64,000 nucleotides of DNA from Lewinellaceae bacterium SD302 (GTDB lineage: Bacteria; Bacteroidota; Bacteroidia; Chitinophagales; Saprospiraceae), in assembly GCA_002591745.1 (NCBI GenBank), contig PDLQ01000006.1, positions 62,001 through 126,000 on the forward strand, given 5' to 3'. Shown here piece by piece: positions 1-64,000 of the stretch; the stretch's first letter is position 1, and every line of letters begins with the position of its first letter. Made by a program: the position numbers and the translations under genes. The notes beneath the pieces are model-generated. The model ran no database searches and was not told the DNA's origin. It saw only the letters and a list, made by a program, of their open reading frames with translations.

Positions 1-198
1 GCCAAAACGAAAAAATCTGTTTTCTGCTGACAGTTCAGCTTGATATCTCCGTTCCAGACTGTCGTTGATCCTCAGTTCACGGAGACTCATGCGCAAGTCT
101 GCCTGTCCGCACTCTAGTGTACTCACCGGTGTCTGGCCTTTAAGCTGAAAGCCAATACAAAGGAGGAGGGTATAAAATAGTTGCTGGGATAATTTCAT
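1..198 (-). CDS. Secreted protein of unknown function, N-terminal fragment
   Basis: An open frame starts with ATG at 198 and runs off the left edge of the window after 66 codons without a stop. Residues 1-21 look like a Sec signal peptide: MKLSQQ, then a hydrophobic stretch LFYTLLLCIGF, with likely cleavage near LKGQ. The mature part begins with a short segment containing one Cys (LECGQADLRM) followed by a charged, probably helical region rich in Arg and Glu. It is divergent from the acetyltransferase gene at 261. Too little is visible to assign a family; the signal peptide and absence of stops make it a probable real gene. Confidence 0.55.
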   Translation of the reverse strand, partial: MKLSQQLFYTLLLCIGFQLKGQTPVSTLECGQADLRMSLRELRINDSLERRYQAELSAENRFFRFG

Positions 199-260
199 GG
201 GTGGCGCTTAGAAAAGCTTAAAGATAAAATATCTGAGTCAAGAGGAACTATTCTTAACTT

Positions 261-1115
261 ATGTCTCTTGACTTTTCCAAACCCCCTGAGATGAAAATAT
301 TTCCGTACGATGCAAATGACCCCGCGGCATTTTTAGACAGAGCAGAAGAGAGTTGGTCCACCGACCCCGTTTTCAATAATTTGCAGTGGGCGCTGAGCCT
401 GAGATTCTGCCAGGAAGCGGGCCCCTATGCCGCCGCAATCTTCGAGGAAGCCGGGAATCGCTGGATCGGGCTGCAAACGGTAGCCAAACGCCCGATGATC
501 CTCAATGGGCCGGATGAACTTTCGGAAGGTGTAGTAAGGGCCATCCTAGATTATTTTCCAGCCTCGGCCGGACTTACAGCCAGTAAAAGTATCGTTGCGC
601 AATTGGCACCGGCCTGGGGAAAACAGATCGTAGATACCGTGCCCATGTACCTGTATGAACTCTCCGCATTGGACCCTACGGTCAAATTTGAGGGGCAGCT
701 CCGGCAAGTGGGGCAAAATGATCGTGAGCGACTCGTTCAATGGATAGAGAAATTTGCAATCGCAATCAACGAGCGACTGATCGGAAGAAATTACCGGGAA
801 GAAGCCGATAAAATGATCGCGGGAGGTCAGATCTGGTTCCTGGAAATTAACGGCCAGGTGGTCAGCATGGCGGGCAGCACACGTTCGGTTGGCGGCGTGG
901 CCTGTGTAAATTACGTCTATACCCCGGAGGAGTCAAGGGGCAGGGGCTTCGCAAGTAGCAATGTCGGTTTATTAAGTGAATACTTGTTGCGCTCACACCA
1001 AAAGACCTGCCTGTACGCCGAAGAAGGATATCCTGCCAGCAACCGGGTTTACCAAAAACTGGGCTACGAAATCGTCTCAAGGGTAGTAGAGGTAGATTTT
1101 AAGCAGGATAGTTAA
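261..1115 (+). CDS. GNAT-family N-acetyltransferase
   Basis: A 284-residue protein whose C-terminal half (about residues 145-275) has the GNAT fold signature. The acetyl-CoA pyrophosphate-binding loop reads ESRGRGFASSNV, and the end reads YPASNRVYQKLGYEIV, typical of the last beta-alpha unit of FR47-like GNATs. The N-terminal 140 residues form an accessory domain seen in two-domain GNATs of Bacteroidota and Firmicutes. It should transfer an acetyl group from acetyl-CoA to an amine; the substrate cannot be read from sequence. Cytosolic, with no signal peptide. It stands alone, convergent with the MATE gene (gap about 9 bp). The bases around 955-965 (GCAAGTAGCAATG) are a one-mismatch relative of the dispersed CAAAGTAGCA motif. 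Confidence 0.85.
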   Translation: MSLDFSKPPEMKIFPYDANDPAAFLDRAEESWSTDPVFNNLQWALSLRFCQEAGPYAAAIFEEAGNRWIGLQTVAKRPMILNGPDELSEGVVRAILDYFPASAGLTASKSIVAQLAPAWGKQIVDTVPMYLYELSALDPTVKFEGQLRQVGQNDRERLVQWIEKFAIAINERLIGRNYREEADKMIAGGQIWFLEINGQVVSMAGSTRSVGGVACVNYVYTPEESRGRGFASSNVGLLSEYLLRSHQKTCLYAEEGYPASNRVYQKLGYEIVSRVVEVDFKQDS

Positions 1116-1124
1116 GGTAGAGGA

Positions 1125-2516
1125 CTAGTGGCCCGGCGGTCTTTCAATTTCCCGCTGCTCACTTTCTGCTATCTTTTTCATTGCGCGCTGAACCAATACG
1201 ACCAGCCAGATAGTAACGATCACGTCGATCCCGGTGGCACCATAATAAACACCACTGAGGCCGAGATAACGGGGTAGGAAAATCATCACCGGCACGAAAA
1301 AAACCAGTTGTCTTGCTACACCGACGATGCTGGCGTATTTGGGCCGGTCTACGGCGGGTAGCCAGGTCAGGGCATTGAAAACCAGGGGCAGCATTGGCAT
1401 CACCAGCATATAGACCCTGAAATGCAATAAGTCGTTTCCGGTAAAGACGACATCCGGCAAAACCAGCCGTAAACTGAGTTCCGGGAAGATGTTCATAAAT
1501 ATCCAGAAAGGAAGGATTATGTACAGCCCCGTCCGGACAAAAAGCCAGTAACTCTCCTGGGTTCGTTTAATCTTTCGGGCACCAAAATTCACTCCGGCAA
1601 TTGGCTGTAAAGCTCGCATTAAACCGAAGAGGGGGGTCATTAAAAGTACTACAATCCGATTGCCGGCGGCAAAAAAGGAGACGTCGTATTCGGAATTATC
1701 GCTTACTCCAACGATGGCATTAAAGATCACCAAAGCCTGAATCAGCCCCATGACACTGAGAATGAACCCGGGAAATCCCAGTTGTAAGATCCGTCTAAAA
1801 ACCCTGGCGTCATACTTCAGAGAAAATGGATTTGCGAGAAAAGACACCTTAGGCCCCGCGAAATAGCGAAACTCCGCGATACAGTAAACGAGCATGCCGG
1901 CATTAGTCGCCCAGGCCGCTCCTGCGATTCCTAAGTCCGTGTAAGAAATGAGTAGGGGAGTGAGGGCCAGGTTCAGCACCAATCCATAAGCCATCATACG
2001 GGCTGCAGTGGCCATTTTACCCTCTCCACGAATGATGAAATTCAAGGCGAGGCCGTAAATCCATAATGGGGATCCCCACAAAGTGGCCCGGAAATAAGTA
2101 ACCCCATATTCCAGAATTTCGCCTTCACCTCCCATCAGGCTGACCATTTCCGGAGCAAAGAAATAACCGGGTACGGCAAACAACAGGCTGCTCGTCAGGA
2201 CGATCAGGTTGTTGTTCGCCAGTAAAAGTTCCTGGGTCTCTTCGTCTTCTTCTCCGATGGCGATGCTAAGCAGATTAGCCGCTCCCGTACCTGCCAGAGA
2301 ACTGAAGCCCATGGTCATCGCGGCCAGCGGAAAGGCCAGTGCAATGCCCGCCAGAGCCGTTTCATTCATCAGCTGGCCGACGTAGACCGTATCCATAAAA
2401 GCGTTGAGACCATAAAGGATCATCGCCGCAATGGCCGGTAAAGCTAGCTTCCACATTACCTTTGGCAGGGGTGCGGTCAGCAGAAATTCGCGACGTTCAT
2501 CGGCTTGGAGAGACAT
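1125..2516 (-). CDS. MATE-family multidrug/cation antiporter
   Basis: A 463-residue integral membrane protein with about 12 predicted transmembrane segments in two homologous halves, the MATE (MatE) layout. It opens with a cytosolic stretch and LPKVMWKLALPAIAAMIL, the usual first helix of MepA/NorM-like exporters, and contains the typical RNA-type loop 'QPIAGVNFGARK' around residue 310. The family exports drugs or metabolites in exchange for Na+ or H+ across the inner membrane. The start ATG at 2516 precedes the first helix at the normal distance. An imperfect palindromic repeat (2525-2575) separates it from the typA gene upstream. The substrate is unknown. Confidence 0.9.
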   Translation of the reverse strand: MSLQADERREFLLTAPLPKVMWKLALPAIAAMILYGLNAFMDTVYVGQLMNETALAGIALAFPLAAMTMGFSSLAGTGAANLLSIAIGEEDEETQELLLANNNLIVLTSSLLFAVPGYFFAPEMVSLMGGEGEILEYGVTYFRATLWGSPLWIYGLALNFIIRGEGKMATAARMMAYGLVLNLALTPLLISYTDLGIAGAAWATNAGMLVYCIAEFRYFAGPKVSFLANPFSLKYDARVFRRILQLGFPGFILSVMGLIQALVIFNAIVGVSDNSEYDVSFFAAGNRIVVLLMTPLFGLMRALQPIAGVNFGARKIKRTQESYWLFVRTGLYIILPFWIFMNIFPELSLRLVLPDVVFTGNDLLHFRVYMLVMPMLPLVFNALTWLPAVDRPKYASIVGVARQLVFFVPVMIFLPRYLGLSGVYYGATGIDVIVTIWLVVLVQRAMKKIAESEQREIERPPGH

Positions 2517-2524
2517 AAAAGTGA

Positions 2525-2575
2525 TGATTTAATGAATCAATGACAACGTGATTAAATCAATGATCCATTAAATCA
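2525..2575. repeat. Intergenic palindromic spacer, TGATTTAATGA family
   Basis: Two arms, 2525-2539 (TGATTTAATGAATCA) and 2561-2575 (TGATCCATTAAATCA), are inverted copies matching at 14 of 15 positions. Related TGATTTAATGA arms occur at 33117-33199, and looser ATGATT-rich spacers lie at 20340-20401, 33884-33927 and 35395-35470. All lie between genes. Confidence 0.7.
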
Positions 2576-2583
2576 CCTGATCA

Positions 2584-4389
2584 TTAGTAATTGATCTTCA
2601 TTCCACGCTTCCGCTCGGCTTCCCGCAACAGGATTTTCCGCAGTCGGATGCTCTCCGGTGTAACTTCCACGTACTCGTCGGCCTGAATGTATTCCAGGGC
2701 TTCTTCGAGCGTGAATTTACGGGGGGGGATCAACTTGGCCTTGTCGTCAGCACCGCTGGAGCGCATATTCGACATCTTCTTGGTCTTGGTCACATTCACT
2801 ACCAGGTCGTTGTTACGACTGTTCTCGCCGATCACCTGACCTTCGTAGATCTCGTCATTGGCTTCTACGAAGAAGCGGCCACGGTCTTGCAGGTTGTTGA
2901 TAGAGTAGGGGATGGCTTTGCCAAGTTCCATGGAGATCAACGAGCCGTTGATCCGGCCGGGAATCTCGCCCTTGTGAGGCTGGAATTCTTTGAAACGGTG
3001 GGTCATGATAGCCTCACCCTGAGTGGCGGTCAGCATATTGGAACGCATGCCAATGATGCCGCGGGAAGGAATCTCGAATTCCAGGATTACACGGTCGTTC
3101 TTAGGAAGCATGCTGCCCATCAGGCCTTTGCGCTGAGTGACCATATTGATCACCGTACCGCTCAGGTGCTCGGGCACGTCCACGGTCAGTTCTTCCACCG
3201 GTTCGTGCTTAACGCCGTCGATTTCCTTGATGATTACCTGTGGCTGGCCGATCTGGAGTTCGTAACCTTCCCGGCGCATCGTCTCAATCAGTACAGAAAG
3301 GTGCATAACGCCACGACCAAATACACGGAAGGAGTCAGCAGACTCGGTCTCTTCCACTTTCAGGGCGAGGTTACGCTCTAACTCGGCGGTGAGCCGGTCC
3401 TTGATGTGGCGGCTGGTTACGTACTTTCCTTCCTTACCGAAGAAAGGGGAATCGTTGATGGTGAAGACCATACTCAAGGTCGGCTCGTCGATGGCAATGG
3501 TTGGCAGTGCCTCAGGATTCTCTCCGGCGGCGATGGTATCACCGATCTCGAAACCTTCAACTCCGAAAACGGCACAGATGTCACCGGCTTGTACTTCGTC
3601 AACTTCCACCCGGCCAAAACCTTCGTAAGTATAGAGGTTGCGTGCTTTTGATTTGGTTTCCGTTCCGTCACGACTAATGAGGGTCAGGGGCTGATTGGTT
3701 TTCAGGGTGCCACGGGTCAGTTTGCCAATAGCCATACGGCCAATGTACTTGCTGAACTCAATACTGGTCACCAGCAATTGAGTATTGCCTTCCGGGATTT
3801 CCGGAGCAGGTACGTGCTCCAGAATAGCGTCCAGTAGGGGAACGATACTATCCGTTTCATCCTTCCAGTCAGTACTCATCCAATTGTTCTTGGCTGAACC
3901 GTAAAGGGTAGGGAAGTCGAGTTGTTCTTCAGTGGCATCCAGGCTGAACATCAGGTCGAAAACAGCTTCGTGAACCTCATCGGGGGTACAGTTGGGCTTG
4001 TCTACCTTATTGACAACCACCAATGGGTTAAGACCCAGATTCAAGGCTTTTTCCAGTACAAAACGGGTCTGAGGCATTGGTCCTTCAAAGGCGTCCACCA
4101 GCAACAGTACACCGTCGGCCATATTGAGGACCCGCTCTACCTCACCGCCAAAATCGGCGTGACCAGGGGTGTCGATAATATTGATCTTGGTCCCCTTGTA
4201 ATTGATGGAAACGTTCTTGGCCAGAATGGTAATCCCACGCTCGCGTTCCTGGTCGTTGCTGTCCATGATCAGTTCGCCGGGGCGTTCGTGATCTGCAAAC
4301 AACTGGCCGGCCAGCAGCATTTTGTCAACCAGGGTAGTTTTGCCGTGGTCTACGTGGGCGATGATCGCCACATTGCGGATAGATTTCAT
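2584..4389 (-). CDS. typA: Ribosome-associated GTPase BipA/TypA
   Basis: Translational GTPase of the BipA/TypA family, about 601 residues, the normal length. G1 is IAHVDHGKTTLVDK near the N-terminus, G3 is DTPGHADFGGEV, and G4 is NKVDKP; these are followed by EF-G-like domains and the BipA-specific C-terminal domain (MRSSGADDKAKLIPPRKFTLEEALEYI). It acts on the ribosome in 50S assembly and stress or cold adaptation. I chose ATG at 4389 (MKSIRNVAIIAHVDHG) because family members begin this way; an in-frame upstream start at 4410 would add seven residues. A Bacteroidota -7 box TACCTTTG (reverse of 4433-4440) gives a short leader for either start. Confidence 0.95.
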   Translation of the reverse strand: MKSIRNVAIIAHVDHGKTTLVDKMLLAGQLFADHERPGELIMDSNDQERERGITILAKNVSINYKGTKINIIDTPGHADFGGEVERVLNMADGVLLLVDAFEGPMPQTRFVLEKALNLGLNPLVVVNKVDKPNCTPDEVHEAVFDLMFSLDATEEQLDFPTLYGSAKNNWMSTDWKDETDSIVPLLDAILEHVPAPEIPEGNTQLLVTSIEFSKYIGRMAIGKLTRGTLKTNQPLTLISRDGTETKSKARNLYTYEGFGRVEVDEVQAGDICAVFGVEGFEIGDTIAAGENPEALPTIAIDEPTLSMVFTINDSPFFGKEGKYVTSRHIKDRLTAELERNLALKVEETESADSFRVFGRGVMHLSVLIETMRREGYELQIGQPQVIIKEIDGVKHEPVEELTVDVPEHLSGTVINMVTQRKGLMGSMLPKNDRVILEFEIPSRGIIGMRSNMLTATQGEAIMTHRFKEFQPHKGEIPGRINGSLISMELGKAIPYSINNLQDRGRFFVEANDEIYEGQVIGENSRNNDLVVNVTKTKKMSNMRSSGADDKAKLIPPRKFTLEEALEYIQADEYVEVTPESIRLRKILLREAERKRGMKINY

Positions 4390-4432
4390 CAAATAGGGGG
4401 TTATCGCCAACCAGGGTCAGCTAATGAGCGCG

Positions 4433-4440
4433 CAAAGGTA
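4433..4440 (-). promoter_or_regulatory. Probable -7 box of the typA promoter
   Basis: The minus strand reads TACCTTTG, an exact match to the Bacteroidota -7 element TAnnTTTG, about 44 bases upstream of the chosen typA ATG. A well-spaced -33 TTG is not clear; the nearest TTG is only 14 bases away and lies in an A/T-rich tract (4455-4472). Confidence 0.5.
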
Positions 4441-4537
4441 CGCTTTCCTACGGACAATTTTTTGAAAAAATTGCCAGCGTTTTAAGGCCTGCTACGGATT
4501 CTTATGACGTTCAAAAGCGAAGTTTCCGAATGGGCGC

Positions 4538-7500
4538 TTAATTGCCTCCGTCACCGTCTTTCTTCGGTTTTTTGAAGGGATTGAATTTATCCAGTTTCCC
4601 CTTGATCTTATCGATCTCTTCCTGAGTTTTTCCTTCGAGTTCGTCACCAACGGCGTCTTTGGCCTTGTCGATGGCCTTTTGGGCTTCGTCATTCACTTGG
4701 TTCGTAATGCCTTTCCGGCGAGCTTCCACTGCCGCCCGGATACTATCAGTAATCCGTTGCCGCTCCGCCAGGACCTGGGCTTCCAGATCCTTTTTCGCTT
4801 GTTCTGCCCTGGCTTTTTCGTCCGCCAGGCGATCGTTGGCCTGCTGCTTGGCATCGTCCAGCCGCTTGTCAACTTCGTCCTTGGCCTGATCCACCAGGTT
4901 GCCGGCGATGGAGCTACTACCGTCTCCATTCTTGGTGCCCAGTAGTCTCAGACTGGTCTTGGGGTCGGCAAAAGTACCGGCCAGTCCAATGGCAAAATTA
5001 AGGGTGTCGCCGGGGGAAACGTCCAGTCCGAGTTTAGAAACCTCGCCGGCCAATTGATCCAGCGCGCGAATGGCGGAGCCGGTCACGATGTTCCCTTCAA
5101 TCTTGTCGCGTGGTACCGCAGCTACAATACTGTAATCCATGTCCATATTCAGGCCATGGCGCCCGTTGATCTGCATCGGAATGCCGGCAATCTTCATCTT
5201 GAAAGGTTCGATCTCTACGATACCGTCCACGATGTGAAACCAGGATTTAATGTTTTTCAGGTTCAGTCGATCCTGAAGTTCTTTCACGTTCAAGGCGTTG
5301 CCCACCTTCTGCAAAGGTTTAATCGATGCCAGGCTGGCATCCAGGGTCTGCAAGAATCCTTCGGCATTGATAGTGTTGAGTTTCGGGTAGAGGTCATTAC
5401 CCAGCTTTCCGGATATAACGAGATCGCTATTGAAAGAGCCGTCGATATACTCGGCAATCGGAGCCAGCTGCTTAAAGCTATTCAGGAACTGGAAAGCTTT
5501 GGGAAAGCGCAAAGATTTGAGGTCATAGTGGAATCGGAAACCGGGGTCCCCCGGCTCGCTGGTGTCGTACGCACCGGCAAAGTCCATTGCACCACCCAAA
5601 AGTTTCATATTTCCATTTTCCACAACGACTTGCTTGTCGCGGACGACCAGGTCACCCACCACATTTTCCAACTCCATATCGGTATAAATGACCCGACCGG
5701 CGTTCAATTTGACCAGCAAATTGATGTCTTCCGGCACCGCAATTACGGCGCTGGATTCGGTGGCAGTGGCGTTACTGCTTGAGGGTGCGGCGGCGGCCTC
5801 ATTATCCATGAAGTCGTTCAGGTTGATATAGTCGCTATTCAACTGCATTTGCCCGCCAAGTATAGCGTCGCCAAAGTAATAATCCCAGGCATTGCTCACT
5901 TCACCGGAGCCTCTTAATGAGGTTTCCCCCATCGTCGTAGCCATATTGCTGACCACCAACTGATTGGCCTGGATATTTCCCGCCAGCTGATTATTCGTTA
6001 GCCGGTAGGCTCCGTATTTAATTTCTTTGGCTTCAGCCTTGATGTCGAAGTCGAAGCGGTTAAAAAGTTCTTCTGGCTTCAATGTAGCAGTGCTGGTTGA
6101 GGCGGCGTTCATTTCCGCCGGCGTACGCTTTACGGCAGTTTCGGTACTGCTTTCTTCGCTCACCCACTCGTCGGCATCGAAATAATTACTGGTAACGTCC
6201 ACCTTCCCGGTCATGGTTTTTTCCGGACTGAAGTAGGCCAGTAGGTTATTAACCGAAGCGCTACCGCTCAGATCACTTTTACCGAGTTTGAGGTTGAAAG
6301 AAGGAACGTTGACCCGCTGGGGGGTAAACTCGGCCCTGGCCTGATTCAGCACTACCCTGGGCAATCCATCGGCGGCGTACACCAGGTCTTGAATAGACAA
6401 GTCGCCATCCATGATCACGGCTCCATAGTCTTCGGCCTCGATAGTACTCTGACTTACCTGTTTGACGGTTACGTCAGCGTCGATCTGGCCGCTGAGTTCA
6501 TTGACGCCTTCCAGCGGCATCAGTTTGGCCCACTTGGCCAGGTCGATCTTACCATCCAGGCGGGCATCCACCGTAGGGTCCTTGATCGGACTAGTCAATT
6601 TAAAGTTCCCGGCGAAAGGATCTCCACCCAGGTTCATCTTAAATTGAGGGAGATTAATGGTCATTCGGTTTAGATCGGAGGAGGGGCTATTTACATCCAC
6701 CGTGGCATTTATCCCATTAATCGCTACCGGGCTGCCGGGGTACTGTACGCTACCATCGGCGATATTCATTTTTACATCGAAAGCGGGGTACTTGGGTATT
6801 TCAGCGTTAAAAGGCCCCTTGACCGAACCGTTCAGTGCAAATTTGCCGGTCGTTTTCACATCTTTGTAATCAGCGGTATATGCCGAGGGGATGAGCGACC
6901 AGATCTGACGGAAGTCGGTGCCGGGAGCATTGAAAGTCAGGTCAAAATCAATGTCATCTCCTGGAATAGCGATGGAGCCGTCGAAGCTGAGGGCCAGAGC
7001 ATTGAGCAACAGTTCGTTCTCCAGGAAAGTATAGGTGGCATTGCCTAGGTCGATGTTCATCACGGCGTCCAGTTCTCCTTTAACCTTATTCAGGTAAGCG
7101 ATACCATCCTGCTTTAAGGTGAAGCTTTGCCAGTCACTCTCGGTGTCGAGATCAAAAACGGTGGTGGTGAAGTCGCCGGTGCCCCGATGATTCAACCCCA
7201 CTGCTTCTATGCTAGTCCCCAAAAGACGATCGTCGTATAGAAAATAGCCATTCTCGATACTGTATTGCTGTAATTGGAATAGCATGCCGCCTACTGAAGA
7301 CTCTTCTTCAACTGCTACCGGTTCGTCGGATTCCTTGGCGATGTTAAAGTTGGCTAAAGTCTCGTTTAGCACCAAAATTCGGATGCTCGGATCGACCAGA
7401 TTTACTTCTTCAATCACGTACTCTCCGGTTTCGCTACCGCTGATAACGGACCAGAAATCCAGATCCACGCTGGCCTGCTTGCCCGTCGCCAGCGGATAAC

Positions 7501-7744
7501 CGGCGAAGGTGTCCACGCCAATGATGCTAAACTCATCGATAGTTAAATTGATGGCTGGAAAACTACTGAGGAATGAGACGTTTATATCTTCGAAATCGAC
7601 TTCAGCATTTACCGATTCGTTGATGCCTTGTTTGACATTTGCTACAATCTGGTCTTTGAAGAGTATCGGGGCCAAAATAGCTGCTCCGATAACGAACACG
7701 ACTAAAACGACTAAAAAAATTAGCAGGCGTTTGATGAATTTCAT
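4538..7744 (-). CDS. AsmA-like inner-membrane-anchored protein
   Basis: A 1,068-residue protein with one N-terminal transmembrane segment (residues 6-28, LLIFLVVLVVFVIGAAILAP). A long repeated beta-rich region follows, with the AsmA N-terminal pattern (FKDQIVANVKQGINESVNAEVDFEDI, broken here only for description) and the AsmA C-terminal domain near residues 780-930. AsmA/TamB-like proteins are periplasm-spanning and are linked to phospholipid transport or outer membrane assembly. The last 150 residues are very rich in Lys, Glu, Asp and Ala and should form a coiled coil (EKARAEQAKKDLEAQVLAE), unusual for AsmA and possibly a partner-binding tail. It is transcribed alone, upstream of typA on the same strand. 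The specific role is inferred from the family. Confidence 0.85.
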   Translation of the reverse strand: MKFIKRLLIFLVVLVVFVIGAAILAPILFKDQIVANVKQGINESVNAEVDFEDINVSFLSSFPAINLTIDEFSIIGVDTFAGYPLATGKQASVDLDFWSVISGSETGEYVIEEVNLVDPSIRILVLNETLANFNIAKESDEPVAVEEESSVGGMLFQLQQYSIENGYFLYDDRLLGTSIEAVGLNHRGTGDFTTTVFDLDTESDWQSFTLKQDGIAYLNKVKGELDAVMNIDLGNATYTFLENELLLNALALSFDGSIAIPGDDIDFDLTFNAPGTDFRQIWSLIPSAYTADYKDVKTTGKFALNGSVKGPFNAEIPKYPAFDVKMNIADGSVQYPGSPVAINGINATVDVNSPSSDLNRMTINLPQFKMNLGGDPFAGNFKLTSPIKDPTVDARLDGKIDLAKWAKLMPLEGVNELSGQIDADVTVKQVSQSTIEAEDYGAVIMDGDLSIQDLVYAADGLPRVVLNQARAEFTPQRVNVPSFNLKLGKSDLSGSASVNNLLAYFSPEKTMTGKVDVTSNYFDADEWVSEESSTETAVKRTPAEMNAASTSTATLKPEELFNRFDFDIKAEAKEIKYGAYRLTNNQLAGNIQANQLVVSNMATTMGETSLRGSGEVSNAWDYYFGDAILGGQMQLNSDYINLNDFMDNEAAAAPSSSNATATESSAVIAVPEDINLLVKLNAGRVIYTDMELENVVGDLVVRDKQVVVENGNMKLLGGAMDFAGAYDTSEPGDPGFRFHYDLKSLRFPKAFQFLNSFKQLAPIAEYIDGSFNSDLVISGKLGNDLYPKLNTINAEGFLQTLDASLASIKPLQKVGNALNVKELQDRLNLKNIKSWFHIVDGIVEIEPFKMKIAGIPMQINGRHGLNMDMDYSIVAAVPRDKIEGNIVTGSAIRALDQLAGEVSKLGLDVSPGDTLNFAIGLAGTFADPKTSLRLLGTKNGDGSSSIAGNLVDQAKDEVDKRLDDAKQQANDRLADEKARAEQAKKDLEAQVLAERQRITDSIRAAVEARRKGITNQVNDEAQKAIDKAKDAVGDELEGKTQEEIDKIKGKLDKFNPFKKPKKDGDGGN

Positions 7745-7973
7745 GGGGTGATGGTTTGAGTAGATAGATGTATAGAACGGTTTATACGGCCTGGTGTTTT
7801 GCTACGGTAGCAGCAATTACCAATAGAGGGCTTACAAACTAGAGACGTCTTCGTATTGGAATTTACACAAGCCGACCATGTACTTAACAGATTAGTAACA
7901 AATCTCAGCTTTTGAATCCTTTGACCTGCAAAAGAAATACGGCTAACATCCCTGAATTCACACTTCGTTAATG

Positions 7974-7981
7974 TAATTTTG
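7974..7981 (+). promoter_or_regulatory. Possible -7 box of the RNase D promoter
   Basis: TAATTTTG matches TAnnTTTG and lies 20 bases before the RNase D ATG at 8001, giving a very short leader. No clear -33 TTG at the right spacing. The rest of 7745-8000 shows nothing recognisable. Confidence 0.35.
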
Positions 7982-8000
7982 GCGGCATTAACGAAAATGA

Positions 8001-9182
8001 ATGAGCAAGACCAAAGCCGCCTATACCTTAGTAGAGACCACCGCCGGATTAGAAAAATTTGCCAAAGACGTGGAAGGCGTCAGCTGGATGGCCTTCGATA
8101 CTGAATTCATCGGAGAGAAGCGTTATTACACCTTATTGTGCTTAATTCAGGTGCAGTGTGATACGGGGAATTACCTGATTGATCCAATCAAGATCGATGA
8201 TCTTTCCGCTTTTCTGCGACTGATCGAGGATCCGACCATATGCAAGATCACCCACGCGGGGGACAACGACTACCGACTGTTGCACATGTTGTACGGTACT
8301 GTACCTAAGAACATCTTCGACACCCAGGTTGCCGCCGGCTTTATCGGTTACCGTTACCCGATGAGTTTTGGTAAATTACTGGAAGCTGAGATCGGTCTGC
8401 GTTTGGGCAAAGCCTTTGCCGTTACCGACTGGGAACAACGTCCGATGAAAGACAGTCAGATCAAGTACGCCTTGGAAGATGTACTCTATCTAAAGGAGCT
8501 TTATGATAAAATGACGGATAAGCTGAACGCCACCGGACGCCTGAGCTGGGTGAACGAAGAGTGCGACCAGATGACCGATCCCGATTACTACTACCGTGAC
8601 CCTCACCACGAGGCGCTGAATAGCCGCTTGTTGCAATCCTCACGCACAAAGGAAAGAGTATTTTTGCTTCGTCTCTACGAATGGCGACGCTCCGAAGCCG
8701 AAGCCAAGAATTACAGTAAGGAAATGATCCTGCCCAGCAAGATCATTGGTGCCCTCACCAAATCCGTCCGCTCCGGCCGCGAAGCCCTGACGGATAACCG
8801 TCGTTTGCCCGGCCGCACGATCAAACGCCACGCTGACCTTTTTCTAAAGTTGTACGCCGCAGAACCCACCGAAGAAGAGCTGGAAACCCTGAAAAGGGTA
8901 CCCCATTACAAACGTGAGGATGAGGACGACGATCTATTGCTGGAATTTCTTTACCTCCTGATGAAGTACCGTTGTAACGAAGAAGAGGTCAGCCACCAAT
9001 TGGTGATGCCCCGCAGCGCCATCAAGAAAATGAAGAATGACGAGAAAGTGCGTAAGCAAATTCTCGGGAGTGGCTGGCGCCGGGAACTACTTGGTGAGCA
9101 GTTTATCGATTGGCTGCGTCACTTCAATAAACTAAGGATCAATATTGAAGGCGGAGACATTAAGTTGAAAATGATGGAATAG
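8001..9182 (+). CDS. rnd: Ribonuclease D (DEDDy 3'-5' exonuclease with HRDC)
   Basis: A 393-residue protein. Residues 25-185 form the DnaQ-like DEDDy exonuclease: motif I is FDTEFIGEKRYY, motif II is ITHAGDNDYRLLH, motif III is the Y...D segment KYALEDVLYLKELY. The HRDC nucleic-acid-binding domain follows (about 215-290, RVFLLRLYEWRRSEAEAKN). The family trims the 3' ends of tRNA and other stable RNAs. Length and domain order are normal for RNase D. Start at ATG 8001 leaves about 24 residues before the exonuclease fold. It is followed closely by a small convergent hypothetical gene (gap about 20 bp). Confidence 0.93.
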   Translation: MSKTKAAYTLVETTAGLEKFAKDVEGVSWMAFDTEFIGEKRYYTLLCLIQVQCDTGNYLIDPIKIDDLSAFLRLIEDPTICKITHAGDNDYRLLHMLYGTVPKNIFDTQVAAGFIGYRYPMSFGKLLEAEIGLRLGKAFAVTDWEQRPMKDSQIKYALEDVLYLKELYDKMTDKLNATGRLSWVNEECDQMTDPDYYYRDPHHEALNSRLLQSSRTKERVFLLRLYEWRRSEAEAKNYSKEMILPSKIIGALTKSVRSGREALTDNRRLPGRTIKRHADLFLKLYAAEPTEEELETLKRVPHYKREDEDDDLLLEFLYLLMKYRCNEEEVSHQLVMPRSAIKKMKNDEKVRKQILGSGWRRELLGEQFIDWLRHFNKLRINIEGGDIKLKMME

Positions 9183-9203
9183 AAAGAAGCTTAGATTACG
9201 CCC

Positions 9204-9563
9204 TTACGGCCCCCAAAACATAAATCCACCTCCGTCTCGATCGGGGCCGCCTTGCCTCGGCGATGGTTGTTTCTCAATCCGTTTCTCCGTTACGAAATTC
9301 GGCCAATTGCCGTAGCCCAGGTAACGGGCTACCTTATTGATGATTTCGGTAGAAGTATCTAGTGGAAACCCTTCGTTGTTGACGAAGAGGCTTAAAGTCT
9401 GCTTATTGATCTTCTTGGCTGGTAGCGATACGTAAATCGCCCCCGTAAGATCATTGCACAGGGTAGCGGGGGCGACTTCTCGCTCGACTTTGGCCAACAA
9501 TTCCTGCCACAAAATGGGCAGCAGTCGTTCTTTGACCTGGAGATCCTGAAAGGGAAGAGACAT
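9204..9563 (-). CDS. Conserved small cytosolic protein, unknown function
   Basis: A 119-residue protein with no signal peptide or membrane segment. The N-terminal part is helical (LQVKERLLPILWQELLAKVER), the middle reads IYVSLPAKKINKQTLSLFVNNEG, and the C-terminus is Gly/Pro-rich and basic-acidic (QGGPDRDGGGFMFWGP). I recognise no family. It lies between convergent RNase D and the upstream waaA gene on its own strand (73 bp gap), so it could be co-transcribed after waaA. It is supported as a gene by a well-placed ATG, a full-length open frame and good fit between converging neighbours. Confidence 0.65.
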   Translation of the reverse strand: MSLPFQDLQVKERLLPILWQELLAKVEREVAPATLCNDLTGAIYVSLPAKKINKQTLSLFVNNEGFPLDTSTEIINKVARYLGYGNWPNFVTEKRIEKQPSPRQGGPDRDGGGFMFWGP

Positions 9564-9635
9564 TTTAATAGGGATGAACTAGCTAATCTTAGGGAGACAC
9601 TACAAATATATACCCCATATACATACGACGCAGAT

Positions 9636-10895
9636 TTAATCCTGGGTCACCTGCAAATAGGGCTGCAATGATTTAAACGTACGTTCCGTTGCGTCCATTG
9701 CACCGTTCTTATAAACCCTGATTGCCGATACCGCAGTTTTGTAATTCTGGTCAGCCTGCAGGAATTTGAAAATATCTTTCAACTCCTGTTCATTTTCGAC
9801 GCTGAAACTTCCACCGTTGGAGACCGTCGCCACGGCTTCCGGAAACTTGTGGTAATGTGGCCCAAAAATAACGGGCAAGTTATAGGCCATCGGTTCCAGG
9901 GTATTGTGGAGGCCGGTCTTGAAGCCACCACCAACGTAAGCCAGATCAGCGTAACGATACGCCCGGCTAAGTATCCCTATGGTGTCTAACATGAGTACTT
10001 TATGCCGACCTGATTGTGCCGAGCCATTCTGCAAACTTGTGTAGCGAATGGCGCCGAATTCATCCGTCCAGGTCTGTATCTGATCTTCTTTTAGATCGTG
10101 GGGAGCAACAATCAGGCGCCAGTCTTCTGGTAGTTCGGCTAGCAAATCTAATAGAATGGCTACGTCCGGTGGCCAGACGGATCCAGCTAGCAGACAACGG
10201 TAATCTTGTGAGAAATTAGCCAGGATATCATCTTCAAATAAGTCGTTAGCTAATTGAATCGTCCGATCGATTCTGGGGTCTCCGGCTACGGTTATTTGCG
10301 GCCCGGGAAGGTCTATTCCGCGCAGCAACTCTGCGTCCGCCTCAGTCTGCACCATAATTTTATCGAAGCCTGCCAACATTTTTCGCCAGGCGCCTCCGTA
10401 CCAATGAAAGAACGGTTGCTCCGGCCGAAAGGAGCCCGCAATCAGTACGGTAGGTATTGCTGCTTGCAGCAAAGCATTTAGATGAGCCGGCCAAAACTCG
10501 TATTTTACAAAAATGGCAAGTTGAGGATTCAGTCTAGCCACCCAGCTCTTGGCATCCTTGGTATTGTCTTCCGCGAGGTAGAGTACTGCATCTACGTCCG
10601 GATAATCCTTACGGGCTTCGTAGCCACTGGGGCTAAAAAAACTAACCACCAGGAAGTGTTCAGGATATTCGTTCCGAATCCTTTTCAGTACCGGAGCACC
10701 TTGCTCGAACTCGCCAAGACTGGCGGCGTGTAGCCAGATCAGTTTTTGATCGGCTTGGCGGCTCCGGGTAATTTCATCCAACTTGTCGGAGATCGCGTCT
10801 CGCCCCTGCACCCACTTTCGGGCTTTGGCTACCCCAAAACTGGCCGCCAGGCGGACGCCGAGATGATAAGCCTGACTACCGAGTTGAGGCAACAT
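9636..10895 (-). CDS. waaA: 3-deoxy-D-manno-octulosonic acid (KDO) transferase
   Basis: A 419-residue GT30 glycosyltransferase that transfers KDO from CMP-KDO to lipid A precursor at the cytoplasmic face of the inner membrane. Typical segments are visible: IWLHAASLGEFEQG (acceptor-side Glu motif, residue about 62), FVKYEFWP, TVLIAGSFRP, AGDPRIDRT, and the nucleotide-sugar end AYVGGGFKTGLHNTLEPMAY. Length is normal for the family. Its ATG at 10895 overlaps the TAA stop of the upstream gene by one base (TAATG), so the two are probably translationally coupled. This gene shows that the organism makes KDO-containing LPS or lipid A. Confidence 0.95.
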   Translation of the reverse strand: MLPQLGSQAYHLGVRLAASFGVAKARKWVQGRDAISDKLDEITRSRQADQKLIWLHAASLGEFEQGAPVLKRIRNEYPEHFLVVSFFSPSGYEARKDYPDVDAVLYLAEDNTKDAKSWVARLNPQLAIFVKYEFWPAHLNALLQAAIPTVLIAGSFRPEQPFFHWYGGAWRKMLAGFDKIMVQTEADAELLRGIDLPGPQITVAGDPRIDRTIQLANDLFEDDILANFSQDYRCLLAGSVWPPDVAILLDLLAELPEDWRLIVAPHDLKEDQIQTWTDEFGAIRYTSLQNGSAQSGRHKVLMLDTIGILSRAYRYADLAYVGGGFKTGLHNTLEPMAYNLPVIFGPHYHKFPEAVATVSNGGSFSVENEQELKDIFKFLQADQNYKTAVSAIRVYKNGAMDATERTFKSLQPYLQVTQD

Positions 10896-11647
10896 TAGCG
10901 ATAGAAAATTTCCTCGCCTTCGCCAATGAAAATCGGGAGGATCAGGCCAGCTCTCAGTCCGGCGATGATGTCTAAGCGATTACCTTCCAGACTACTGGCC
11001 GTATTAAAGTCGTAAGAACGCTGGGAACTGGTAAAACCTTCAATCAACTCGGCCCCGATAAAGACATTGACCCGACCGTTCATACTCATGTGCTGGTAGC
11101 CGATAAACTGATAAAGTGCAGGCCCTTCGGTTAGCCGGTCATAGCCCTTTTTATAATCGTTGATGATCTGATTGACGTCCTGATTGGCATCTTCCTGCAG
11201 CCGGATACGGTGACTTAATACACCACCACCTAGTCCAATTTTGATGCCGGACCGCTTGTTTTCCCCAAACGAAACGATGCGGCCCACCCGGACACCCAGG
11301 AAGTATCCCCGGCTGCGCAACTGCATCTCGGCGGCAGAACGCTGGTTGCCCACCACAATGCCATTGGAGAGTCGCAGGCCGGAAAGTACATCCTCCTTTA
11401 CCGTGGTACCGAACAGGTACTGACCTACTACTCCAAAGAGCCAGCCACTATCTTCCGGGGTATAATCCACCCCTACCTCAATACTGGCCATGTTGCCGAA
11501 ACGGTCCGCCAGATCACCGGATGTAACCGTGGGGCCGTAAGAAAAATTCAACAGGATGCCCTTTTCCAGGTTCCGGGAACCGGCCAATCCCTGGGCGGAC
11601 AAAGTGAGGAAACAACAGATAAAGAGTAGGGTAGCAATGAAACGCAA
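10895..11647 (-). CDS. Outer-membrane beta-barrel-like exported protein
   Basis: A 250-residue protein with a clear signal peptide (MRFIATLLFICCFLTLSAQG, cleavage near residue 20-22). The mature part alternates hydrophobic and polar residues, with repeated aromatic-ended strands (GWLFGVVGQYLFGT, SGIKIGLGGGVLSHRI, GRVNVFIGAELIEGF), the pattern of a small 8-strand beta-barrel. It ends in GEGEEIFYR. It is directly coupled to waaA by a TAATG overlap, which suggests an envelope or LPS-related role, but this is inference. Porin-like or OmpW-like assignments cannot be separated from the sequence alone. Confidence 0.7.
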   Translation of the reverse strand: MRFIATLLFICCFLTLSAQGLAGSRNLEKGILLNFSYGPTVTSGDLADRFGNMASIEVGVDYTPEDSGWLFGVVGQYLFGTTVKEDVLSGLRLSNGIVVGNQRSAAEMQLRSRGYFLGVRVGRIVSFGENKRSGIKIGLGGGVLSHRIRLQEDANQDVNQIINDYKKGYDRLTEGPALYQFIGYQHMSMNGRVNVFIGAELIEGFTSSQRSYDFNTASSLEGNRLDIIAGLRAGLILPIFIGEGEEIFYR

Positions 11648-11719
11648 AATGGAAAGGTTTATGAAAGCTTAAAGGTAATCCAAAGGAGCATTAAATGCCC
11701 TTTTGGGTTGGGCCGAAAC

Positions 11720-12535
11720 CTAAAAATCCGTGAATAGGTCGGCTTTCAGCCTTTTTGGAGTTGAGATGTCCTGGAGTTGGAATCGACCACCACGGTCGCT
11801 GGAAAGTATGATGCCATTGAATTCGCTTTCGCCGTTCCAGGGAGTTTGCATATTCGCTTCTTCGTTGCCGGCTTCCCGGTAAAATTGCCAGGTGTTGATC
11901 TTGTGGCTTTCTTTATCTATGTAGAGCCGATAACGATTGCCAGGGGTGTCACCCACTGATGCAAAGGTCTGGTCGATTACGTAACTGGGGCGGGCATTTT
12001 CGGGGTCCACGGGCGTATCGTCAACGTATTTTAGGGTAACGCCGCTGTCCTTTAGCTTGAACTGGTGGATGAGCCAGTAACTATCGTTGATCCAGATACT
12101 TTTAGCTTCGCCCAGGGCCACAGCGAGGGAATCGGGATTTGTAATTTCGGTGCCATCAATCATGGCGCGTCCGGTCATGGCCTCTATGTCCAGAAGATAG
12201 ACAGCTTTCTTACTCGGAAAGTCTATGCGAACGCGTTGTTCCTGTTTATCCCAGGTCAATTCCCGTACCCCGAAGAAATTCCATTTGAAATACCGGTTCT
12301 GGTCGTAAGCGCGGCGACCACCGTAGGCGATTACTACACTGTCGGCCAATTCAATGGCGCGGGCATCGGAATCCGCCAGGTTAAATCCCGGGGCGGCGGG
12401 GTTACCGTAATCGGCTTCCATATTTTGGACTGACAAGGTAGCAGTGTCTTCGGCTTCTGAAGTCGAAGTTTCTCCGGCACAAGCAGCGAGGATAAAAGCA
12501 ATGAAAATGCTCAGGTGAAAATTAGTGTGTTTCAT
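11720..12535 (-). CDS. Lipoprotein of unknown function (heme/LolA-like context unclear)
   Basis: A 271-residue lipoprotein. The ATG at 12535 gives MKHTNFHLSIFIAFILAACAG, an ideal signal peptide with lipobox LAAC; an upstream in-frame start at 12574 would only add basic residues before it. The mature region starts with a Thr/Glu/Ser linker and then a beta-rich domain with several Trp and Tyr (NRYFKWNFFGVRELTWDK, WINDSYWLIHQFKL), reminiscent of outer-membrane-lipoprotein sorting folds of the LolA/LppX type, but no diagnostic motif is present. It is separated from the beta-barrel gene by 72 bp on the same strand. Function unknown. Confidence 0.75.
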   Translation of the reverse strand: MKHTNFHLSIFIAFILAACAGETSTSEAEDTATLSVQNMEADYGNPAAPGFNLADSDARAIELADSVVIAYGGRRAYDQNRYFKWNFFGVRELTWDKQEQRVRIDFPSKKAVYLLDIEAMTGRAMIDGTEITNPDSLAVALGEAKSIWINDSYWLIHQFKLKDSGVTLKYVDDTPVDPENARPSYVIDQTFASVGDTPGNRYRLYIDKESHKINTWQFYREAGNEEANMQTPWNGESEFNGIILSSDRGGRFQLQDISTPKRLKADLFTDF

Positions 12536-12682
12536 AGCCGGTGAACGGATAAGGAGGCGGATGGTTCTGCGCAAGCAGTAGCAACTACATCCGTAATAAG
12601 CCCATACTCTGGTAGATCAGAAGAATTGAAATACTTGTTTTGGGTCCTCTCATACTTCTTAGAGTTTGTATAAATCCAGCTT

Positions 12683-12692
12683 TGCTACTTTG
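12683..12692 (-). repeat. CAAAGTAGCA motif, intergenic copy
   Basis: The minus strand reads GGACTTCAAAGTAGCAAAG. The copy lies in the 284-bp gap before the first DUF2807 gene, with TGCTACTTTG pointing toward that gene. A TTTG 17 bases upstream makes a weak promoter-like reading possible. Nothing else is recognisable in 12536-12819. Confidence 0.8.
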
Positions 12693-12819
12693 AAGTCCGC
12701 AGGAAACAGCAAGTAGGGGTAAAGTATGGTCAGCTACATCTATAGCCTGAGAGCCGGGATGCAACCTTTAGCAAACTGCCTCGTCTTTAATTTTAACATT
12801 CACTACAAATACGCCAGCA

Positions 12820-13530
12820 ATGCGCACACCCTTATTGATTACATTTTTCTTTTTCATCATTTCCCTGCTATCCGCCCAACGCAGTGTGCGTGGTAGCGGC
12901 AACGTGGTCACTCAGGATCGTAATGTCGAAAAGGCCTTTACTGAGATCGACGCCAGCAACGCTATTAAGGTCATCGTTGAACGTGGTGATCAACACAGCA
13001 TCAAAGTAGAGGCAGATGACAACCTGATTGATCACATTGAGACGGAAGTTTACGGTAATGCCCTGCATGCTCGCATCAAGCCAAATCAAAACTACCGCCA
13101 AACGACCAAAATGATTGTTTACGTTACTATGCCGGAACTCGAAAGGATTGAAGCCAGTGGAGCTGCCCTGGTAACGACTATGTCCGAATTTTCGGGCGAT
13201 GAACTCAGAGTGGAAGCCAGCGGAGCTGCCGGCGTGAAGGTCGAATTCAATGGTAATCGCGTCGTGGCCGATGCCGATGGAGCCGGCTCCGTTGAGATAC
13301 GAGGCAGCGTTGAATTCGCTAACTTAGATGCCAGCAGCGCCGCTTCCATCAATGCAAAAGAATTATCAGCCAAAAACGTAGAGGCAGATGCTCATTCAGC
13401 GGCCAGTATCAAAGTGACAGCTACTGAATCACTGGATGCCAAAGCGAATTCAGCAGCGGTTATTCGCTATTACGGTGACCCGAAAAAGATCTATACCGAC
13501 AGCAACTCAGCCGGGAGCATCAAAGGTTAA
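12820..13530 (+). CDS. DUF2807 (putative auto-transporter adhesin, head GIN) protein, copy 1
   Basis: A 236-residue exported protein: signal peptide to about residue 19 (LLITFFFFIISLLSAQ), then the DUF2807 domain that begins with the typical GSGNVVTQDRNVEKAFTEID and continues as a repetitive right-handed beta-solenoid with Ser/Ala/Gly turns (EASGAAGVKVE, DADGAGSVEIRG, SSAASINAKEL). In Bacteroidota such proteins are surface or periplasmic and are often called head-GIN adhesins; the role is poorly defined. It is followed 50 bp later by a paralogue in the same direction, so the pair probably arose by duplication and is co-transcribed. Confidence 0.88.
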   Translation: MRTPLLITFFFFIISLLSAQRSVRGSGNVVTQDRNVEKAFTEIDASNAIKVIVERGDQHSIKVEADDNLIDHIETEVYGNALHARIKPNQNYRQTTKMIVYVTMPELERIEASGAALVTTMSEFSGDELRVEASGAAGVKVEFNGNRVVADADGAGSVEIRGSVEFANLDASSAASINAKELSAKNVEADAHSAASIKVTATESLDAKANSAAVIRYYGDPKKIYTDSNSAGSIKG

Positions 13531-13580
13531 TCTACAGTTCCTAAACCCCAGTTAATTTCTCAAATCAGCTAAACCTAACT

Positions 13581-14309
13581 ATGAAAAACGTACTCATTAT
13601 ATTCGCCCTCACATTATTCACCACTACCAGCTGTGTAGCTCAGTGGGGAAACTGGAAAGCAATAAAAGGCGATGGCAATATTGTCACCAAAGACCGTGAT
13701 GTCAGCGATTTCGACGAAGTGAAAGCCAGCGCCAGTATCGCCGTATACGTGACGAAGGGCAATAAATTTTCCGTTCAGGTAGAAACTGACGAAAATCTTC
13801 AGGAACATATCCGCACCGAAGTCAGCGGCGACCGTCTGAACGTGGGCGTCATGGATAAGTCCAACATCAATCCCAGTAAGCGCGTGAAGGTCTACGTCAC
13901 TATGCCAGAGATTGTGGCCTTGCAAAGTAGCAGTTCTTCCAAACTGATTTGCAAGAGTGCTTTTACAGGAAAAGACCTGGATTTGGACGTCAGCAGTTCC
14001 GGTTATATAGAAGTTGAATTTTCCGGTAAGTACGTTGAAACCCAAGGCAGTAGCTCCGGCAAGATAGACTTGAAAGGCAGCGCTGATAAATTCCGTTTCA
14101 GAGGATCTAGTTCTTCCGTTGTCGATGCCAAAGAATTTGTCGCCAAAAGCGTGAAAGCCAGGGGGAGTTCCAGTTCTCGGCTTTACATCCAGGTAACCGA
14201 TGAGATCGATTCCGACCTCAGTTCCAGTGCCCGCGTGGAATACTCCGGTGACCCCGATCGGGTCTATAGTGACTTGAGCAGCGGCGGTAAAGTCCGGAAG
14301 GTCAACTAA
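13581..14309 (+). CDS. DUF2807 (putative auto-transporter adhesin, head GIN) protein, copy 2
   Basis: A 242-residue paralogue of the preceding protein, with signal peptide (LIIFALTLFTTTSCVAQ) and the domain opening GDGNIVTKDRDVSDFDEVKA. Where copy 1 has Ala/Gly turns, this one has Ser-rich turns (SSSSKL, SSSGYIEVE, SSSGKIDLKG), so the same solenoid has been resurfaced. 'Ser-Cys' in the signal peptide (TTTSCVAQ) leaves a lipoprotein reading possible but the -3 position is poor. An exact CAAAGTAGCA copy at 13923 encodes LQSSS. A rho-independent terminator follows at 14451. Confidence 0.88.
   Translation: MKNVLIIFALTLFTTTSCVAQWGNWKAIKGDGNIVTKDRDVSDFDEVKASASIAVYVTKGNKFSVQVETDENLQEHIRTEVSGDRLNVGVMDKSNINPSKRVKVYVTMPEIVALQSSSSSKLICKSAFTGKDLDLDVSSSGYIEVEFSGKYVETQGSSSGKIDLKGSADKFRFRGSSSSVVDAKEFVAKSVKARGSSSSRLYIQVTDEIDSDLSSSARVEYSGDPDRVYSDLSSGGKVRKVN
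13923..13932 (+). repeat. CAAAGTAGCA motif inside DUF2807 copy 2
   Basis: Read in the gene as CAA AGT AGC A (Gln-Ser-Ser), in a Ser-rich solenoid turn. Exact 10-mer; followed by GTT rather than RTG, so its 3' flank is not conserved. Confidence 0.7.
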
Positions 14310-14450
14310 TAATTGGCGGAAAACACGCCGTTTACCGGCTGAATCCGACCATTCCCTAAAAGACAACCGTCTCCCGCTTCAATAAGGTATAAGCCAAACT
14401 ATATTGCAGTCAGGTTATTCGACTAGAATAATCATAGGGATGACTTTTGC

Positions 14451-14476
14451 GCCCCGACTTGTTCGGGGCTTTTTTA
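14451..14476 (+). terminator. Rho-independent terminator after the DUF2807 pair
   Basis: Stem GCCCCGA (14451-14457) and TCGGGGC (14463-14469) with a 5-base loop, followed by a run of seven T. It lies between the DUF2807 genes and convergent priA. Confidence 0.85.
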
Positions 14477-14533
14477 TGTCCGTTAGTGAAGGATTGGAGA
14501 AAGAACCACCTAGCTTCCGGTTTTCAAACCTTA

Positions 14534-16912
14534 TTAGGGGTCTACATCCACGGACACCCTTACCCCGCTCATACCATCGGTGGTAGACAACTTATCGATT
14601 CCCGCCTGAAGAACATCCTTGATCAATCTTACTTTTTTGCCGTCTTTGTTGACCCGAATCGTCATGTCTCGCAGGTAGTAATTGCGCAGGCGGGCTACGG
14701 AGGGTTCAAATGGTCCTTCCATCCACTGGCCGATATGGGGCTTGACCCAACTGGCGAACAGTTTCGATGCATCTTCCACCACCCTGACTTTAGGATGGCG
14801 AAATTGCACCTGGATCATTCGCTGGAGCGGGGGGAAACCAAGTTCGGCACGGTGACTGATCTCCCGCTCGTAGAAACGTTGAAAGTCGTTGGCCACCACA
14901 TCATTTAAAACCGGATGAACCATGTTATAGGCCTGAATGATGACTTTTCCGCGACGGTGTTTTCGACCAGCCCGGCCGGCGACTTGCAACATTAATTGAA
15001 AGGCCCGTTCATCCGCCCGAAAGTCGGGGAATTGGAGGAGTTGATCGGCGGAGATGATGCCGACCAGACCTACTCTTTCGAAATCCAAACCTTTGGTTAC
15101 CATTTGGGTGCCGACGAGCAGGTCCAGTTCGCCGGCTTCGTAATCGCCGATCAGTTTAGCCAAAGCATTTTTGCCGCGCACCGTGTCCAGGTCCATGCGG
15201 GCAATGCGCAGATCCGGGATGAAGATTTTAAGTTCGTCTTCTATTTTTTCGGTACCGGTGCCCCTCAATTTTAGAGCGGGACTTGCACAGGCGGGGCAGG
15301 CTTCCGGAAGTGGGGTAGTGTAGCCGCAGCAGTGACAACGTAATTTGTTTTGAAATTTGTGATAAGTTAGACTGATGTCGCAATTAATACATTCGGCGTT
15401 CCAGTCGCAGGTTGGACAAAAATAAATTGGTGCGAACCCCCGGCGGTTCTGGAAAAGAATTACCTGTTCGCCGCGTTCCACCGTAGCTTTGATGGAGTCG
15501 ATGAGGTGTTGGGTGAAGAACTGGTGCTGATTGTTCCCTTCCAGTTCCTGGCGGGCATCGATGACCTCCACCTCGGGCAGTTGCAGGCCGCCGAAGCGCT
15601 CTTGCATCTCTACCAGGGCGTATTTCCCTTGTTTAGCGTTCAGGTAGCTCTCCAGGCTTGGGGTGGCGGAGCCGAGGATCACCTGGGCTCCGAATTGATA
15701 AGCCAGGTACACGGCGGCATCGCGGCCATTATACTTTGGATTGGGTTCATTTTGCTTGTAGGAAGGATCGTGTTCCTCATCAATGACTACCAGTTCCAAC
15801 TGCTTGAACGGCAGGAATAATGCAGAACGAGGCCCGATCACCGATTTTTTTCCACTCATAATGGCCCGCCATATCTCAATCCGCTCCATATTTGAAATAC
15901 GGCTGTGATAGACAAGAATGTCGTTGCCCAAAAACTTCTGAAGCCGTTTGACCAACTGGCTGGTCAGGGCGATCTCAGGAAGGAGGTAGAGTACCTGCCC
16001 GTCGCGGTCAATTACCTCCTGCATCAATTCCAGATAGACCCTGGTTTTTCCGCTGCCCGTAACGCCGTGGATCAGGACGGGTTTTTTCTCGGCCAGCGCT
16101 TCACGACTTTTCGCCAAAGCGTCGATTTGTTGTTGACTTAAATCATAAGCAGCAATCGTATCTTCTTCGTTGCTTCCGATGCGGCTAACCTCACGATCGT
16201 ACAGCTCAAAGATGCCTTTCTTAGCCAGGGCAGTCAAAACGTGAGGTTTGGCCCCGGTGCGTTTCATTAAATCGCGGCGACGGACGAAAGGCAAATCCTT
16301 ACTCTGCTGGATGAATTCCATAAGTACGGCCGTCTGACCTTCGGAGCGTTCGGTCTTGTCGAATGCTTTGAACTGTTCAGTCTGTTGCTGGTATTTTTCG
16401 CCCCAACGAACACAGCGTACTTTACGTGGCTTGTAACGCTCCTGTAATTCTTCTTTCTGGAAGATTACCCGTTTATCCAGCAAACTTTTGATGGTCGGGT
16501 AGATGGTCTTCACCTGGAGAATTCCCCGGATGTCTTCCAAAGAAAGTTCCTGCTGAAAAGTGAGGGCTTCGGCGATAAGGTATTCCTTATCATTGAGATT
16601 ACTGGCATCCACGTCGAAGAGCGGGCCGAGGGTGATGATGGTCTCGCTGGTCAGTTTCAGGTGAGCCGGCAGGGCAGCCCCCATCACTTCGCCGAGGGTA
16701 CAGGCGTAGTAATCGGCCATCCATTCCCAGAATTTAAGTTGTTGGGCGGTGACGACGGGTTCGATGTCCAGAACGCTTAAAATCGGTTTGGCGCGGTGAT
16801 CGGGTGATGCTCCGTGTAAACGGAAAACGATACCCGTATAATGCCGTTTTCGCCCGAACTGTACCTCTACGCGAATACCTGGCCTGAGCTGACTGACAAA
16901 CTCTTCCGGCAC
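14534..16912 (-). CDS. priA: Primosomal protein N' (replication restart helicase PriA)
   Basis: At least 792 residues from a GTG at 16912. Order: 3'-end-binding domain (RPGIRVEVQFGRKRHYTGIV), winged helix, helicase core with Walker A GVTGSGKTRVYLE, Walker B VIDEEHD, GSATPSLES, then paired zinc-binding Cys (CPTCDW, CINC, CHCCGY, CPAC) and helicase motifs TGTEKIEDEL and QVAGRAGR. PriA reloads the replisome at stalled forks. The reading frame stays open upstream to 17014 and encodes TVYAEILLPLALAKTYTYTV, clearly the conserved PriA N-terminus, yet no ATG, GTG or TTG is present there; CTG at 16999 is one candidate. The true start is therefore upstream of 16912 and non-standard, or there is a sequence error. 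Confidence 0.93.
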   Translation of the reverse strand: MPEEFVSQLRPGIRVEVQFGRKRHYTGIVFRLHGASPDHRAKPILSVLDIEPVVTAQQLKFWEWMADYYACTLGEVMGAALPAHLKLTSETIITLGPLFDVDASNLNDKEYLIAEALTFQQELSLEDIRGILQVKTIYPTIKSLLDKRVIFQKEELQERYKPRKVRCVRWGEKYQQQTEQFKAFDKTERSEGQTAVLMEFIQQSKDLPFVRRRDLMKRTGAKPHVLTALAKKGIFELYDREVSRIGSNEEDTIAAYDLSQQQIDALAKSREALAEKKPVLIHGVTGSGKTRVYLELMQEVIDRDGQVLYLLPEIALTSQLVKRLQKFLGNDILVYHSRISNMERIEIWRAIMSGKKSVIGPRSALFLPFKQLELVVIDEEHDPSYKQNEPNPKYNGRDAAVYLAYQFGAQVILGSATPSLESYLNAKQGKYALVEMQERFGGLQLPEVEVIDARQELEGNNQHQFFTQHLIDSIKATVERGEQVILFQNRRGFAPIYFCPTCDWNAECINCDISLTYHKFQNKLRCHCCGYTTPLPEACPACASPALKLRGTGTEKIEDELKIFIPDLRIARMDLDTVRGKNALAKLIGDYEAGELDLLVGTQMVTKGLDFERVGLVGIISADQLLQFPDFRADERAFQLMLQVAGRAGRKHRRGKVIIQAYNMVHPVLNDVVANDFQRFYEREISHRAELGFPPLQRMIQVQFRHPKVRVVEDASKLFASWVKPHIGQWMEGPFEPSVARLRNYYLRDMTIRVNKDGKKVRLIKDVLQAGIDKLSTTDGMSGVRVSVDVDP

Positions 16913-17121
16913 CGTATAAGTATAGGTTTTGGCCAGGGCCAGGGGCAGTAAAATTTCGGCATAAACGGTGCCGCTGGTCGGGAAAAGATCGTTGCTCAGA
17001 ACTAAGCTGTTTGGAGGTTAGCGAAGTTACTGCAAAATGTTTGATTTGACCGCTGGCCGAACAATAATATTGACTTGGTTGATTATCTTTATCCGTGTTT
17101 AACGGCCAAGAAAACTAGTGA

Positions 17122-17937
17122 ATGAGTAGAGGTGTATTGGAACGTAATAATGTATCCGTGACCGGTTCCGGCAACCGGGCCCTGGTGTTCGTACACGGCT
17201 TTGGTTGCGACCAGGGGATGTGGCGTTACATTGTTCCGGAATTCGAACCTGACTACAAGGTCGTCTTACTGGATCTGGTAGGGGCGGGGAATTCGGATAT
17301 CTCTGCCTATGATCCGGTTAAATACGGTCTGTTGAACGGTTATGCGGATGATATTATCGAAGTTTGTCAAACGCTGAATTTAGAACAAGCCATCCTGATC
17401 GGTCATTCCGTAAGCGCCACTATCGTAGGCTTGGCGAGTTTGCGTAAACCAGACTATTTTGCCGGTTTGGTAATGATCGGTCCTTCGCCGAGATACATCA
17501 ATGATGGTGACTACATAGGAGGCTTTACCCAGGAGGAAATCGATGGTTTGTTGAGTATGATGGAAGAAAACTACGAAAGCTGGTCACTAGCTCTGGCACC
17601 ACAGATCATGGGCCGTTCCGACCACCCGGCATACGGGGAAGAATTGACCGAGAGCTTCTGTAAAACAGATCCCGGAATAGCTACCCATTTTGCCAGTACG
17701 ACATTTCTGTCAGATAACCGTTTGGATATGGAGCGGATCACTCTGCCTACCTTATTATTACAATGCTCAGAAGATATCATTGCTCCACTAACGGTGGGGC
17801 AGTACCTGGCCAGTGTCATATCGGACAATGAACTCAAAGTGCTGGAAGCTACCGGTCACTGCCCTCACCTCAGTGCGCCGCAGGAGGTAACCGCAGAGAT
17901 CAGGAACTGGCTGAGCAGACAATTCATCACCACCTAA
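17122..17937 (+). CDS. RsbQ-type alpha/beta hydrolase
   Basis: A 271-residue alpha/beta hydrolase. The oxyanion region is FVHGFGCDQGMWRYI, the nucleophile elbow is GHSVSA (Ser about 96), and the catalytic His lies in GHCPHLSAP near the C-terminus; the acid is in the segment around SEDIIAP. These signatures are those of RsbQ and of the related plant receptors D14/KAI2. In Bacillus, RsbQ works with the PAS-domain phosphatase RsbP to pass energy stress to the sigma-B pathway, probably by handling a small hydrophobic ligand. Here the next gene, overlapping in open frame, begins with a PAS domain, so the pair looks like an analogous hydrolase/PAS sensor module. Confidence 0.9.
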   Translation: MSRGVLERNNVSVTGSGNRALVFVHGFGCDQGMWRYIVPEFEPDYKVVLLDLVGAGNSDISAYDPVKYGLLNGYADDIIEVCQTLNLEQAILIGHSVSATIVGLASLRKPDYFAGLVMIGPSPRYINDGDYIGGFTQEEIDGLLSMMEENYESWSLALAPQIMGRSDHPAYGEELTESFCKTDPGIATHFASTTFLSDNRLDMERITLPTLLLQCSEDIIAPLTVGQYLASVISDNELKVLEATGHCPHLSAPQEVTAEIRNWLSRQFITT

Positions 17938-18049
17938 AGCAAAGCCCCTGTCAAGTTCTGAACATTCAGCCACCGCCTACGATCAGCTGCCGTGTGGCTG
18001 GATACTAACAAATGAGAATACTCAACTCGTTGGCATCAATGATTTTACG

Positions 18050-19828
18050 GTGCAGCTACTCGGTTATCAGCGCAAGGACCAGTTATTGGGGCAGATGTCA
18101 ATCAAAGAACTGTTGCCGGTAAAAGCAAGGGCGTTCTTTGAGATCAGCCACTGGCCAGCCCTAAAACTCAACGGCAGTGTGCGGGAAATGGCGTTGCGTT
18201 TGGCGCACGAAAACGGTACCGAAATACCGGTCCTGATCAGCTCGGCGCGGATTGAAGAATCCGGTGAAGGAGAAATCTACTACCAGCACTTGGTTTATCC
18301 CATCAAACGACGCTATGCTTACGAGCAAAATTTGCTGTCGGCGAAGAAGAAAGCGGAGCAAAAATTAGCTGACCGGGACCGTCAATTGTCATCCGTCGTA
18401 CATGAATTACGCTCTCCGCTACACGGACTCATGAACCTGGTGGAACTGCTACGTCAGGACCAGAGCGAAGCAGATCGTAAAAAACTCATGGACGTAATGA
18501 CTTCCACCGGGCGTCACATGACTCACTTGGTTGACAGTCTTTTGGATTGGTCAAGACTGGAAGCAAGCGGCAATCTGGAGCTTAGAGCTACCGACTTCGA
18601 CCTCGGTAAAAACCTGAACGATCTGATTACCTTGTTTGATATCCAGGCTTTATCGAAGGGGATAAAATTGGCGTTAAATTACGATGCGGCTTTACCGCTT
18701 ATGGTACACAGCGATCAGAATCGCCTGAATCAGCTGTTGCATAATCTCCTGAGCAACGCTATCAAATATACCGATAGTGGATCGGTTACTTTGGCCGCAA
18801 TTCCGGGAGGCATGCCACAAAGTATACTATTTACGGTCACGGATACTGGATGTGGAATCGCCCCCGAAGACCTGGCCCGCATTTTGCAGCCTTTCGGTCA
18901 ATTGAATAACCAGCAAAGTGAAGTTAGCAGTAGCGGACTGGGTTTATCGATCACGCAAAGCTTGCTGAAGGCTCTGGGCAGTGAATTGAACATCGAAAGT
19001 AAGATCGGGGTGGGTTCGAAGTTTTCCTTTGAGTTACTCGTCCCGCCCTCAGCAAGAAGTGTACCGAAGCAGGAAAAGGATTCCTTTACCATGCTAGCAA
19101 AGACCAGGGTGCTGGCTGCCGATGACGTAGCCGTCAACCGACTGATACTCAAACACCACCTCAAAAAAATTGGAGCCCGACAAGCCCTGATCGTGGCGGA
19201 TGGTTTATTGGTAATAGAGGCTCTACAAAAGGATACTGATTTTCAGCTCATCCTGCTGGATATCGAGATGCCCAGGTTAAATGGTTTTGCAACCGCTCGA
19301 CGTATACGGAAAGAATGGCCGGATTTAAATGTACCCATCGCTGCACTCACTGCTCATGCCAACGAAGCCATAACCGAGGAAGATAAATTTTCGTTATTCG
19401 ATGCCGTTCTACCCAAACCATTTGACGCAAACTCTCTGCGAAAATTACTAATGGACTTGGATAGTGCTGAGTCACTGGCAAGGACCGATAAGGTAGTGGC
19501 TATGAGTTCTACATTCAGTATGGAGCAACTCAATGAGCTTTTCGATGGGGAACCTAATGAGAAGGCGGATTTTTTGCAAATATTCTTGACTACACTCGCC
19601 GAGGTAGATGACAGCTTGCGTAAGGCCGGAGAAACTCAGGATCTAAAGGGTTACAGTGCCGCCAAGCACAAGATTACGAGTATGATTCACTTATTCATGG
19701 CGGAGGAAGTCGAGGAAGTTCTGGTTCAGGCCAAGGCGGCACTAGCTGATGAACAAATTGATAAATTCAATACCTTGGAACGAGAACGCAGACAGCTCTT
19801 TACGGCTTGGGCGGAGTATGTACGTTAA
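18050..19828 (+). CDS. PAS-containing hybrid histidine kinase with receiver and HPt-like tail
   Basis: From a GTG at 18050 the protein has 592 residues: end of a PAS domain and PAC (to about 90), coiled coil, HisKA with phosphoacceptor His about 118 (VVHELRSPLHGL), HATPase with DTGCGIAPEDL and SSSGLGLSI, a receiver (about 350-465; DD at VLAADDVAVN, phosphoacceptor in LLDIEMPRLNG), and an HPt-like C-terminus with AAKHKITSM. The PAS core (AYDQLPCGWILTNE... NDFTVQLLGY) begins upstream of the GTG: the frame is open from 17915 but has no ATG, GTG or TTG before 18050. Start is thus uncertain, with CTG at 17948 possible. No membrane segment, so a cytosolic sensor, likely fed by the adjoining RsbQ-like hydrolase. 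Confidence 0.88.
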   Translation: MQLLGYQRKDQLLGQMSIKELLPVKARAFFEISHWPALKLNGSVREMALRLAHENGTEIPVLISSARIEESGEGEIYYQHLVYPIKRRYAYEQNLLSAKKKAEQKLADRDRQLSSVVHELRSPLHGLMNLVELLRQDQSEADRKKLMDVMTSTGRHMTHLVDSLLDWSRLEASGNLELRATDFDLGKNLNDLITLFDIQALSKGIKLALNYDAALPLMVHSDQNRLNQLLHNLLSNAIKYTDSGSVTLAAIPGGMPQSILFTVTDTGCGIAPEDLARILQPFGQLNNQQSEVSSSGLGLSITQSLLKALGSELNIESKIGVGSKFSFELLVPPSARSVPKQEKDSFTMLAKTRVLAADDVAVNRLILKHHLKKIGARQALIVADGLLVIEALQKDTDFQLILLDIEMPRLNGFATARRIRKEWPDLNVPIAALTAHANEAITEEDKFSLFDAVLPKPFDANSLRKLLMDLDSAESLARTDKVVAMSSTFSMEQLNELFDGEPNEKADFLQIFLTTLAEVDDSLRKAGETQDLKGYSAAKHKITSMIHLFMAEEVEEVLVQAKAALADEQIDKFNTLERERRQLFTAWAEYVR

Positions 19829-19920
19829 TTTGCGGATATTGGCTTTGCCGATCGTTGTAGACATTTGTCGTTCTTGTCTGAGAGCTAGTCTGGGAATTGC
19901 TATGAACTGAAAAATAATGA

Positions 19921-19945
19921 TTTATGGTTCTGACAATACCATAAA
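19921..19945. promoter_or_regulatory. Operator-like inverted repeat upstream of the symporter genes
   Basis: TTTATGGT (19921-19928) and ACCATAAA (19938-19945) are perfect inverted 8-mers with a 9-base spacer, about 130 bases before the DUF4212 gene. This could be a repressor or activator site, or a small hairpin. The rest of 19829-20075 shows only the CAAAGTAGCA motif. Confidence 0.4.
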
Positions 19946-20048
19946 ATTGTGAGCTTGGCAGGTCAAGCGATCTGTTTTTGGTGACGTCAGGTTCATAAAG
20001 GCTTGTTTTTCAGGAAATAGAAATCCAAACAAACTCTTACATCGGCAC

Positions 20049-20058
20049 TGCTACTTTG
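20049..20058 (-). repeat. CAAAGTAGCA motif, intergenic copy before the symporter operon
   Basis: The minus strand reads GGCTTCAAAGTAGCAGTG. It lies 18 bases before the DUF4212 ATG, oriented with TGCTACTTTG toward the gene. It shares CACTGCTACTTTGAAG and the following CAAAATA with the copy at 26600. Confidence 0.85.
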
Positions 20059-20075
20059 AAGCCAAAATATCTTCC

Positions 20076-20339
20076 ATGACGGAACAGGAAAACGCCACGG
20101 CCTACTGGAAAACCAACCTTCGCTACCTGGGCATTCTATTGCTCATCTGGTTCATGGTCAGCTACGGCTGCGGAATCTTGCTGGTCGATCAACTGAACAC
20201 CATCTCCATCGGCGGAGCAAAACTCGGTTTTTGGTTTGCCCAACAGGGTTCAATTTATGTTTTTGTCATCCTTATATTTATTTACGTCTGGCTGATGAAT
20301 CGATTGGATCGTAAGCACGGGCTCTCGGAAAATGATTAA
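20076..20339 (+). CDS. DUF4212 small subunit of a sodium/solute symporter
   Basis: An 87-residue protein with two transmembrane helices (about 18-40 and 53-75), beginning with the typical YWKTNLRYLGILLLIWF and ending with WLMNRLDRKHG. DUF4212 proteins are found immediately before large Na+/solute symporters of the VC_2705 type and are taken as their small subunit. The symporter follows 62 bp later on the same strand. Probable inner-membrane partner; substrate likely acetate or another short organic acid given the nearby acs gene, which is inference. Confidence 0.9.
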   Translation: MTEQENATAYWKTNLRYLGILLLIWFMVSYGCGILLVDQLNTISIGGAKLGFWFAQQGSIYVFVILIFIYVWLMNRLDRKHGLSEND

Positions 20340-20401
20340 ATGCATCAGTGATTAAGTGATTTGATCATTACATCATTTACTCGTTAAATCATTTACAAAT
20401 A
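20340..20401. repeat. ATGATT-rich intergenic spacer
   Basis: The 62-bp gap between the two symporter genes is made almost entirely of TGATTAAGTGATTTGATCATT-like words and their complements, related to the TGATTTAATGA spacers at 2525 and 33117. Confidence 0.5.
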
Positions 20402-22303
20402 ATGGACGTACAAGCCTGGACATTCCTCATCGTCGGTATCACCTTCGCGCTTTACATCGGCATCGCTATCTGGGCCAGGGCGGGTTCCACCAAGGAATTT
20501 TACGTAGCCGGTGGTGGCGTGCACCCCGTTGCCAACGGTATGGCCACGGCGGCTGACTGGATGAGCGCGGCTTCCTTCATTTCCATGGCGGGTATCATTT
20601 CCTTCGGCGGTTACGACGGAAGTGTTTACCTGATGGGCTGGACGGGTGGCTACGTGCTACTGGCCCTCCTCTTGGCACCCTATCTAAGGAAGTTCGGCAA
20701 GTTCACCGTGCCAGATTTTATTGGTGATCGTTACTATTCCAACACCGCGCGGACGGTGGCCGTGATCTGTGCCATCGTAGTCTCGTTTACCTACGTGGCC
20801 GGGCAGATGCGCGGGGTCGGCCTGGTTTTCTCCCGCTTTCTGGAGGTAGACATCAACACCGGCGTTTACATCGGTACCGCCATCGTTTTCTTCTACGCCA
20901 TCCTGGGCGGTATGAAGGGTATTACATACACCCAGGTGGCCCAATTTTGCGTACTCATCTTCGCTTACATGGTGCCGGCCATTTTCATTTCCATCAAAAT
21001 GACCGGTAATCCGATTCCTCAACTCGGCTTCCTCGGCGAAGCCAGCGGAGAGGGCATTGCCTTATTGGACAAGCTGGACGGCCTTCATCGCGACCTCGGT
21101 TTCGCCGAGTACACGGACGGCAGCAAATCGATGATCGATGTCTTTGCCATCACCTTCGCGCTCATGGCCGGTACGGCCGGTCTGCCCCACGTGATCGTCC
21201 GCTTTTTCACGGTACCCAAAGTGAAAGACGCGCGGATTTCCGCTGGTTGGGCTTTACTGTTTATTGCCATTTTATACACTACGGCCCCGGCCATCGCCGC
21301 TTTTGCGCGTACCAATTTGATCACCACAATTCAGGATACTCCCTATACCGAGTTGCCTGGCTGGTTCAAAAAATGGGAAGAAACCGCCCTCATCGCCTGG
21401 GTGGATAAAAATGAGGATGGAAAAATAAATTACGCTCCAGGGCCGCCGTTTGAGGGAAAGCCGGAGCAAGTTATGGTGACTGACAACTCTGAGGACGAAG
21501 GACAACTCCGAGGAGCTAGCGACGATCACCGCAGGTCATCAGCGAGCCAATTAGATGATTCGGACTACCAAAGTAGCAGTGTTTTTGGCGAAGCTAAAGT
21601 AGCAGTGGGAACGTATGGCCAAATGCTGGTGGCAAATGAACCGACCGACAATCCTAACGAAGTCTATATCGACCGCGACATTATGGTCTTAGCTAATCCG
21701 GAGATCGCTCAGTTGCCAGATTGGGTCATTGCCCTGGTGGCTGCCGGTGGCCTGGCCGCCGCCCTGTCTACCGCCGCCGGTTTGCTGCTGGTTATTTCTA
21801 CGGCGGTCAGCCGCGATTTGATGAAAATGCAGATCAAGCCAAATATGAGTGATCGGGAAGAACTCTGGTGGGCCAGGGGAGGCGCAGCGGCGGCCGTGCT
21901 CGTAGCCGCTTACTTCGGCGTCAATCCGCCGGGTTTTGTGGCGGCAACGGTAGCGCTGGCCTTTGGGTTAGCGGCCGCTAGTTTCTTTCCGGCCATCGTC
22001 CTGGGCATCTTTGATAAACGCATGAACCAGCAGGGGGCGATATCCGGTATGGTTGTCGGCATTTTGTTGATGTTCGGCTACATGGCCGTTTTCAAACTCG
22101 GCTGGTTTGTAGATGAGGTACCCCCTGGTACTGACTGGTGGTTTGGAATTTCACCCGAGGGTTTTGGTAGCGTGGCAATGGTTGTCAACCTGATCGTATC
22201 CATGGTCATCAGCCGGATGACGCCGCCTCCGCCAGTATCGGTGCAGGAGATGGTGGAGCATATTCGGGTACCGAGTGGAGCAGGGGAGGCGCACGATCAT
22301 TAA
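20402..22303 (+). CDS. Sodium/solute symporter large subunit (acetate-permease-like) carrying an in-frame inserted element
   Basis: A 633-residue SSS-family transporter (VC_2705 subfamily, ActP-like) with about 13 transmembrane helices. Typical motifs: FYVAGGGVHPVANGMATAAD, AASFISMAGI, and VAAGGLAAALSTAAGLLLVIS. The large soluble loop after residue about 320 carries a Ca-binding-like DKNEDGKINYAPGPPFEGKP segment. Directly after this, residues 357-402 are an extra block (NSEDEGQLRGASDDHRR...YQSSSVFGEAKVA) that does not fit the family and is also found in the unrelated TPR-CHAT protein at 57959. The family sequence then resumes (YIDRDIMVLANPEIAQLPDWV). The protein should still fold, since the block sits in a loop. 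Forms a unit with the DUF4212 gene; acs lies 2.2 kb downstream. Confidence 0.93.
   Translation: MDVQAWTFLIVGITFALYIGIAIWARAGSTKEFYVAGGGVHPVANGMATAADWMSAASFISMAGIISFGGYDGSVYLMGWTGGYVLLALLLAPYLRKFGKFTVPDFIGDRYYSNTARTVAVICAIVVSFTYVAGQMRGVGLVFSRFLEVDINTGVYIGTAIVFFYAILGGMKGITYTQVAQFCVLIFAYMVPAIFISIKMTGNPIPQLGFLGEASGEGIALLDKLDGLHRDLGFAEYTDGSKSMIDVFAITFALMAGTAGLPHVIVRFFTVPKVKDARISAGWALLFIAILYTTAPAIAAFARTNLITTIQDTPYTELPGWFKKWEETALIAWVDKNEDGKINYAPGPPFEGKPEQVMVTDNSEDEGQLRGASDDHRRSSASQLDDSDYQSSSVFGEAKVAVGTYGQMLVANEPTDNPNEVYIDRDIMVLANPEIAQLPDWVIALVAAGGLAAALSTAAGLLLVISTAVSRDLMKMQIKPNMSDREELWWARGGAAAAVLVAAYFGVNPPGFVAATVALAFGLAAASFFPAIVLGIFDKRMNQQGAISGMVVGILLMFGYMAVFKLGWFVDEVPPGTDWWFGISPEGFGSVAMVVNLIVSMVISRMTPPPPVSVQEMVEHIRVPSGAGEAHDH
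21470..21607 (+). mobile_element. In-frame dispersed element, copy A (46 codons)
   Basis: A 138-bp block inside the symporter gene that aligns without gaps to 59264-59401 on the other strand (32 of 40 residues identical in the core 21485-21604). Its 5' end holds a near-tandem direct repeat GACAACTCYGAGGA (21482-21495 and 21501-21514), and its 3' end holds two related words, CAAAGTAGCAGTG (21569) and TAAAGTAGCAGTG (21595). No transposase, and no obvious target duplication. It resembles in principle the protein-coding palindromic elements of Rickettsia, but I recognise no named family. Confidence 0.85.
21569..21578 (+). repeat. CAAAGTAGCA motif inside element copy A
   Basis: Codons CAA AGT AGC AGT (Gln-Ser-Ser-Ser) preceded by GGACTAC. 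A one-mismatch second copy (TAAAGTAGCA, 21595-21604) follows in a different codon phase (Lys-Val-Ala). Confidence 0.9.
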
Positions 22304-22328
22304 ATCTTAGCAGTTTCGGGCTTGCTGA

Positions 22329-23542
22329 TCACTTCAGTTTATACAGAATGATAAAAGGCTTATCAGCGGCCTTGATTTTCTGATCAAACCCGGCAGTCAC
22401 CGATTGAATAGTTTCTACGTTGCCTGGATTAAGCACTTCTATACCTCGCAGCCAGGTTCGTTTCCCGTTCGAGATTCCAACTATCACTTTTCCAGCTTGT
22501 GAAACAGCTTGAAATTGTGGTGGTTGTACTTGAAATGACTGACCTGGAAAAGAAACATCATCTACCCAAGAGTTATGGATAGAAACATCGCTTTCTTTTT
22601 CTACTACACTAGATGGGGATGCCCCTTTCTTATAGGTGAAGTAGAAGAATCCATTTCCAGACACGATGTTTGCCGGGTTAAAAGTTTTTGTGAAATTTCT
22701 CGCCTGAGTGTGAAAACTATCTCCCGGGCTCATCCGAGCGACGTCTTCATTCGTAAAGAATACTTGGAACTAATCGTGCGAAAGGGTTCAACGCTGTTAC
22801 TTTCCAGTTTATAGATTACGTCCATAAACTCTTTAGCGTAATAGACTCCATTCGGAGTAGCGTATAAACTTTTTGTAATTGTCACATATTCGGAAAAGCT
22901 CGCTCCTTTATTGACGAGGTCAATGTCTAACCAATCATTTTTAAACTCACCCTCCAGCGATATTTCTCTGAGCATATGGTTTTTGTCGGCTAAGCTGGTT
23001 TGCGGATAGCTGATGTCAAGGAAAATACTTTCGTCTACGGTTGCTATACCATTGTAGAGTTGAGATGTAGGCCCCGTGATTGTAATTTCCCGAAGAAAGT
23101 CACCGTGAGGTGTGTATACATTTATCTTGCCGGTTCGGTCTAGTAAGTAAAGCTCTCCAGTCATTTTTTCGATGCTGAAGTCAACTAGCTCATAGAATTT
23201 CCCTTTACCATTACCTCGATCCCCAACCGAGTTAATGAACTGCCCTTTCTTATCAAAAATGAACAAACGTATAGTTTTAGATATGTCCAAGACATAATAG
23301 TAGTCACCGTAATGACCTACGTTGTGCGCGTTCCCAAATGGAATGTCGCTAACCAGTTCAAGAGGGATATATTCTATTTCCTCAAAATGATTTGAATACT
23401 TTAGTGGGGTCACCCTTAAATTGTCTACCGATATTGCTTGAGGCCCAGCATCATTATCCAAGGCATTACTTATATCACTATAGCAGGAAAAAAAGCTTAA
23501 CGACAATAAGACTAGCGTAAGGCCGGAAAGAGAGATATTCAT
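22329..23542 (-). pseudogene. 6-bladed beta-propeller lipoprotein gene, frameshifted
   Basis: Two consecutive minus-strand frames together encode one protein. The first (23542-22730, 270 residues) has a lipoprotein signal (LTLVLLSLSFFSC) and propeller repeats of the Bacteroidota 6-bladed type (FDKKGQFINSVGDRGNGKGKF, LDRTGKINVYTPHGDFLREI). It ends at TGA in a short out-of-frame tail (YSLRMKTSLG). The second frame (to 22329), read from slightly upstream, gives FFTNEDVARMSPGDSF, which continues the propeller after KLESNSVEPFRTISSKY. A one-step frameshift near 22765-22775 separates them. Either a broken gene or a sequencing error. Base composition looks more A/T-rich than its neighbours, which suggests recent acquisition. 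Confidence 0.7.
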
Positions 23543-23595
23543 TTCGTGTCAAATATGACTGCGGTTAATAATAGTCAATCGCTGGAAATAACAAA

Positions 23596-23644
23596 ACCCC
23601 GCCCTCCTGATCATTCTAATCGATAGAAAAACGGAAGGCGGGGT
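23596..23644 (-). terminator. Terminator after the small secreted protein gene
   Basis: Arms 23596-23607 (ACCCCGCCCTCC) and 23633-23644 (GGAAGGCGGGGT) pair at 11 of 12 positions around a 25-base loop. On the minus strand the stem is followed by TTTTGTTAT, fitting termination of the gene ending at 23715. Confidence 0.65.
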
Positions 23645-23714
23645 AATGTAAGATTGCTTTCAGCGGTATAAATCAGACGGAATAAGCCTGAAGATATTAC
23701 AGATTCAGGAGCTC

Positions 23715-24119
23715 TTAGTTACAATTTTGTGTTGTCAGCGTGTTGACTTCTTCTCCCAACTCACCATCGAAACAACCTTCGAAGGTAATCCGAATGCCGG
23801 ATGTACACGAGCCGGTGTTACCCGAAACGCAAGTATAGCTGTACACGATCTCCGTACCGTAACCACTCCCGCATGGGAAAACCGTTTCGCTCTCCAGAAC
23901 GACTACGGTGCTACATTGTACCTGTGCTGGACCGCCGCCGCCATTAGGATTAGTTGTGTTAATGCCATCTTCGAACGGATTGACGCCGTTGTTTGGGGAA
24001 CCAGGCCAGGCTGAATCATCTTCTACTGACGTAGAGTAGGGGCTTTCGTAGTCGGATTGGCTGTAAAGACCTGTGGTGAAAGCGAAAGAGAATAAGAGAA
24101 TAGCGCAAAAATGTTTCAT
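23715..24119 (-). CDS. Small cysteine-containing secreted protein
   Basis: A 134-residue protein with a good signal peptide (MKHFCAILLFSFAFTTGLYSQ, cleavage after about residue 20). The mature part starts with an acidic, Pro/Gly/Asn-rich linker (SPNNGVNPFEDGINTTNPNGGGG) and then a compact region with six Cys (QCSTVV, FPCGSG, YTCVSG, GSCTSG, EGCFDG, QNC), suggesting three disulfides. I recognise no family. It is followed by a hairpin terminator and preceded by a 430-bp gap; it appears to be a single-gene unit. Confidence 0.7.
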   Translation of the reverse strand: MKHFCAILLFSFAFTTGLYSQSDYESPYSTSVEDDSAWPGSPNNGVNPFEDGINTTNPNGGGGPAQVQCSTVVVLESETVFPCGSGYGTEIVYSYTCVSGNTGSCTSGIRITFEGCFDGELGEEVNTLTTQNCN

Positions 24120-24550
24120 GTTTCAGAAATTAAAAGGTGAAGAGAAAGGATTAATACGTCAAATGAATGCGATCAAATAATAGATTAGTGTCAGCATTCC
24201 TGCCAGTCTTCAAAAAAGTAAATCAAGAGAACAGACTCAAGAGCGCTTAAACAAACGTATTAGTGAAATCGATAAATTCAACAATATATCTAAGGTACTG
24301 TGAATAAACTGCTTTGTTCACTTCTGTAACAAAAAAACAACTGAAACCACCTTGTTTACGTCAACTTGACAATTGCGAGCACATCGATATGCCTATATTA
24401 AGTATGCGCGAAAATCTAACCTAGATGGTTCCCCTCACTTTAACTAGCTCTTCATAAGCGTGGATGATGAATTGGGCCGAAATATTTTGGAGGATTTTAA
24501 AAGCCTCAATAGAACATTGTCCGTATTATTCGGGGCAAAATTAACCGATC
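24120..24550. other. A/T-rich gap between the small secreted protein gene and acs
   Basis: 431 bp between divergent genes, noticeably A/T-rich. No open frame, tRNA or strong inverted repeat seen. Both promoters must lie here; TATTTTG at about 24484-24490 resembles a -7 box but has only one base between TA and TTTG, so I do not call it. Confidence 0.5.
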
Positions 24551-26482
24551 ATGCCAGTCTACAACCAGCCCGTAAAACTACCTGTACAGATACAGTCCTT
24601 TGATGAATACCAAGAGGTCTATGCCCACTCCGTCAGTAAACCAGAAAATTTCTGGGCGGAGCAGGCTGATACCTTTTACTGGCGCAAGAGATGGGACAAA
24701 ACGCTGGAGTGGAATTTTACCGACCCGGATGTAAAATGGTTCCAGGGCGGAAAGCTGAACATCACCGAAAATTGTCTGGACCGCCATCTGGCCGAACGGG
24801 GAGACCAAGCCGCAATCGTATTTGAACCCAACGAGCCAGGCGACCCGGTTATCACGCTGAGTTACCGCGAACTCCACGCCGAAGTTTGCAAGACAGCTAA
24901 TGCCTTGCACGAATTGGGCATTGGCAAGGGCGACCGTGTTTGTTTCTACATGCCCATGGTACCTGAGCTGGCCATTTCTGTACTGGCCTGTGCCCGAATT
25001 GGCGCCATTCATTCCGTAGTGTTTGCCGGCTTCAGTGCTCAGGCCCTGGCCGATCGGGTAAACGATGCCGATTGCAAAATGATCATCTGCTCCGACTACA
25101 ATAAACGGGGCGCTAAGAACATCCCCGTCAAGCAAGTCGTGGATGAAGCCATGGCCATCGGCTGCTCCACGATCGAAACCGTATTGGTACACAAAAATAC
25201 TGGCGGCGACATCACTTGGGACCCCAGCTACGATCTATGGTACCACGAGCAAGTCGATCACCAAAGCTCCGAATGTGAAGCCGAAGCAATGGACGCCGAA
25301 GACGTGCTTTTCATTCTTTACACCTCTGGTTCTACGGGCAAGCCCAAAGGCATCGTGCATACTTGCGGTGGCTATATGTTGTACACGGCTTTTAGCTTCT
25401 TGAACGTCTTTCAATACCAGCCAGGCGATGTGTACTGGTGTACCGCCGATATCGGTTGGATCACCGGCCATAGCTACATCCTCTACGGTCCTTTACTCTG
25501 CGGTGCCACCAGTATGATGTTCGAAGGTGTGCCGACCTACCCGGATGCCGGTCGCTTCTGGCAGATCTGCGAGAAACACAAAGTAAATCAATTCTATACC
25601 GCTCCCACCGCCATCCGTGCCCTGATGGCAAAAGGAGACGAACACGTGGAAAAGTACGACCTCAGTGACCTGAAAGTAATTGGCTCCGTAGGCGAACCGA
25701 TCAACGAAGAAGCCTGGGAATGGTATAAGGAGAAGGTGGGGAGAAACGTCGTTCCCATAGTCGACACCTGGTGGCAAACCGAAACTGGCGGGATGATGAT
25801 CTCTGGACTGGGTAACTACAGTCCACAAAAAGCCACTTTTGCCGGCTATCCTTTACCTGGTATCCAGCCCTGCCTTGTCGGTAAGGAATCGATTAAGGAA
25901 AATAAAGGCAACCCCGCCGAAGGCCTGCTTTGCGTCAAATTCCCCTGGCCCAGTATGCTGCGTACTACCTGGGGCGACCACGAGCGCTGTAAAAACACCT
26001 ACTTCAGTACGGTTCCCGGTATGTATTTCACTGGTGACGGCGCCCGCCGCGACGAAAACGGCATGTATCGTATTGTCGGCCGGGTGGATGACGTCATCAA
26101 TGTCTCCGGTCACCGGATGGGGACGGCCGAGGTCGAAAATGCCATTGACGAACACAGTAGGGTAGTGGAGTCTGCAGTGGTAGGCTACCCACACGACATT
26201 AAGGGACAAGGTATCTACGCTTACGTCATTATGGGGCCGGGTAGTCATGACCTGGATTTAATAAAACAAGAGATCATTGCCGTAGTGCGTAAAGAGATCG
26301 GCCCCATCGCCAAACCGGACAAGATCCAGTTCGTAGACGCATTACCCAAGACCCGTTCCGGTAAGATCATGCGCCGAATTCTCCGAAAGGTTGCGGCAAA
26401 TGAACTGGAAAATCTGGGAGATACGAGTACGCTGTTGAACCCGGAGGCGGTCGAATCCATTATTGCAGGGAGAGATATTTAA
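24551..26482 (+). CDS. acs: Acetyl-CoA synthetase (AMP-forming)
   Basis: A 643-residue ANL-family enzyme of normal Acs length. The N-terminal ACAS domain (FWAEQADTFYWRKRWDK) is followed by the adenylation core with P-loop YTSGSTGKPKGIVHT, the acetate pocket segment DTWWQTETGG, the hinge GRVDDVINVSGHRMGTAEVE, and the C-terminal catalytic and acetylation site PKTRSGKIMRR. It converts acetate, ATP and CoA to acetyl-CoA, AMP and pyrophosphate in the cytosol. The acetate-type symporter upstream suggests uptake followed by activation. The Lys in SGKIMRR is the usual acetylation target, so reversible acetylation is possible (family knowledge). Confidence 0.97.
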   Translation: MPVYNQPVKLPVQIQSFDEYQEVYAHSVSKPENFWAEQADTFYWRKRWDKTLEWNFTDPDVKWFQGGKLNITENCLDRHLAERGDQAAIVFEPNEPGDPVITLSYRELHAEVCKTANALHELGIGKGDRVCFYMPMVPELAISVLACARIGAIHSVVFAGFSAQALADRVNDADCKMIICSDYNKRGAKNIPVKQVVDEAMAIGCSTIETVLVHKNTGGDITWDPSYDLWYHEQVDHQSSECEAEAMDAEDVLFILYTSGSTGKPKGIVHTCGGYMLYTAFSFLNVFQYQPGDVYWCTADIGWITGHSYILYGPLLCGATSMMFEGVPTYPDAGRFWQICEKHKVNQFYTAPTAIRALMAKGDEHVEKYDLSDLKVIGSVGEPINEEAWEWYKEKVGRNVVPIVDTWWQTETGGMMISGLGNYSPQKATFAGYPLPGIQPCLVGKESIKENKGNPAEGLLCVKFPWPSMLRTTWGDHERCKNTYFSTVPGMYFTGDGARRDENGMYRIVGRVDDVINVSGHRMGTAEVENAIDEHSRVVESAVVGYPHDIKGQGIYAYVIMGPGSHDLDLIKQEIIAVVRKEIGPIAKPDKIQFVDALPKTRSGKIMRRILRKVAANELENLGDTSTLLNPEAVESIIAGRDI

Positions 26483-26575
26483 GGATGGAAAGTTGAAGGA
26501 TAGAAGGAGATGGCAACTTCTCAATTTCCCCTTCACCTCATAATTTCAGTTCTTTGCCTTTCTCTCCTTCAGTCC
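26483..26575. repeat. Purine-rich/pyrimidine-rich inverted spacer
   Basis: The gap after acs starts with GGATGGAAAGTTGAAGGATA-type sequence and ends with TCTCCTTCAGTCCTT, which is inverted to AAGGATAGAAGGAGA (13 of 15 positions). Similar spacers lie at 31615-31735 and 43935-44005. Confidence 0.5.
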
Positions 26576-26599
26576 TTTGGGCCCTCTAACCATAACCAC

Positions 26600-26609
26600 T
26601 GCTACTTTG
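26600..26609 (-). repeat. CAAAGTAGCA motif overlapping the start of the SGNH lipoprotein gene
   Basis: The minus strand reads TTGACTTCAAAGTAGCAGTGG. On the plus strand TGCTACTTTG supplies the TTG (26607) that is the best start codon of the following gene. Confidence 0.85.
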
Positions 26610-27272
26610 AAGTCAAAATACCTCATCATACTGCTTGCTATTATTTTTGTAGCCTGCAACCCGCCCGTCAACAAACGCCACATTCTGATCATTGGCGACG
26701 ATTACGCTGCGGGAAGAGATGGCTGGGTCCAGGCTTTCCAACGAATCAGAAAGGGTGGTCCACTGCTCAATACTGCGGTGATGGGGGCAACTACGGCCTT
26801 TCCGAATCCCAGTTCCCCTCAGACGAATTCCCTGGACCAACTGGTGCCGAACCTGCGGCGGGGTTTTGCGGAAATGGGAGCCGTTGATGAAGTGATCGTG
26901 CAACTGGGCCTGAACGACTGCCAGAAACGTTATCAAGCGGGCAGTGTGGAGCAGTCCGTCAGCTTCCGTGAACTGATCGCCGAGATCGACTCCTTTTTTC
27001 TCAAACGGGGACAAGACGCTCCCCGGATCGTATTGGTTTCGCCACCGCCCCTTGCCGCGGATGAAACGCTCGATGCCACCTTTGCCGGAGGAGCGGATTG
27101 TGTGGCCAGGATAACGGCCAATGTGCAACAGTTGGCTAATAGTCGGGACCTGTGCTTCGTCGACCTTAGCGCCAATCCACTTTTGGAAACTTATCGCAAC
27201 GCCAATGGCTACACCTACACCCAGGAAGGATTGGAGATCATGGCCCGATCGATACTCAAAAACTGTTACTGA
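26607..27272 (+). CDS. SGNH-hydrolase-fold lipoprotein lacking catalytic residues
   Basis: About 221 residues. Starting at TTG 26607 gives LKSKYLIILLAIIFVACNPP, a lipoprotein signal with lipobox FVAC; a TTG at 26577 would add ten residues and no ATG fits. The fold is SGNH/GDSL: block I ILIIGDDYAAG, block III VIVQLGLNDCQKRY (GxND present), PRIVLVSPPP. However, the nucleophile Ser of GDS is Asp here (GDD), and block V, which should hold DxxH, reads NGYTYTQEGLEIM without His. It is probably a non-catalytic binding protein, or an enzyme with altered chemistry. It lies 124 bp after acs on the same strand. Confidence 0.75.
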   Translation: MKSKYLIILLAIIFVACNPPVNKRHILIIGDDYAAGRDGWVQAFQRIRKGGPLLNTAVMGATTAFPNPSSPQTNSLDQLVPNLRRGFAEMGAVDEVIVQLGLNDCQKRYQAGSVEQSVSFRELIAEIDSFFLKRGQDAPRIVLVSPPPLAADETLDATFAGGADCVARITANVQQLANSRDLCFVDLSANPLLETYRNANGYTYTQEGLEIMARSILKNCY

Positions 27273-27390
27273 AGTTTGTTGGTGACAAATCGTAAAACAG
27301 CCTGGAATTCGAATAATATGTTCCTGCCTGTTTTCGTACTTTTAGGACCTGACCGGAAGCTCAGCTTGCTTTTACCGTTAATTCCGTGTC

Positions 27391-27621
27391 ATGTTCATCA
27401 AGAATACAAATCGCCGAGAGCGTTCAACCCTCAGTCTGCCCAAGCCGCTTAATGTACTCGGTGGCATCCTTATTGGTATTTTCTTAACCTATCTGGCTAT
27501 CTATTCAGTCCCCATCTGGAACGGCGAACACGTTTTCAGTCCCGAAGCCGTGCGTGGTCTTGCCGTTATTGGTTTAGTCGTTCTGGGCTGCAGTTGGTAC
27601 GAAAGCAACCTGAAAGAATAA
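27391..27621 (+). CDS. Small two-helix membrane protein
   Basis: A 76-residue protein with a basic N-terminus (KNTNRRERSTLSLP) and two transmembrane helices (about 23-42, LNVLGGILIGIFLTYLAIYS, and 54-70, GLAVIGLVVLGCSW). It ends in YESNLKE. No family recognised. It is on the plus strand after the SGNH lipoprotein gene and convergent with the histidine kinase gene at 27665. Small inner-membrane proteins of this type are common in Bacteroidota; function unknown. Confidence 0.6.
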   Translation: MFIKNTNRRERSTLSLPKPLNVLGGILIGIFLTYLAIYSVPIWNGEHVFSPEAVRGLAVIGLVVLGCSWYESNLKE

Positions 27622-27664
27622 GGCGATTAAAGTGAATGATCGTATTTTTTTGACCGCCAGGTTT

Positions 27665-28963
27665 TCAGAATTCAACCTTGAATCTCGTCCAGCCATCCGC
27701 ATCGGTACTCAGGTCGTAGCTGGCTCCGTGGGCTTCCAGAATATCACGGCTGAGCGTCAGACCGATTCCCTGTCCACTGGGTTTACTGCTAAAGAAAGGC
27801 GTAAAAATCAGATCGGTGTGTTCCGTGGCGATCCCCGGGCCGTTGTCGGCGATAACGAAGCCGGCAGGGCGTTCGGTCAACTCGATCCGGATCGTACCTT
27901 TTTCTCCGGCCAGACTTTCCCGGGCGTTCGTTAATGCGTTGATAATCACTTGTTCCAGTTGAGCGGCGTCGGCAGCGACGTAAACCGGCGATCCGGAGTT
28001 GGGATAGAGAAGTTCTATTTTATCCGCTCGCATACCGGCTTTGAAGAGTTGGCCCGTTTTGGCTAACAAAGTAGCAAGGTCAATGCGTTTGAGTTCAGGG
28101 GAGGGGAGGCGGATCACCCGCGCAAAAGCCTTCATAAAACCGTTCATCTTGTTCCCCCGCTCAATAACCAGCGGAAGGTACTCAGCGACCATCTCCTGAC
28201 CAGTCTTGGCATCCAGATCTTTGGTGTCCAGTAAGCTTTCCAACATGGATTGGGTGGCACCATTGCTGTTGTTCACCTCGTGGGCCATCATGCGGATAAC
28301 CTTGCCGTAGGCCTCTTTTTCGGCGGAAAGCAAGTCACGGGTAATGTCCTGCACCAGAATGAAACTCCTTTGAAATCCACGGTCGACAAAACTGCCCTTT
28401 TCTACCCGATACCGCTGGGCGCCGGGCAGGTTGAATACTTCAGCCCGGTTGATTTTTAGCATTGCCAACTGCTTGGCCAGATTATTATTAAGCTCATCCA
28501 GCTTTTTCCCGCTTGATCCGTTTTTAAACTTGAGACGCTTTTCCGCCCAAGGGTTAAGCGAAGCTATCCGATCATCGTGGTCCAGAATTATGATACCGAG
28601 TTCCGCGGAAGAAATAAGCTTTTGTAAGAAATAGTGTTTCTCTTCTGCCTTGGTTCTTTCCAACCGCAGATTTTCCACCATTCGATTGTAAAGACTAACA
28701 ATCCGGTCGACCTCAGGACTATCGCTAGACAAAAATTTGACGGTAAAATCTCCATCTTCCAATGCAGCCTCTCCCCGTTTAACCAAATCGGCCGGGGCCA
28801 GGAAAATGCGGTAAAAAGCCATACCGATGATCAGAGAGATCAGCAACAAAACTTCTACGCCCAGAAACCAGTATAGCTTTTCGCTCAACAATTGATAGGC
28901 CAATCCGCCAATTATGACGTGCAGACTAAGCAGGTAAACGAAATAACGGTACTTAGTCGTCAT
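27665..28963 (-). CDS. NtrY-like sensor histidine kinase
   Basis: About 432 residues from ATG 28963 (MTTKYRYFVYLLSLHV). Two transmembrane segments (about 8-27 and 31-50) are followed by a HAMP-like linker, a PAS-like domain (LGIIILDHDDRIASLNPWAEKRL), HisKA with MMAHEVNNSNGATQSML (phosphoacceptor His), and HATPase_c with NALTNARESL, ADNGPGIA and SGQGIGLTLSR. It lacks a large periplasmic domain, so it probably senses within the membrane or cytosol. Its first codons overlap the end of the NtrC-type regulator gene (ATGACGACTAA), so the two are coupled. A longer in-frame start (29005) would overlap further and is less likely. An in-frame CAAAGTAGCA copy is at 28067. Confidence 0.92.
   Translation of the reverse strand: MTTKYRYFVYLLSLHVIIGGLAYQLLSEKLYWFLGVEVLLLISLIIGMAFYRIFLAPADLVKRGEAALEDGDFTVKFLSSDSPEVDRIVSLYNRMVENLRLERTKAEEKHYFLQKLISSAELGIIILDHDDRIASLNPWAEKRLKFKNGSSGKKLDELNNNLAKQLAMLKINRAEVFNLPGAQRYRVEKGSFVDRGFQRSFILVQDITRDLLSAEKEAYGKVIRMMAHEVNNSNGATQSMLESLLDTKDLDAKTGQEMVAEYLPLVIERGNKMNGFMKAFARVIRLPSPELKRIDLATLLAKTGQLFKAGMRADKIELLYPNSGSPVYVAADAAQLEQVIINALTNARESLAGEKGTIRIELTERPAGFVIADNGPGIATEHTDLIFTPFFSSKPSGQGIGLTLSRDILEAHGASYDLSTDADGWTRFKVEF
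28067..28076 (+). repeat. CAAAGTAGCA motif inside the histidine kinase gene
   Basis: The plus strand reads GGCTAACAAAGTAGCAAGG. In the gene's sense it is GCT ACT TTG (Ala-Thr-Leu). Confidence 0.75.
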
Positions 28964-30302
28964 GGCGGATGCCGAATTTTTCCAACCGCCGGTACAGGGC
29001 CGCACGGGTAAGCCCCAACTCCTTGGCGGCTTCGGTGATATTATTGGAGTGACGGGTCAGGGCGCGGCGGACCATTCGTTCCTCAACCTCCAGTAGTGTT
29101 TTACCTTCGGTGCCCTGAGTGGTTTTTGACTGATGCTGCTCATGCCCTAAGCGTTGGAGAATTTGCGGCCCGATTTCGGCCCGATCCGTCAATATGGCCA
29201 CCCTTTCAACCAAGTTCCTCAACTCCCGGATGTTGCCGGGAAAGGGTCGTCCTTCCAGCCAAACCAGTGCTTCGGAGTTGAACGTTAGATCCGGACGTTC
29301 GTACAGCCGGCTAGCGGCGGATAGGAAGTGACGAGCCAGGAACGAAATATCGCCCCGCCGATCTCTAAGCGGTGGTAAGTGGAGATGAATCAAATTGATG
29401 CGAAACAGAAGATCTTCGCGAAAACGGCCGTTGGAGACAAGTTGATGCAGCGGTCGGCTGGTGGCGGAGATGAGGCGAATGTCCATTTTACGTTCCCTGC
29501 TCTCTCCCAGACGAGCGTAGTGTCGCTCCTGCAATACTCGTAGTAGCTTGACCTGATTGGAAAGCGGCAGGTCTCCGATTTCATCCAGTAATAAAGAGCC
29601 TCCTTCGGCCAGCTCGAACCGCCCTTTTCGGTCGGACCGGGCATCGGTGAAGGCGCCGGCTTTATGACCGAAGAGCTCACTTTCAAACAAACTCTCCGGT
29701 ACACCTCCAAGATTGACTGCTACGAAAGGGGCCGCCGCACGTTTACTGGCGTGGTGAATGGCCTCAGCCACCAATTCCTTACCGGTCCCGCTTTCTCCGG
29801 TAATGAGCACGGAAGCATCCGTAGGTGCTACGCGTCGGGCGGTAGCCAGGGCACTGGTCAGTTGCGGAGACTGTCCGATAATGGACGCAAAGGGATCATT
29901 GGTTTTTGAAACCGGAGTGGGCTGAGGTGAATCAAGGGATAAAATCGTTTGTACGCTGGCCAGCAGATGCTGATTATCCCAGGGTTTAGCGAGGAAATCA
30001 CGGGCACCAATTTTCATGCCTTCCACGGCTAATTGGACCGTCGCCCAACCCGTCATCAGGATGACTGGTACTCCAGGATGATCATCTACAATTCGTCGAA
30101 GGGTCTTCAATCCTTGTTTGCCGCTGGTTTCGATGGTGAAGTTCATGTCCAGCAAGATCAGGTCTGGATGCTCGGCGGCTAAACGCTGGAAAGCATCCCC
30201 CGGAGTGTGTACCGAAGTTACCGCGTACTGCTTACGGCGGAAAAGCAATTCCAGTGATTTGCAGACCATGCGGTCGTCGTCGATGATGAGGATGCGAGGA
30301 AT
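28953..30302 (-). CDS. NtrC-family sigma-54-dependent response regulator
   Basis: Receiver, AAA+ and Fis-type HTH domains. Walker A is TGESGTGKELVAE, the sigma-54 contact loop is GAFTDA (variant of GAFTGA seen in many regulators of this group), Walker B is LLLDEIGDLP, and the C-terminal HTH is NITEAAKELGLTRAALYRR. The first ATG (30269) would start at MVCKSLELLF and cut off the acidic pocket of the receiver. The frame upstream reads IPRILIIDDDR, exactly a receiver N-terminus, with ATT at 30302 where ATG is expected and a stop just before. I therefore take the start as ATT 30302, as in infC, or a sequence error. The target is likely the efflux operon upstream, which has a sigma-54-type promoter. 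Confidence 0.92.
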   Translation of the reverse strand: MPRILIIDDDRMVCKSLELLFRRKQYAVTSVHTPGDAFQRLAAEHPDLILLDMNFTIETSGKQGLKTLRRIVDDHPGVPVILMTGWATVQLAVEGMKIGARDFLAKPWDNQHLLASVQTILSLDSPQPTPVSKTNDPFASIIGQSPQLTSALATARRVAPTDASVLITGESGTGKELVAEAIHHASKRAAAPFVAVNLGGVPESLFESELFGHKAGAFTDARSDRKGRFELAEGGSLLLDEIGDLPLSNQVKLLRVLQERHYARLGESRERKMDIRLISATSRPLHQLVSNGRFREDLLFRINLIHLHLPPLRDRRGDISFLARHFLSAASRLYERPDLTFNSEALVWLEGRPFPGNIRELRNLVERVAILTDRAEIGPQILQRLGHEQHQSKTTQGTEGKTLLEVEERMVRRALTRHSNNITEAAKELGLTRAALYRRLEKFGIRHDD

Positions 30303-30348
30303 GGTAAATAATTTTCAGGAGGTGAAAATAAGCTAATTGATCGGTTAA

Positions 30349-30412
30349 CGACCTCCCGGTCGCTCTAGAATTTCGACCACGTAATAATTGTATTGGAGCG
30401 ATCGGGAGGTCG
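30349..30412. other. Intra-operon hairpin between permease and regulator genes
   Basis: Arms 30349-30365 (CGACCTCCCGGTCGCTC) and 30396-30412 (GAGCGATCGGGAGGTCG) pair at 16 of 17 positions around a 30-base A/T-rich loop. No T-run follows on the minus strand, so it is more likely an mRNA-stability or attenuation element than a terminator. Confidence 0.6.
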
Positions 30413-30424
30413 CTAGCCGGTGCC

Positions 30425-31603
30425 CTATTCCTCGTGCAAGGCCAGGGCGGGGTGCAGGTTTGCTCCCTGTCGGCTAGGCCAGTAAGCACAGCCGATCACC
30501 ACCAGTGTGATGAGTAAAAAGGAGAATCCAATGGCGTAGTACAGATTACTGTGGGCAAAATCATCTGCTTCGATCAAGCCTAACAAAGGCACTTGTAGTG
30601 CCAGCACCACTCCGAGTGCCATCGCTGCCAGGGCTACGAAATAGATTTCCAGAACGAACTGCCGAATGATCTCCCCCCGGTGGGCCCCCATGGCCCGACG
30701 CACGCCGATCTCACCTTTACGCTTGGAGATGGTGTAAAACAACACCCCGAACAGCCCTAGCGCAATATTGAGGATCAAAAAGGTGCCAATTACCAGGAAT
30801 ATAATGATAGGTACCCAGGTATCTCTGGCAATACTCTCTCGTTGTTTCTGGAGAATGGTAATATTAAAATCTTCCGTTTTAAGTACGTTGAACACCACTC
30901 GACCCATCGCTTGCTCCAGTTCAGGTCCGCTTCCGGGGGCGACGCGCACCAGTAGATCAACGGCTTCCTTTTCTGCTTGCTTGGTCAAGATGATGGAGGT
31001 TGGATATTCATCTTCGAAACCGTCGCGGTAGCGGATGTTTTCGGCGACACCCACTATCTTGTATTCAGCATCACCGAGCTTAAGAATGCTATCGATCATG
31101 GAGCCACCATCGAAAAAGTCTTCGGATATTTTTTGATTAATAATAATGGGTTCCACTTTGGCTCGGTAATCGTCCTCGGTGAAATAGCGGCCTTCCCTCA
31201 ATTCTATACCCATGGTTTTGGCATAGTCTTCGTCACCACCGATCATAGTGGTGTAAAAGTCGAAACCCATTTCGTCACCCCCATTGGTCCACATGGAACC
31301 GGAAAATGGAATGGCGTAACCGGCAAAACCAGCGCTTTCCACGCCATCCAGTGCGAGTATCTCCCGTTTCAGCATTTCCTGGGCCTGAACAAAGTCGGTG
31401 GAATCGAGCAGGTTAGTAGCTTGTTGTTTGAGTACCCACAGGTTTTCCACCTCGTATCCGTAAGGTGAAAAATAGGCCCGGAAATTCTTGATACAAAATG
31501 CACTGACCAGGAAAACGACGATAAAACAAAAGAATATCTCCGTGAAGAGGAGGACGTTGGAGCCTTTTCGGTTCCAGATGAGTTTTAATATATGCTTGAT
31601 CAT
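30425..31603 (-). CDS. MacB-like ABC transporter permease, second of two
   Basis: A 392-residue FtsX/MacB-type permease. One N-terminal helix (NVLLFTEIFFCFIVVFLVSAF) is followed by a periplasmic MacB_PCD-like domain and three C-terminal helices (about 270-385). The last part holds the FtsX signature KRKGEIGVRRAMGAHRGEIIRQFVLE. Together with the next permease, the ATPase, TolC and HlyD homologues it forms a tripartite exporter of the MacAB-TolC type. The paired, sequence-divergent permeases suggest a heterodimer. Purine-rich spacer sequence separates it from the upstream permease gene (183 bp). Confidence 0.9.
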   Translation of the reverse strand: MIKHILKLIWNRKGSNVLLFTEIFFCFIVVFLVSAFCIKNFRAYFSPYGYEVENLWVLKQQATNLLDSTDFVQAQEMLKREILALDGVESAGFAGYAIPFSGSMWTNGGDEMGFDFYTTMIGGDEDYAKTMGIELREGRYFTEDDYRAKVEPIIINQKISEDFFDGGSMIDSILKLGDAEYKIVGVAENIRYRDGFEDEYPTSIILTKQAEKEAVDLLVRVAPGSGPELEQAMGRVVFNVLKTEDFNITILQKQRESIARDTWVPIIIFLVIGTFLILNIALGLFGVLFYTISKRKGEIGVRRAMGAHRGEIIRQFVLEIYFVALAAMALGVVLALQVPLLGLIEADDFAHSNLYYAIGFSFLLITLVVIGCAYWPSRQGANLHPALALHEE

Positions 31604-31614
31604 TGGATATGAAA

Positions 31615-31735
31615 TTAAGGTCTGAAGGATGGAAGGTTGAGGGGCTGAAGTGGGATGGATAGAGGCCAGAAGATGTAAAGAGCGGAGGTTGATGTTTATA
31701 CCAGATCCTTCCGTTTTTCAATCCTTGAGCGTTGC
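31615..31735. repeat. Purine-rich inverted spacer between permease genes
   Basis: GGTCTGAAGGATGGAAGGTTG at the left and CCTTCCGTTTTTCAATCCTTG at the right are complementary in part, the same design as the spacers at 26483 and 43935. Confidence 0.45.
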
Positions 31736-31786
31736 TACCCCGTCCGACCTGGCGCCTAGCCGGGCGGGTTTGTTAGCCAAAACAGC

Positions 31787-33109
31787 CTACAGACCATCGG
31801 CTACCTGTTGCCGGCTCATCCGGTAAGCGGGTAAGAGGCCGGAAAGGAAACCGAAGCCTAAACAGATGATGAGACTGATGCCAAAGACGCGCCAATTGAA
31901 GCTCAGGATGGTATCCGGCAAGGCACCGCTTTGGTTGATCAGGTAAATGACCAGCAGGGCGAGTAAAAATCCGATGGTGCCGCCTACCAGGGTAATGATG
32001 ATGTTCTCAAATAGAAATTGAACCAGGATATGCCGGCTATCTGCTCCGAAAGCTTTGCGTACACTGATCTCAGAACTGCGCTCCACCATCCTGCTAAGAT
32101 TCAGGTTGATGAGATTAAGGGTGGGTATGAGCAGGAAAAAGCCGAGGGTGCCGAAAAGAATCCACCGGAACTTACTGAGCGACTTTTTGACTTCGTCGTC
32201 GAAGAAAAGATTCCAGGCATATTTTTCCTCAACGGTAAAAGCCTTAATGGTAATGTTCTCGAAATCGTCCATGTCGGGAGGAATGGGAACATTGCGTCCG
32301 GCGAAGTGCAGGTTATCTTGCAGTTGCTTGACATCATTGACGGAGGGAGCAAGAAAAATTCCCCGGAACGGCCCCTGTAAACTTTCGCTGCTTAGCGTCT
32401 GATTATCGGCGGTTGACATAGGAAGGTAAATGTCCGCTCGGGTAAAAACAGAAGAGGTCCTCGATCTTTCCACTACGCCGATCACCTCGAAGGTTCGTCC
32501 GGACAGCGTGAGCTCACGACCTGTAACGTTCTCATCGGTACCGAAAAATTCTCTGGCCATTCTATCGGTTACCACGGCAACCGAAGTGGCGCTTTCCACG
32601 TGATTGGAATTAAAAGGTGTCCCTTCCAGAAAGTTAAAATCCAGGATTTTCCAGTAATCGGCGTCAGCGTACTTGGCGCTCAGACTGTACTTGCGGCCGT
32701 CCTGGAAAACGTCGAAACTCCGACGAAACATGGCCGCGAAATGCTCGTAGGGCTCGACTGCTTCGAGGTGATCACGAAACAGTTTCAGACCCGGGCTGCC
32801 CTGAGAAACCATCGCGCCGGCTTCCTCGGTTTCGAAATTGACGGTGTCATAGGTCATCTTGCCGGCAACCAACTGTGAGTCGACCTGATAAATGGTGTCA
32901 TAGAACTGTGTCTTAAATTCTACGCGGTCCATTAATACCATTCGATCAGCTTCGCTCATGGGCGCATTGGCCCCTAACTCCGTATCCAGAAAGGCCATGA
33001 TGACCATCAGGACCATCAGGGTAAAGCTGATACCAAACAGGCTGACGAAAGTGAAGAACTTACGGCGACCGAGGACCTTAAAGGCGAGTTTTAAATAGTT
33101 TTTGAACAT
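31787..33109 (-). CDS. MacB-like ABC transporter permease, first of two
   Basis: A 440-residue permease: N-terminal helix (KFFTFVSLFGISFTLMVLMVIM), large periplasmic domain (about 50-300) with the MacB_PCD features (ATSVAVVTDRMAREFFG, GRTFEVIGVVE), and three C-terminal helices. The FtsX loop reads MVERSSEISVRKAFGADSRHILVQFLFEN. It is predicted to pair with the permease at 30425 and the ATPase at 33215. The gene follows the ATPase gene after a 105-bp palindromic spacer and is in the same direction. The exported substrate cannot be read. Confidence 0.9.
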   Translation of the reverse strand: MFKNYLKLAFKVLGRRKFFTFVSLFGISFTLMVLMVIMAFLDTELGANAPMSEADRMVLMDRVEFKTQFYDTIYQVDSQLVAGKMTYDTVNFETEEAGAMVSQGSPGLKLFRDHLEAVEPYEHFAAMFRRSFDVFQDGRKYSLSAKYADADYWKILDFNFLEGTPFNSNHVESATSVAVVTDRMAREFFGTDENVTGRELTLSGRTFEVIGVVERSRTSSVFTRADIYLPMSTADNQTLSSESLQGPFRGIFLAPSVNDVKQLQDNLHFAGRNVPIPPDMDDFENITIKAFTVEEKYAWNLFFDDEVKKSLSKFRWILFGTLGFFLLIPTLNLINLNLSRMVERSSEISVRKAFGADSRHILVQFLFENIIITLVGGTIGFLLALLVIYLINQSGALPDTILSFNWRVFGISLIICLGFGFLSGLLPAYRMSRQQVADGL

Positions 33110-33116
33110 ATCGTAA

Positions 33117-33199
33117 ATGATTTAATGAGCTAATGATTAAATGATGTAATGTTCAATGCGATAATGATTGTGCCTATCCTGCTTACATCATTAAATCAT
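33117..33199. repeat. Intergenic palindromic spacer, TGATTTAATGA family
   Basis: ATGATTTAATGA (33117-33128) and TCATTAAATCAT (33188-33199) are perfect inverted 12-mers; between them are further ATGATTAAATGATGTAATG words. Same family as 2525-2575. Confidence 0.65.
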
Positions 33200-33214
33200 T
33201 GATTCATTCGACCA

Positions 33215-33883
33215 TTACACTACTTGCGTCCCGTCAAACAAGCGGACCAGGCGATGGGTCTTCTGAGCCATTCGCTCATCGTGGGTGACCATAACTATGG
33301 TGGTGCCCATATTCTCGTTGAGATCAATTAGAATCTGCATGACCTCATCACCCATTTGGCTGTCGAGATTTCCGGTGGGCTCATCGGCCAGAATAATGTT
33401 GGGTTTGCCGACTACCGCCCGCGCAATGGCTACTCGCTGACGCTGACCGCCGGACAACTGACTGGGAAAATGGCTCTGACGATTGGCCAGGCCGACGGCG
33501 GCAAGCGCTTCGGCAGACAACTCTTTTCGTTGCTTGGCGCTGACGTCCGGACGGTACAGCATGGGCAGCTCTACGTTATCAATCACGCTGAGATCATTGA
33601 TCAGGTGGAAACTCTGGAAAATGAAGCCCAACTGCTCGTTGCGAAAACGAGCCGTTTTGCGACTGTTATAATCGCTTACTCCACGTCCGTCTAACTCAAC
33701 CTGCCCGCTACTGGGCTCGTCGATCAGGCCCATGATATTGAGCAGGGTAGATTTGCCGCAGCCGGATGGCCCCATGATGGACAAGAATTCTCCTTTAGCT
33801 ACTTGAAGATTAATGTCTTGGAGGGCCAGCGTTTCAATGGTGTCGGTCCGGTAGACTTTGGAGACATTTTGAATGTTGATCAT
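33215..33883 (-). CDS. ABC transporter ATP-binding subunit (MacB/LolD type)
   Basis: A 222-residue ATPase. Walker A is GPSGCGKSTLLN (about residue 37), the signature is LSGGQRQRVAIARA, Walker B is IILADEPTGNLDS, and the switch His is in VMVTHDERMA. The length and the motifs match the MacB/LolD/FtsE branch that powers mechanotransmission exporters rather than classical transporters. It precedes the two permease genes on the same strand and follows the TolC-like gene after 44 bp. Confidence 0.95.
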   Translation of the reverse strand: MINIQNVSKVYRTDTIETLALQDINLQVAKGEFLSIMGPSGCGKSTLLNIMGLIDEPSSGQVELDGRGVSDYNSRKTARFRNEQLGFIFQSFHLINDLSVIDNVELPMLYRPDVSAKQRKELSAEALAAVGLANRQSHFPSQLSGGQRQRVAIARAVVGKPNIILADEPTGNLDSQMGDEVMQILIDLNENMGTTIVMVTHDERMAQKTHRLVRLFDGTQVV

Positions 33884-33927
33884 TTGAAAATGATTGGATG
33901 ATTAAGTGATTGGATGATCTATTGGGG

Positions 33928-35349
33928 CTACGGCGTAAGTGCCTGAAGTTCCGCCCACACTTCCCAGTAAGCCCCCAGCGTACTCAGGTACGTCCGGGCT
34001 AGCTGGTCGCGGTTTTGCTGGGCGAGCGTAAGTTCGGTGAGGGGAATACTGCCCAAAAGATAGCTTTCGCGGCTGATGCCGAAGCGTTCTTCGGCCAGTT
34101 CGCTGATGCGGCGGGTGAGCTGTAATTCTTCGCTGAGTTCGTTGTACTGCTGGAGGAGCAGATCGGCGCGGGCGGTAAGGGAGAGCAGGTTGCGCTCGTT
34201 GATACGCTCGGCGTACTGAAGTTGGGTTTCGGCCTGACGGACCACAGCTTTGCGCTCTCCCCAATCCAGGATGGGTACGTTGACCTGGAGGCTGACAATC
34301 TGTTCGTTCTGGGGGTCCGCGTAAATCGGTGATAATTCCGGATCGGAGCGGACCAGACCGATGGAGGCTTGTAAGGAAAGCTGTGGACCGAAATCGCGCT
34401 TACTGCGTTCCAGTTCGCGTTGAGCTTCCAGTTTCTGGCGGGTGGCGGTGATGAATTCCGGTCGGGCGACGAGCATTTCCTTGATCAGGCTAGCCCGATC
34501 GGTGGAGATGACCGGCGGGATCGGTGGACGGGCCGCGGCCAGCGAACCACCGTTGTAAACGTAACCGAGGAAATTATAGATGGAGACCGTAGCGGCCACC
34601 AAACTCCTTTCGGCCCGCAGCACGTTCTGACCGGCGGCGGTCAGTTCCAGTTCGATCTGCACCAGGTCGCCCCGATTGATCTTGCCCAGTTCGTAGCGTT
34701 CCCCGGCGATATCGTAAAGCCTTTGACTGGCTTCCTGGTTATCCAGCGCGATCTCGCGGTTTTGTTGGGCGAAAAGCAGGTTGAAGAATAGGGTAGTGAC
34801 GTCGCTCACCGCGTTGGCTCTGGCAGTGGACAATTGAGCGGCCGTTTCTTTTTGCAGAGCCGGAAGTACACGCTTGCGCCACTTCAAAGAGTTGAACGCC
34901 AGGATTGGCTGGTTGATCCCGAAGCGGAGGGGCACGCCATTGTAATTCTGGCGGTCGTTCTCAAAGTCATCAAAGCGCTGCAGGTTACTACTTAGAAATA
35001 ATTGACCGCCGGTAGCGGCAATTTGCTGTCTGGCTGTCAGTTGTACCGAAGAATTATTGATGGTCACCGGTTGGAAGGCGATCGTCCCGTCGGGTTGGGT
35101 GGTTTCACGAAAAGAACTGAAGTAATCCGGGATGTTCGCACTCAGATCAAGTCGGGGTAAAAGATTAGCCTTCAGAATGTCCAAGTCCAGGGTTGCCAGT
35201 TCCGCTTCCCGCTCGGCGTTCCAAACGCTGAGGGCCTGTTCACTGGCCAATTCCTGCAGGGCGGTAAGCTCCAGGGTATCCGGCAAAGTTCCCTGGGCGC
35301 TGAGCAGCTCCAGGATGAACAGGAAGATGATAGTGATGATTGGTTTCAT
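33928..35349 (-). CDS. TolC-family outer membrane efflux channel
   Basis: A 473-residue TolC/OEP protein: signal peptide (MKPIITIIFLFILELLSAQG), then two long alpha-hairpin repeats with the OEP pattern (LDLDILKANLLPRLDLSANI; SLQVNVPILDWGERKAVVRQAETQL). The C-terminal repeat ends in TYLSTLGAYWEVWAELQAL. It should form the trimeric outer-membrane duct for the neighbouring HlyD adaptor and ABC pump. It is second in the operon, after the adaptor gene. Confidence 0.93.
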   Translation of the reverse strand: MKPIITIIFLFILELLSAQGTLPDTLELTALQELASEQALSVWNAEREAELATLDLDILKANLLPRLDLSANIPDYFSSFRETTQPDGTIAFQPVTINNSSVQLTARQQIAATGGQLFLSSNLQRFDDFENDRQNYNGVPLRFGINQPILAFNSLKWRKRVLPALQKETAAQLSTARANAVSDVTTLFFNLLFAQQNREIALDNQEASQRLYDIAGERYELGKINRGDLVQIELELTAAGQNVLRAERSLVAATVSIYNFLGYVYNGGSLAAARPPIPPVISTDRASLIKEMLVARPEFITATRQKLEAQRELERSKRDFGPQLSLQASIGLVRSDPELSPIYADPQNEQIVSLQVNVPILDWGERKAVVRQAETQLQYAERINERNLLSLTARADLLLQQYNELSEELQLTRRISELAEERFGISRESYLLGSIPLTELTLAQQNRDQLARTYLSTLGAYWEVWAELQALTP

Positions 35350-35394
35350 TGGTTTTTTAGATTTTTTGCCTCTTCCCTAGCCCTCTCTGGTAGG

Positions 35395-35470
35395 TAATGA
35401 TCTAATGATTTAATTTTTGGTGATCTAATGCCCGTGTGACGTGTGTTATTGAAGCATTTTATCATGAAAT
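35395..35470. repeat. ATGATT-rich intergenic spacer
   Basis: Words TGATCTAATGATTTAAT and the inverted GAAATCATTCAAT flank a short G/T-rich middle, in the gap between the adaptor and TolC genes. A looser member of the spacer family at 2525. Confidence 0.4.
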
Positions 35471-35510
35471 CATTCAATCCTTACCTAGAGTAGAAGGGTT
35501 AGGGGAGAGG

Positions 35511-36761
35511 CTACTCCAGCACGAATTCCTCCAGGTGCTCATATTCTTTGGTGTCCGAAATGATCACTTTCTCCCCGGCTTGCAGGCCGCTGGTGATCTC
35601 CACCCAGTCGCCGTTGCGCATCCCCAGACCTACGTCGCGGCGTTCGGCGCGGGTACCATCGGCGGAGACTACGAATAGCTCCTGCCGCAGGCCACCGCGG
35701 AAGGCCGGGCCGTTTTTCAGGCGTAGTACATTTGGTTTTTCGCCTACAATGATGCCGAACTCCGTACGTAGGTTGGGGCGTAATGCGTCGTGACTGGGGT
35801 CAGCGAACTCCACCAAAAAGCGGAGCGTGTTGTTTTCTACTTCGGGCAAGATGGTGGAGATGGTTCCTTTTAATCGTTCTTTGCCCACGCGAATGTCTAC
35901 GGGTAGCCCCACGTCTACCTGACCGGCGTAGCGATCGCTGCAACTGCCCTCCAGGCGGAAGCGGCCGAGATCGGCGATGCGCACCAGGGGAGCACCTTCG
36001 GCTACTTGCTGTCCGATGTTCTCGTTTACCCAGGTCACCACCCCGGCCCGTGGGGCGCGTACTTCGGTTTCCCGCAGCTTGCGGCTGAGCTGGGCGACTT
36101 CCTTTTCTTCCATGCCCACTTCCAGTTCCAGGTTACGGCGGCGACCATTAAGGCTGTTGCGGCGGTAGGAAAGCTCGTTGCTCAGTTTTTCCTTTTCCAG
36201 TTGAGTGATCTGTACTTGCAATTGGGCTTGCTCCACTTCCTCGTCGGTGGCGCCACCTACTGCCAATAATCGCTTGGCGTCGGCCAGTTGAGCCTCGGCG
36301 GTGCTCAGTTCCAGGGCTTTGATGCGGGTGTTGTAGTCCAGTTCCTGGATGTCGCGGTCATACTCCAGTTTTAGTAGGTCTACGTTGTTTTGCTTCAGGG
36401 CCAGTTGATCGCGGCGGCCGTTGAGTTGCAGTTGTACGTATTCGCGATCCAGGGTCAGTACCACGTCATTGGCTTTCACTTCCGTGCCGGTGGGCAACAG
36501 GATTTGTTGGATGGTGGTAGCAACGGGGGCGTTCACCTGCTCCTCAAAAGCGGCTACGACGAGGCCGGTGGCAGTGACGGTATTTTTGATGTCACCCTTT
36601 TGTACCGCCTCAATACGCATTTTATTGGTTTCGGCTTTGGTACGCAGCAATTTCCGGAAACCGAACAGGGCCGCAACGGCGATAAGGCCGATTAACATGA
36701 ATTTTACATACTTATTCCGGCGTTTGCGGCGAATTTCAGCGTCATCAATTTTACGATCCAT
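35511..36761 (-). CDS. HlyD/MacA-like periplasmic adaptor
   Basis: A 416-residue membrane-fusion protein: short cytosolic N-terminus (DRKIDDAEIRRKRRNKYVK), one transmembrane helix (about 22-38), split lipoyl domain (VNAPVATTIQQILLPTGTEVKANDVVL and VRAPRAGVVTWVNENIGQQV), a long coiled-coil hairpin between them (about 110-225), and beta-barrel plus membrane-proximal domains. It is the first gene of the exporter operon, and a sigma-54-type promoter lies 28 bases before its ATG. It should bridge the ABC permeases and TolC in the periplasm. Confidence 0.93.
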   Translation of the reverse strand: MDRKIDDAEIRRKRRNKYVKFMLIGLIAVAALFGFRKLLRTKAETNKMRIEAVQKGDIKNTVTATGLVVAAFEEQVNAPVATTIQQILLPTGTEVKANDVVLTLDREYVQLQLNGRRDQLALKQNNVDLLKLEYDRDIQELDYNTRIKALELSTAEAQLADAKRLLAVGGATDEEVEQAQLQVQITQLEKEKLSNELSYRRNSLNGRRRNLELEVGMEEKEVAQLSRKLRETEVRAPRAGVVTWVNENIGQQVAEGAPLVRIADLGRFRLEGSCSDRYAGQVDVGLPVDIRVGKERLKGTISTILPEVENNTLRFLVEFADPSHDALRPNLRTEFGIIVGEKPNVLRLKNGPAFRGGLRQELFVVSADGTRAERRDVGLGMRNGDWVEITSGLQAGEKVIISDTKEYEHLEEFVLE

Positions 36762-36788
36762 GGTGGTTATTTTCTTGCTTTAGAGTAC

Positions 36789-36804
36789 TGAAAATATCGT
36801 GCCA
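36789..36804 (-). promoter_or_regulatory. Sigma-54-type promoter of the efflux operon
   Basis: The minus strand reads TGGCACGATATTTTCA. The -24 element TGGCACG is exact and the spacing to the -12 element is correct (ten bases between GG and the GC position); the -12 reads TTTCA instead of TTGCA. It lies 28 bases upstream of the adaptor ATG. An NtrC-family activator is encoded at the end of the same operon. Confidence 0.65.
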
Positions 36805-36841
36805 GGGTTGTAATCAGTTGACTATCAATTGCTTTGACTAA

Positions 36842-36851
36842 CAAAGTAGCA
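36842..36851 (+). repeat. CAAAGTAGCA motif upstream of the efflux operon
   Basis: Reads GACTAACAAAGTAGCAGTG, with both flanks conserved. It is 38 bases upstream of the sigma-54 -24 element, oriented with TGCTACTTTG toward the operon. Confidence 0.85.
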
Positions 36852-37016
36852 GTGCGGTGTTCGAAAACGGACACTTTAGCGTCCAGAAATGAACGCCGGA
36901 CGCCAGTCCCTACCAATCGTGTATAGTTTACACTAACTTAATCTGATTGTAAAGGCGGGTTAATGGTATGAGGTGACCTTTGCGCCATAATCGCATTCAA
37001 TCAATTCAACTCTGTT

Positions 37017-38687
37017 ATGCAAAAAACATTTACTCTCTTTACCCTTTTCCTGCTGGCTGCTTTTGGGCTCCAGGCACAGATCATTATCAGTGATGATGAC
37101 CTGCAAGGCGACCAGACTTATAACTGGACAAATGACAACGTTTACCAACTCGACGGTTTCGTTTACCTGGAAGCAGGTGGTGTGCTGAACATCGAAGCCG
37201 GCACCCGTATCGAGGGCTTGCCAGAAAACGATAATGATGAAGTTGGTACGCTGATCATCACGAACGGCGCCCAAATCTTCGCCGAAGGCACCGCTGCCGA
37301 ACCAATCGTATTTTCCGGCAGCCAGATTGACGACGTCAATGACCCCGTAGATATCTTCCGCGGCTCATGGGGTGGCGTGATCGTACTGGGCGACGCCAAC
37401 GTTGGTGACGAAAACAGCATGGGCTTTGCCAACATCGAGGGCATCGAAGCCGAAGCTCGCACCCAATTCGGTGGTGACAACGACGAAGACAACAGTGGCG
37501 TTCTACGCTACGTTTCTATTCGTTTTGGTGGTTTCCCGCTTTCCCCGAACAACGAGATCAACGGACTTACCCTCGGTGGCGTAGGCTCCGGTACGACGAT
37601 CGAGCACATTGAAATTTTCGCTAACGATGATGACGGTGTAGAATTCTTCGGTGGTACGGTAGATCTTAAGTATGGTGTAGTTGCTTACTGTGGCGACGAC
37701 AGCTACGATACCGATATGGCCTGGTCCGGTCGCGGTCAATTCTGGTTCTCCCTGCAGGATCCCGAGCAAACCGGTGGCAGTAGCCCCAATGGTGGTGAGC
37801 ACGACGGTTCTGAAGACCCCAACGATGCAACCGGTGGCCCCGTACAGACTGTTTTCAACGCCACATACATCGGTCGCGGCGAAAACGCTCAGATTGCCGG
37901 TGACAACAACGCTTTGACCATCAAGGACAACGCTGCCATCAGCTACAACAATTCCATCTTTACGGAATTTGATGATTTCGCGGTAAGCATGCAAGACGGC
38001 GCCGCCGATCGTTACGTAGCCAATGAGTTTGATCTGTTGAACAATATCTTCTTCAACATCAGCGGTGACGCTCTCGGCAACCCGATCCAACTGGATGGAA
38101 ACGATGCTACGCTTACCACTGTGGCATTGGCCTTCGCCACCGACGGCAACGATGTGGTTGATCCTGAACTGGCCCGGGTAAACTTTACGCCATCTACCGA
38201 CGGTGGAGCTGACGGTAACGGTGTAGACCCACGTCCCGGTTTCTTTAGCCCGGCCCGTACCGGAGCAGCCGATGCACCTGCCGGAGATGACTTTTTCGAA
38301 TCCACTACTTACCGCGGTGCCTTCGACCCAACCGACGAACTGTGGGCAGCCTGGACACTGAGCTACCAACGTGGCCTGATCGTAGAAACCCTCAACGTAA
38401 ATACTATCGATTTCGGTCGTAACGAAGATGGTGTAAAGGTCCTCGTAAGTCCTAACCCGACAGCCGACCTGGTTGCGCTGAGCATCGAGCTTCCCGCCGC
38501 AACTCAGGCCGACGCAATGATCTATGATCAGTTCGGTCGCAACATCGCTCAATTTGACCTCGGTCAGCTGCAAGCCGGCAGCAACCAGCCTACCATCAAT
38601 CTCGGTGAACTGGTCAGCGGCAATTACTTCATCGTACTGAATACTAAATTCGGAGCCGTCAGCCAACGCGTGACGGTCGCCAAATAA
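37017..38687 (+). CDS. Secreted protein with T9SS sorting domain
   Basis: A 556-residue protein: signal peptide (LFTLFLLAAFGLQAQ), a Gly/Asp/Asn-rich beta-helix-like body (LDGFVYLEAGGVLNIEAG, EGLPENDNDEVGTLIITNGA) and a C-terminal type A sorting domain of about 80 residues (VLVSPNPTADLVALSIELP ... GELVSGNYFIVLNTK ... VTVAK). T9SS cargo of this kind is exported through the outer membrane and surface-attached or released. It is followed by a TonB-dependent receptor gene in the same direction with a strong hairpin between them, an arrangement fitting a surface-binding protein and its receptor. Ligand unknown. Confidence 0.88.
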   Translation: MQKTFTLFTLFLLAAFGLQAQIIISDDDLQGDQTYNWTNDNVYQLDGFVYLEAGGVLNIEAGTRIEGLPENDNDEVGTLIITNGAQIFAEGTAAEPIVFSGSQIDDVNDPVDIFRGSWGGVIVLGDANVGDENSMGFANIEGIEAEARTQFGGDNDEDNSGVLRYVSIRFGGFPLSPNNEINGLTLGGVGSGTTIEHIEIFANDDDGVEFFGGTVDLKYGVVAYCGDDSYDTDMAWSGRGQFWFSLQDPEQTGGSSPNGGEHDGSEDPNDATGGPVQTVFNATYIGRGENAQIAGDNNALTIKDNAAISYNNSIFTEFDDFAVSMQDGAADRYVANEFDLLNNIFFNISGDALGNPIQLDGNDATLTTVALAFATDGNDVVDPELARVNFTPSTDGGADGNGVDPRPGFFSPARTGAADAPAGDDFFESTTYRGAFDPTDELWAAWTLSYQRGLIVETLNVNTIDFGRNEDGVKVLVSPNPTADLVALSIELPAATQADAMIYDQFGRNIAQFDLGQLQAGSNQPTINLGELVSGNYFIVLNTKFGAVSQRVTVAK

Positions 38688-38713
38688 GGGATTATTTACC
38701 CTACTATTTACCA

Positions 38714-38746
38714 GCCACCCCGGAGCCAAACGGATTCCGGGGTGGC
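38714..38746 (+). terminator. Terminator/attenuator between T9SS protein and TonB receptor
   Basis: Perfect 11-base arms GCCACCCCGGA (38714-38724) and TCCGGGGTGGC (38736-38746) with an 11-base loop, followed by CTTTTGGG. The T-run is short, so partial read-through into the receptor gene is plausible. Confidence 0.7.
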
Positions 38747-38800
38747 CTTTTGGGTGCCGGGCTACTGCTTCGGTTACTTTTTAGGGTAAATAACACACAA

Positions 38801-41656
38801 ATGCAAGCTTATATGCAACGTTTCATCTTATCAGCATTGCTACTTTGCAGTCTGACCATTTCCAACCTCCTGGCACAGGGAGCCATCAGTGGAACCGTTT
38901 ACGATAAAGCCAGCGGAGAAACAGTTATCGGTGCTTCGGTCCTTGAAAAGACCACCGGTGCCGTTACCATCACTGACTTCGACGGTAAATACACCTTCAA
39001 ACTTGATCCGGGAACTTACACCCTGGAATTTAGCTATATCGGCTATCCAAACCTCTTGGTTGAAGGGGTTGAAGTGAAGAAAGGGGAGATTGCCTACCAG
39101 GACGTGACCATGAGTGACGAGGACGGGGTCGAACTAGACCTGGACGTGACGGTCAAAGCCACACGGGTAACCAATTCCGAAGTAGGCGTCTTAATGCTTC
39201 GTAAAGAAGCCGCCGTAGTGACCGATAATATCGGTGCTCAGGAAATGGCCCGTTACGGTGCCTCCGATGCGGGTGGTGCTTTGAAGAAAGTGACCGGAAC
39301 CAGCGTGGAAGGTGGCAAGTACATTTTCGTGCGTGGTCTGGGTGATCGTTACTCCCTGGCCCAACTGAACGGCCTAACTATTCCGTCCACGGATCCATAC
39401 CGCAACAGCGCCCAGCTCGATCTGGTGCCCACCAATTTGATCGACAATATCAGTACGGCCAAGACCTCCAGCCCGGACCAGCCCGGTAACTTCACCGGCG
39501 GAAATGTGAACATCATCACTAAAAAATTTCCCGAACTGGAGACCTTCCAAATCAGTCTGAGCACCGGTTACAACAGTCAGAGTAATTTCATCGACAACTT
39601 CCAGACGCAGGAAACACCGAGCAACGACTACTTTGGATTCGACAATAGCCGCGGACTGCCCACGGCGCTGACGGACCCTGCTTCCCGTGAATTCCTGTCA
39701 CGTGGTGGTGCACTGGATGCCAACCGTGGCGACCAGGCTAGTGCTGAAGCTATTGACGCCGCCGCACGCAGTGTTATTCCTCAGGTAGCTCCGGACCAAG
39801 AGCGTTCCTTTCTGGACCACGGGCTCGCACTTAGTTACGGTAATCGGATCGATATGGGTAAGAATCGCCTGGGGGTCATTGCTACGGCTTCTTTCAAGCA
39901 GGATTACCAGCATCTGGATAATTTCAAAGTTGGTAACTGGCGCGTAATCAATACCGAGCGTGATAGTATGGATAACAATGGCGTTTTCAACCAAAACCGC
40001 AGCACCATCAATCCAACCCTGACCGGATTGCTTGGACTGACCTACCGGATAGGCGATAATAATGAGATTGGTTTCACCGGTATGTACAACCACTCTTCAC
40101 AAACGACCAGCCTGACTTCTCTGGGTGAGCGACCAAATGATCTTTTTGCTCCGCGTCTGGTGCAGGGATTTGCCCTGAGTCACATTGAACAGGAATTGAT
40201 CAACTACCAAGCCAGTGGAGAACACGTATTGCCTAACTTGAACAACCTGAAAATCGAATGGAGAGGCAGTTTGGTGAACAGCTCTCAGTACGAGCCTCAG
40301 ACGCGTTTCTTTGAGAACATTTTCAATACGGAAACCGGCCAATACGAAGAGGACGGTGCCGACCTCAATTCCCCTTTTTACTTCTGGCGGGAACTTCAGG
40401 ACGAACAAAAGATCGGTAAGATCGACATTACCTTGCCATTGGCTAACAAGTCGAACAGTATCAAAGTGGGTGGTTTGTACTCGATTAAAGATCGCGTAAG
40501 TACCCAGGACGCTTTCCGCTTGCGTTACGGTACCCGCTCTACGCCCCTGGATGAGCTGGGTGGTGACCAAAACGCTTTCGTTGCTGACGCGAATATGGGC
40601 ATTGCAGAACTGGCAAATGGCCGCTACCGTTTCGCCAATTATCTGATCGACGATACCGAGGCTTCTGACTCCTACGAAGGCAGTGAAGAAATTCTTGCTA
40701 CTTACGGTATGCTGACTTACCAGATCACGGACAAACTGAAATTTGTCGGTGGTGCTCGCCTGGAGATCACGAATACGGAAGCTGTTAGCCAGGACACCTC
40801 AGAAACCGTTGGCCGGATCGAAGAAACCGACCTGTTGCCTTCCGGTAATTTCATTTATGAACTGACCAAGGATTTCAATATCCGTGCTTCTTACAGCAAG
40901 ACCATTGCTCGTCCGACACTGCGGGAAATCTCTTCTTTCACCATCATCGATCCACTGACGAATACTTTCGAGCGTGGTAACCCGGATAGCCTCGGCCGTA
41001 GCCTGATCGACAACTTTGACCTGCGCTTCGAATACTTCCTGGGTGGAAATGAGCTGGTGGCGCTGAGTGGCTACTACAAGAAATTTACCGATCCGATTGC
41101 CCGCGTTCAATTACCGGTGAGTCCGAACAATGAATTTCAGTACCAGAACATGGACGAAGGCCACTTATTCGGAGTTGAATTCGAACTACGTAAAAAACTG
41201 GGCTTTGTATGGAATAAGCTGCAAAATTTCAGCTTCATTACCAATGCCAGCTTTATCTTCTCTGATATTTCAACGAACAATTCTGATTCTGATTCTGAGT
41301 TAGCGATAACTTCCCGCAACTTCATCGGCCAACCTGATTATATCATCAACGCCGCTTTGAACTACAGCCTGCCCGAGCAAGGCTGGGATATCGCCCTCGC
41401 CGCAAACGCCACTGGCGACCGAGTCGCTACCATCGGCTCCTTTAGTGGCAATCGCCGTGATCAGATCGCCCGTGCCCGTACCCAACTCGACTTCATCGCC
41501 AGCAAGAAGTTCGGCCGCGTAGGTACCCGCCTGAGTATCCTCAACATTCTCGATGATCCTTTCCGGGTATCCGCAGACTACAAAGGTGCCGAATACATCT
41601 TTCAGGACTTCCGCCGGGGAGTGGACGTGAAATTTAATGTCTCTTTTACTTTCTAA
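38801..41656 (+). CDS. TonB-dependent receptor with carboxypeptidase-like N-terminal domain
   Basis: About 951 residues. The start is ATG 38801 or 38813 (MQRFILSALLLCSLTISNLLAQG signal peptide, given here in parts). Then comes a carboxypeptidase-regulatory-like domain (GTVYDKASGETVIGASV, ITDFDGKYTFKLDPGTY), the plug (GAQEMARYGASDAGGALKKV ... VRGLGDRYSLAQLNG), and a 22-strand barrel ending in VDVKFNVSFTF. Plug and barrel follow the outer-membrane importer pattern; no SusD partner is present, so it is not a typical SusCD pair. It lies after a T9SS-exported protein. An out-of-phase CAAAGTAGCA copy lies in the signal peptide coding region (38838). Confidence 0.93.
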   Translation: MQAYMQRFILSALLLCSLTISNLLAQGAISGTVYDKASGETVIGASVLEKTTGAVTITDFDGKYTFKLDPGTYTLEFSYIGYPNLLVEGVEVKKGEIAYQDVTMSDEDGVELDLDVTVKATRVTNSEVGVLMLRKEAAVVTDNIGAQEMARYGASDAGGALKKVTGTSVEGGKYIFVRGLGDRYSLAQLNGLTIPSTDPYRNSAQLDLVPTNLIDNISTAKTSSPDQPGNFTGGNVNIITKKFPELETFQISLSTGYNSQSNFIDNFQTQETPSNDYFGFDNSRGLPTALTDPASREFLSRGGALDANRGDQASAEAIDAAARSVIPQVAPDQERSFLDHGLALSYGNRIDMGKNRLGVIATASFKQDYQHLDNFKVGNWRVINTERDSMDNNGVFNQNRSTINPTLTGLLGLTYRIGDNNEIGFTGMYNHSSQTTSLTSLGERPNDLFAPRLVQGFALSHIEQELINYQASGEHVLPNLNNLKIEWRGSLVNSSQYEPQTRFFENIFNTETGQYEEDGADLNSPFYFWRELQDEQKIGKIDITLPLANKSNSIKVGGLYSIKDRVSTQDAFRLRYGTRSTPLDELGGDQNAFVADANMGIAELANGRYRFANYLIDDTEASDSYEGSEEILATYGMLTYQITDKLKFVGGARLEITNTEAVSQDTSETVGRIEETDLLPSGNFIYELTKDFNIRASYSKTIARPTLREISSFTIIDPLTNTFERGNPDSLGRSLIDNFDLRFEYFLGGNELVALSGYYKKFTDPIARVQLPVSPNNEFQYQNMDEGHLFGVEFELRKKLGFVWNKLQNFSFITNASFIFSDISTNNSDSDSELAITSRNFIGQPDYIINAALNYSLPEQGWDIALAANATGDRVATIGSFSGNRRDQIARARTQLDFIASKKFGRVGTRLSILNILDDPFRVSADYKGAEYIFQDFRRGVDVKFNVSFTF
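38838..38847 (-). repeat. CAAAGTAGCA motif in the TonB receptor signal-peptide region
   Basis: The minus strand reads AGACTGCAAAGTAGCAATG, with both flanks conserved. It is the only genic copy not in the common codon phase: the sense strand is read TTG CTA CTT TGC. Confidence 0.8.
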
Positions 41657-41681
41657 TCGGTTAACTGATTAGTAGGTTTTG

Positions 41682-41715
41682 AAAAGCCGCTCATCCAATG
41701 GATGAGCGGCTTTTT
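41682..41715. terminator. Bidirectional rho-independent terminator after the TonB receptor
   Basis: Fifteen-base perfect arms (41682-41696 and 41700-41714) around an AAT loop, starting AAAAGCCGC and ending GCGGCTTTTT. Confidence 0.92.
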
Positions 41716-41735
41716 ACGTGAATTTGTTTCGGATA

Positions 41736-41766
41736 TTGTTATTTTAAAACAAAATATTTATATTTG
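41736..41766 (+). promoter_or_regulatory. Promoter of the DUF1761 gene
   Basis: TTG (41736-41738) and TATATTTG (41759-41766) are spaced by 20 bases, an exact Bacteroidota -33/-7 arrangement. The ATG is 28 bases downstream. Confidence 0.7.
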
Positions 41767-41793
41767 ACGTAGCAAACACAAAAACACACTGCT

Positions 41794-42252
41794 ATGAATA
41801 ACAAAACATTCCACTGGCCAGCCGTACTGGTCGCCGCCCTCGCCGGCATGTTTATCGGTTTTCTTTGGTACGGACTTTTCTTTAACGCCCAGTGGTCCGA
41901 GGCTGTTGGTTTTACCGGCCCCGGCCTAACGGAAATGGGGGAAGATGTATTCCGATACGGCGAACCGGTTGTTTTGGATCCCGTCACTCCAATGATCGTC
42001 AACGTGATCGGGATGATCGCTTTCGCCCTTATCTTCAGTTGGTTGGTGGCAAAAACCGGGATGACTACCTGGATCAACGGTGCTACTATCGGTCTGATCG
42101 TAGGACTGGTTCCTGTCATCGCCCAGTTTCTGAGTAATATGTTCGCCATGACACCCAGTTCGCTGAGTCTCATTGACGGGAGTTATTATCTGGTATTGTT
42201 TACCGTTATTGGCGCAGTCGTCGGCGGTTGGCGGAAACGGGCAACTGCCTAA
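41794..42252 (+). CDS. DUF1761 membrane protein
   Basis: A 152-residue protein with four transmembrane helices (about 8-27, 66-86, 94-114 and 128-145). It begins WPAVLVAALAGMFIGFLWYGLFF and holds the family residue pattern FLWYGLFF / W. DUF1761 proteins are small inner-membrane proteins of unknown role. A terminator lies before it and a well-formed TTG/TAnnTTTG promoter directly upstream, so it is a single-gene unit. Confidence 0.85.
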   Translation: MNNKTFHWPAVLVAALAGMFIGFLWYGLFFNAQWSEAVGFTGPGLTEMGEDVFRYGEPVVLDPVTPMIVNVIGMIAFALIFSWLVAKTGMTTWINGATIGLIVGLVPVIAQFLSNMFAMTPSSLSLIDGSYYLVLFTVIGAVVGGWRKRATA

Positions 42253-42673
42253 CGACCTGGCTAGAACCAAAGAACGTAAACGCTCAAAGGTTGCTTTCTA
42301 ACTTGCTCGTCAATCAGATGCTTCCTGAGCAAACGATCAATGAAAAGTAGTTCAGAGAGTATAGCGCCCGACGGCGCGGTTTCAAAAAAACTTGAATTAT
42401 CGTCTGCGTCGTCAGCGTGCTAAATTATCATGCAGATGCCGCAGACGATTGATTGATCTCCGTCAATTTCGCCGACGGGCGAGTGGGTTGGGAAACCGGA
42501 AATCGCGGTAAGTTTCCTCGATGCGCGAAGCGCTTCAATCCTCCAAAACCTCTCACGTCATGTAGGCACCTCAGTGGACCTCCGTGCGCCCTTTTATTCT
42601 AGAGCTTGTTGGGAATTCAAGATTTGGCCCATTTGCCAGCAACTGACCTCAAAGCTGAAATTCCCGCAAACTC
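42253..42673. other. 421-bp gap with a nested inverted repeat
   Basis: No open frame of note. Outer arms 42365-42376 (CGCCCGACGGCG) and 42470-42481 (CGCCGACGGGCG) pair at 11 of 12 positions; inner arms 42399-42408 (ATCGTCTGCG) and 42440-42449 (CGCAGACGAT) pair perfectly, with a 31-base loop. The remainder (42500-42673) shows no recognisable signal. Candidate structured RNA or remnant of an element. Confidence 0.5.
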
Positions 42674-43930
42674 TTACAATCCACGCCGCTTTAACTCTTT
42701 GCGGATCATTCCCAACTCACGCCCAACATCACCCGTAACCGAACTATTCTCCTGGGCACGGCGGATCAGGTAAGGCGTAACTTCCGTAACTGGTCCGTAG
42801 ACCAGGTACTTCGCTACGTTGTAGCCGGCTTCGGCCAGGTTGAAGGTCAAGTTATCGCTCATGCCGTATAGCTGGCAAAAATTGAGGTGATCGTGGTTCC
42901 GTGGTAGGCCTCTTTCCTCAATCAACCGGGCCTGTAGTTCTACACTTTCACGGTTGTGGCTGGCGTTACAGCTAGCCAGTTCTTCGTAGTGATCCAGGCA
43001 GTAACGGATTGCGGTATTGAAGTCTTTGTGGGTTGCCTCGATATTGGGCTGAATAGGGGAGGAGTAGCCCAGTTCAGCGGCCCTTTCCCGCTCTTTATTC
43101 ATGTATGCGCCACGGACCAGCTTTGCCCCGAGCAGATAACCTTCCCTACGGGCTTTTTCGTGGCTGTTGATCAGGTAATCCAGCCGATCGTGACGATACA
43201 ATTGGAAAGTATTGTAGACAATCACTTTCTCTTTGTTGTAACGCTCCATGAGCTTGGTCACCAACTTGTCAAGGGTGTCCTGAATCCAGCTTTCTTCGGC
43301 GTCGAAGAAAATTTTTACGCCCAGTTTTGCGGCCAGGTTACAGATGGCATTCAGTCGTTTCTGAAGGCTGGTGTATTCCGTCCGCATTTCCGGGGTATAG
43401 TCGTAATCTTCTTGCTGAAAGGCTTCCAGCAATTTGTTGCGCGCCATACTGCTGATTTTAGCTACCACCACCGGGACGGCCTCATTTCGGGCGGCGAATT
43501 CAACACCTTTCATGATTTCTTTCATGACAAAGTTAAAATCCTCTTCTTCGTTTTTGGCCTCGGCACCGTAGTCCAATACGCTGGATACCCGGCGACGGTA
43601 CAACTCACGAATAGCCGGTTCGGCGGCCAATAAACTGGTGCCTCCTACGAATTGGGAGTAAATGGTTTTTTTCATTATCCATTCCGCTCCCGGCAAACCA
43701 TATTTTACGGAAATCATACCCAGCGGAGACAGTATATTGGTCAGCCAGGCTTTGTTCATCAGGGAAAACAGACGGGCGGATCGCTTGAGTTCACCATCTG
43801 ACAAATGAGAAAAGGTTTTTTCCGTATTGTCAAAATCGAGCTTTAGATCACTGGTCGTCGAAGCGATGTGATCTTCGATGACGGCCTTGATGTGGCTGAA
43901 GTCTTTTACCGGGCCGTTGGCTTTCTTCAT
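42674..43930 (-). CDS. Proline dehydrogenase
   Basis: A 418-residue stand-alone ProDH, FAD-dependent, oxidising proline to pyrroline-5-carboxylate with electrons passing to the quinone pool. Recognisable TIM-barrel segments: GVKIFFDAEESWIQDTLD, KVIVYNTFQLYRHDRLDYL, YLLGAKLVRGAYMNKERERA, ASHNRESVELQARLIEE and NHDHLNFCQLYGMSDNLTFNLA. Length matches the Bacteroidota form. The gene sits alone between gaps; a P5C dehydrogenase is not in the window. Confidence 0.93.
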   Translation of the reverse strand: MKKANGPVKDFSHIKAVIEDHIASTTSDLKLDFDNTEKTFSHLSDGELKRSARLFSLMNKAWLTNILSPLGMISVKYGLPGAEWIMKKTIYSQFVGGTSLLAAEPAIRELYRRRVSSVLDYGAEAKNEEEDFNFVMKEIMKGVEFAARNEAVPVVVAKISSMARNKLLEAFQQEDYDYTPEMRTEYTSLQKRLNAICNLAAKLGVKIFFDAEESWIQDTLDKLVTKLMERYNKEKVIVYNTFQLYRHDRLDYLINSHEKARREGYLLGAKLVRGAYMNKERERAAELGYSSPIQPNIEATHKDFNTAIRYCLDHYEELASCNASHNRESVELQARLIEERGLPRNHDHLNFCQLYGMSDNLTFNLAEAGYNVAKYLVYGPVTEVTPYLIRRAQENSSVTGDVGRELGMIRKELKRRGL

Positions 43931-43934
43931 AGTC

Positions 43935-44000
43935 TTTTTTAGTGTTGAGGTCTGGAGGTTGTAAGGTCTGAAGGTCTAAATGATCTCAAGATTTGAATCT
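43935..44000. repeat. Purine-rich inverted spacer
   Basis: GGTCTGAAGGTCTAAAT and ATTTGAATCTTCAGGACC are inverted near-copies, in the gap between the proline dehydrogenase and shikimate dehydrogenase genes. Same design as 26483 and 31615. Confidence 0.5.
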
Positions 44001-44831
44001 TCAGGACCAAATCTCCCAAGCCGCTTCTGCTTGTTCCCGCAACATGCCAATTCCGTTGCGGGTTTGCGCGCCTTCGTTCCTTGCATGCCGTAAAAATAGG
44101 GTTTCAGTAGGATTATAAACCAGGTCGTAGCAAAAGTGTTTTTCGTTCATTTTTTGGTAGGGTAGTGCGGGGCATTCATCTTGCCGGTAAATGCTGCCCA
44201 GGGGCGTACAGTTGATCAGGTAGCGATGGACTTCCATTACGTTGGCATCGATTTGCTCGTAGGTGATACGGTCGGGTCCCGGGCTTCTGCTTACCAGGGT
44301 CGTGGGAATTTCCAATTGCCGCAATGCTTCGCGGATTGCCAAAGACGCACCGCCGGTTCCCAGCACCATTGCTCTGCGGTCTACCGCCTTTCGAAAAGGA
44401 TTGTCGGGTTGAATACCAGCGCTGGCCGTTACTTTATAATCAGGACCACCACCACTTCCACTTAAGCGGACGACATGGCTACTTTGATAGCCAATAAAAT
44501 CTGAAAAGTCCTTTTGAAAACCGATCAGGTCGGTATTAAAACCTTTGGTCTTTCCGTTTTTCACCAAAATGGTGTTAACGGCTCCTATGAGTTCGGCGGC
44601 CGGGTCGATCTCGTCGAGATACTGCATCACCGCCTGTTTATGAGGAATGGTAACGTTAAGCCCGCGCAATTCAGGGTGTACCTCAATGATCTCTGGAAAA
44701 AGGCTAAGGTCCTGGAGCTCAAAATTGCGATATTCATGGGTGTTGTTCAACCTCATCTCTTTAAACTTTTCAGTAAAGTATGGGCGGGAGAAAGACTTGG
44801 AAATGGGGTAACCGATGAGGCCGAATAGCAT
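44001..44831 (-). CDS. aroE: Shikimate dehydrogenase with an internal insertion
   Basis: About 276 residues from ATG 44831 (MLFGLIGYPISKSFS; a longer frame to 44882 is unlikely). Shikimate-binding SKSFS, the catalytic Lys in NVTIPHKQAV, and Asp in GFNTDLIGF are all present; the NADP-binding loop is VLGTGGASLAI. It reduces 3-dehydroshikimate to shikimate in aromatic amino acid synthesis. Between GFNTDLIGFQKDF and VLGTGGAS lie about 43 residues where the family normally has about 16: an extra block (YQSSHVVRLSGSGGGPDYK...NPFRK) that begins with the CAAAGTAGC motif. The catalytic residues are intact, so the enzyme is probably functional. Confidence 0.93.
   Translation of the reverse strand: MLFGLIGYPISKSFSRPYFTEKFKEMRLNNTHEYRNFELQDLSLFPEIIEVHPELRGLNVTIPHKQAVMQYLDEIDPAAELIGAVNTILVKNGKTKGFNTDLIGFQKDFSDFIGYQSSHVVRLSGSGGGPDYKVTASAGIQPDNPFRKAVDRRAMVLGTGGASLAIREALRQLEIPTTLVSRSPGPDRITYEQIDANVMEVHRYLINCTPLGSIYRQDECPALPYQKMNEKHFCYDLVYNPTETLFLRHARNEGAQTRNGIGMLREQAEAAWEIWS
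44388..44489 (-). other. Probable in-frame insertion in aroE
   Basis: About 34 codons encoding YQSSHVVRLSGSGGGPDYK and a further stretch to NPFRK, without counterpart in normal AroE. The block opens with TATCAAAGTAGCCATG, matching the dispersed motif at nine of ten core positions plus the preceding GGCTA. Not similar in sequence to the 46-codon element except for this opening. Confidence 0.5.
44478..44486 (-). repeat. CAAAGTAGC motif (one-base variant) in aroE
   Basis: The minus strand reads GGCTATCAAAGTAGCCATG; the tenth core base is C instead of A. In phase as CAA AGT AGC (Gln-Ser-Ser). Confidence 0.7.
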
Positions 44832-44915
44832 AGGAAGAACAACTAATTTTACCGGCCGGTTATACATAAGCGACCGGGGCAAGGTTTATAAGGAAACCGA
44901 AATGTACGCAACCAA

Positions 44916-45146
44916 ATGAAGAAAGAACAAACTGAAGCACCGAATAAGTCTGCGGGAGGGAAAGCTGCCGACAAGATCAAGGGAGCCTATAATTGGTGGG
45001 ACAACCTGGCCACGCTGAACGCCGAGGACCCACTTTGGCTGGGGGTGTTGAAAATCGGCGTACGTGCGGTAGGGATCATTGTTCTACTGGCTATTTCACC
45101 TTTTGCCCTCCTGGCCATCGTCATTGGGTTTTTCGCCGCACTATGA
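44916..45146 (+). CDS. Small membrane protein, unknown function
   Basis: A 76-residue protein with a charged N-terminus (KKEQTEAPNKSAGGKAADKIK) and a hydrophobic C-terminal half forming one or two helices (VGIIVLLAISPFALLAIVIGFF). Its stop codon overlaps the start of the next gene (ATGA), so the two are translationally coupled. No family recognised. It is divergent from aroE, with a gap of about 85 bp. Confidence 0.65.
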   Translation: MKKEQTEAPNKSAGGKAADKIKGAYNWWDNLATLNAEDPLWLGVLKIGVRAVGIIVLLAISPFALLAIVIGFFAAL

Positions 45147-45499
45147 AGTATCTCAAACTGTTTCGCACCGGTTGGTACGTGGCTTTCGGCTTGTTCATCC
45201 TCCATCAGATCACTCAACGCCTCCTGGGTTGGGAGTTTCCGCTAATCGACCATTATCTGGACCCATTACTGTGCATTCCGCTCGTGCTGGGAATTATGGC
45301 CGCCGAGCGAAAGTTATACTTTGGGGCCGGGCGTATGCTCGCCCTGGAAACGCTGGTACTGACAATTTTCCTAGCGATTCTTTTTGAAGAAGTATTCACC
45401 CGGATCAGCAGCGAATTTTCCCGGGATATTTACGATTATCTGGCTTATGCATTGGGTGGTATTTACTTCTGGATGCTGGTTAATCCTCGTCTTCGATGA
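45143..45499 (+). CDS. Integral membrane protein, unknown function
   Basis: A 118-residue protein starting at ATG 45143, which overlaps the stop of the preceding gene (ATGA). Four hydrophobic segments (about 9-27, 37-55, 66-85 and 98-114) suggest a four-helix membrane protein; charged residues cluster between them (AAERKLYFGAGRM, EEVFTRISSEFSRD). Overall shape is like short VanZ-type or similar Bacteroidota membrane proteins, but no diagnostic motif is visible. Its last 20 bases overlap the 3' end of the convergent DUF368 gene. Confidence 0.65.
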   Translation: MKYLKLFRTGWYVAFGLFILHQITQRLLGWEFPLIDHYLDPLLCIPLVLGIMAAERKLYFGAGRMLALETLVLTIFLAILFEEVFTRISSEFSRDIYDYLAYALGGIYFWMLVNPRLR

Positions 45500-46436
45500 G
45501 CTCTTCTCTTAGCTCGTCCCGCCCCAATCTTTCCATAACGAACACCAGAATTATTCCTAGCAAAGTAGCAAAGATGACGGCCAACACAATGGGATCGCCC
45601 TGGTAAGCAGCGGGCAGTACATTCTCTTCCATCAACGGCACTTCCTCGCCGGAGCTGTTAGTCCGGAAAGTCAGGGTATTACGCCAGGGCCACAATTTAT
45701 TAAGAGAGCCTAGCATGAACCCCGTGAGGATGGCAAAGGTAGGATTAGGGAACTTTTTAAAAGTGTAAGACAGCACGCGACTGAAAAGTGCCAGACCGGC
45801 CAGGCACCCGAGCGCGAAAACGCCGACCGTAATCAGTTGGCTGGAATCGCCGCTCAACAACTCCTTCACCGCGGGCAAAATGACGGTGTACATACCCAGC
45901 AAAACAAGGATGAAGCTTCCTGAAATACCGGGTAGGATCAGCGCTGAAATAGCGATGGCACCCGCCAGAAAAACAAAGATTGGCGCGGTACTGCCCCCAA
46001 GCGGATTGATGATCGTAAGCCCGTAGGCGAAGCCAGCTCCCGCCAGAAACAGGATGATTTCCAAGGCAGACCAGTGACCTACCTGCTTACCGATATAAAT
46101 GGCCGAAGCTATGATAAGACCGAAAAAAAAGGCCCAGACCGCCGGCGGATATTCCTCCAGCAGGATAGTTATGGAAAAAGCTGCGGCAATCAGCCCGACG
46201 GCCATACCACCTACTAACTGGACGAGGAACCAGCCGTCGATCCGCTCCCAGGCAGCGGAGAAACCTTCTTTACGCAAAGTGGTGATAACGGCGGGGTCAA
46301 GAATCTTGGTAATGGCATCCAACAAACGTTCGTAGATGCCAGTGATGAAAGCGATGGTACCGCCGCTGACGCCGGGGATGGCTTCGGCAACACCCATAGC
46401 TATTCCTTTTAATAGGAGAGATAATTCAAACTTCAT
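45480..46436 (-). CDS. DUF368 undecaprenyl-phosphate translocase-like protein
   Basis: A 318-residue membrane protein with eight to ten helices and the DUF368 opening GIAMGVAEAIPGVSGGTIAFITGIYERL, plus the second conserved motif LILPGISGSFILVLLGMY. DUF368 proteins (PopT) recycle the carrier lipid undecaprenyl phosphate across the inner membrane for cell-wall and polymer synthesis. The 3' end overlaps the convergent gene by 20 bp. An in-phase CAAAGTAGCA copy near the C-terminus encodes Ala-Thr-Leu. Confidence 0.9.
   Translation of the reverse strand: MKFELSLLLKGIAMGVAEAIPGVSGGTIAFITGIYERLLDAITKILDPAVITTLRKEGFSAAWERIDGWFLVQLVGGMAVGLIAAAFSITILLEEYPPAVWAFFFGLIIASAIYIGKQVGHWSALEIILFLAGAGFAYGLTIINPLGGSTAPIFVFLAGAIAISALILPGISGSFILVLLGMYTVILPAVKELLSGDSSQLITVGVFALGCLAGLALFSRVLSYTFKKFPNPTFAILTGFMLGSLNKLWPWRNTLTFRTNSSGEEVPLMEENVLPAAYQGDPIVLAVIFATLLGIILVFVMERLGRDELREELIEDED
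45561..45570 (+). repeat. CAAAGTAGCA motif inside the DUF368 gene
   Basis: The plus strand reads CCTAGCAAAGTAGCAAAGATG; sense codons GCT ACT TTG. The upstream flank is only partly conserved. Confidence 0.7.
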
Positions 46437-46471
46437 CCCGCAAAGATGGGAAGAAGCTATAAATTGCGATC

Positions 46472-47386
46472 ATGAAAAGAAGGGTATTTCTCCAACGCAG
46501 TTTTTACGGTAGTCTTTTAGTAGCCGCTGATCCATTAGGTGCCGCTGAGCGAGTCACCTCACTGGCCGGCCCTCGATTGACCATTCTACACACAAATGAT
46601 TGGCACAGTCGCATCGATCCTTTTCCGGCCGGAAGCGGACGTAACGCTAATCAGGGTGGGGCCATCCGCCGGGCGGCACTGATTGATAAGATTCGTAGCG
46701 AAGAAGAGTTGGTCTTATTGCTCGACAGCGGTGACGTCTTTCAGGGAACGCCTTACTTCAACTTTTTTGCCGGTGAGCTGGAGTTTAAGTTGATGAGTCA
46801 GATGGGCTATGATGCCGGCACGATCGGTAACCATGATTTCGATGCGGGTATCGACGGCCTGGCCAAGCAGTTGCCGAACCTTAACTTCCCCCTCCTTTCC
46901 GCCAATTATGATTTCAAAGGGACACCGATGGAAGGTAAAACCTTACCCTACCACATCATCGAAAAAGGCCCCATCAAAATAGGACTCTTTGGGCTCGGTA
47001 TTGAGTTGGATGGATTGGTGCCGGCCAAGCTGATTGGCGAGACCAAGTACCAAGACCCGGTTGAGCGGGCAAACTTTACAGCTAAACTCCTCAAAGAAAA
47101 CAAGAAGTGTGACCTGGTCATCTGTCTTTCCCATCTTGGTTACCGCTACCGGGGCAACAAGGTCAGTGACGTTGTCTTAGCCGGTAACAGTCGTAATATC
47201 GACCTGATCCTGGGCGGACACACTCATACCTTCATGCGCAAGCCCGATAGTATTCCTGACCTGGACGGGGAACCGACGACCATCAACCAGGTTGGCTTTG
47301 GTGGTCTGCGGTTGGGAAGGCTGGATATTGGCTTTGACAAAAGCAGGAGTGAAAGATGTGTAAGGTGTAATAATCTAGTGGTGTAA
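46472..47386 (+). CDS. Exported metallophosphatase (5'-nucleotidase-like)
   Basis: A 304-residue calcineurin-like phosphoesterase with the full metal-ligand set: HTNDWHSRIDPF, LLDSGDVFQGTP, GTIGNHDFD, LVICLSHLGYR and LILGGHTHTF. It lacks the C-terminal substrate domain of full-length 5'-nucleotidases, as is normal for the Bacteroidota partner form. The N-terminus KRRVFLQRSFYGSLLVAAD is twin-arginine-like (RR), suggesting Tat export to the periplasm. The last ten residues (SERCVRCNNLVV) are unlike the family, perhaps a recent 3'-end change. In many relatives a gene for the C-terminal 5'-nucleotidase domain is adjacent; none is present here. Confidence 0.88.
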   Translation: MKRRVFLQRSFYGSLLVAADPLGAAERVTSLAGPRLTILHTNDWHSRIDPFPAGSGRNANQGGAIRRAALIDKIRSEEELVLLLDSGDVFQGTPYFNFFAGELEFKLMSQMGYDAGTIGNHDFDAGIDGLAKQLPNLNFPLLSANYDFKGTPMEGKTLPYHIIEKGPIKIGLFGLGIELDGLVPAKLIGETKYQDPVERANFTAKLLKENKKCDLVICLSHLGYRYRGNKVSDVVLAGNSRNIDLILGGHTHTFMRKPDSIPDLDGEPTTINQVGFGGLRLGRLDIGFDKSRSERCVRCNNLVV

Positions 47387-47642
47387 AGACTGCCACCAAA
47401 GGAAGAAGTAACCTAAACAGGCGCATTTCTTATGCTTTGTGCCTCAGAAAGTATAGGGTGCTGATCGCAATGATTTCCATCCTGTGGAATTTTGGGCTTA
47501 TCCATAAAATGTGTGGGTTCGCTTAAAAAATAGATAGTGTCTTTTCACCACTAACCCCACAATTTGCGAACCCGCCCTCGATTCTATCAACCATCCGCGA
47601 ATACTATTTACCCGATTCAGCCGGTTACGCATTACACAAAAA

Positions 47643-47650
47643 TATCTTTG
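47643..47650 (+). promoter_or_regulatory. Possible -7 box of the dnaA promoter
   Basis: TATCTTTG matches TAnnTTTG. No good -33 TTG. If used, the dnaA leader would be about 255 bases and would contain the hairpin cluster at 47757-47802. Confidence 0.4.
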
Positions 47651-47756
47651 AAGAAAGCTTTCAATTTCTTTGGGATTCTGCCTTCGATACCCGCATATTT
47701 GTGGTCCTGCGATAGCATAATTGTCGTGGGAGGAGCACTAACCTAAGCCAGTCGGT

Positions 47757-47802
47757 GCCGCATTCTGGCGGCCGTTCTCCGACTCCACGGCCGGATTCCC
47801 GG
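47757..47802 (+). other. Hairpin cluster in the dnaA leader
   Basis: Successive small inverted repeats: GCCGC/GCGGC (47757-47772), GGCCGT/ACGGCC (47770-47792) and CCGG/CCGG (47791-47802). They overlap, so they are mutually exclusive, which is the layout of a possible leader switch. Confidence 0.35.
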
Positions 47803-47912
47803 CGGTTCTTGTTCTTGGCAACTTACTGATACTAAGACACTTTTGCTTTATCAACGATTGGGATACGTGTATCCGGGTCGAACGTTAAACCTATTAACCA
47901 CCACCGTCATCT

Positions 47913-49337
47913 ATGGATCATTCAGTCGTCTGGAACAGTTGCCTACAAAGTATTCGCGAACGCGTTGATGCTCAGAGTTTTCGGACCTGGTTTGAGCCCA
48001 TTCGTTCGGTGAAATTGCAGAGCAACGAACTGACGATCCAGGTGCCTCACCGCCTCTTTTACGAATGGCTGGAAGAGCATTACGTGGAAGTCCTGAAAAG
48101 TAGTTTGCGGGGAGCTTTAGGGGATAACGGTCGTTTACTTTATCAGATCCTTAATCCGAGAAGAAAGCAACAGGCGGCGAATGCACAGCAAAAAAGCGAT
48201 AGTGGCAACGCTGGCAGCCAACCCGGGGACAAAGGTACCGATGACTACAAGGGGAAAATTAAAAACCCCTTCGTTATTCCAGGTATCCAGAAGCCGAAAA
48301 TTGAGAGTAATCTGAACGCCCGCTTTACTTTTGATAACTTCATTGAAGGTGACTGCAACATGCTGGCCCGAAATGCGGCCAAAGCCGTAGCCGACCGGCC
48401 AGCCCACACGGCTTTCAACCCACTGGTGATCCACGGCAACGTAGGCTTAGGCAAAACTCACCTGTTACAAGCAGTGGGCAATCACGTAGCCGAAAAATTC
48501 CCGAACAAAAGTATCCTCTACGTTTCTACGGATGAATTTACCAATCAGATCGTGAACGCCATCCAGAACAACGCTACCAGCGATCTACTCAATTTCTACC
48601 AACACGTAGACGTATTGCTGGTTGACGATATTCAATTACTCTACGGCCGAACGAAGACCCAGGATATTTTCTTCAACCTTTTCAATACGCTACGTCAGAA
48701 CAACAAAGCTATTGTACTGACTTGTGACCGTCCCATCAAAGATCTGAAAATCGAAGAGCGATTGAAAAGCCGCTTCATGTGGGGGCTGACCGCAGATCTT
48801 ACCTCGCCGGACCTGGAAACAAGAATGGCGATCCTCAGCGCCAAAGCCGGGGAAGAAGAGGTGGATATCCCCAGTGACGTTGCCGAGTTCATTTGTTTTC
48901 ATATTCAAGCCAATATTCGTCAACTTGAAGGTGTACTCAATAATCTGGTACTGCATCGGGGGGTAGCCGGTAAGGAAATCAACATCAATCTCGCAAAACG
49001 GGTACTCAAGAATTTTGTCAACGAAATCAACAAAGAGATTACGCCCGAGGTGATCCAGCGTACAGTTGCGGAGTATTTCAGTCTGGAAGTAGAAAAACTT
49101 CAATCCAGTACCCGCGTAAGGGCCGTTGTTATGGCTCGCCAAATCAGTATGTTCCTGGTCAAAGAGTACACGGACCAGAGTCTTAAGGCGATTGGTAATA
49201 TCTTTGGTGGCCGTGACCACAGCACCGTCTTGTATTCTATCAAAACCGTAAGAGATTTAATGGAAACGGATGATGATCTGAAGAAAACGCTGGAGGAACT
49301 TGATCGTAAAATTAAGATGGGCAAGAGCGAGGCTTAA
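47913..49337 (+). CDS. dnaA: Chromosomal replication initiator DnaA
   Basis: A 474-residue DnaA with all four domains: domain I (VWNSCLQSIRERVDAQSFRTWF), a short variable linker, the AAA+ domain with Walker A GNVGLGKTHLLQAVG, Walker B LLVDDIQLLYG and sensor RLKSRFMWGL, and domain IV with the DnaA-box recognition signature GGRDHSTVLYSIKTV. It binds DnaA boxes and opens oriC. Start ATG 47913 gives the normal N-terminus (MDHSVVWNSCL). Placed alone here, not next to dnaN or gyrB. Confidence 0.98.
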   Translation: MDHSVVWNSCLQSIRERVDAQSFRTWFEPIRSVKLQSNELTIQVPHRLFYEWLEEHYVEVLKSSLRGALGDNGRLLYQILNPRRKQQAANAQQKSDSGNAGSQPGDKGTDDYKGKIKNPFVIPGIQKPKIESNLNARFTFDNFIEGDCNMLARNAAKAVADRPAHTAFNPLVIHGNVGLGKTHLLQAVGNHVAEKFPNKSILYVSTDEFTNQIVNAIQNNATSDLLNFYQHVDVLLVDDIQLLYGRTKTQDIFFNLFNTLRQNNKAIVLTCDRPIKDLKIEERLKSRFMWGLTADLTSPDLETRMAILSAKAGEEEVDIPSDVAEFICFHIQANIRQLEGVLNNLVLHRGVAGKEININLAKRVLKNFVNEINKEITPEVIQRTVAEYFSLEVEKLQSSTRVRAVVMARQISMFLVKEYTDQSLKAIGNIFGGRDHSTVLYSIKTVRDLMETDDDLKKTLEELDRKIKMGKSEA

Positions 49338-49360
49338 AATCACTTAAGCGTGATCAAATC

Positions 49361-49394
49361 ACTACGGGCGCGGATGATCATCCGCGCCCGTAGT
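49361..49394. terminator. 34-bp perfect palindrome between dnaA and the convergent T9SS gene
   Basis: Two 17-base arms starting ACTACGGGCGCGGATGA with no loop at all. It is placed between convergent genes and is followed by TAGTTATT rather than a T-run, so it is a probable bidirectional transcript end or a protein-binding site. Confidence 0.7.
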
Positions 49395-49421
49395 AGTTAT
49401 TGGGCCAAATATTAGACGAAC

Positions 49422-52400
49422 TTACTGGTGTACGACTTTATTAGCAAAACCAGTACCATCCTGATATTGTCCTTTTACCCAATATACTCCGGTGGGCAAG
49501 CTGGCAAATTCAAGCGTAACTGTGTTTTGTTTTTGTCCTGTTGGGACCCGGCGAACGAGTTTACCCTGCAGGTCATAGATTGAAAGGGCTACCAGATGGG
49601 TCGGCTCTGCAAATTGAATAGTCAACTGACCGTCGGTAGGGTTCGGGAAAAACCGGGGAGCAGCAGTTTCGAACTCACTGGTACTTACCAGGTAAGCACA
49701 GGCCGGAGACTGGTTGGTGTAGTTGATCGTAATTCCCGTCGGATTAAAAGTAGTGCATTGAGTTCCCTGTTCCTGGTAGTAATCAATACAGTTCGTTGCG
49801 GCGGCGTCGATCACGAAAGGCGTTGAAGAGCCACAGGAGAAGGTATTACCGGCCGGTTGAGCAAGAGATCCTTGTTGGGGCTGAATACAATCCAGGAAGT
49901 GAAAATCTACCTGGTTGTCGAAATTCTGGTTGCACAGGAACTCCAAACCAGTTCCACTAGCTGCTACGTTATCGCCCCAGGCGGTGAATCCTTCATCGGC
50001 ATTTTGAGCAATGTTATTGTAGATCAGGTGGTAAGGAAAGAATGAACCACCCGGGTTGTTGGGGTTGATCGTATTCAGGATATCGTAGGCTCGGGTCCAG
50101 TTGGGCCATCCACTCGGTTTCCAGCAGTGGTTTTCTTCCATAGTGAAACCTGAACTTTGTTTCGTGACAATCCCGTAAGAATTGATGCCCAATGGATGCC
50201 CCATTTCGATCTCATTTTTCAAGATCAGGCTTTCATTGTTCACGTCGAGCAAGGAGATGCCGATCTCATTTGCTGAAAATTTGGCTTGCTCAATCCTTAG
50301 TGAAAATGGATTGTCTTCCTGTACATTTTCGATCGTTATTCCAGCTTTCAGAGATTCGAAGCGGTTGCTCGGGCCAGTACCTTGAATCACCCTAATGGTT
50401 GCTTCCAAAGCGCCGATGCCGGTTCGGTATTCGTTAGCCGACAACAATCCTGTTCTCTGATCAGTGAACAGACAGCCGGTAAAGGTGACACCATCCACAC
50501 CGAACAGCGTAACGAAAGGAGAGTTGCTACCACAATTCGACCGATAATCATCATTGAGCTCAAAGGTGCACTGATCGAAGAATCCGATGTTCGGGGCCGT
50601 TCCACCCGCATTGCTACTTTGATAGTACAAATACTGAGCAGACCTACGGTTGTTGATAAAGTTACAGCCAGTTGCCCGCACAATACCCCCATCAAAAACA
50701 TTGATGACGGACTTTCCGTAGGAGAAGGTACTGCCGCTGACGACGAGTAAGCCCTGGTTGGCGTTCGTTTGTAGCACAGTGCCGTTTCCTTGTACGGTAA
50801 TTCCATCCCAACAAGCATCTTCACACAAGGCAGACAGGTCGGAATTCAGAATTTGTAAGCGAGCACCCGGCTCTACGGTGATTTTCACATCTGCCGCCAG
50901 TCGAATCGTAGCGTCGATAATATCGAGCGACTGACCTGATTTAACTACTAGATCGGAATAAAGAACCCGCTCGTCTCGCCAGATTTCCGGACTGGCGATC
51001 TCATGTTCACGATCGAAGCTGGGCAATGGGTTCAGGGAGCTTTGGTAGATTCCCCGGCCGTGAGTAGTAGCCACGAGCGTATTTTTGCAATAGTTAATGT
51101 CCAAGTCGGTTACCCAGACCAGAGGCAGGTTTTCGTTGAAACATTCCCAACTGCTCATGCTATTGTCGCGGTAGTAAACGCCGGCATCGGTGCCGACCAA
51201 GACCACGTCATCGGAGTTGTAGTAGTAGGTCATGGCATTAACCGGCAAATCCGGTAGCCCATCCGAATAATCGGTGAAGGTCGTTCCTCCGTTCGTACTT
51301 TTGAACACACGTTTGCCAGCTGAAGTCCCCATCATACTAACGAACACGAGGTCCTCATCATAAGGAGATACAAGGATGTCACCGACGCCCATCCAGCCGG
51401 TAACGTCGGTAAACGGTTGATTGTAAGGGAAAACGGTATTGTGACTAAGGTCTTCCCAGGTTCCGGTACCGAAGTTGTCGATCTTAAGCAATTTCCCACT
51501 TTGACCGGCGGGATAGCTGCCCTGGCGATTGCCAACGAATACCTGTAAGGGCTTCGCCTCCGTCAATCCGATGGATCCGATCTGTTCAAGATAATGCCCG
51601 GTTTGATTCCCATTTGCGTTAGACAATGGCTGAGGAGCGGGAGCTGCACTGGGGCAATCATTATACAGGACAAGACTCGCAGCCGGGTTTGCCCCCGCAT
51701 CGTTTCCGTAGAACACCCAACACGGACGAGCGGGGTGGAGCTCCAAGGGGTTGCCGAATTGCCATTGGTTCGTTCTGCCGATTAGGGTTCCAAAGCCTGA
51801 GGAGCAGAGGTTATTGATGTCGTCTTTGTAAATAAAAGGATTGATACTGTAATAGACGGTTGTTTTGTCGATCGGGTTGATCTCAACATCACCGCCATCG
51901 CCGGCCCCAAATTTGCAGACCGTACCTCCGTTGCTTAGAAAGCTGTTGTTGTGCATAGCCCCGGCTGCCCAGTTCATTTGGCAGGATTGGGTGATTCCGA
52001 TCCCCCAAAATTGCTGAATGGGCATGGTATCACCGGAGATGGGGCGAAAACTGATACCACTACTGCTGAGACCTAGCGAAGGGTCGAAAAGCGATTCCGT
52101 GACGCCGCCGTCATTGGCCATAAAGCAGACTTCTTTTCCCGCGGGATTGAAGCCGGCGATAGAAAAATCACGCACGTCGGCGTGTTGGGCGGTGGACGGA
52201 GCCGTATAGAAAACGGCATTGTTGTCATCCCAGGCATGGAAGCGCGTACCACCGAGGTAGACGATGCCGGTAGCCGGTGAATACTCAATGGCCAGTTTGC
52301 TGGTTTTAAGTTGCAGGCTGGAATGGCGCAGCGACCATGTCACTCCGCCGTCGATCGATTTGTATAGATCATCTCCATCATTTCCTTTTGTTCGGGCGAA

Positions 52401-53468
52401 AACGACCATGCTCTTTGAATCGGAAATGGAGATTTCCTGGTTCATGGTCGGATCCATTCCGGCCGATTGAATCACGGCGGTATGGTCGGTCCAGTTGATT
52501 GGGTTACAATCAGAAGGCTCTACGCCACGGAACATGCGGGTTGCATAGCCGTATGGATAACTGGTGGTGAGTAAGAAGGAACCATCTTCATTGGCCGTAA
52601 AATCGGCGATCTTTTCGTGGGTGTTGAAGGTAATGGACTGACTTTCATTAATCCATAGTGGTGCACACCATCTCCATAACTGATCCTGGGCTCCATCTCT
52701 ACGGATTGTAATGAAAAAGTGCAACGAGATGGGTAGTTTTTGACCAAACTGATCGTAATCGTAGTAGATACCCGTGACGTTGGTATGGCAATCGTCAATT
52801 CCAGGCCCATTAGACAGAGAGAAGTCTTGCCAGGTCGTCCCGTTGTCATCGCTGAAAATAAGCCCGAGAGCGTTTCCGTAATCTTTTTGATTCTTCATTC
52901 CGGTAGCGGCGAGTAGGTAATCCGGATCAAAGGGGTCGCGCAAGAACTTATTGATGCCCAGCCCGGCATTTTGAAGGGCATCCGTTTTGTTTTCCCAGCC
53001 GGGTACTGAGGCGAAGGCATCGTACCGCCAAGCACCCGCAGTAGGTGTACCCATTAGAAGGTTTTGTTCGGGGGTGGGCAAGCCGACGGATCGTTCATCC
53101 GCCAGTACTTCGCCGACGAAACCATTCCATTGGACATTGGTGCTCGTGTGATAGACGGGCGGGCCGAGATAATCCCAGTCGGCCAGGTCGGGGTCGGTGC
53201 AGATGTCGGCGCAGGTGGAACTCATGGCCGCCCGGTAAGAGGTCATACTGCCATTTTGGTCGAGCTTATCGAAAATTTTAGCGTTGACCCGATTGAGCGT
53301 TTTTTGTTGTAGGGAATCTTCGTTGGCTAGTTCGACGTAGTAATTGCGCAGCAGTTCGTAGTATTCGACGTCAGTGGGGTCCTGGGCGTAAATACTTGAG
53401 GACGCTTGGTACATTAATGTGACCAGTAGTATCCAAAATAGTGGCTTACAAATTGATTTAAAAAGCAT
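49422..53468 (-). CDS. Giant secreted T9SS protein: sortilin/BNR-like propeller plus beta-helix
   Basis: A 1,348-residue secreted protein. Signal peptide (about 1-29, LFWILLVTLMYQASSSIYAQ); then a region of BNR/VPS10-like propeller repeats (about 170-830: FSDDNGTTWQDF, KSIDGGVTWSLR, KSTNGGTTFTDYSDGLPDLP); then a parallel beta-helix segment (about 870-1230: GARLQILNSDLSALCEDACWDGITVQG); and a C-terminal T9SS type A sorting domain (FFPNPTDGQLTIQF ... SIYDLQGKLVRRV ... GVYWVKGQY). Likely a surface-bound carbohydrate- or protein-binding or degrading factor; no catalytic site can be read. It is downstream of the vWA gene and transcribed the same way (34 bp apart). Confidence 0.85.
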   Translation of the reverse strand: MLFKSICKPLFWILLVTLMYQASSSIYAQDPTDVEYYELLRNYYVELANEDSLQQKTLNRVNAKIFDKLDQNGSMTSYRAAMSSTCADICTDPDLADWDYLGPPVYHTSTNVQWNGFVGEVLADERSVGLPTPEQNLLMGTPTAGAWRYDAFASVPGWENKTDALQNAGLGINKFLRDPFDPDYLLAATGMKNQKDYGNALGLIFSDDNGTTWQDFSLSNGPGIDDCHTNVTGIYYDYDQFGQKLPISLHFFITIRRDGAQDQLWRWCAPLWINESQSITFNTHEKIADFTANEDGSFLLTTSYPYGYATRMFRGVEPSDCNPINWTDHTAVIQSAGMDPTMNQEISISDSKSMVVFARTKGNDGDDLYKSIDGGVTWSLRHSSLQLKTSKLAIEYSPATGIVYLGGTRFHAWDDNNAVFYTAPSTAQHADVRDFSIAGFNPAGKEVCFMANDGGVTESLFDPSLGLSSSGISFRPISGDTMPIQQFWGIGITQSCQMNWAAGAMHNNSFLSNGGTVCKFGAGDGGDVEINPIDKTTVYYSINPFIYKDDINNLCSSGFGTLIGRTNQWQFGNPLELHPARPCWVFYGNDAGANPAASLVLYNDCPSAAPAPQPLSNANGNQTGHYLEQIGSIGLTEAKPLQVFVGNRQGSYPAGQSGKLLKIDNFGTGTWEDLSHNTVFPYNQPFTDVTGWMGVGDILVSPYDEDLVFVSMMGTSAGKRVFKSTNGGTTFTDYSDGLPDLPVNAMTYYYNSDDVVLVGTDAGVYYRDNSMSSWECFNENLPLVWVTDLDINYCKNTLVATTHGRGIYQSSLNPLPSFDREHEIASPEIWRDERVLYSDLVVKSGQSLDIIDATIRLAADVKITVEPGARLQILNSDLSALCEDACWDGITVQGNGTVLQTNANQGLLVVSGSTFSYGKSVINVFDGGIVRATGCNFINNRRSAQYLYYQSSNAGGTAPNIGFFDQCTFELNDDYRSNCGSNSPFVTLFGVDGVTFTGCLFTDQRTGLLSANEYRTGIGALEATIRVIQGTGPSNRFESLKAGITIENVQEDNPFSLRIEQAKFSANEIGISLLDVNNESLILKNEIEMGHPLGINSYGIVTKQSSGFTMEENHCWKPSGWPNWTRAYDILNTINPNNPGGSFFPYHLIYNNIAQNADEGFTAWGDNVAASGTGLEFLCNQNFDNQVDFHFLDCIQPQQGSLAQPAGNTFSCGSSTPFVIDAAATNCIDYYQEQGTQCTTFNPTGITINYTNQSPACAYLVSTSEFETAAPRFFPNPTDGQLTIQFAEPTHLVALSIYDLQGKLVRRVPTGQKQNTVTLEFASLPTGVYWVKGQYQDGTGFANKVVHQ
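50612..50621 (-). repeat. CAAAGTAGCA motif inside the giant T9SS gene
   Basis: The minus strand reads GTACTATCAAAGTAGCAATG; sense codons TAT CAA AGT AGC AAT (YQSSN), as in the in-frame elements, within the beta-helix region. Confidence 0.8.
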
Positions 53469-53501
53469 TCTGTCAGAGTTTTAAATGGTAAAGTGAGCTG
53501 C

Positions 53502-54257
53502 TTACTGCTCACTCATAAATTGTTTAAGCTCACATGCCTTGCAGGCGTTGCAAACGATCTGTGGCATGAGGTCGATGTAGAGGGTTGAGTCAACATCGCT
53601 CATATTAGGCGTGGTTAGGTTGAAGCCACCGGTCTGTCCGGTTAGGTCATTATAATTCGTAAGGATGCTGGGATCCCGGTTATTCTCCAGGATGTAGTTG
53701 GTAAATACAGTAACCTCATTAAGTTGGGCGGCAGCAATCGCAGCAGCGGTTACCGCATCCTCTTCTGCGAAATTATTAATAGGGGATACTCCATTGAGCT
53801 CTTCGTCACTGATGTAAAATATGGCCCGGCAGGCCTCCTTTCGCCAATTGTACAAGCCCGAAAGATCTTCGATCGCATTGGCTCCACGCTCAAGCGCGTA
53901 ACCCGGAGGAGGTCCGTCACTGGCTAAAGTTGGGGTTCCTCCCTGAATTTGGTAAATGACGTTGCGATGGGTTGAATCAAACAAGGTGGCAGCCCATATT
54001 CCATCTACTCCCAGGTAATTGACGTTGAGGTCTACCGGACATTTTGCCAGTGCCGAATCAATGGAGGCTTTGGCAGCGTTACTCACAGTACTGGCTACGG
54101 ACCCCATTGATCCGCTTGCGTCGATCAGTACGATCAGATCGACCTTGGGTAACTCGTCGGTACCACCACATACTTCCAGGCTGATTTTTTCGCAAGGCTC
54201 GCAGCTAAAAACGAATACAGCCAAGAAAATGAGGGTGAAATAATTGAGGGTTTTCAT
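53502..54257 (-). CDS. von Willebrand factor A domain lipoprotein
   Basis: A 251-residue lipoprotein: signal and lipobox (LIFLAVFVFSCEP), then a vWA domain with the MIDAS motif LIVLIDASGSMGSVAS and later the conserved Thr/Asp positions (GGTPTLASDG, FYISDEELNG). Two Cys near each end (CGGTDELP, CNACKACEL) may form disulfides. Probably a metal-dependent adhesion or protein-binding module at the outer membrane. It lies between the OmpA-family gene and the giant T9SS gene, all on the minus strand. Confidence 0.85.
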   Translation of the reverse strand: MKTLNYFTLIFLAVFVFSCEPCEKISLEVCGGTDELPKVDLIVLIDASGSMGSVASTVSNAAKASIDSALAKCPVDLNVNYLGVDGIWAATLFDSTHRNVIYQIQGGTPTLASDGPPPGYALERGANAIEDLSGLYNWRKEACRAIFYISDEELNGVSPINNFAEEDAVTAAAIAAAQLNEVTVFTNYILENNRDPSILTNYNDLTGQTGGFNLTTPNMSDVDSTLYIDLMPQIVCNACKACELKQFMSEQ

Positions 54258-54406
54258 AACAATTAGATTTTGATTGAGAAGAAGGGGAAAGGATGATCAC
54301 CGCAATAATTGTGACACCTCTCCCCGTCTAGAATGGCTTCAGGTGCTATATTTCCCTTGGCCAAATAATCATTCGGTATACCAGGGGAATTATAGATTTC
54401 AGATGA

Positions 54407-56179
54407 TTATTTACAGAGTAGTTTGGCTTCGGTACGACGGTTGACGCGATGCTCCGCATCACTACAGTTTATGCCATCAGTACAGCGATTAAGTATCCGG
54501 GACTCTCCGTAGCCACGAGCCAGGATACGGTCACGGTCTACTCCCCGGCCAATGATGTAATTCACGGCGGAATTAGCCCGCTGTTCGCTTAAGTTTTGGT
54601 TATACGCTTTGCTACCCTGGCTGTCGGTATGTGAACCTAGTTCCACCCGGTCGCTGGTATTATCTTTCAGGTACTGCACCAAACGGTCCAACTCGAAGCG
54701 GGCTTCGGGTAGCAGATCATAGCTGGCCAGATTGTATTTAATGTTCAGTACGGTGCCCAGGCCACAGTCAAAATCATCTACACCCAACTCGAGTTCCACA
54801 AAGAGGGTAGTGCTGCGTAACAAGCCGATGGTAGAGACACGCTCTATGTCAGAAAGCCGATTCTTCTTACTGCCTACAATACGATACTCCGTATTTCCAT
54901 TCAACTGGAAACTGAAATTCCCTCCTCCGTCGGTATTGTCCTGGTTTACCTGACCGGATTGCTCGTTGGTAAGTCGGGCAATAACGTTGGGCTCCGAAAG
55001 CCGGCTGTTTTTGTTAAGTACTACCCCCTTTAGTACGAAGCGTAAATCTTCGTAAAACAACTCCTTACGCACGATCTCATCGGGTTGGAATTCATCTGCT
55101 GCAATAGTAGCACTGGTCGTAGCAACACCAAATAGGGCACCTTCGATCAGGTAAGTACCGTGAGGGACATCGTAAAACTCTACTGCTCCGAATCCGTTAG
55201 TCGTGCCCGTTGAGACGATTTCACCAGCAAGATCCTTCAGGACCACGTCGGCATCATTGATCATCTGTTTGGTGGGGGCATCCTGAACGGTTACGATAAG
55301 CTTATGTCCGTCGTCCGGACAACAATTGTTACAGACTACGGCTGGCGGTCTCACATTTTCGGATTGGCCGAAAACGTAAGTCAGTGAGACAGAGGCACCA
55401 AATGAAGTCAGGTCGGTGCATTTTGCCTGGTCGGGGTCAATGGGCACCACATTAGGTGGCGAACTGGAAACCTCATAGGGGTTAGTAGCATGCACATAAA
55501 GGTTTTCACCATGACTGATGGAGAGCATACCGGGAGGGCTGGCGAAAGACAATTTATTATCCGGATGCACCTGGAAATGGCGTAGGTAATAGGCATTCAA
55601 ACCGATATTCAGCCTCGATGAAAACGAATATTGAAACCCGAGATTAAGTTTGGCTGCCCAGCTGTCGGTATTATAACCAGTATTCAGTAGTTGGGGCAGC
55701 TTATCACTTTCCAAGTAAATGTCTCCACCGTTGAGCCAGCTTCTTCCGAAACTGGGCGCCACCTCAATGGCAAAGAGAGACCTTCCCAAACCAGTGCGAA
55801 GAACGGGACCAATCCCCAGATAGTTACGGTGCAGTACCTCGCGCTGACGACTGACCGCCTTGGGTAGGCTGCCAAAATAAACAAGATCCGGTATACTGCT
55901 CTCCGGCTTGGTGATGATATTGGTGAAGTCGACCTGAGCCCCCCAAAGTGGGGTGAAAAAGTAGCCGGCTCTCGCGTTCAGGTATCGACCTCCCCGATAA
56001 TCGAGTTCTTCGTAAGGCAGGTCGAAGGCCGGTAGGTCGTAGCCGGCCGCCACTGAAATTATAAACGAAGAGGGATCATCGGATACCAGAGATTCCGGAA
56101 TGTCTTGGGCGCCTATTACCCCAAGAGAGAGGGACGAGACGAACAGCATCAGCTGTATGATGAATGACTTATTATACAT
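54407..56179 (-). CDS. OmpA-family outer membrane protein
   Basis: A 590-residue protein. Signal peptide (about 1-24), an N-terminal beta-barrel-like domain (to about 270; GAQVDFTNIITK, LGFQYSFSSRLNIGLNAYYL), a Cys-rich linker (VVCNNCCPDD), carboxypeptidase-like/Ig-like modules (VTVQDAPTKQMINDADVVLKD), and a C-terminal OmpA peptidoglycan-binding domain (VELGSHTDSQGSKAYNQNLS, RILARGYGES). It should tether the outer membrane to peptidoglycan. Upstream of the vWA lipoprotein gene in the same direction, divergent from the sigma factor gene at 56330. Confidence 0.9.
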   Translation of the reverse strand: MYNKSFIIQLMLFVSSLSLGVIGAQDIPESLVSDDPSSFIISVAAGYDLPAFDLPYEELDYRGGRYLNARAGYFFTPLWGAQVDFTNIITKPESSIPDLVYFGSLPKAVSRQREVLHRNYLGIGPVLRTGLGRSLFAIEVAPSFGRSWLNGGDIYLESDKLPQLLNTGYNTDSWAAKLNLGFQYSFSSRLNIGLNAYYLRHFQVHPDNKLSFASPPGMLSISHGENLYVHATNPYEVSSSPPNVVPIDPDQAKCTDLTSFGASVSLTYVFGQSENVRPPAVVCNNCCPDDGHKLIVTVQDAPTKQMINDADVVLKDLAGEIVSTGTTNGFGAVEFYDVPHGTYLIEGALFGVATTSATIAADEFQPDEIVRKELFYEDLRFVLKGVVLNKNSRLSEPNVIARLTNEQSGQVNQDNTDGGGNFSFQLNGNTEYRIVGSKKNRLSDIERVSTIGLLRSTTLFVELELGVDDFDCGLGTVLNIKYNLASYDLLPEARFELDRLVQYLKDNTSDRVELGSHTDSQGSKAYNQNLSEQRANSAVNYIIGRGVDRDRILARGYGESRILNRCTDGINCSDAEHRVNRRTEAKLLCK

Positions 56180-56329
56180 GAGCTAATAGGTTTTACAGGC
56201 GAATTATGAATTCTGGCAACTACAGATCAGTAGTTGCCAGCTGCATTTCACCCCTCCTATCCGAGCGCTGATCGAATTTGTGACCGATTGAGGAAAAAAA
56301 TTCTTTTCTTTGAATAAATAACTCGCTAC

Positions 56330-57226
56330 TTGGCTGCCAAATCATACGCTGATTACACGCTGAATCACGACGACCGGGCACTTTATCGTTACCTGCAACA
56401 GGATCGTAGCGGTCGTGGGCGTCTATTGATGCTGGGCGTTATAAAATCCCGGATAACTACAATCGTTTCCCAACCCTGGCAGGAGTTATCAGTGAATGTA
56501 GTTCGCAGTTTAGCTCAGTTCATTGTCGCGGTGGAAGAAAACACTTTCGGTGCTGCTGCTTCGATCCCTCCCTGGTATGCATTTCTGAGTTTCTATCGAT
56601 TAAACCAAGGTTCGTTAAGATTTGCGGATAAATTATGGGAATACCACTATTTCGCCCGGGATGTATTGATTAACGCACTTCACGAAGACCCGAAGCAGCT
56701 CACCGGTCCATTGATGCAGGCTTTCGAACCGGCGGCCGCGACTTTCGTGAGCCATAATTTTCCGAACTCGGCCGTTAGCTTTGCCGATGTTTATCAGGAA
56801 GCTTTCCTTAACCTGCTCCAAAAGCCACCGGCGGTAGATTATCCTCATACTGCCCAGTTATTCACCTATTTTCGCCAGATTTTGTTTCGGCGCTGTGCCG
56901 ATGTTATCCGGGGAACTGCACCAAAAAATACAACCGATGCCGATAAAAATCCAGAGGAGGGTAACAATCCGGAGTCTTTTACCGATCATATAATTGAGAA
57001 CTACGACCTGGCCCAAAGATTCGGTACCGACGATGCCGCCGAGATCGTCCGTGAAGGCATGGAGAAACTGGGGGATCAATGTCGCAGACTTTTGCGATTG
57101 CGATTTTTCCGAAATATGAGATTCAGGGAGATATCCGACCTCACCGGACATTCCACGGATTCCATCGGCACCAGGATAAAACGGTGCTTAAAAAAGTTAA
57201 GAGAAGGCATTTTCGGCAATAAGTAA
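56330..57226 (+). CDS. Sigma-70-family RNA polymerase sigma factor (ECF-like)
   Basis: A 298-residue protein. Region 2 is around 150-190 (SFADVYQEAFLNLLQ, FTYFRQILFRRCADVIRG) and region 4 is at the C-terminus (KLGDQCRRLLRLRFFRNMRF, ISDLTGHSTDSIGTRIKRCLKKL). The 130-residue N-terminal part has no counterpart in classical ECF sigma factors. The frame has no ATG before residue 35; TTG 56330 is the best start after an upstream stop at 56315. The gene is seven bases before a membrane anti-sigma-like gene. It should direct transcription of an envelope or stress regulon. Confidence 0.85.
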   Translation: MAAKSYADYTLNHDDRALYRYLQQDRSGRGRLLMLGVIKSRITTIVSQPWQELSVNVVRSLAQFIVAVEENTFGAAASIPPWYAFLSFYRLNQGSLRFADKLWEYHYFARDVLINALHEDPKQLTGPLMQAFEPAAATFVSHNFPNSAVSFADVYQEAFLNLLQKPPAVDYPHTAQLFTYFRQILFRRCADVIRGTAPKNTTDADKNPEEGNNPESFTDHIIENYDLAQRFGTDDAAEIVREGMEKLGDQCRRLLRLRFFRNMRFREISDLTGHSTDSIGTRIKRCLKKLREGIFGNK

Positions 57227-57233
57227 CGGACGG

Positions 57234-57953
57234 ATGAATGAAGAGAAAATACAAGAATACGTAAGCGGTAGCCTGCCGAAAGCCGAAGCCGAAGCGGTAG
57301 CAGCGATCATCGCCGCCGATCCGGATCTGACTCGTCTGGCCGAGCAATACCGCATTATATACAAAGGATTGAGACTTCAGCGAATCAGTGAATTGGAAAA
57401 TGAACTTACGAATTCAGCAAATGGCTCCACCCATAATCCGGGTAAAAAGTCTTTCCGAAAATGGATATGGGGGATCGGAATAGCAGCTGTTCTACTGGCT
57501 GCTTTCGGTGTATTCCAGCAAATCAACTATTATGCGTCAGCTTCCATCGCCGAAAGATATTTCCAACTTCCGCCGGACCCCCGTCTAGCAGGACAGGAAA
57601 CCGAAATGGCGCAATACAGCCGGTCAATCGACGACTTTTACGCCGGTAACCACCTAGCTGCGATCGCCGGTTTTTCCGGACTTCAAAGTAGCAATGATTA
57701 CGGAGTACTTGCGCGCTTCTATCTTCCACACGCTCAATTTTTAGCCGGTAATCTCACCGAAGCAGACAGAGCTTTCGAATCTGCCCTGCGTCTTACGGAT
57801 CTTTCCGAAACCGATCTCGAGTTACTACGCTGGAACACCATGATCACCGATCTGGCACAGGGTGAGGACATTGACGAACAACTCGCGCAGGGGTGGGGGA
57901 GTGGCTTCCCGGCCGACCAACTTCGTGAGGAATTAAATGCTGTCTGGCGTTGA
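57234..57953 (+). CDS. Putative membrane anti-sigma factor with periplasmic TPR-like domain
   Basis: A 239-residue protein: N-terminal cytosolic segment (EEKIQEYVSGSLPKAEAEAVAA, an anti-sigma-like helical start without the zinc motif HxxxCxxC), one transmembrane helix about 77-95 (WGIGIAAVLLAAFGVFQQI), then a helical region with TPR features (YSRSIDDFYAGNHLAAIAGF, YLPHAQFLAGNLTEADRAFESAL). It directly follows the sigma gene, the usual arrangement for a sigma/anti-sigma pair. Its stop is five bases from the 3' end of the convergent TPR-CHAT gene. An in-phase CAAAGTAGCA copy encodes LQSSN. Confidence 0.75.
   Translation: MNEEKIQEYVSGSLPKAEAEAVAAIIAADPDLTRLAEQYRIIYKGLRLQRISELENELTNSANGSTHNPGKKSFRKWIWGIGIAAVLLAAFGVFQQINYYASASIAERYFQLPPDPRLAGQETEMAQYSRSIDDFYAGNHLAAIAGFSGLQSSNDYGVLARFYLPHAQFLAGNLTEADRAFESALRLTDLSETDLELLRWNTMITDLAQGEDIDEQLAQGWGSGFPADQLREELNAVWR
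57684..57693 (+). repeat. CAAAGTAGCA motif inside the anti-sigma gene
   Basis: Reads CGGACTTCAAAGTAGCAATG; both flanks conserved. Codons CAA AGT AGC AAT (QSSN). Confidence 0.8.
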
Positions 57954-57958
57954 TCGAT

Positions 57959-60907
57959 CTATTGACTTACCCGGCTGAATACCGGGCCGCGCGCACCGAT
58001 GTTTTGAAATGCAGCCCAGTAGAAGGGGTGCCGGGTCAACGGGCTGTCTACTTTGATTGCCCGCTGAGCTTCGTCCAGTGCTACACAACGATCCGTTTGC
58101 TCATCAAGGAGCGTATAAAAACTGCCGAAAAGCAATGGTTTATAGGCCTGAGTGACGTTCCAGTACGAGGCAATTACCGAATTAGCTCCGGCCAGGGCCC
58201 CGGCTCGGGCAAGGCTGATAACGCCTTCCGTTGAAGAAACCTCTCCGTCGCCGGTTTGGCAGGCACTTAGGACCAACAACTCAATGGGTATACTGCGGTT
58301 TTCCAAATCTGGCAATCGAAACAGTTCAGGTTCGTGCCCGCTGTCCAGGTGAAAGGCAAGAAACGATGCCTCCGGTACGGCAGGAAAAGCTACGCCATGA
58401 CCGGAGAAGTGGACGATCCCGTACTGGCTCAAATCATCTTTACCGGTCCGGAAGCGGGTCACCTCCTGACCGTACCAAAGATCAGTACTCCGTACTTGCC
58501 TGATCGCTTCGATCTCCTCATCGACCATCGTAAGCGGACTCAGGCTGAGAGAGTCACCCAGGGGTGTTGCCAGTACGTAACGTTCTTCCTGTACTGGCGC
58601 TAAGATCAGGGTTCTATTACCTGCTTGCCGTTGTCGTTGCAGGCGTTCCAGCCACATTCGGGCGGAGAAATCGTAGTTGAAAACGTGCCGATCTTGGAGA
58701 AAAGGCCAGGCAGAGACCACCTTTACGTCTTCTACTGGTCTGGAGACCAAGGCGTTGAACGGTATTTTCCAGATGTCACCATCTGGTATAACAGTCAGGT
58801 TATCGGCCATTTCACCATCAGGGAAGAGTTCGCCGAGTATTAGCTGATAAAGTTGATGACTACTAACGGCCAGCCGATCAAGTTGCTCGTTTCGCCACGC
58901 TGCATTTCCCCGCCATTTACTCTTACCCGGAGCAATGATGGCTTCCCGAAATTCGGCAACCAGCAAACTCAGTTCAGCGGGAGAAACGCTAAGCCGGTGT
59001 AAACTAATCGAGTCTTGCCGACCGATCGCTACGTAAATATTTTTCTCTCCGACAAAATAATCCAGGACGAAGTGGTCTTTGGCCAGACTAGCGGTGATTT
59101 GCTGAAATGCGATGTCGTCAGTTTGATCTATCGTCCGGTATCCTCTCAACTGCTCGTAGCTGACCTCCGCCAATTCTCTTGCAACTTGCTGGGCCTGCTC
59201 CAATTTACGGCTGAGTTTTTTACGCTCAGCGTAGTTATCGGTCAGCCTTAGGGCTCGTTTCAGCATTGCTACCTTAGCTTCGCCAAAAGCACTGCTACTT
59301 TGATAGCCATCATCTTGAAATAGGCTTGCTGATGACCTGCGGTGATTGTCGCTTGCTCCTCGGAGTTGTCCTTCTTCCTCAGAGTTGTTAGCCATAATAA
59401 CCGTCTCGCTATCGACGTCACTTTCGGACATATCTGCTTTTTTCAGGGATAGCGCCCGTCGTTCCCGCAAAATTTCTGCTTTCCCCTTTTCCAGGTAACG
59501 GAGGGCAAAATCGAGCTGCTCCGGCTCTCTGCTGCTTTCGTAACGCTCAAGGCTGGTGGAAATAGCGACCTCGTACAAAGCCCGAAGTCTTCGAATCACT
59601 AATCTTTTGGAAGCTTCCGTTCGCACGCTAAAACGCAGCAGGTCTGAAAGACTATCGACCTGGGCAAAGGCGAGTTCCAGTTCCGACAATGGGAATTTAT
59701 CGGGCCGGCTGGCGTGCAGATGAGTGAGCAGGCGAGCTTTGGTCATTAGCGGATCACGCATTTCGGCGGGGTTCAGGGCTGCCGTCACCCAGGGCTTTTC
59801 CGGTACGCCATGATAGGCGATGGCCGCGGAATCTAAATAACCGAGGGCACTGAGCGTGTCTCCAGTGTGCATTTTCCCAAGAGCCAGACTTTCGAAACTG
59901 GTGCCCCTGGACAGCCAATTACCGGCTTCGGCACACAAGATCAGCGCTTGCTTGAGATAATCTTCACCTTGCTCGGGCTGGTCATTCAAATAGTACAAGC
60001 GCCCCAGGTTATTATAAGAGAGTGCTAAAGTTGCCCGGTCTTCAGTATTTGCCCGTCGTATGTCCAATGCCTTTGCATTTCTATCCAGCGCGCTCAACTC
60101 ATCACCCTTCAAGTGGGATAACCGGTGGTAGGTGTCGTAAAAACTGGCAAGATCGAGCAAGTCTTCGTAATAATCACTATTGCTGTTCTCCTGATAATAA
60201 ATAGCAGAATCCAGATAGCTGGCGGCCAATTGGGTTTGTCCTGCCATGATCAGCCCGTTAGCGTAACTGTCGTACAATTTTGCTTTAACGTAATATTCTG
60301 TTCCGGTGCTAAAGTGACGGATACCGAGCCGGTAATAGCGTAATGCCTCACCAATGTCTTTCAGGCCGAGCAATGCATTTCCGGCAAACTGATGTAACTC
60401 TGGGAGCAGATCACTCTCGTATTCGCAACTTCCGTATGACAGCATTAGCCTGATACCCCACATGGCGTATTTTCGCTGAAGCTCAAAATTATTGAAGCCC
60501 TCCAGACCGTCGTAAGCGCTTGCCAGATTGTTGCAAATTCGCCCGATGCGCTCTACTACGATGGTGTCGGCCTGGCTAAAGGCATCCAGTGCAGCAGCAT
60601 ACAACTGCCGGGATGAATCGGCATCCGTCCCGGAATACATAGCACCAAGACGGTAGGTGGCGTAAGCTCTGTAAATGCCCTCCAGGCCTGCCGAATCCCG
60701 AAAAGCGAGGAGTTTTTGTGGGTTCCCCTGATTTTCCAAAGAATCTGTCCTGATGATCATCGGGTGATCCTGATCGATGTCGCAGTAAAAGTTTCCCTTG
60801 TCTTCTAAATGGCCGGCTGAAAATTCAGTAGCTGGTGCTGGTAGGTTGAAGTCACAGCCGGAAAAGCAAATCAGTGCATTAATTAGCAAAATAATGACAA
60901 GCCTCAT
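57959..60907 (-). CDS. TPR-CHAT (caspase-like) lipoprotein carrying an in-frame inserted element
   Basis: About 982 residues from ATG 60907. Lipoprotein signal MRLVIILLINALICFSGC; then TPR repeats (about 90-450; ALSYNNLGRLYYLNDQPEQGEDYLKQAL, given in part); a helical linker; and a C-terminal CHAT peptidase domain (about 690-982) with intact dyad: His in IVHFSGHGVAF and Cys in LLVLSACQTGDGE. Residues 503-548 are the extra 46-codon block shared with the symporter (NSEEEGQLRGASDNHRR, YQSSSAFGEAKVA). CHAT proteases are caspase-related and include Csx29 of type III-E systems. The gene follows the subtilisin gene by 17 bp and ends five bases from the anti-sigma gene. Confidence 0.9.
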   Translation of the reverse strand: MRLVIILLINALICFSGCDFNLPAPATEFSAGHLEDKGNFYCDIDQDHPMIIRTDSLENQGNPQKLLAFRDSAGLEGIYRAYATYRLGAMYSGTDADSSRQLYAAALDAFSQADTIVVERIGRICNNLASAYDGLEGFNNFELQRKYAMWGIRLMLSYGSCEYESDLLPELHQFAGNALLGLKDIGEALRYYRLGIRHFSTGTEYYVKAKLYDSYANGLIMAGQTQLAASYLDSAIYYQENSNSDYYEDLLDLASFYDTYHRLSHLKGDELSALDRNAKALDIRRANTEDRATLALSYNNLGRLYYLNDQPEQGEDYLKQALILCAEAGNWLSRGTSFESLALGKMHTGDTLSALGYLDSAAIAYHGVPEKPWVTAALNPAEMRDPLMTKARLLTHLHASRPDKFPLSELELAFAQVDSLSDLLRFSVRTEASKRLVIRRLRALYEVAISTSLERYESSREPEQLDFALRYLEKGKAEILRERRALSLKKADMSESDVDSETVIMANNSEEEGQLRGASDNHRRSSASLFQDDGYQSSSAFGEAKVAMLKRALRLTDNYAERKKLSRKLEQAQQVARELAEVSYEQLRGYRTIDQTDDIAFQQITASLAKDHFVLDYFVGEKNIYVAIGRQDSISLHRLSVSPAELSLLVAEFREAIIAPGKSKWRGNAAWRNEQLDRLAVSSHQLYQLILGELFPDGEMADNLTVIPDGDIWKIPFNALVSRPVEDVKVVSAWPFLQDRHVFNYDFSARMWLERLQRQRQAGNRTLILAPVQEERYVLATPLGDSLSLSPLTMVDEEIEAIRQVRSTDLWYGQEVTRFRTGKDDLSQYGIVHFSGHGVAFPAVPEASFLAFHLDSGHEPELFRLPDLENRSIPIELLVLSACQTGDGEVSSTEGVISLARAGALAGANSVIASYWNVTQAYKPLLFGSFYTLLDEQTDRCVALDEAQRAIKVDSPLTRHPFYWAAFQNIGARGPVFSRVSQ
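59264..59401 (-). mobile_element. In-frame dispersed element, copy B (46 codons)
   Basis: 138-bp block inside the TPR-CHAT gene, gapless match to 21470-21607 on the opposite strand; core 59267-59386. Same internal layout: two GACAACTC/AACAACTC-GAGGA words at its 5' end and CAAAGTAGCAGTG plus a diverged TAAGGTAGCAATG at its 3' end. Most differences lie at third codon positions and in a short variable stretch (SLFQDDGY versus SQLDDSDY), which fits protein-level selection after insertion. Confidence 0.85.
59293..59302 (-). repeat. CAAAGTAGCA motif inside element copy B
   Basis: The minus strand reads GGCTATCAAAGTAGCAGTG. Codons CAA AGT AGC AGT, as in copy A. Confidence 0.9.
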
Positions 60908-60924
60908 AAAGGACAACTTATTGA

Positions 60925-62721
60925 TTATTGCCGGTAGCCGATTGCCCCCATCAGGCTAGGGTCTGCGGCCTGGTTCATGGCTGGGATAGTATTGCCTGGC
61001 AAAGTAGCAATGGGGGTGGTTTGCTGGGCAGAGAGTAGCAATGTCTTTAATTCAGCTGCTGACCGGGGAATACCGTTTGAGGCGCGATGCAAAATGGCCG
61101 CCCTGCGAGCCACCACGGCGGTGGCCATCGAGCTGCCATCCAATGGAATGGTTCCGCTGCCGGAACCGGCAAGGGCAGCGGTAATGCTGGTTCCCGGTGC
61201 CGCCAGATCTACGACACTGCCGTAATTGGAGAAAGCCGCAAGTTGGTAACTCACTACTGAATTCTGACCGTTTAGAATCAATGTGTCCAGTGCCGCCACG
61301 GAAATTGTGTTCTTGTCTAATGCTACATCCGTGCTGAACATGGAAGGCCAGTGCCAGCAAGTGTCCACCGACCGGGAATCATTCCCTACGGATGCCACTA
61401 CGAGAATATCACTCGCAGCCGTCTTGAGCATTTGATCGTACAGTACATCATTAAATATATCCGAATAGTATCCCCAACTCAGGTTGATGATGTCCACTTC
61501 CTGGTCTACGGCGTAATTGATGGCACAGATCCCGGCGAAGAGATCACATTCAAAAGCATCGCTATCGGCCAGGTAGCCACCGAACTGAACCGGCATCACC
61601 CGCACATTTTTACGGGGAATCTGATTAGCGGTCAGGACTGTATAGGCCAAATGAGAACCATGACCTTTTTTATCCGCTGGATTATTATCACCGTGGAAAA
61701 AGTCATATCCGTAATAATCATTAAGCAAGCAGTTGTTATTCTGGTCATTTCTATCACCGCTCCACGGCTCTCCGTAAGCGGCCGTATCCCTGACTGAAGC
61801 AGGCGTATCCGGAAAAAGTATTTCCCGGGTGAGTACAAAATAATCATTGATCGCGATCGGGCCATACTCTCCGGAATAATTATAGGTAGGGTCGGCACCG
61901 GTATCGATGATGGCAACTTTGGTGGTACTGTCCGGCAAACTACGCCGCGGGTAAAAATTAACGTGTTTACAGTTTTGCATGCTGCGTTCGACTGCATTGT
62001 CTCCACCCTTGGTTTGCGGACAAACAGTGTCGAACTCTGCCTGGTCCATCCCGGCAAGCAGTTCGTCTTCGTTGACGGGTTGAAGGATAAGCTCGTAATT
62101 GAAGCCGGCCGCATAAACCGCACCTTCGCCGTTCTTCCTGGTTTTTGTGGAGCCTTTTGCGATACCGTTATTGATATCGACGTTGTCCGGCACCAGTGCA
62201 CGCATCAGGTAAATCTCTTCGGCGCACTCGCAACTGTCCGTCACGAAAAGGCTGTCGAAATAATAACTGGTGGAGTCATCGAAAAAGAACTTGTTCACTT
62301 CGGCCAGGATTACATCCATTATGTATGGCGTGCCGATGAGCATGGTATCGATGGAAATATCAGGAGTTGAAGCGCAATCTAGATTAGGAAGCGTATCCCA
62401 GGGGGTAATGGCGGAAAAGGCCGAAGACTCTGCTTCGTTTTGATCCGTTGGGTCATTCGGGCGCTCCGGAATATCAGTGTCTCCGCTGTCCTCCACACAG
62501 CGGTATAAAGTGTCCGGCGCTCCAAACAGATCGAAACCCGTTAGATCAGGGTTCATCAGTACAATGATTTCTACCAGACTTGAATCACCATTATAGATCG
62601 GGGTACTGAAATTACATGCGGTGTCCTCCTTAACGGGCGGCGGTAAAGGACAGCCGAAAGTAAAGAGCAGGGAAGTGATGACCCCCAGGGCCATCATTTT
62701 GAAGGTAAGTGTGTGTTTCAT
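60925..62721 (-). CDS. Subtilisin-like (S8) serine protease lipoprotein
   Basis: About 598 residues from ATG 62721 (MKHTLTFKMMALGVITSLLF, lipobox FTFGC); an upstream in-frame start at 62784 is unlikely. The catalytic triad is intact: Asp in VAIIDTGADPTYN, His in KKGHGSHLAYTVL, Ser in LDGSSMATAVVARRAA; the oxyanion Asn is in VASVGNDSR. The N-terminal 270 residues are an uncharacterised domain with several Cys, possibly a propeptide or substrate-binding part. It is the first gene of a two-gene unit with TPR-CHAT (gap 17 bp). Outer-membrane or periplasmic protease. Confidence 0.92.
   Translation of the reverse strand: MKHTLTFKMMALGVITSLLFTFGCPLPPPVKEDTACNFSTPIYNGDSSLVEIIVLMNPDLTGFDLFGAPDTLYRCVEDSGDTDIPERPNDPTDQNEAESSAFSAITPWDTLPNLDCASTPDISIDTMLIGTPYIMDVILAEVNKFFFDDSTSYYFDSLFVTDSCECAEEIYLMRALVPDNVDINNGIAKGSTKTRKNGEGAVYAAGFNYELILQPVNEDELLAGMDQAEFDTVCPQTKGGDNAVERSMQNCKHVNFYPRRSLPDSTTKVAIIDTGADPTYNYSGEYGPIAINDYFVLTREILFPDTPASVRDTAAYGEPWSGDRNDQNNNCLLNDYYGYDFFHGDNNPADKKGHGSHLAYTVLTANQIPRKNVRVMPVQFGGYLADSDAFECDLFAGICAINYAVDQEVDIINLSWGYYSDIFNDVLYDQMLKTAASDILVVASVGNDSRSVDTCWHWPSMFSTDVALDKNTISVAALDTLILNGQNSVVSYQLAAFSNYGSVVDLAAPGTSITAALAGSGSGTIPLDGSSMATAVVARRAAILHRASNGIPRSAAELKTLLLSAQQTTPIATLPGNTIPAMNQAADPSLMGAIGYRQ
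61000..61009 (+). repeat. CAAAGTAGCA motif inside the subtilisin gene
   Basis: The plus strand reads CCTGGCAAAGTAGCAATGG; sense codons GCT ACT TTG (Ala-Thr-Leu) near the C-terminus. Confidence 0.75.
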
Positions 62722-62885
62722 TGTGTTTAAGTGCCTGCAGGTATAGATGGCCGACCGAAGCGAGTTCGACAGCATCACGACCAAATTAAGTAATTTAGAT
62801 CAAAGCAGATCACGCTGCCGAATCCAACTACATGATCGCCACGTTCATATCTTTTGTGACAAAATTCTTTATTTTCCTAGTCTGC

Positions 62886-62915
62886 TTGGCTAGAAATATA
62901 TTAAGCGTACCTTTG
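62886..62915 (+). promoter_or_regulatory. Promoter of the cold-shock gene
   Basis: TTGG (62886-62889) and TACCTTTG (62908-62915) have the 19-base spacing of Bacteroidota promoters. The start codon is 30 bases downstream. The remaining 62722-62880, shared with the divergent subtilisin gene, shows nothing recognisable. Confidence 0.75.
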
Positions 62916-62944
62916 CGGCTTCACAATTCAATGCAATAAGTATT

Positions 62945-63139
62945 ATGCAAGAAGGTACAGTTAAGTTTTTCAATGAATCCAAGGGATTCGGATTCATCGC
63001 ACCGGATAACGGTGGCAAGGACGTTTTCGTCCACGCCAACGGCTTGCTGGACGACATCAGAGAAGGAGACAAGGTCGAATTCGAAGTAGAAGAAGGCCGG
63101 AAAGGACCCAATGCAGTCAACGTAAAAATCGTTGACTAG
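62945..63139 (+). CDS. Cold-shock domain protein
   Basis: A 64-residue single cold-shock domain protein with RNP1 KGFGFI and RNP2 VFVHA, typical CspA/CspC length. It is an RNA chaperone that binds single-stranded RNA or DNA in the cytosol. RNP1 carries one Phe-Gly-Phe triad as usual. Preceded by a clear promoter and followed by two hairpins (63148-63178 and 63224-63256), it is a single-gene unit. Confidence 0.95.
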
Positions 63140-63147
63140 CTGGATAA

Positions 63148-63178
63148 GATCGGGCAATTGATTTGATCATGCCCGATC
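63148..63178. other. Hairpin after the cold-shock gene
   Basis: GATCGGGCA (63148-63156) and TGCCCGATC (63170-63178), perfect 9-base arms, no T-run. Confidence 0.5.
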
Positions 63179-63223
63179 AGCGAGGTAAGTAGTTTGTACC
63201 GCAACACTACCTATCGAAAAATT

Positions 63224-63256
63224 GCTCTCAGCCTTCAGGCTGGGGGCATTTTTTTT
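63224..63256 (+). terminator. Terminator of the cold-shock gene
   Basis: GCTCTCAGCC (63224-63233) and GGCTGGGGGC (63238-63247) with two G-T pairs and a TTCA loop, then eight T. Confidence 0.8.
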
Positions 63257-63319
63257 GCCCGGACACCCCAAAGCCCCTAAATTCAAATTTCGTATCATTG
63301 CCAGTACACAACCACTGTC

Positions 63320-64000
63320 ATGACTGAAACCAACGACCCGGACATTGCCCAAAACCCGGAACTCTCGATCTGGGAGGCCCTGATTCCCGTAATCATCCTG
63401 ATCGCCTTACTGGCCTACAACGTTTTTGTGTTCGGCGACGATGCGCTGAGCGGTTCCAACCAGTTCATCCTCCTGATCGGTGGAGCGGTGGCGGCCATCA
63501 TGGGTTTTCGCAATAAAGTTACCTACCGCCGGATGATGGATGAAGTGGGTAGTAACCTGGCCAGCGTGACCGAACCAATACTGATCCTGCTATTCGTCGG
63601 CGCACTGGCCGGCACCTGGCTGGTCAGCGGGGTGATCCCGAGTATGATCTACTACGGGTTGAAAATTTTGAATCCAAGTATCTTTCTGCCCGCGTCGGTT
63701 GTCATATGTGCCATCATTTCAGTGGCTACCGGCAGTTCCTGGACAACTACGGCTACGGTAGGTATCGCTTTGATCGGTATCGGTACAGCCATTGGCGTTG
63801 ACACGGGAATGGTGGCCGGCGCAGTAATCTCCGGCGCGTATTTCGGTGATAAGATGTCGCCACTTTCTGATACGACCAACCTGGCACCGGCCATGGCGGG
63901 CGCCAAACTCTTTGAGCACATCCGCTACATGGCCTATACGACGGTGCCTACGATCACGATCACCTTGATCATTTTCATCATCATCAGTCTTACTCTGGAT
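63320..64000 (+). CDS. nhaC: NhaC-type Na+/H+ antiporter, N-terminal part
   Basis: Starts at ATG 63320 (MTETNDPDIAQNPELSIWEAL) and runs off the right edge after 227 codons. Several transmembrane helices are visible (about 20-40, 48-66, 88-108, 120-150, 170-190, 205-225), with family signatures LFVGALAGTWLVSGVIPSMIYYG, VATGSSWTTTATVGIAL, ISGAYFGDKMSPLSDTTNLAPA. NhaC proteins exchange internal Na+ for external H+ and support pH and salt tolerance. Truncated only by the window edge. Confidence 0.93.
   Translation, partial: MTETNDPDIAQNPELSIWEALIPVIILIALLAYNVFVFGDDALSGSNQFILLIGGAVAAIMGFRNKVTYRRMMDEVGSNLASVTEPILILLFVGALAGTWLVSGVIPSMIYYGLKILNPSIFLPASVVICAIISVATGSSWTTTATVGIALIGIGTAIGVDTGMVAGAVISGAYFGDKMSPLSDTTNLAPAMAGAKLFEHIRYMAYTTVPTITITLIIFIIISLTLD

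Follow-up and report, generated by a model that had tools for sequence, protein, structure and literature searches.

The window analysed here, a 64,000-nucleotide stretch of the Lewinellaceae bacterium SD302 genome (contig PDLQ01000006.1, positions 62,001 to 126,000), raises the question of how the same block of 138 bp comes to lie in frame inside two unrelated genes. A sequence-only reading of the window had taken this block for a 46-codon mobile element, and the presence, places and strands that it gave were confirmed: the sodium:solute symporter gene (PF00474, SSF; 20402..22303, plus strand) and the TPR-CHAT gene (PF12770; 57959..60916, minus strand), both assigned with Pfam, are open frames of 633 and 985 residues, and BLAST within the genome aligns their blocks with 86% identity over 138 bp (E = 2.6e-40), a similarity that is far beyond chance.

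Copies of the block and the unit that was inserted

The genome search that this reading had proposed returned many copies, and the picture of a single pair had to be given up. The 138-bp block has at least 57 BLAST matches in the genome at E<=10, its 5' word occurs at 73 sites or more with up to 3 mismatches (control words: 1 and 0), its 3' word at 66 or more (control words: 7 and 1), and a profile of the element gave, with 150 of 5271 candidates scored, at least 161 matches (E<=1), which are spread over many contigs. A faulty or contaminated assembly, or one gene conversion between the two window genes, would account for the similarity of the two copies taken by themselves, and is almost certainly not the explanation of matches so numerous and spread over so many contigs in a genome that is 100% complete and 0.68% contaminated. 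Neither of the situations that the sequence-only reading had named as contrary to its proposal, a block carried by all distant orthologues or two copies left by one conversion event, applies here.

Most of the elements found that bear the insert described below (M) lie outside genes, and 15 of the 152 mapped were kept as lying in frame inside genes, coding calls being made from the codon usage of long frames and without annotation. The in-gene listing comprised 22 rows, of which seven were dropped as antisense duplicates or for weak flanks (C13, antisense; C93:189850, C71:14060, C57:11763, C64:50524, C56:81274 and C55:55463). The proposal of an element dispersed in frame among unrelated genes was borne out, and relatives are without the insert; for the two window genes, the orthologue comparison found it absent from the congeners compared. 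The absence of a transposase from the window also holds, for the 39 window proteins scanned out of 53 open reading frames of at least 150 residues, a match to an IstB-type ATPase being DnaA.

The inserted unit is, in both window copies, a segment of 111 bp (M) within a 19-bp word (K, GRCTNNCAAAGTAGCARTG) whose two halves are host positions. In the symporter, the 130-bp compound (21478..21607, plus strand) lies in a length-variable loop and consists of the K left half (GACTGACAA, 21478..21486), M (21487..21597, 37 codons) and the K right half (AGTAGCAGTG, 21598..21607), both halves agreeing with the K consensus; the boundaries of M are ambiguous by 2 bp, AA standing at both ends. In the TPR-CHAT gene, the 130-bp compound (59264..59393, minus strand) is placed between the TPR and CHAT parts, its M of 37 codons occupies 59274..59384, and its K right half carries one mismatch (GGTAGCAATG). 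Each M itself contains a complete K word, read as DYQSSSV in the symporter (21563..21581, plus strand) and as GYQSSSA in the TPR-CHAT gene (59290..59308, minus strand). Between the two compounds, 32 of 43 residues are identical.

The length of what was added decides between M and the whole block, for which 37.0 and 43.3 extra residues, respectively, were predicted. The TPR-CHAT protein has a net 37 extra residues against both orthologues (G001 and G013; four alignments, two genomes) and the symporter has 35, 35, 36, 36, 37, 36, 36 and 37 against the eight congeners listed. The net extra length is that of M and less than that of the block, from which we conclude that M alone was added and that the K halves take up positions of the host; the proposed unit of 46 codons and 138 bp is therefore replaced by one of 37 codons and 111 bp. 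In general, M is commonly 32-34 bp long, begins with CTCYGAGGA, ends with RGCT or GGT, and splits K between GRCTNNCAA and AGTAGCARTG. The AA found on both sides of M may be its own rather than a target duplication. The right end of M continues into the K right half, with at most 3 mismatches, in 62 of 86 cases in this genome and in 0 of 10 from other species, the stretches from this genome having been partly fetched by K-like words, which favours such a continuation.

Reading frame points the same way. The block lengths of 130, 94 and 52 bp are all 1 mod 3, so that insertion of the whole block would break the frame, whereas the block length minus 19 is a multiple of three in 11 of 12 in-gene copies against 22 of 65 outside genes, when the element is taken to end at whichever right end comes last within 190 bp. 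Counted by first right end, 9 of 14 in-gene rows are in phase, against 11 of 14 by last right end; the twelve copies leave out two rows that start inside window copies, three of the fifteen in-gene copies (C82, C126 and C115) are without ends recognised by the script, and the copy out of phase, with the ends as used, is that in an ABC ATPase gene. Outside genes the three phases are evenly filled (22, 24 and 19 of 65), for which reason the frame bias was rejected as a sign of coding origin. The sequence-only reading had proposed that the family is selected to stay translatable; given even phases outside genes and 11 of 12 in phase inside, the frame-keeping copies look instead like survivors.

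The net length could be tested where some relative matched on both sides of the element, which was so for 8 of the 15 copies in genes. Besides the two window genes, the agreement of the net gain with M is incomplete: the gains are 29 residues in a nitrilase-like protein (M 25), 23 in a cupin-like protein (M 9.7, or 11 by the 52-bp length), 12 in a heparinase-like protein (M 9), 17-37 in an MFS protein (M 20), 11, 12, 18 and -31 in a D-Ala ligase-like protein (M 11) and 8-12 in a SusC-like protein (M 11). The cupin match is just under the Pfam cut-off (26.2 against 27.2 bits), and the CcoG, D-Ala ligase-like, GT39-like and ABC ATPase genes are presumably such, their names having been given from their sequences.

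Several known kinds of element were considered for M. The fold of the element is no better than that of shuffled sequences in six of six copies (z from +0.27 to +0.83), so that the element is not palindromic in that sense, and the consensus fold of 15 copies has -1.47 kcal/mol and a single pair with a two-sided change; the mini-hairpin words ACC-GNA-GGT and AGC-GNA-GCT, considered as covarying stems, were rejected on these shuffled and consensus folds, and an Rfam scan of six sources returned tRNA only. Inspection of the two ends (GGCTAAC.. and ..AAAGTAGCARTG) showed terminal inverted repeats of just 4 bp, GCTA/TAGC. A likeness of GGCTAACAA to integron attC sites was set aside as the complementary 3' site was not seen. 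The 138-bp block had no match at E<=1e-3 among plasmids and phages, the M pattern gave 0 matches in IMG/VR, and inspection by eye of copies without the right end showed no autonomous, longer version of M.

Abundance and arrangement of the K word

K is by itself a very frequent word, with an estimated 1,500 or so copies in the genome, on both strands and mostly without M; its full motif extends over about 28 bp, as a T-rich stretch followed by GRCYWN-CAAAGTAGC-ARTG-YT. Its core is the top 10-mer by z-score both in the window (13 copies against 0.13 expected) and in a 464-kb sample (112 against 0.87), which consists of the window and stretches taken at round coordinates on large contigs and was not selected for K. 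The 13-mer CAAAGTAGCARTG has 351 forward and 356 reverse exact copies in the genome. Exact K cores number 128 in the 464 kb against 4.1 expected, and in 123 of the 128 the flanks score above the random 99th percentile with a flank matrix derived from the same sites. As the same sample holds only 4 copies each of AACTCYGAGGA and GACGATCASCG, K is far commoner than M and is not its debris.

By position, 46 of these cores are in coding frames (22 sense and 24 antisense to the gene), 13 at an edge and 69 outside coding frames. All 11 close pairs (<120 bp) are inverted, with spacings up to 106 bp, wider than a tight hairpin. Over-representation by mismatch load is 36.0, 0.55 and 0.04, the first mismatch lowering it 66-fold and the second a further 13-fold, with four control 9-mers giving 9, 1, 4 and 3 copies against 3.5 expected; the corresponding drops for H. 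influenzae/N. gonorrhoeae, in the passages of the source cited, are 92/82 and 9/7 (PMC1939737). The mismatch statistics of K resemble those of the Haemophilus and Neisseria uptake sequences.

The K words of the window outside the two compounds illustrate these positions. Four have an exact core and are on the minus strand: one outside frames called coding or edge (12680..12698), one at the edge of a possible frame (20046..20064), one close to where a GDSL-lipase frame begins, which was called coding and reads TTATLKS in antisense (26597..26615), and one classed as edge, close to where a TonB-dependent receptor frame begins (38835..38853). Within genes, K is read as ALQSSSS in a DUF2807 protein (13917..13935, plus strand), GYQSSHV in shikimate dehydrogenase (44474..44492, minus strand), YYQSSNA in a 1348-residue protein with a secretion-tail domain (50609..50627, minus strand) and GLQSSND in a further coding sequence (57678..57696, plus strand), which aligns without gap to a relative. 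It is antisense, on the plus strand, in genes for a histidine kinase (DLATLLA, 28061..28079; gapless against G013), an undecaprenyl-phosphate translocase-like protein (IFATLLG, 45555..45573) and a subtilase (PIATLPG, 60994..61012), and a last copy lies between genes (36836..36854, plus strand).

Origin of K in genes and its distribution among genomes

Of the 59 coding and edge fragments bearing K, 42 passed filters and were all compared with the loci collected in the analysis, fragments 1 to 29 having also had a search of their own; 25 of the 42 were without a usable relative, which left 17 alignments. Twelve are gapless at K, highly conserved stretches included, and in five K stands at a gap, 2-6 residues long, where control windows in the same alignments do so in 8% of cases on average; K is therefore either found preferentially at variable places or was in some cases accompanied by small indels. 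Inside genes, K seems from these alignments to arise mostly by base substitution in place.

This bears on two further explanations. A single mobile element of about 138 bp, moving as a unit and fused in frame, with K a mere fragment of it, would agree with the two 86%-identical copies, the many related copies and the relatives without insert; we consider it improbable, since the 464-kb sample holds about 30 K cores for every M word, the alignments of coding K words are mostly gapless (12 of 17), the net insert is 37 residues and not 43-46, and the block lengths are 1 mod 3. Alternatively, K could be a very small mobile element of 19-28 bp, inserted or gene-converted, with M as longer members of the same family, as the burst of K in this one genome, the half-words common to K and M and the five coding K words at small gaps would suggest. 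We give this equally little credence, most of the tested coding K words replacing native residues with the length unchanged, even in highly conserved stretches, and no target duplication having been noticed at the inspected sites.

Among the genomes searched, K is confined to that of SD302. In 247 other genomes of the family, CAAAGTAGCARTG has at most 5 copies in each, four congeners have 0, 1, 0 and 0 exact copies, and seven congeners together have 9 K cores in 400 kb against about 3.1 expected with equal bases. Being near chance in congeners, K is without the phylogenetic depth of the USS (Pasteurellaceae) and DUS (Neisseriaceae) uptake sequences. Another dispersed word, TGCACCTGCG, is present in six of the seven congeners, and the K pattern is found in 18 stretches of IMG/VR, with one match each. 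Lewinella cohaerens carries M without K, which suggests that in these bacteria M probably preceded K.

A candidate uptake signal and the mini-element within it

From these sequence comparisons we lean, somewhat more than evenly, towards K being a word similar to DNA uptake signals and M a mini-element lodged in it, of which the frame-keeping copies survive in genes. Competent cells would prefer K-bearing DNA, and because of this preference transformation and recombination would enrich K over time. M sits in K words and, inside genes, inserts that keep the frame persist; two such survivors are those of 37 codons in the loop of the symporter and in the linker of the TPR-CHAT protein. M may move through a transposase encoded elsewhere, acting in trans and targeting K, or by short-homology recombination during transformation with the K halves as arms. 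A bolder version, which we hold to be possible rather than probable, is that K is a working uptake signal of Bacteroidota, evolved in one species independently of USS and DUS, and that M parasitises it: K-M-K DNA would be preferentially taken up and would integrate at any K through its K halves, the inserts then being fused in frame.

K could also be the site bound by another genome-wide system, such as one that organises or segregates the chromosome or acts at recombination hot-spots, and M would target it for that reason. This would account as well for the abundance of K, its strand balance and its substitution in genes, and the ComEC-family gene present in the genome is not diagnostic of competence, since 10 of the 14 control genomes have one too. 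Short length and an orientation along replication are typical of Chi- or KOPS-like words; K covers about 28 bp and is balanced by strand (351/356) and by gene sense (22/24), and its steep mismatch spectrum and inverted pairs fit uptake sequences best, so that we regard such a system as rather unlikely.

Sequence-specific DNA uptake is described, in the passages cited, for two proteobacterial families (PMC2346458, PMC7811141), and an uptake-signal-like word is not one that would be expected in this bacterial lineage. Like USS and DUS as presented there and in related sources, K is an over-represented word of 10-mer size with, by our estimate, of the order of 1,500 copies (PMC1939737, PMC2346458, PMC3630211), is found on both strands, inside and between genes, appears to be gained by point mutation, and forms inverted pairs with a steep mismatch drop (PMC1939737). 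Unlike them, it has a host from Saprospiraceae and not from the proteobacteria, its sequence is unrelated, and it belongs to one genome among those searched. If K is an uptake signal, an uptake-like word would have arisen independently in another phylum and be confined to one species, and one could test directly how uptake specificity arises and turns over, since near relatives are without K.

For M, the sequence-only reading had invoked Rickettsia palindromic elements, and the comparison stands for the outcome, a small element dispersed in frame in many unrelated genes, as these elements appear in the source cited (PMC10969869). It does not stand for the palindrome, M being without a stable hairpin, and M further differs in lying mostly outside genes (15 of 152 inside) and within a specific dispersed word. 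The enterobacterial ERIC and RU mobile repeats, which have open frames, are in the passages cited similarly small and translatable when intragenic (PMC2759123, PMC2229807). These are described as MITE-like, unlike M, whose terminal inverted repeats do not exceed 4 bp and which has a 19-bp landing word. In the neisserial intergenic mosaic elements, the short abundant dRS3 repeat flanks inserts; K likewise is a short abundant repeat that brackets variable sequence, in the 11 inverted pairs and the K-M-K compounds, and differs in sequence, host and the in-frame copies in genes, so that shared ancestry is not implied.

If the bolder version is true, an uptake signal would double as a landing site for inserts that become fused in frame into proteins. 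M within K is also a natural experiment on how proteins cope with inserts of 11 to 37 foreign residues, the hosts including a symporter loop, a nitrilase fold, a TonB receptor, an MFS loop and a signal peptide.

The two window copies and their family

Both copies were found at the positions and on the strands reported by the sequence-only reading, in frame in the genes of a 633-aa sodium:solute symporter and a 985-aa TPR-CHAT protein. Each is a compound (21478-21607, plus strand; 59264-59393, minus strand) of the left half of a 19-bp word (K), a 111-bp insert (M) with a K inside it, and the right half of K. By BLAST within the source genome, the two match each other at E = 2.6e-40 with 86% identity, and 32 of 43 compound residues are identical. 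The same search returned more copies on other contigs, word searches of the genome gave 73 and 66 sites (controls 1/0 and 7/1), and a profile built from 15 aligned short copies, with 150 of 5271 candidates scored, gave at least 161 matches at E≤1. Because word and profile searches yield many copies, this is a large dispersed family rather than the pair first described, and there is hardly any doubt that its members lie in frame in many genes.

Copies are modular. The commonest simple forms, of 51-53 bp, consist of GRCTNNCAA, a middle beginning CTCYGAGGA and finishing GGT or GCT, and then AAAGTAGCARTG; forms of about 62, 85, 94 and 120-130 bp have extra modules, often with the complete word GRCTNNCAAAGTAGCARTG. 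The left and right ends of the 52-bp form, without the middle (M), make up the complete 19-bp K word.

A long, strict word confined to one genome among those searched

The 19-bp word, uptake-signal-like and with an estimated 1,500 copies genome-wide (extrapolated from 128 cores per 464 kb), is a more remarkable object than the insert, and K without M is far commoner than K with M. The 10-mer CAAAGTAGCA tops the window 10-mers by z-score (13 copies against 0.13 expected), its 9-mer core having 14 copies, seven per strand, and it ranks first again (112 against 0.87) in a 464-kb sample comprising the window and twenty 20-kb stretches selected independently of K. The 13-mer CAAAGTAGCARTG has 351 copies on one strand of the source genome and 356 on the other; any one of 247 other family genomes has from 0 to 5 (0, 1, 0 and 0 in the four congeners among them). 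The K core was found 9 times in 400 kb sampled from seven congeners, where equal base frequencies would give approximately 3.1. Among the genomes searched, K is an extreme word confined to the source genome. It is also strand-neutral, with 76/69 among 145 exact or good one-mismatch sites, and the gene sense of 46 coding sites is balanced too, at 22 versus 24.

K is also a long, strict motif. The 464-kb sample has 128 exact cores against 4.1 expected, 123 of them with flanking sequence that exceeds the 99th percentile for random positions; cores with one mismatch come to 145 against 103 expected, just 17 of these with good flanks. When base composition is used as the yardstick, following studies of uptake sequences, over-representation falls from 36.0 at no mismatch to 0.55 at one and 0.04 at two, 66- and 13-fold drops; four control 9-mers have 9, 1, 4 and 3 copies against 3.5 expected. 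The corresponding drops given in PMC1939737 are 92-fold and 9-fold in H. influenzae, and 82-fold and 7-fold in N. gonorrhoeae.

Neighbouring K pairs less than 120 bp apart are all inverted (11/11), and no relation among their interiors was seen by eye. Lying between two frames, one inverted K pair (L287:1592-1693) surrounds an apparent palindrome (CTAGATGCCAGACGCTAGATG...) that is long and imperfect. The window carries dnaA at 47913-49337. Exact GRCTNNCAAAGTAGCARTG was found in 18 IMG/VR contigs, with one match per stretch.

Inserts and words inside genes

The net extra length of the TPR-CHAT protein is 37 residues against its orthologues in two congeners (G001 and G013), and that of the symporter 35-37 residues against the eight relatives listed, the predictions being 37.0 for M alone and 43.3 for the whole block. 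The original finding is real but was partly misread: the "46-codon element" is an in-frame insert, but one of 37 codons that sits inside the 19-bp word. Net length was measurable in eight of the 15 in-gene copies, these two and six more. Among the six, it is 8-12 residues in a SusC-like protein (M 11) and 11, 12, 18 and -31 in a D-Ala ligase-like one (M 11), with a poorer fit in nitrilase-like (29, M 25), cupin-like (23, M 9.7, or 11 by the 52-bp form), heparinase-like (12, M 9) and MFS (17-37, M 20) proteins. The alignments clearly show relatives without the insert (16 of 17 rows in one comparison, the 17th being a mis-picked frame), in agreement with the earlier remark that the host families normally lack the block. 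Judged from such comparisons, M in genes very probably represents insertion into K.

Fifteen of 152 elements were kept as in-gene; 11 of them are in the x-NNSEE..KVA frame, one (SpoU methylase) is in another sense frame and three (MFS, M61 peptidase signal peptide, heparinase) are antisense. On contig C61 of the source genome (76955-77006), an antisense 52-bp compound is apparently part of the M61 peptidase signal peptide. Inside genes, M is in phase in 11 of 12 copies by the last right end and in 9 of 14 rows by the first. Since M lengths outside genes (n=65) spread over the three phases as 22/24/19, with in-gene copies in phase in 11 of 12, no general selection for translatability is seen, contrary to the proposal that the element is selected to stay translatable; the frame-keeping inserts in genes look like the ones that survived.

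Among the loci compared, a usable relative was available for 17 of 42 coding K fragments, and the alignment at K was gapless in 12 and had gaps of 2-6 residues in five; for control windows taken from those alignments, the mean share with a gap is 8%. Among the first 29 fragments, 14 had alignments, 10 of them gapless. Several coding K words in conserved stretches spell native residues, for example in a 98%-identical segment with MAGKVAI. Coding K words look to have arisen mostly by substitution, as is described for USS/DUS, the DNA uptake signals of Pasteurellaceae and Neisseriaceae, and unlike a mobile insert. The K copy of the shikimate dehydrogenase gene (window 44474-44492) may have arrived with an indel, because its stretch exceeds the one in G013 by about 17 residues (107 residues in the query, 270 bases in G013).

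Candidate mechanisms and related words elsewhere

In statistical behaviour K is nearest to USS/DUS (PMC2346458, PMC3630211), and the chances that K is an uptake signal are roughly even. Biased DNA uptake would enrich K, and M could be moved either by a transposase targeting K or via short-homology recombination at the K halves during transformation. The source genome has a ComEC-family gene, as expected for competence but non-diagnostic, being present also in 10 of 14 control genomes. No transposase was found among the 39 window proteins scanned, for which the earlier statement that the window has none holds. The analogy drawn with Rickettsia palindromic elements applies to outcome, in which M is alike (PMC10969869), but M differs in being without a stable hairpin. 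Titles and abstract beginnings listed from the open-access literature on Bacteroidetes/Saprospiraceae uptake sequences or Lewinella repeats contain no description of such a word or insert family.

A contig scan of 84,980 species, from which records of the source genome may be excluded, found the M pattern in 16 stretches: 11 from Lewinella cohaerens DSM 23179, two from uncultured Lewinella MAGs, two from a BCD1 MAG and one from a Chitinophagales MAG. These 16 loci hold two K cores in all, and M right ends run into K in 0 of 10 cases there versus 62 of 86 in the source genome. From this distribution, M seems to be older and K newer, with M lodging in K in the source genome. The 138-bp block had no match in plasmids and phages, nor the M pattern in viral contigs.

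In L. cohaerens, too, the M inserts appear to be lodged in dispersed repeats, of other kinds than K, with two recurrent flank types by eye: GTACTAAGTACC or close variants, and CCGTTTCTACTAGCGT-like sequence (loci L101, L103, L113; L099, L106, L110, L111). The samples of six congeners (L297-L314) contain a different dispersed word, TGCACCTGCG, which frequently has a CGCC-rich stretch after it, with 9, 12, 8, 2, 2 and 1 copies in G013, G001, G009, G010, G003 and G008 (0.06-0.25 expected each) and none in the sample of a further congener, G020, or in 464 kb of the source genome. A number of its copies look similar to the GATCACCGCAGGT module of M in reverse complement, and TGCACCTGCG is possibly another dialect or a relative of M. 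G001 (L303-L306) has, within 80 kb, more than 50 repeats of a family of 12-mers built around TTCTTGTGATGGATGAG, which probably form a tandem or CRISPR-like array.
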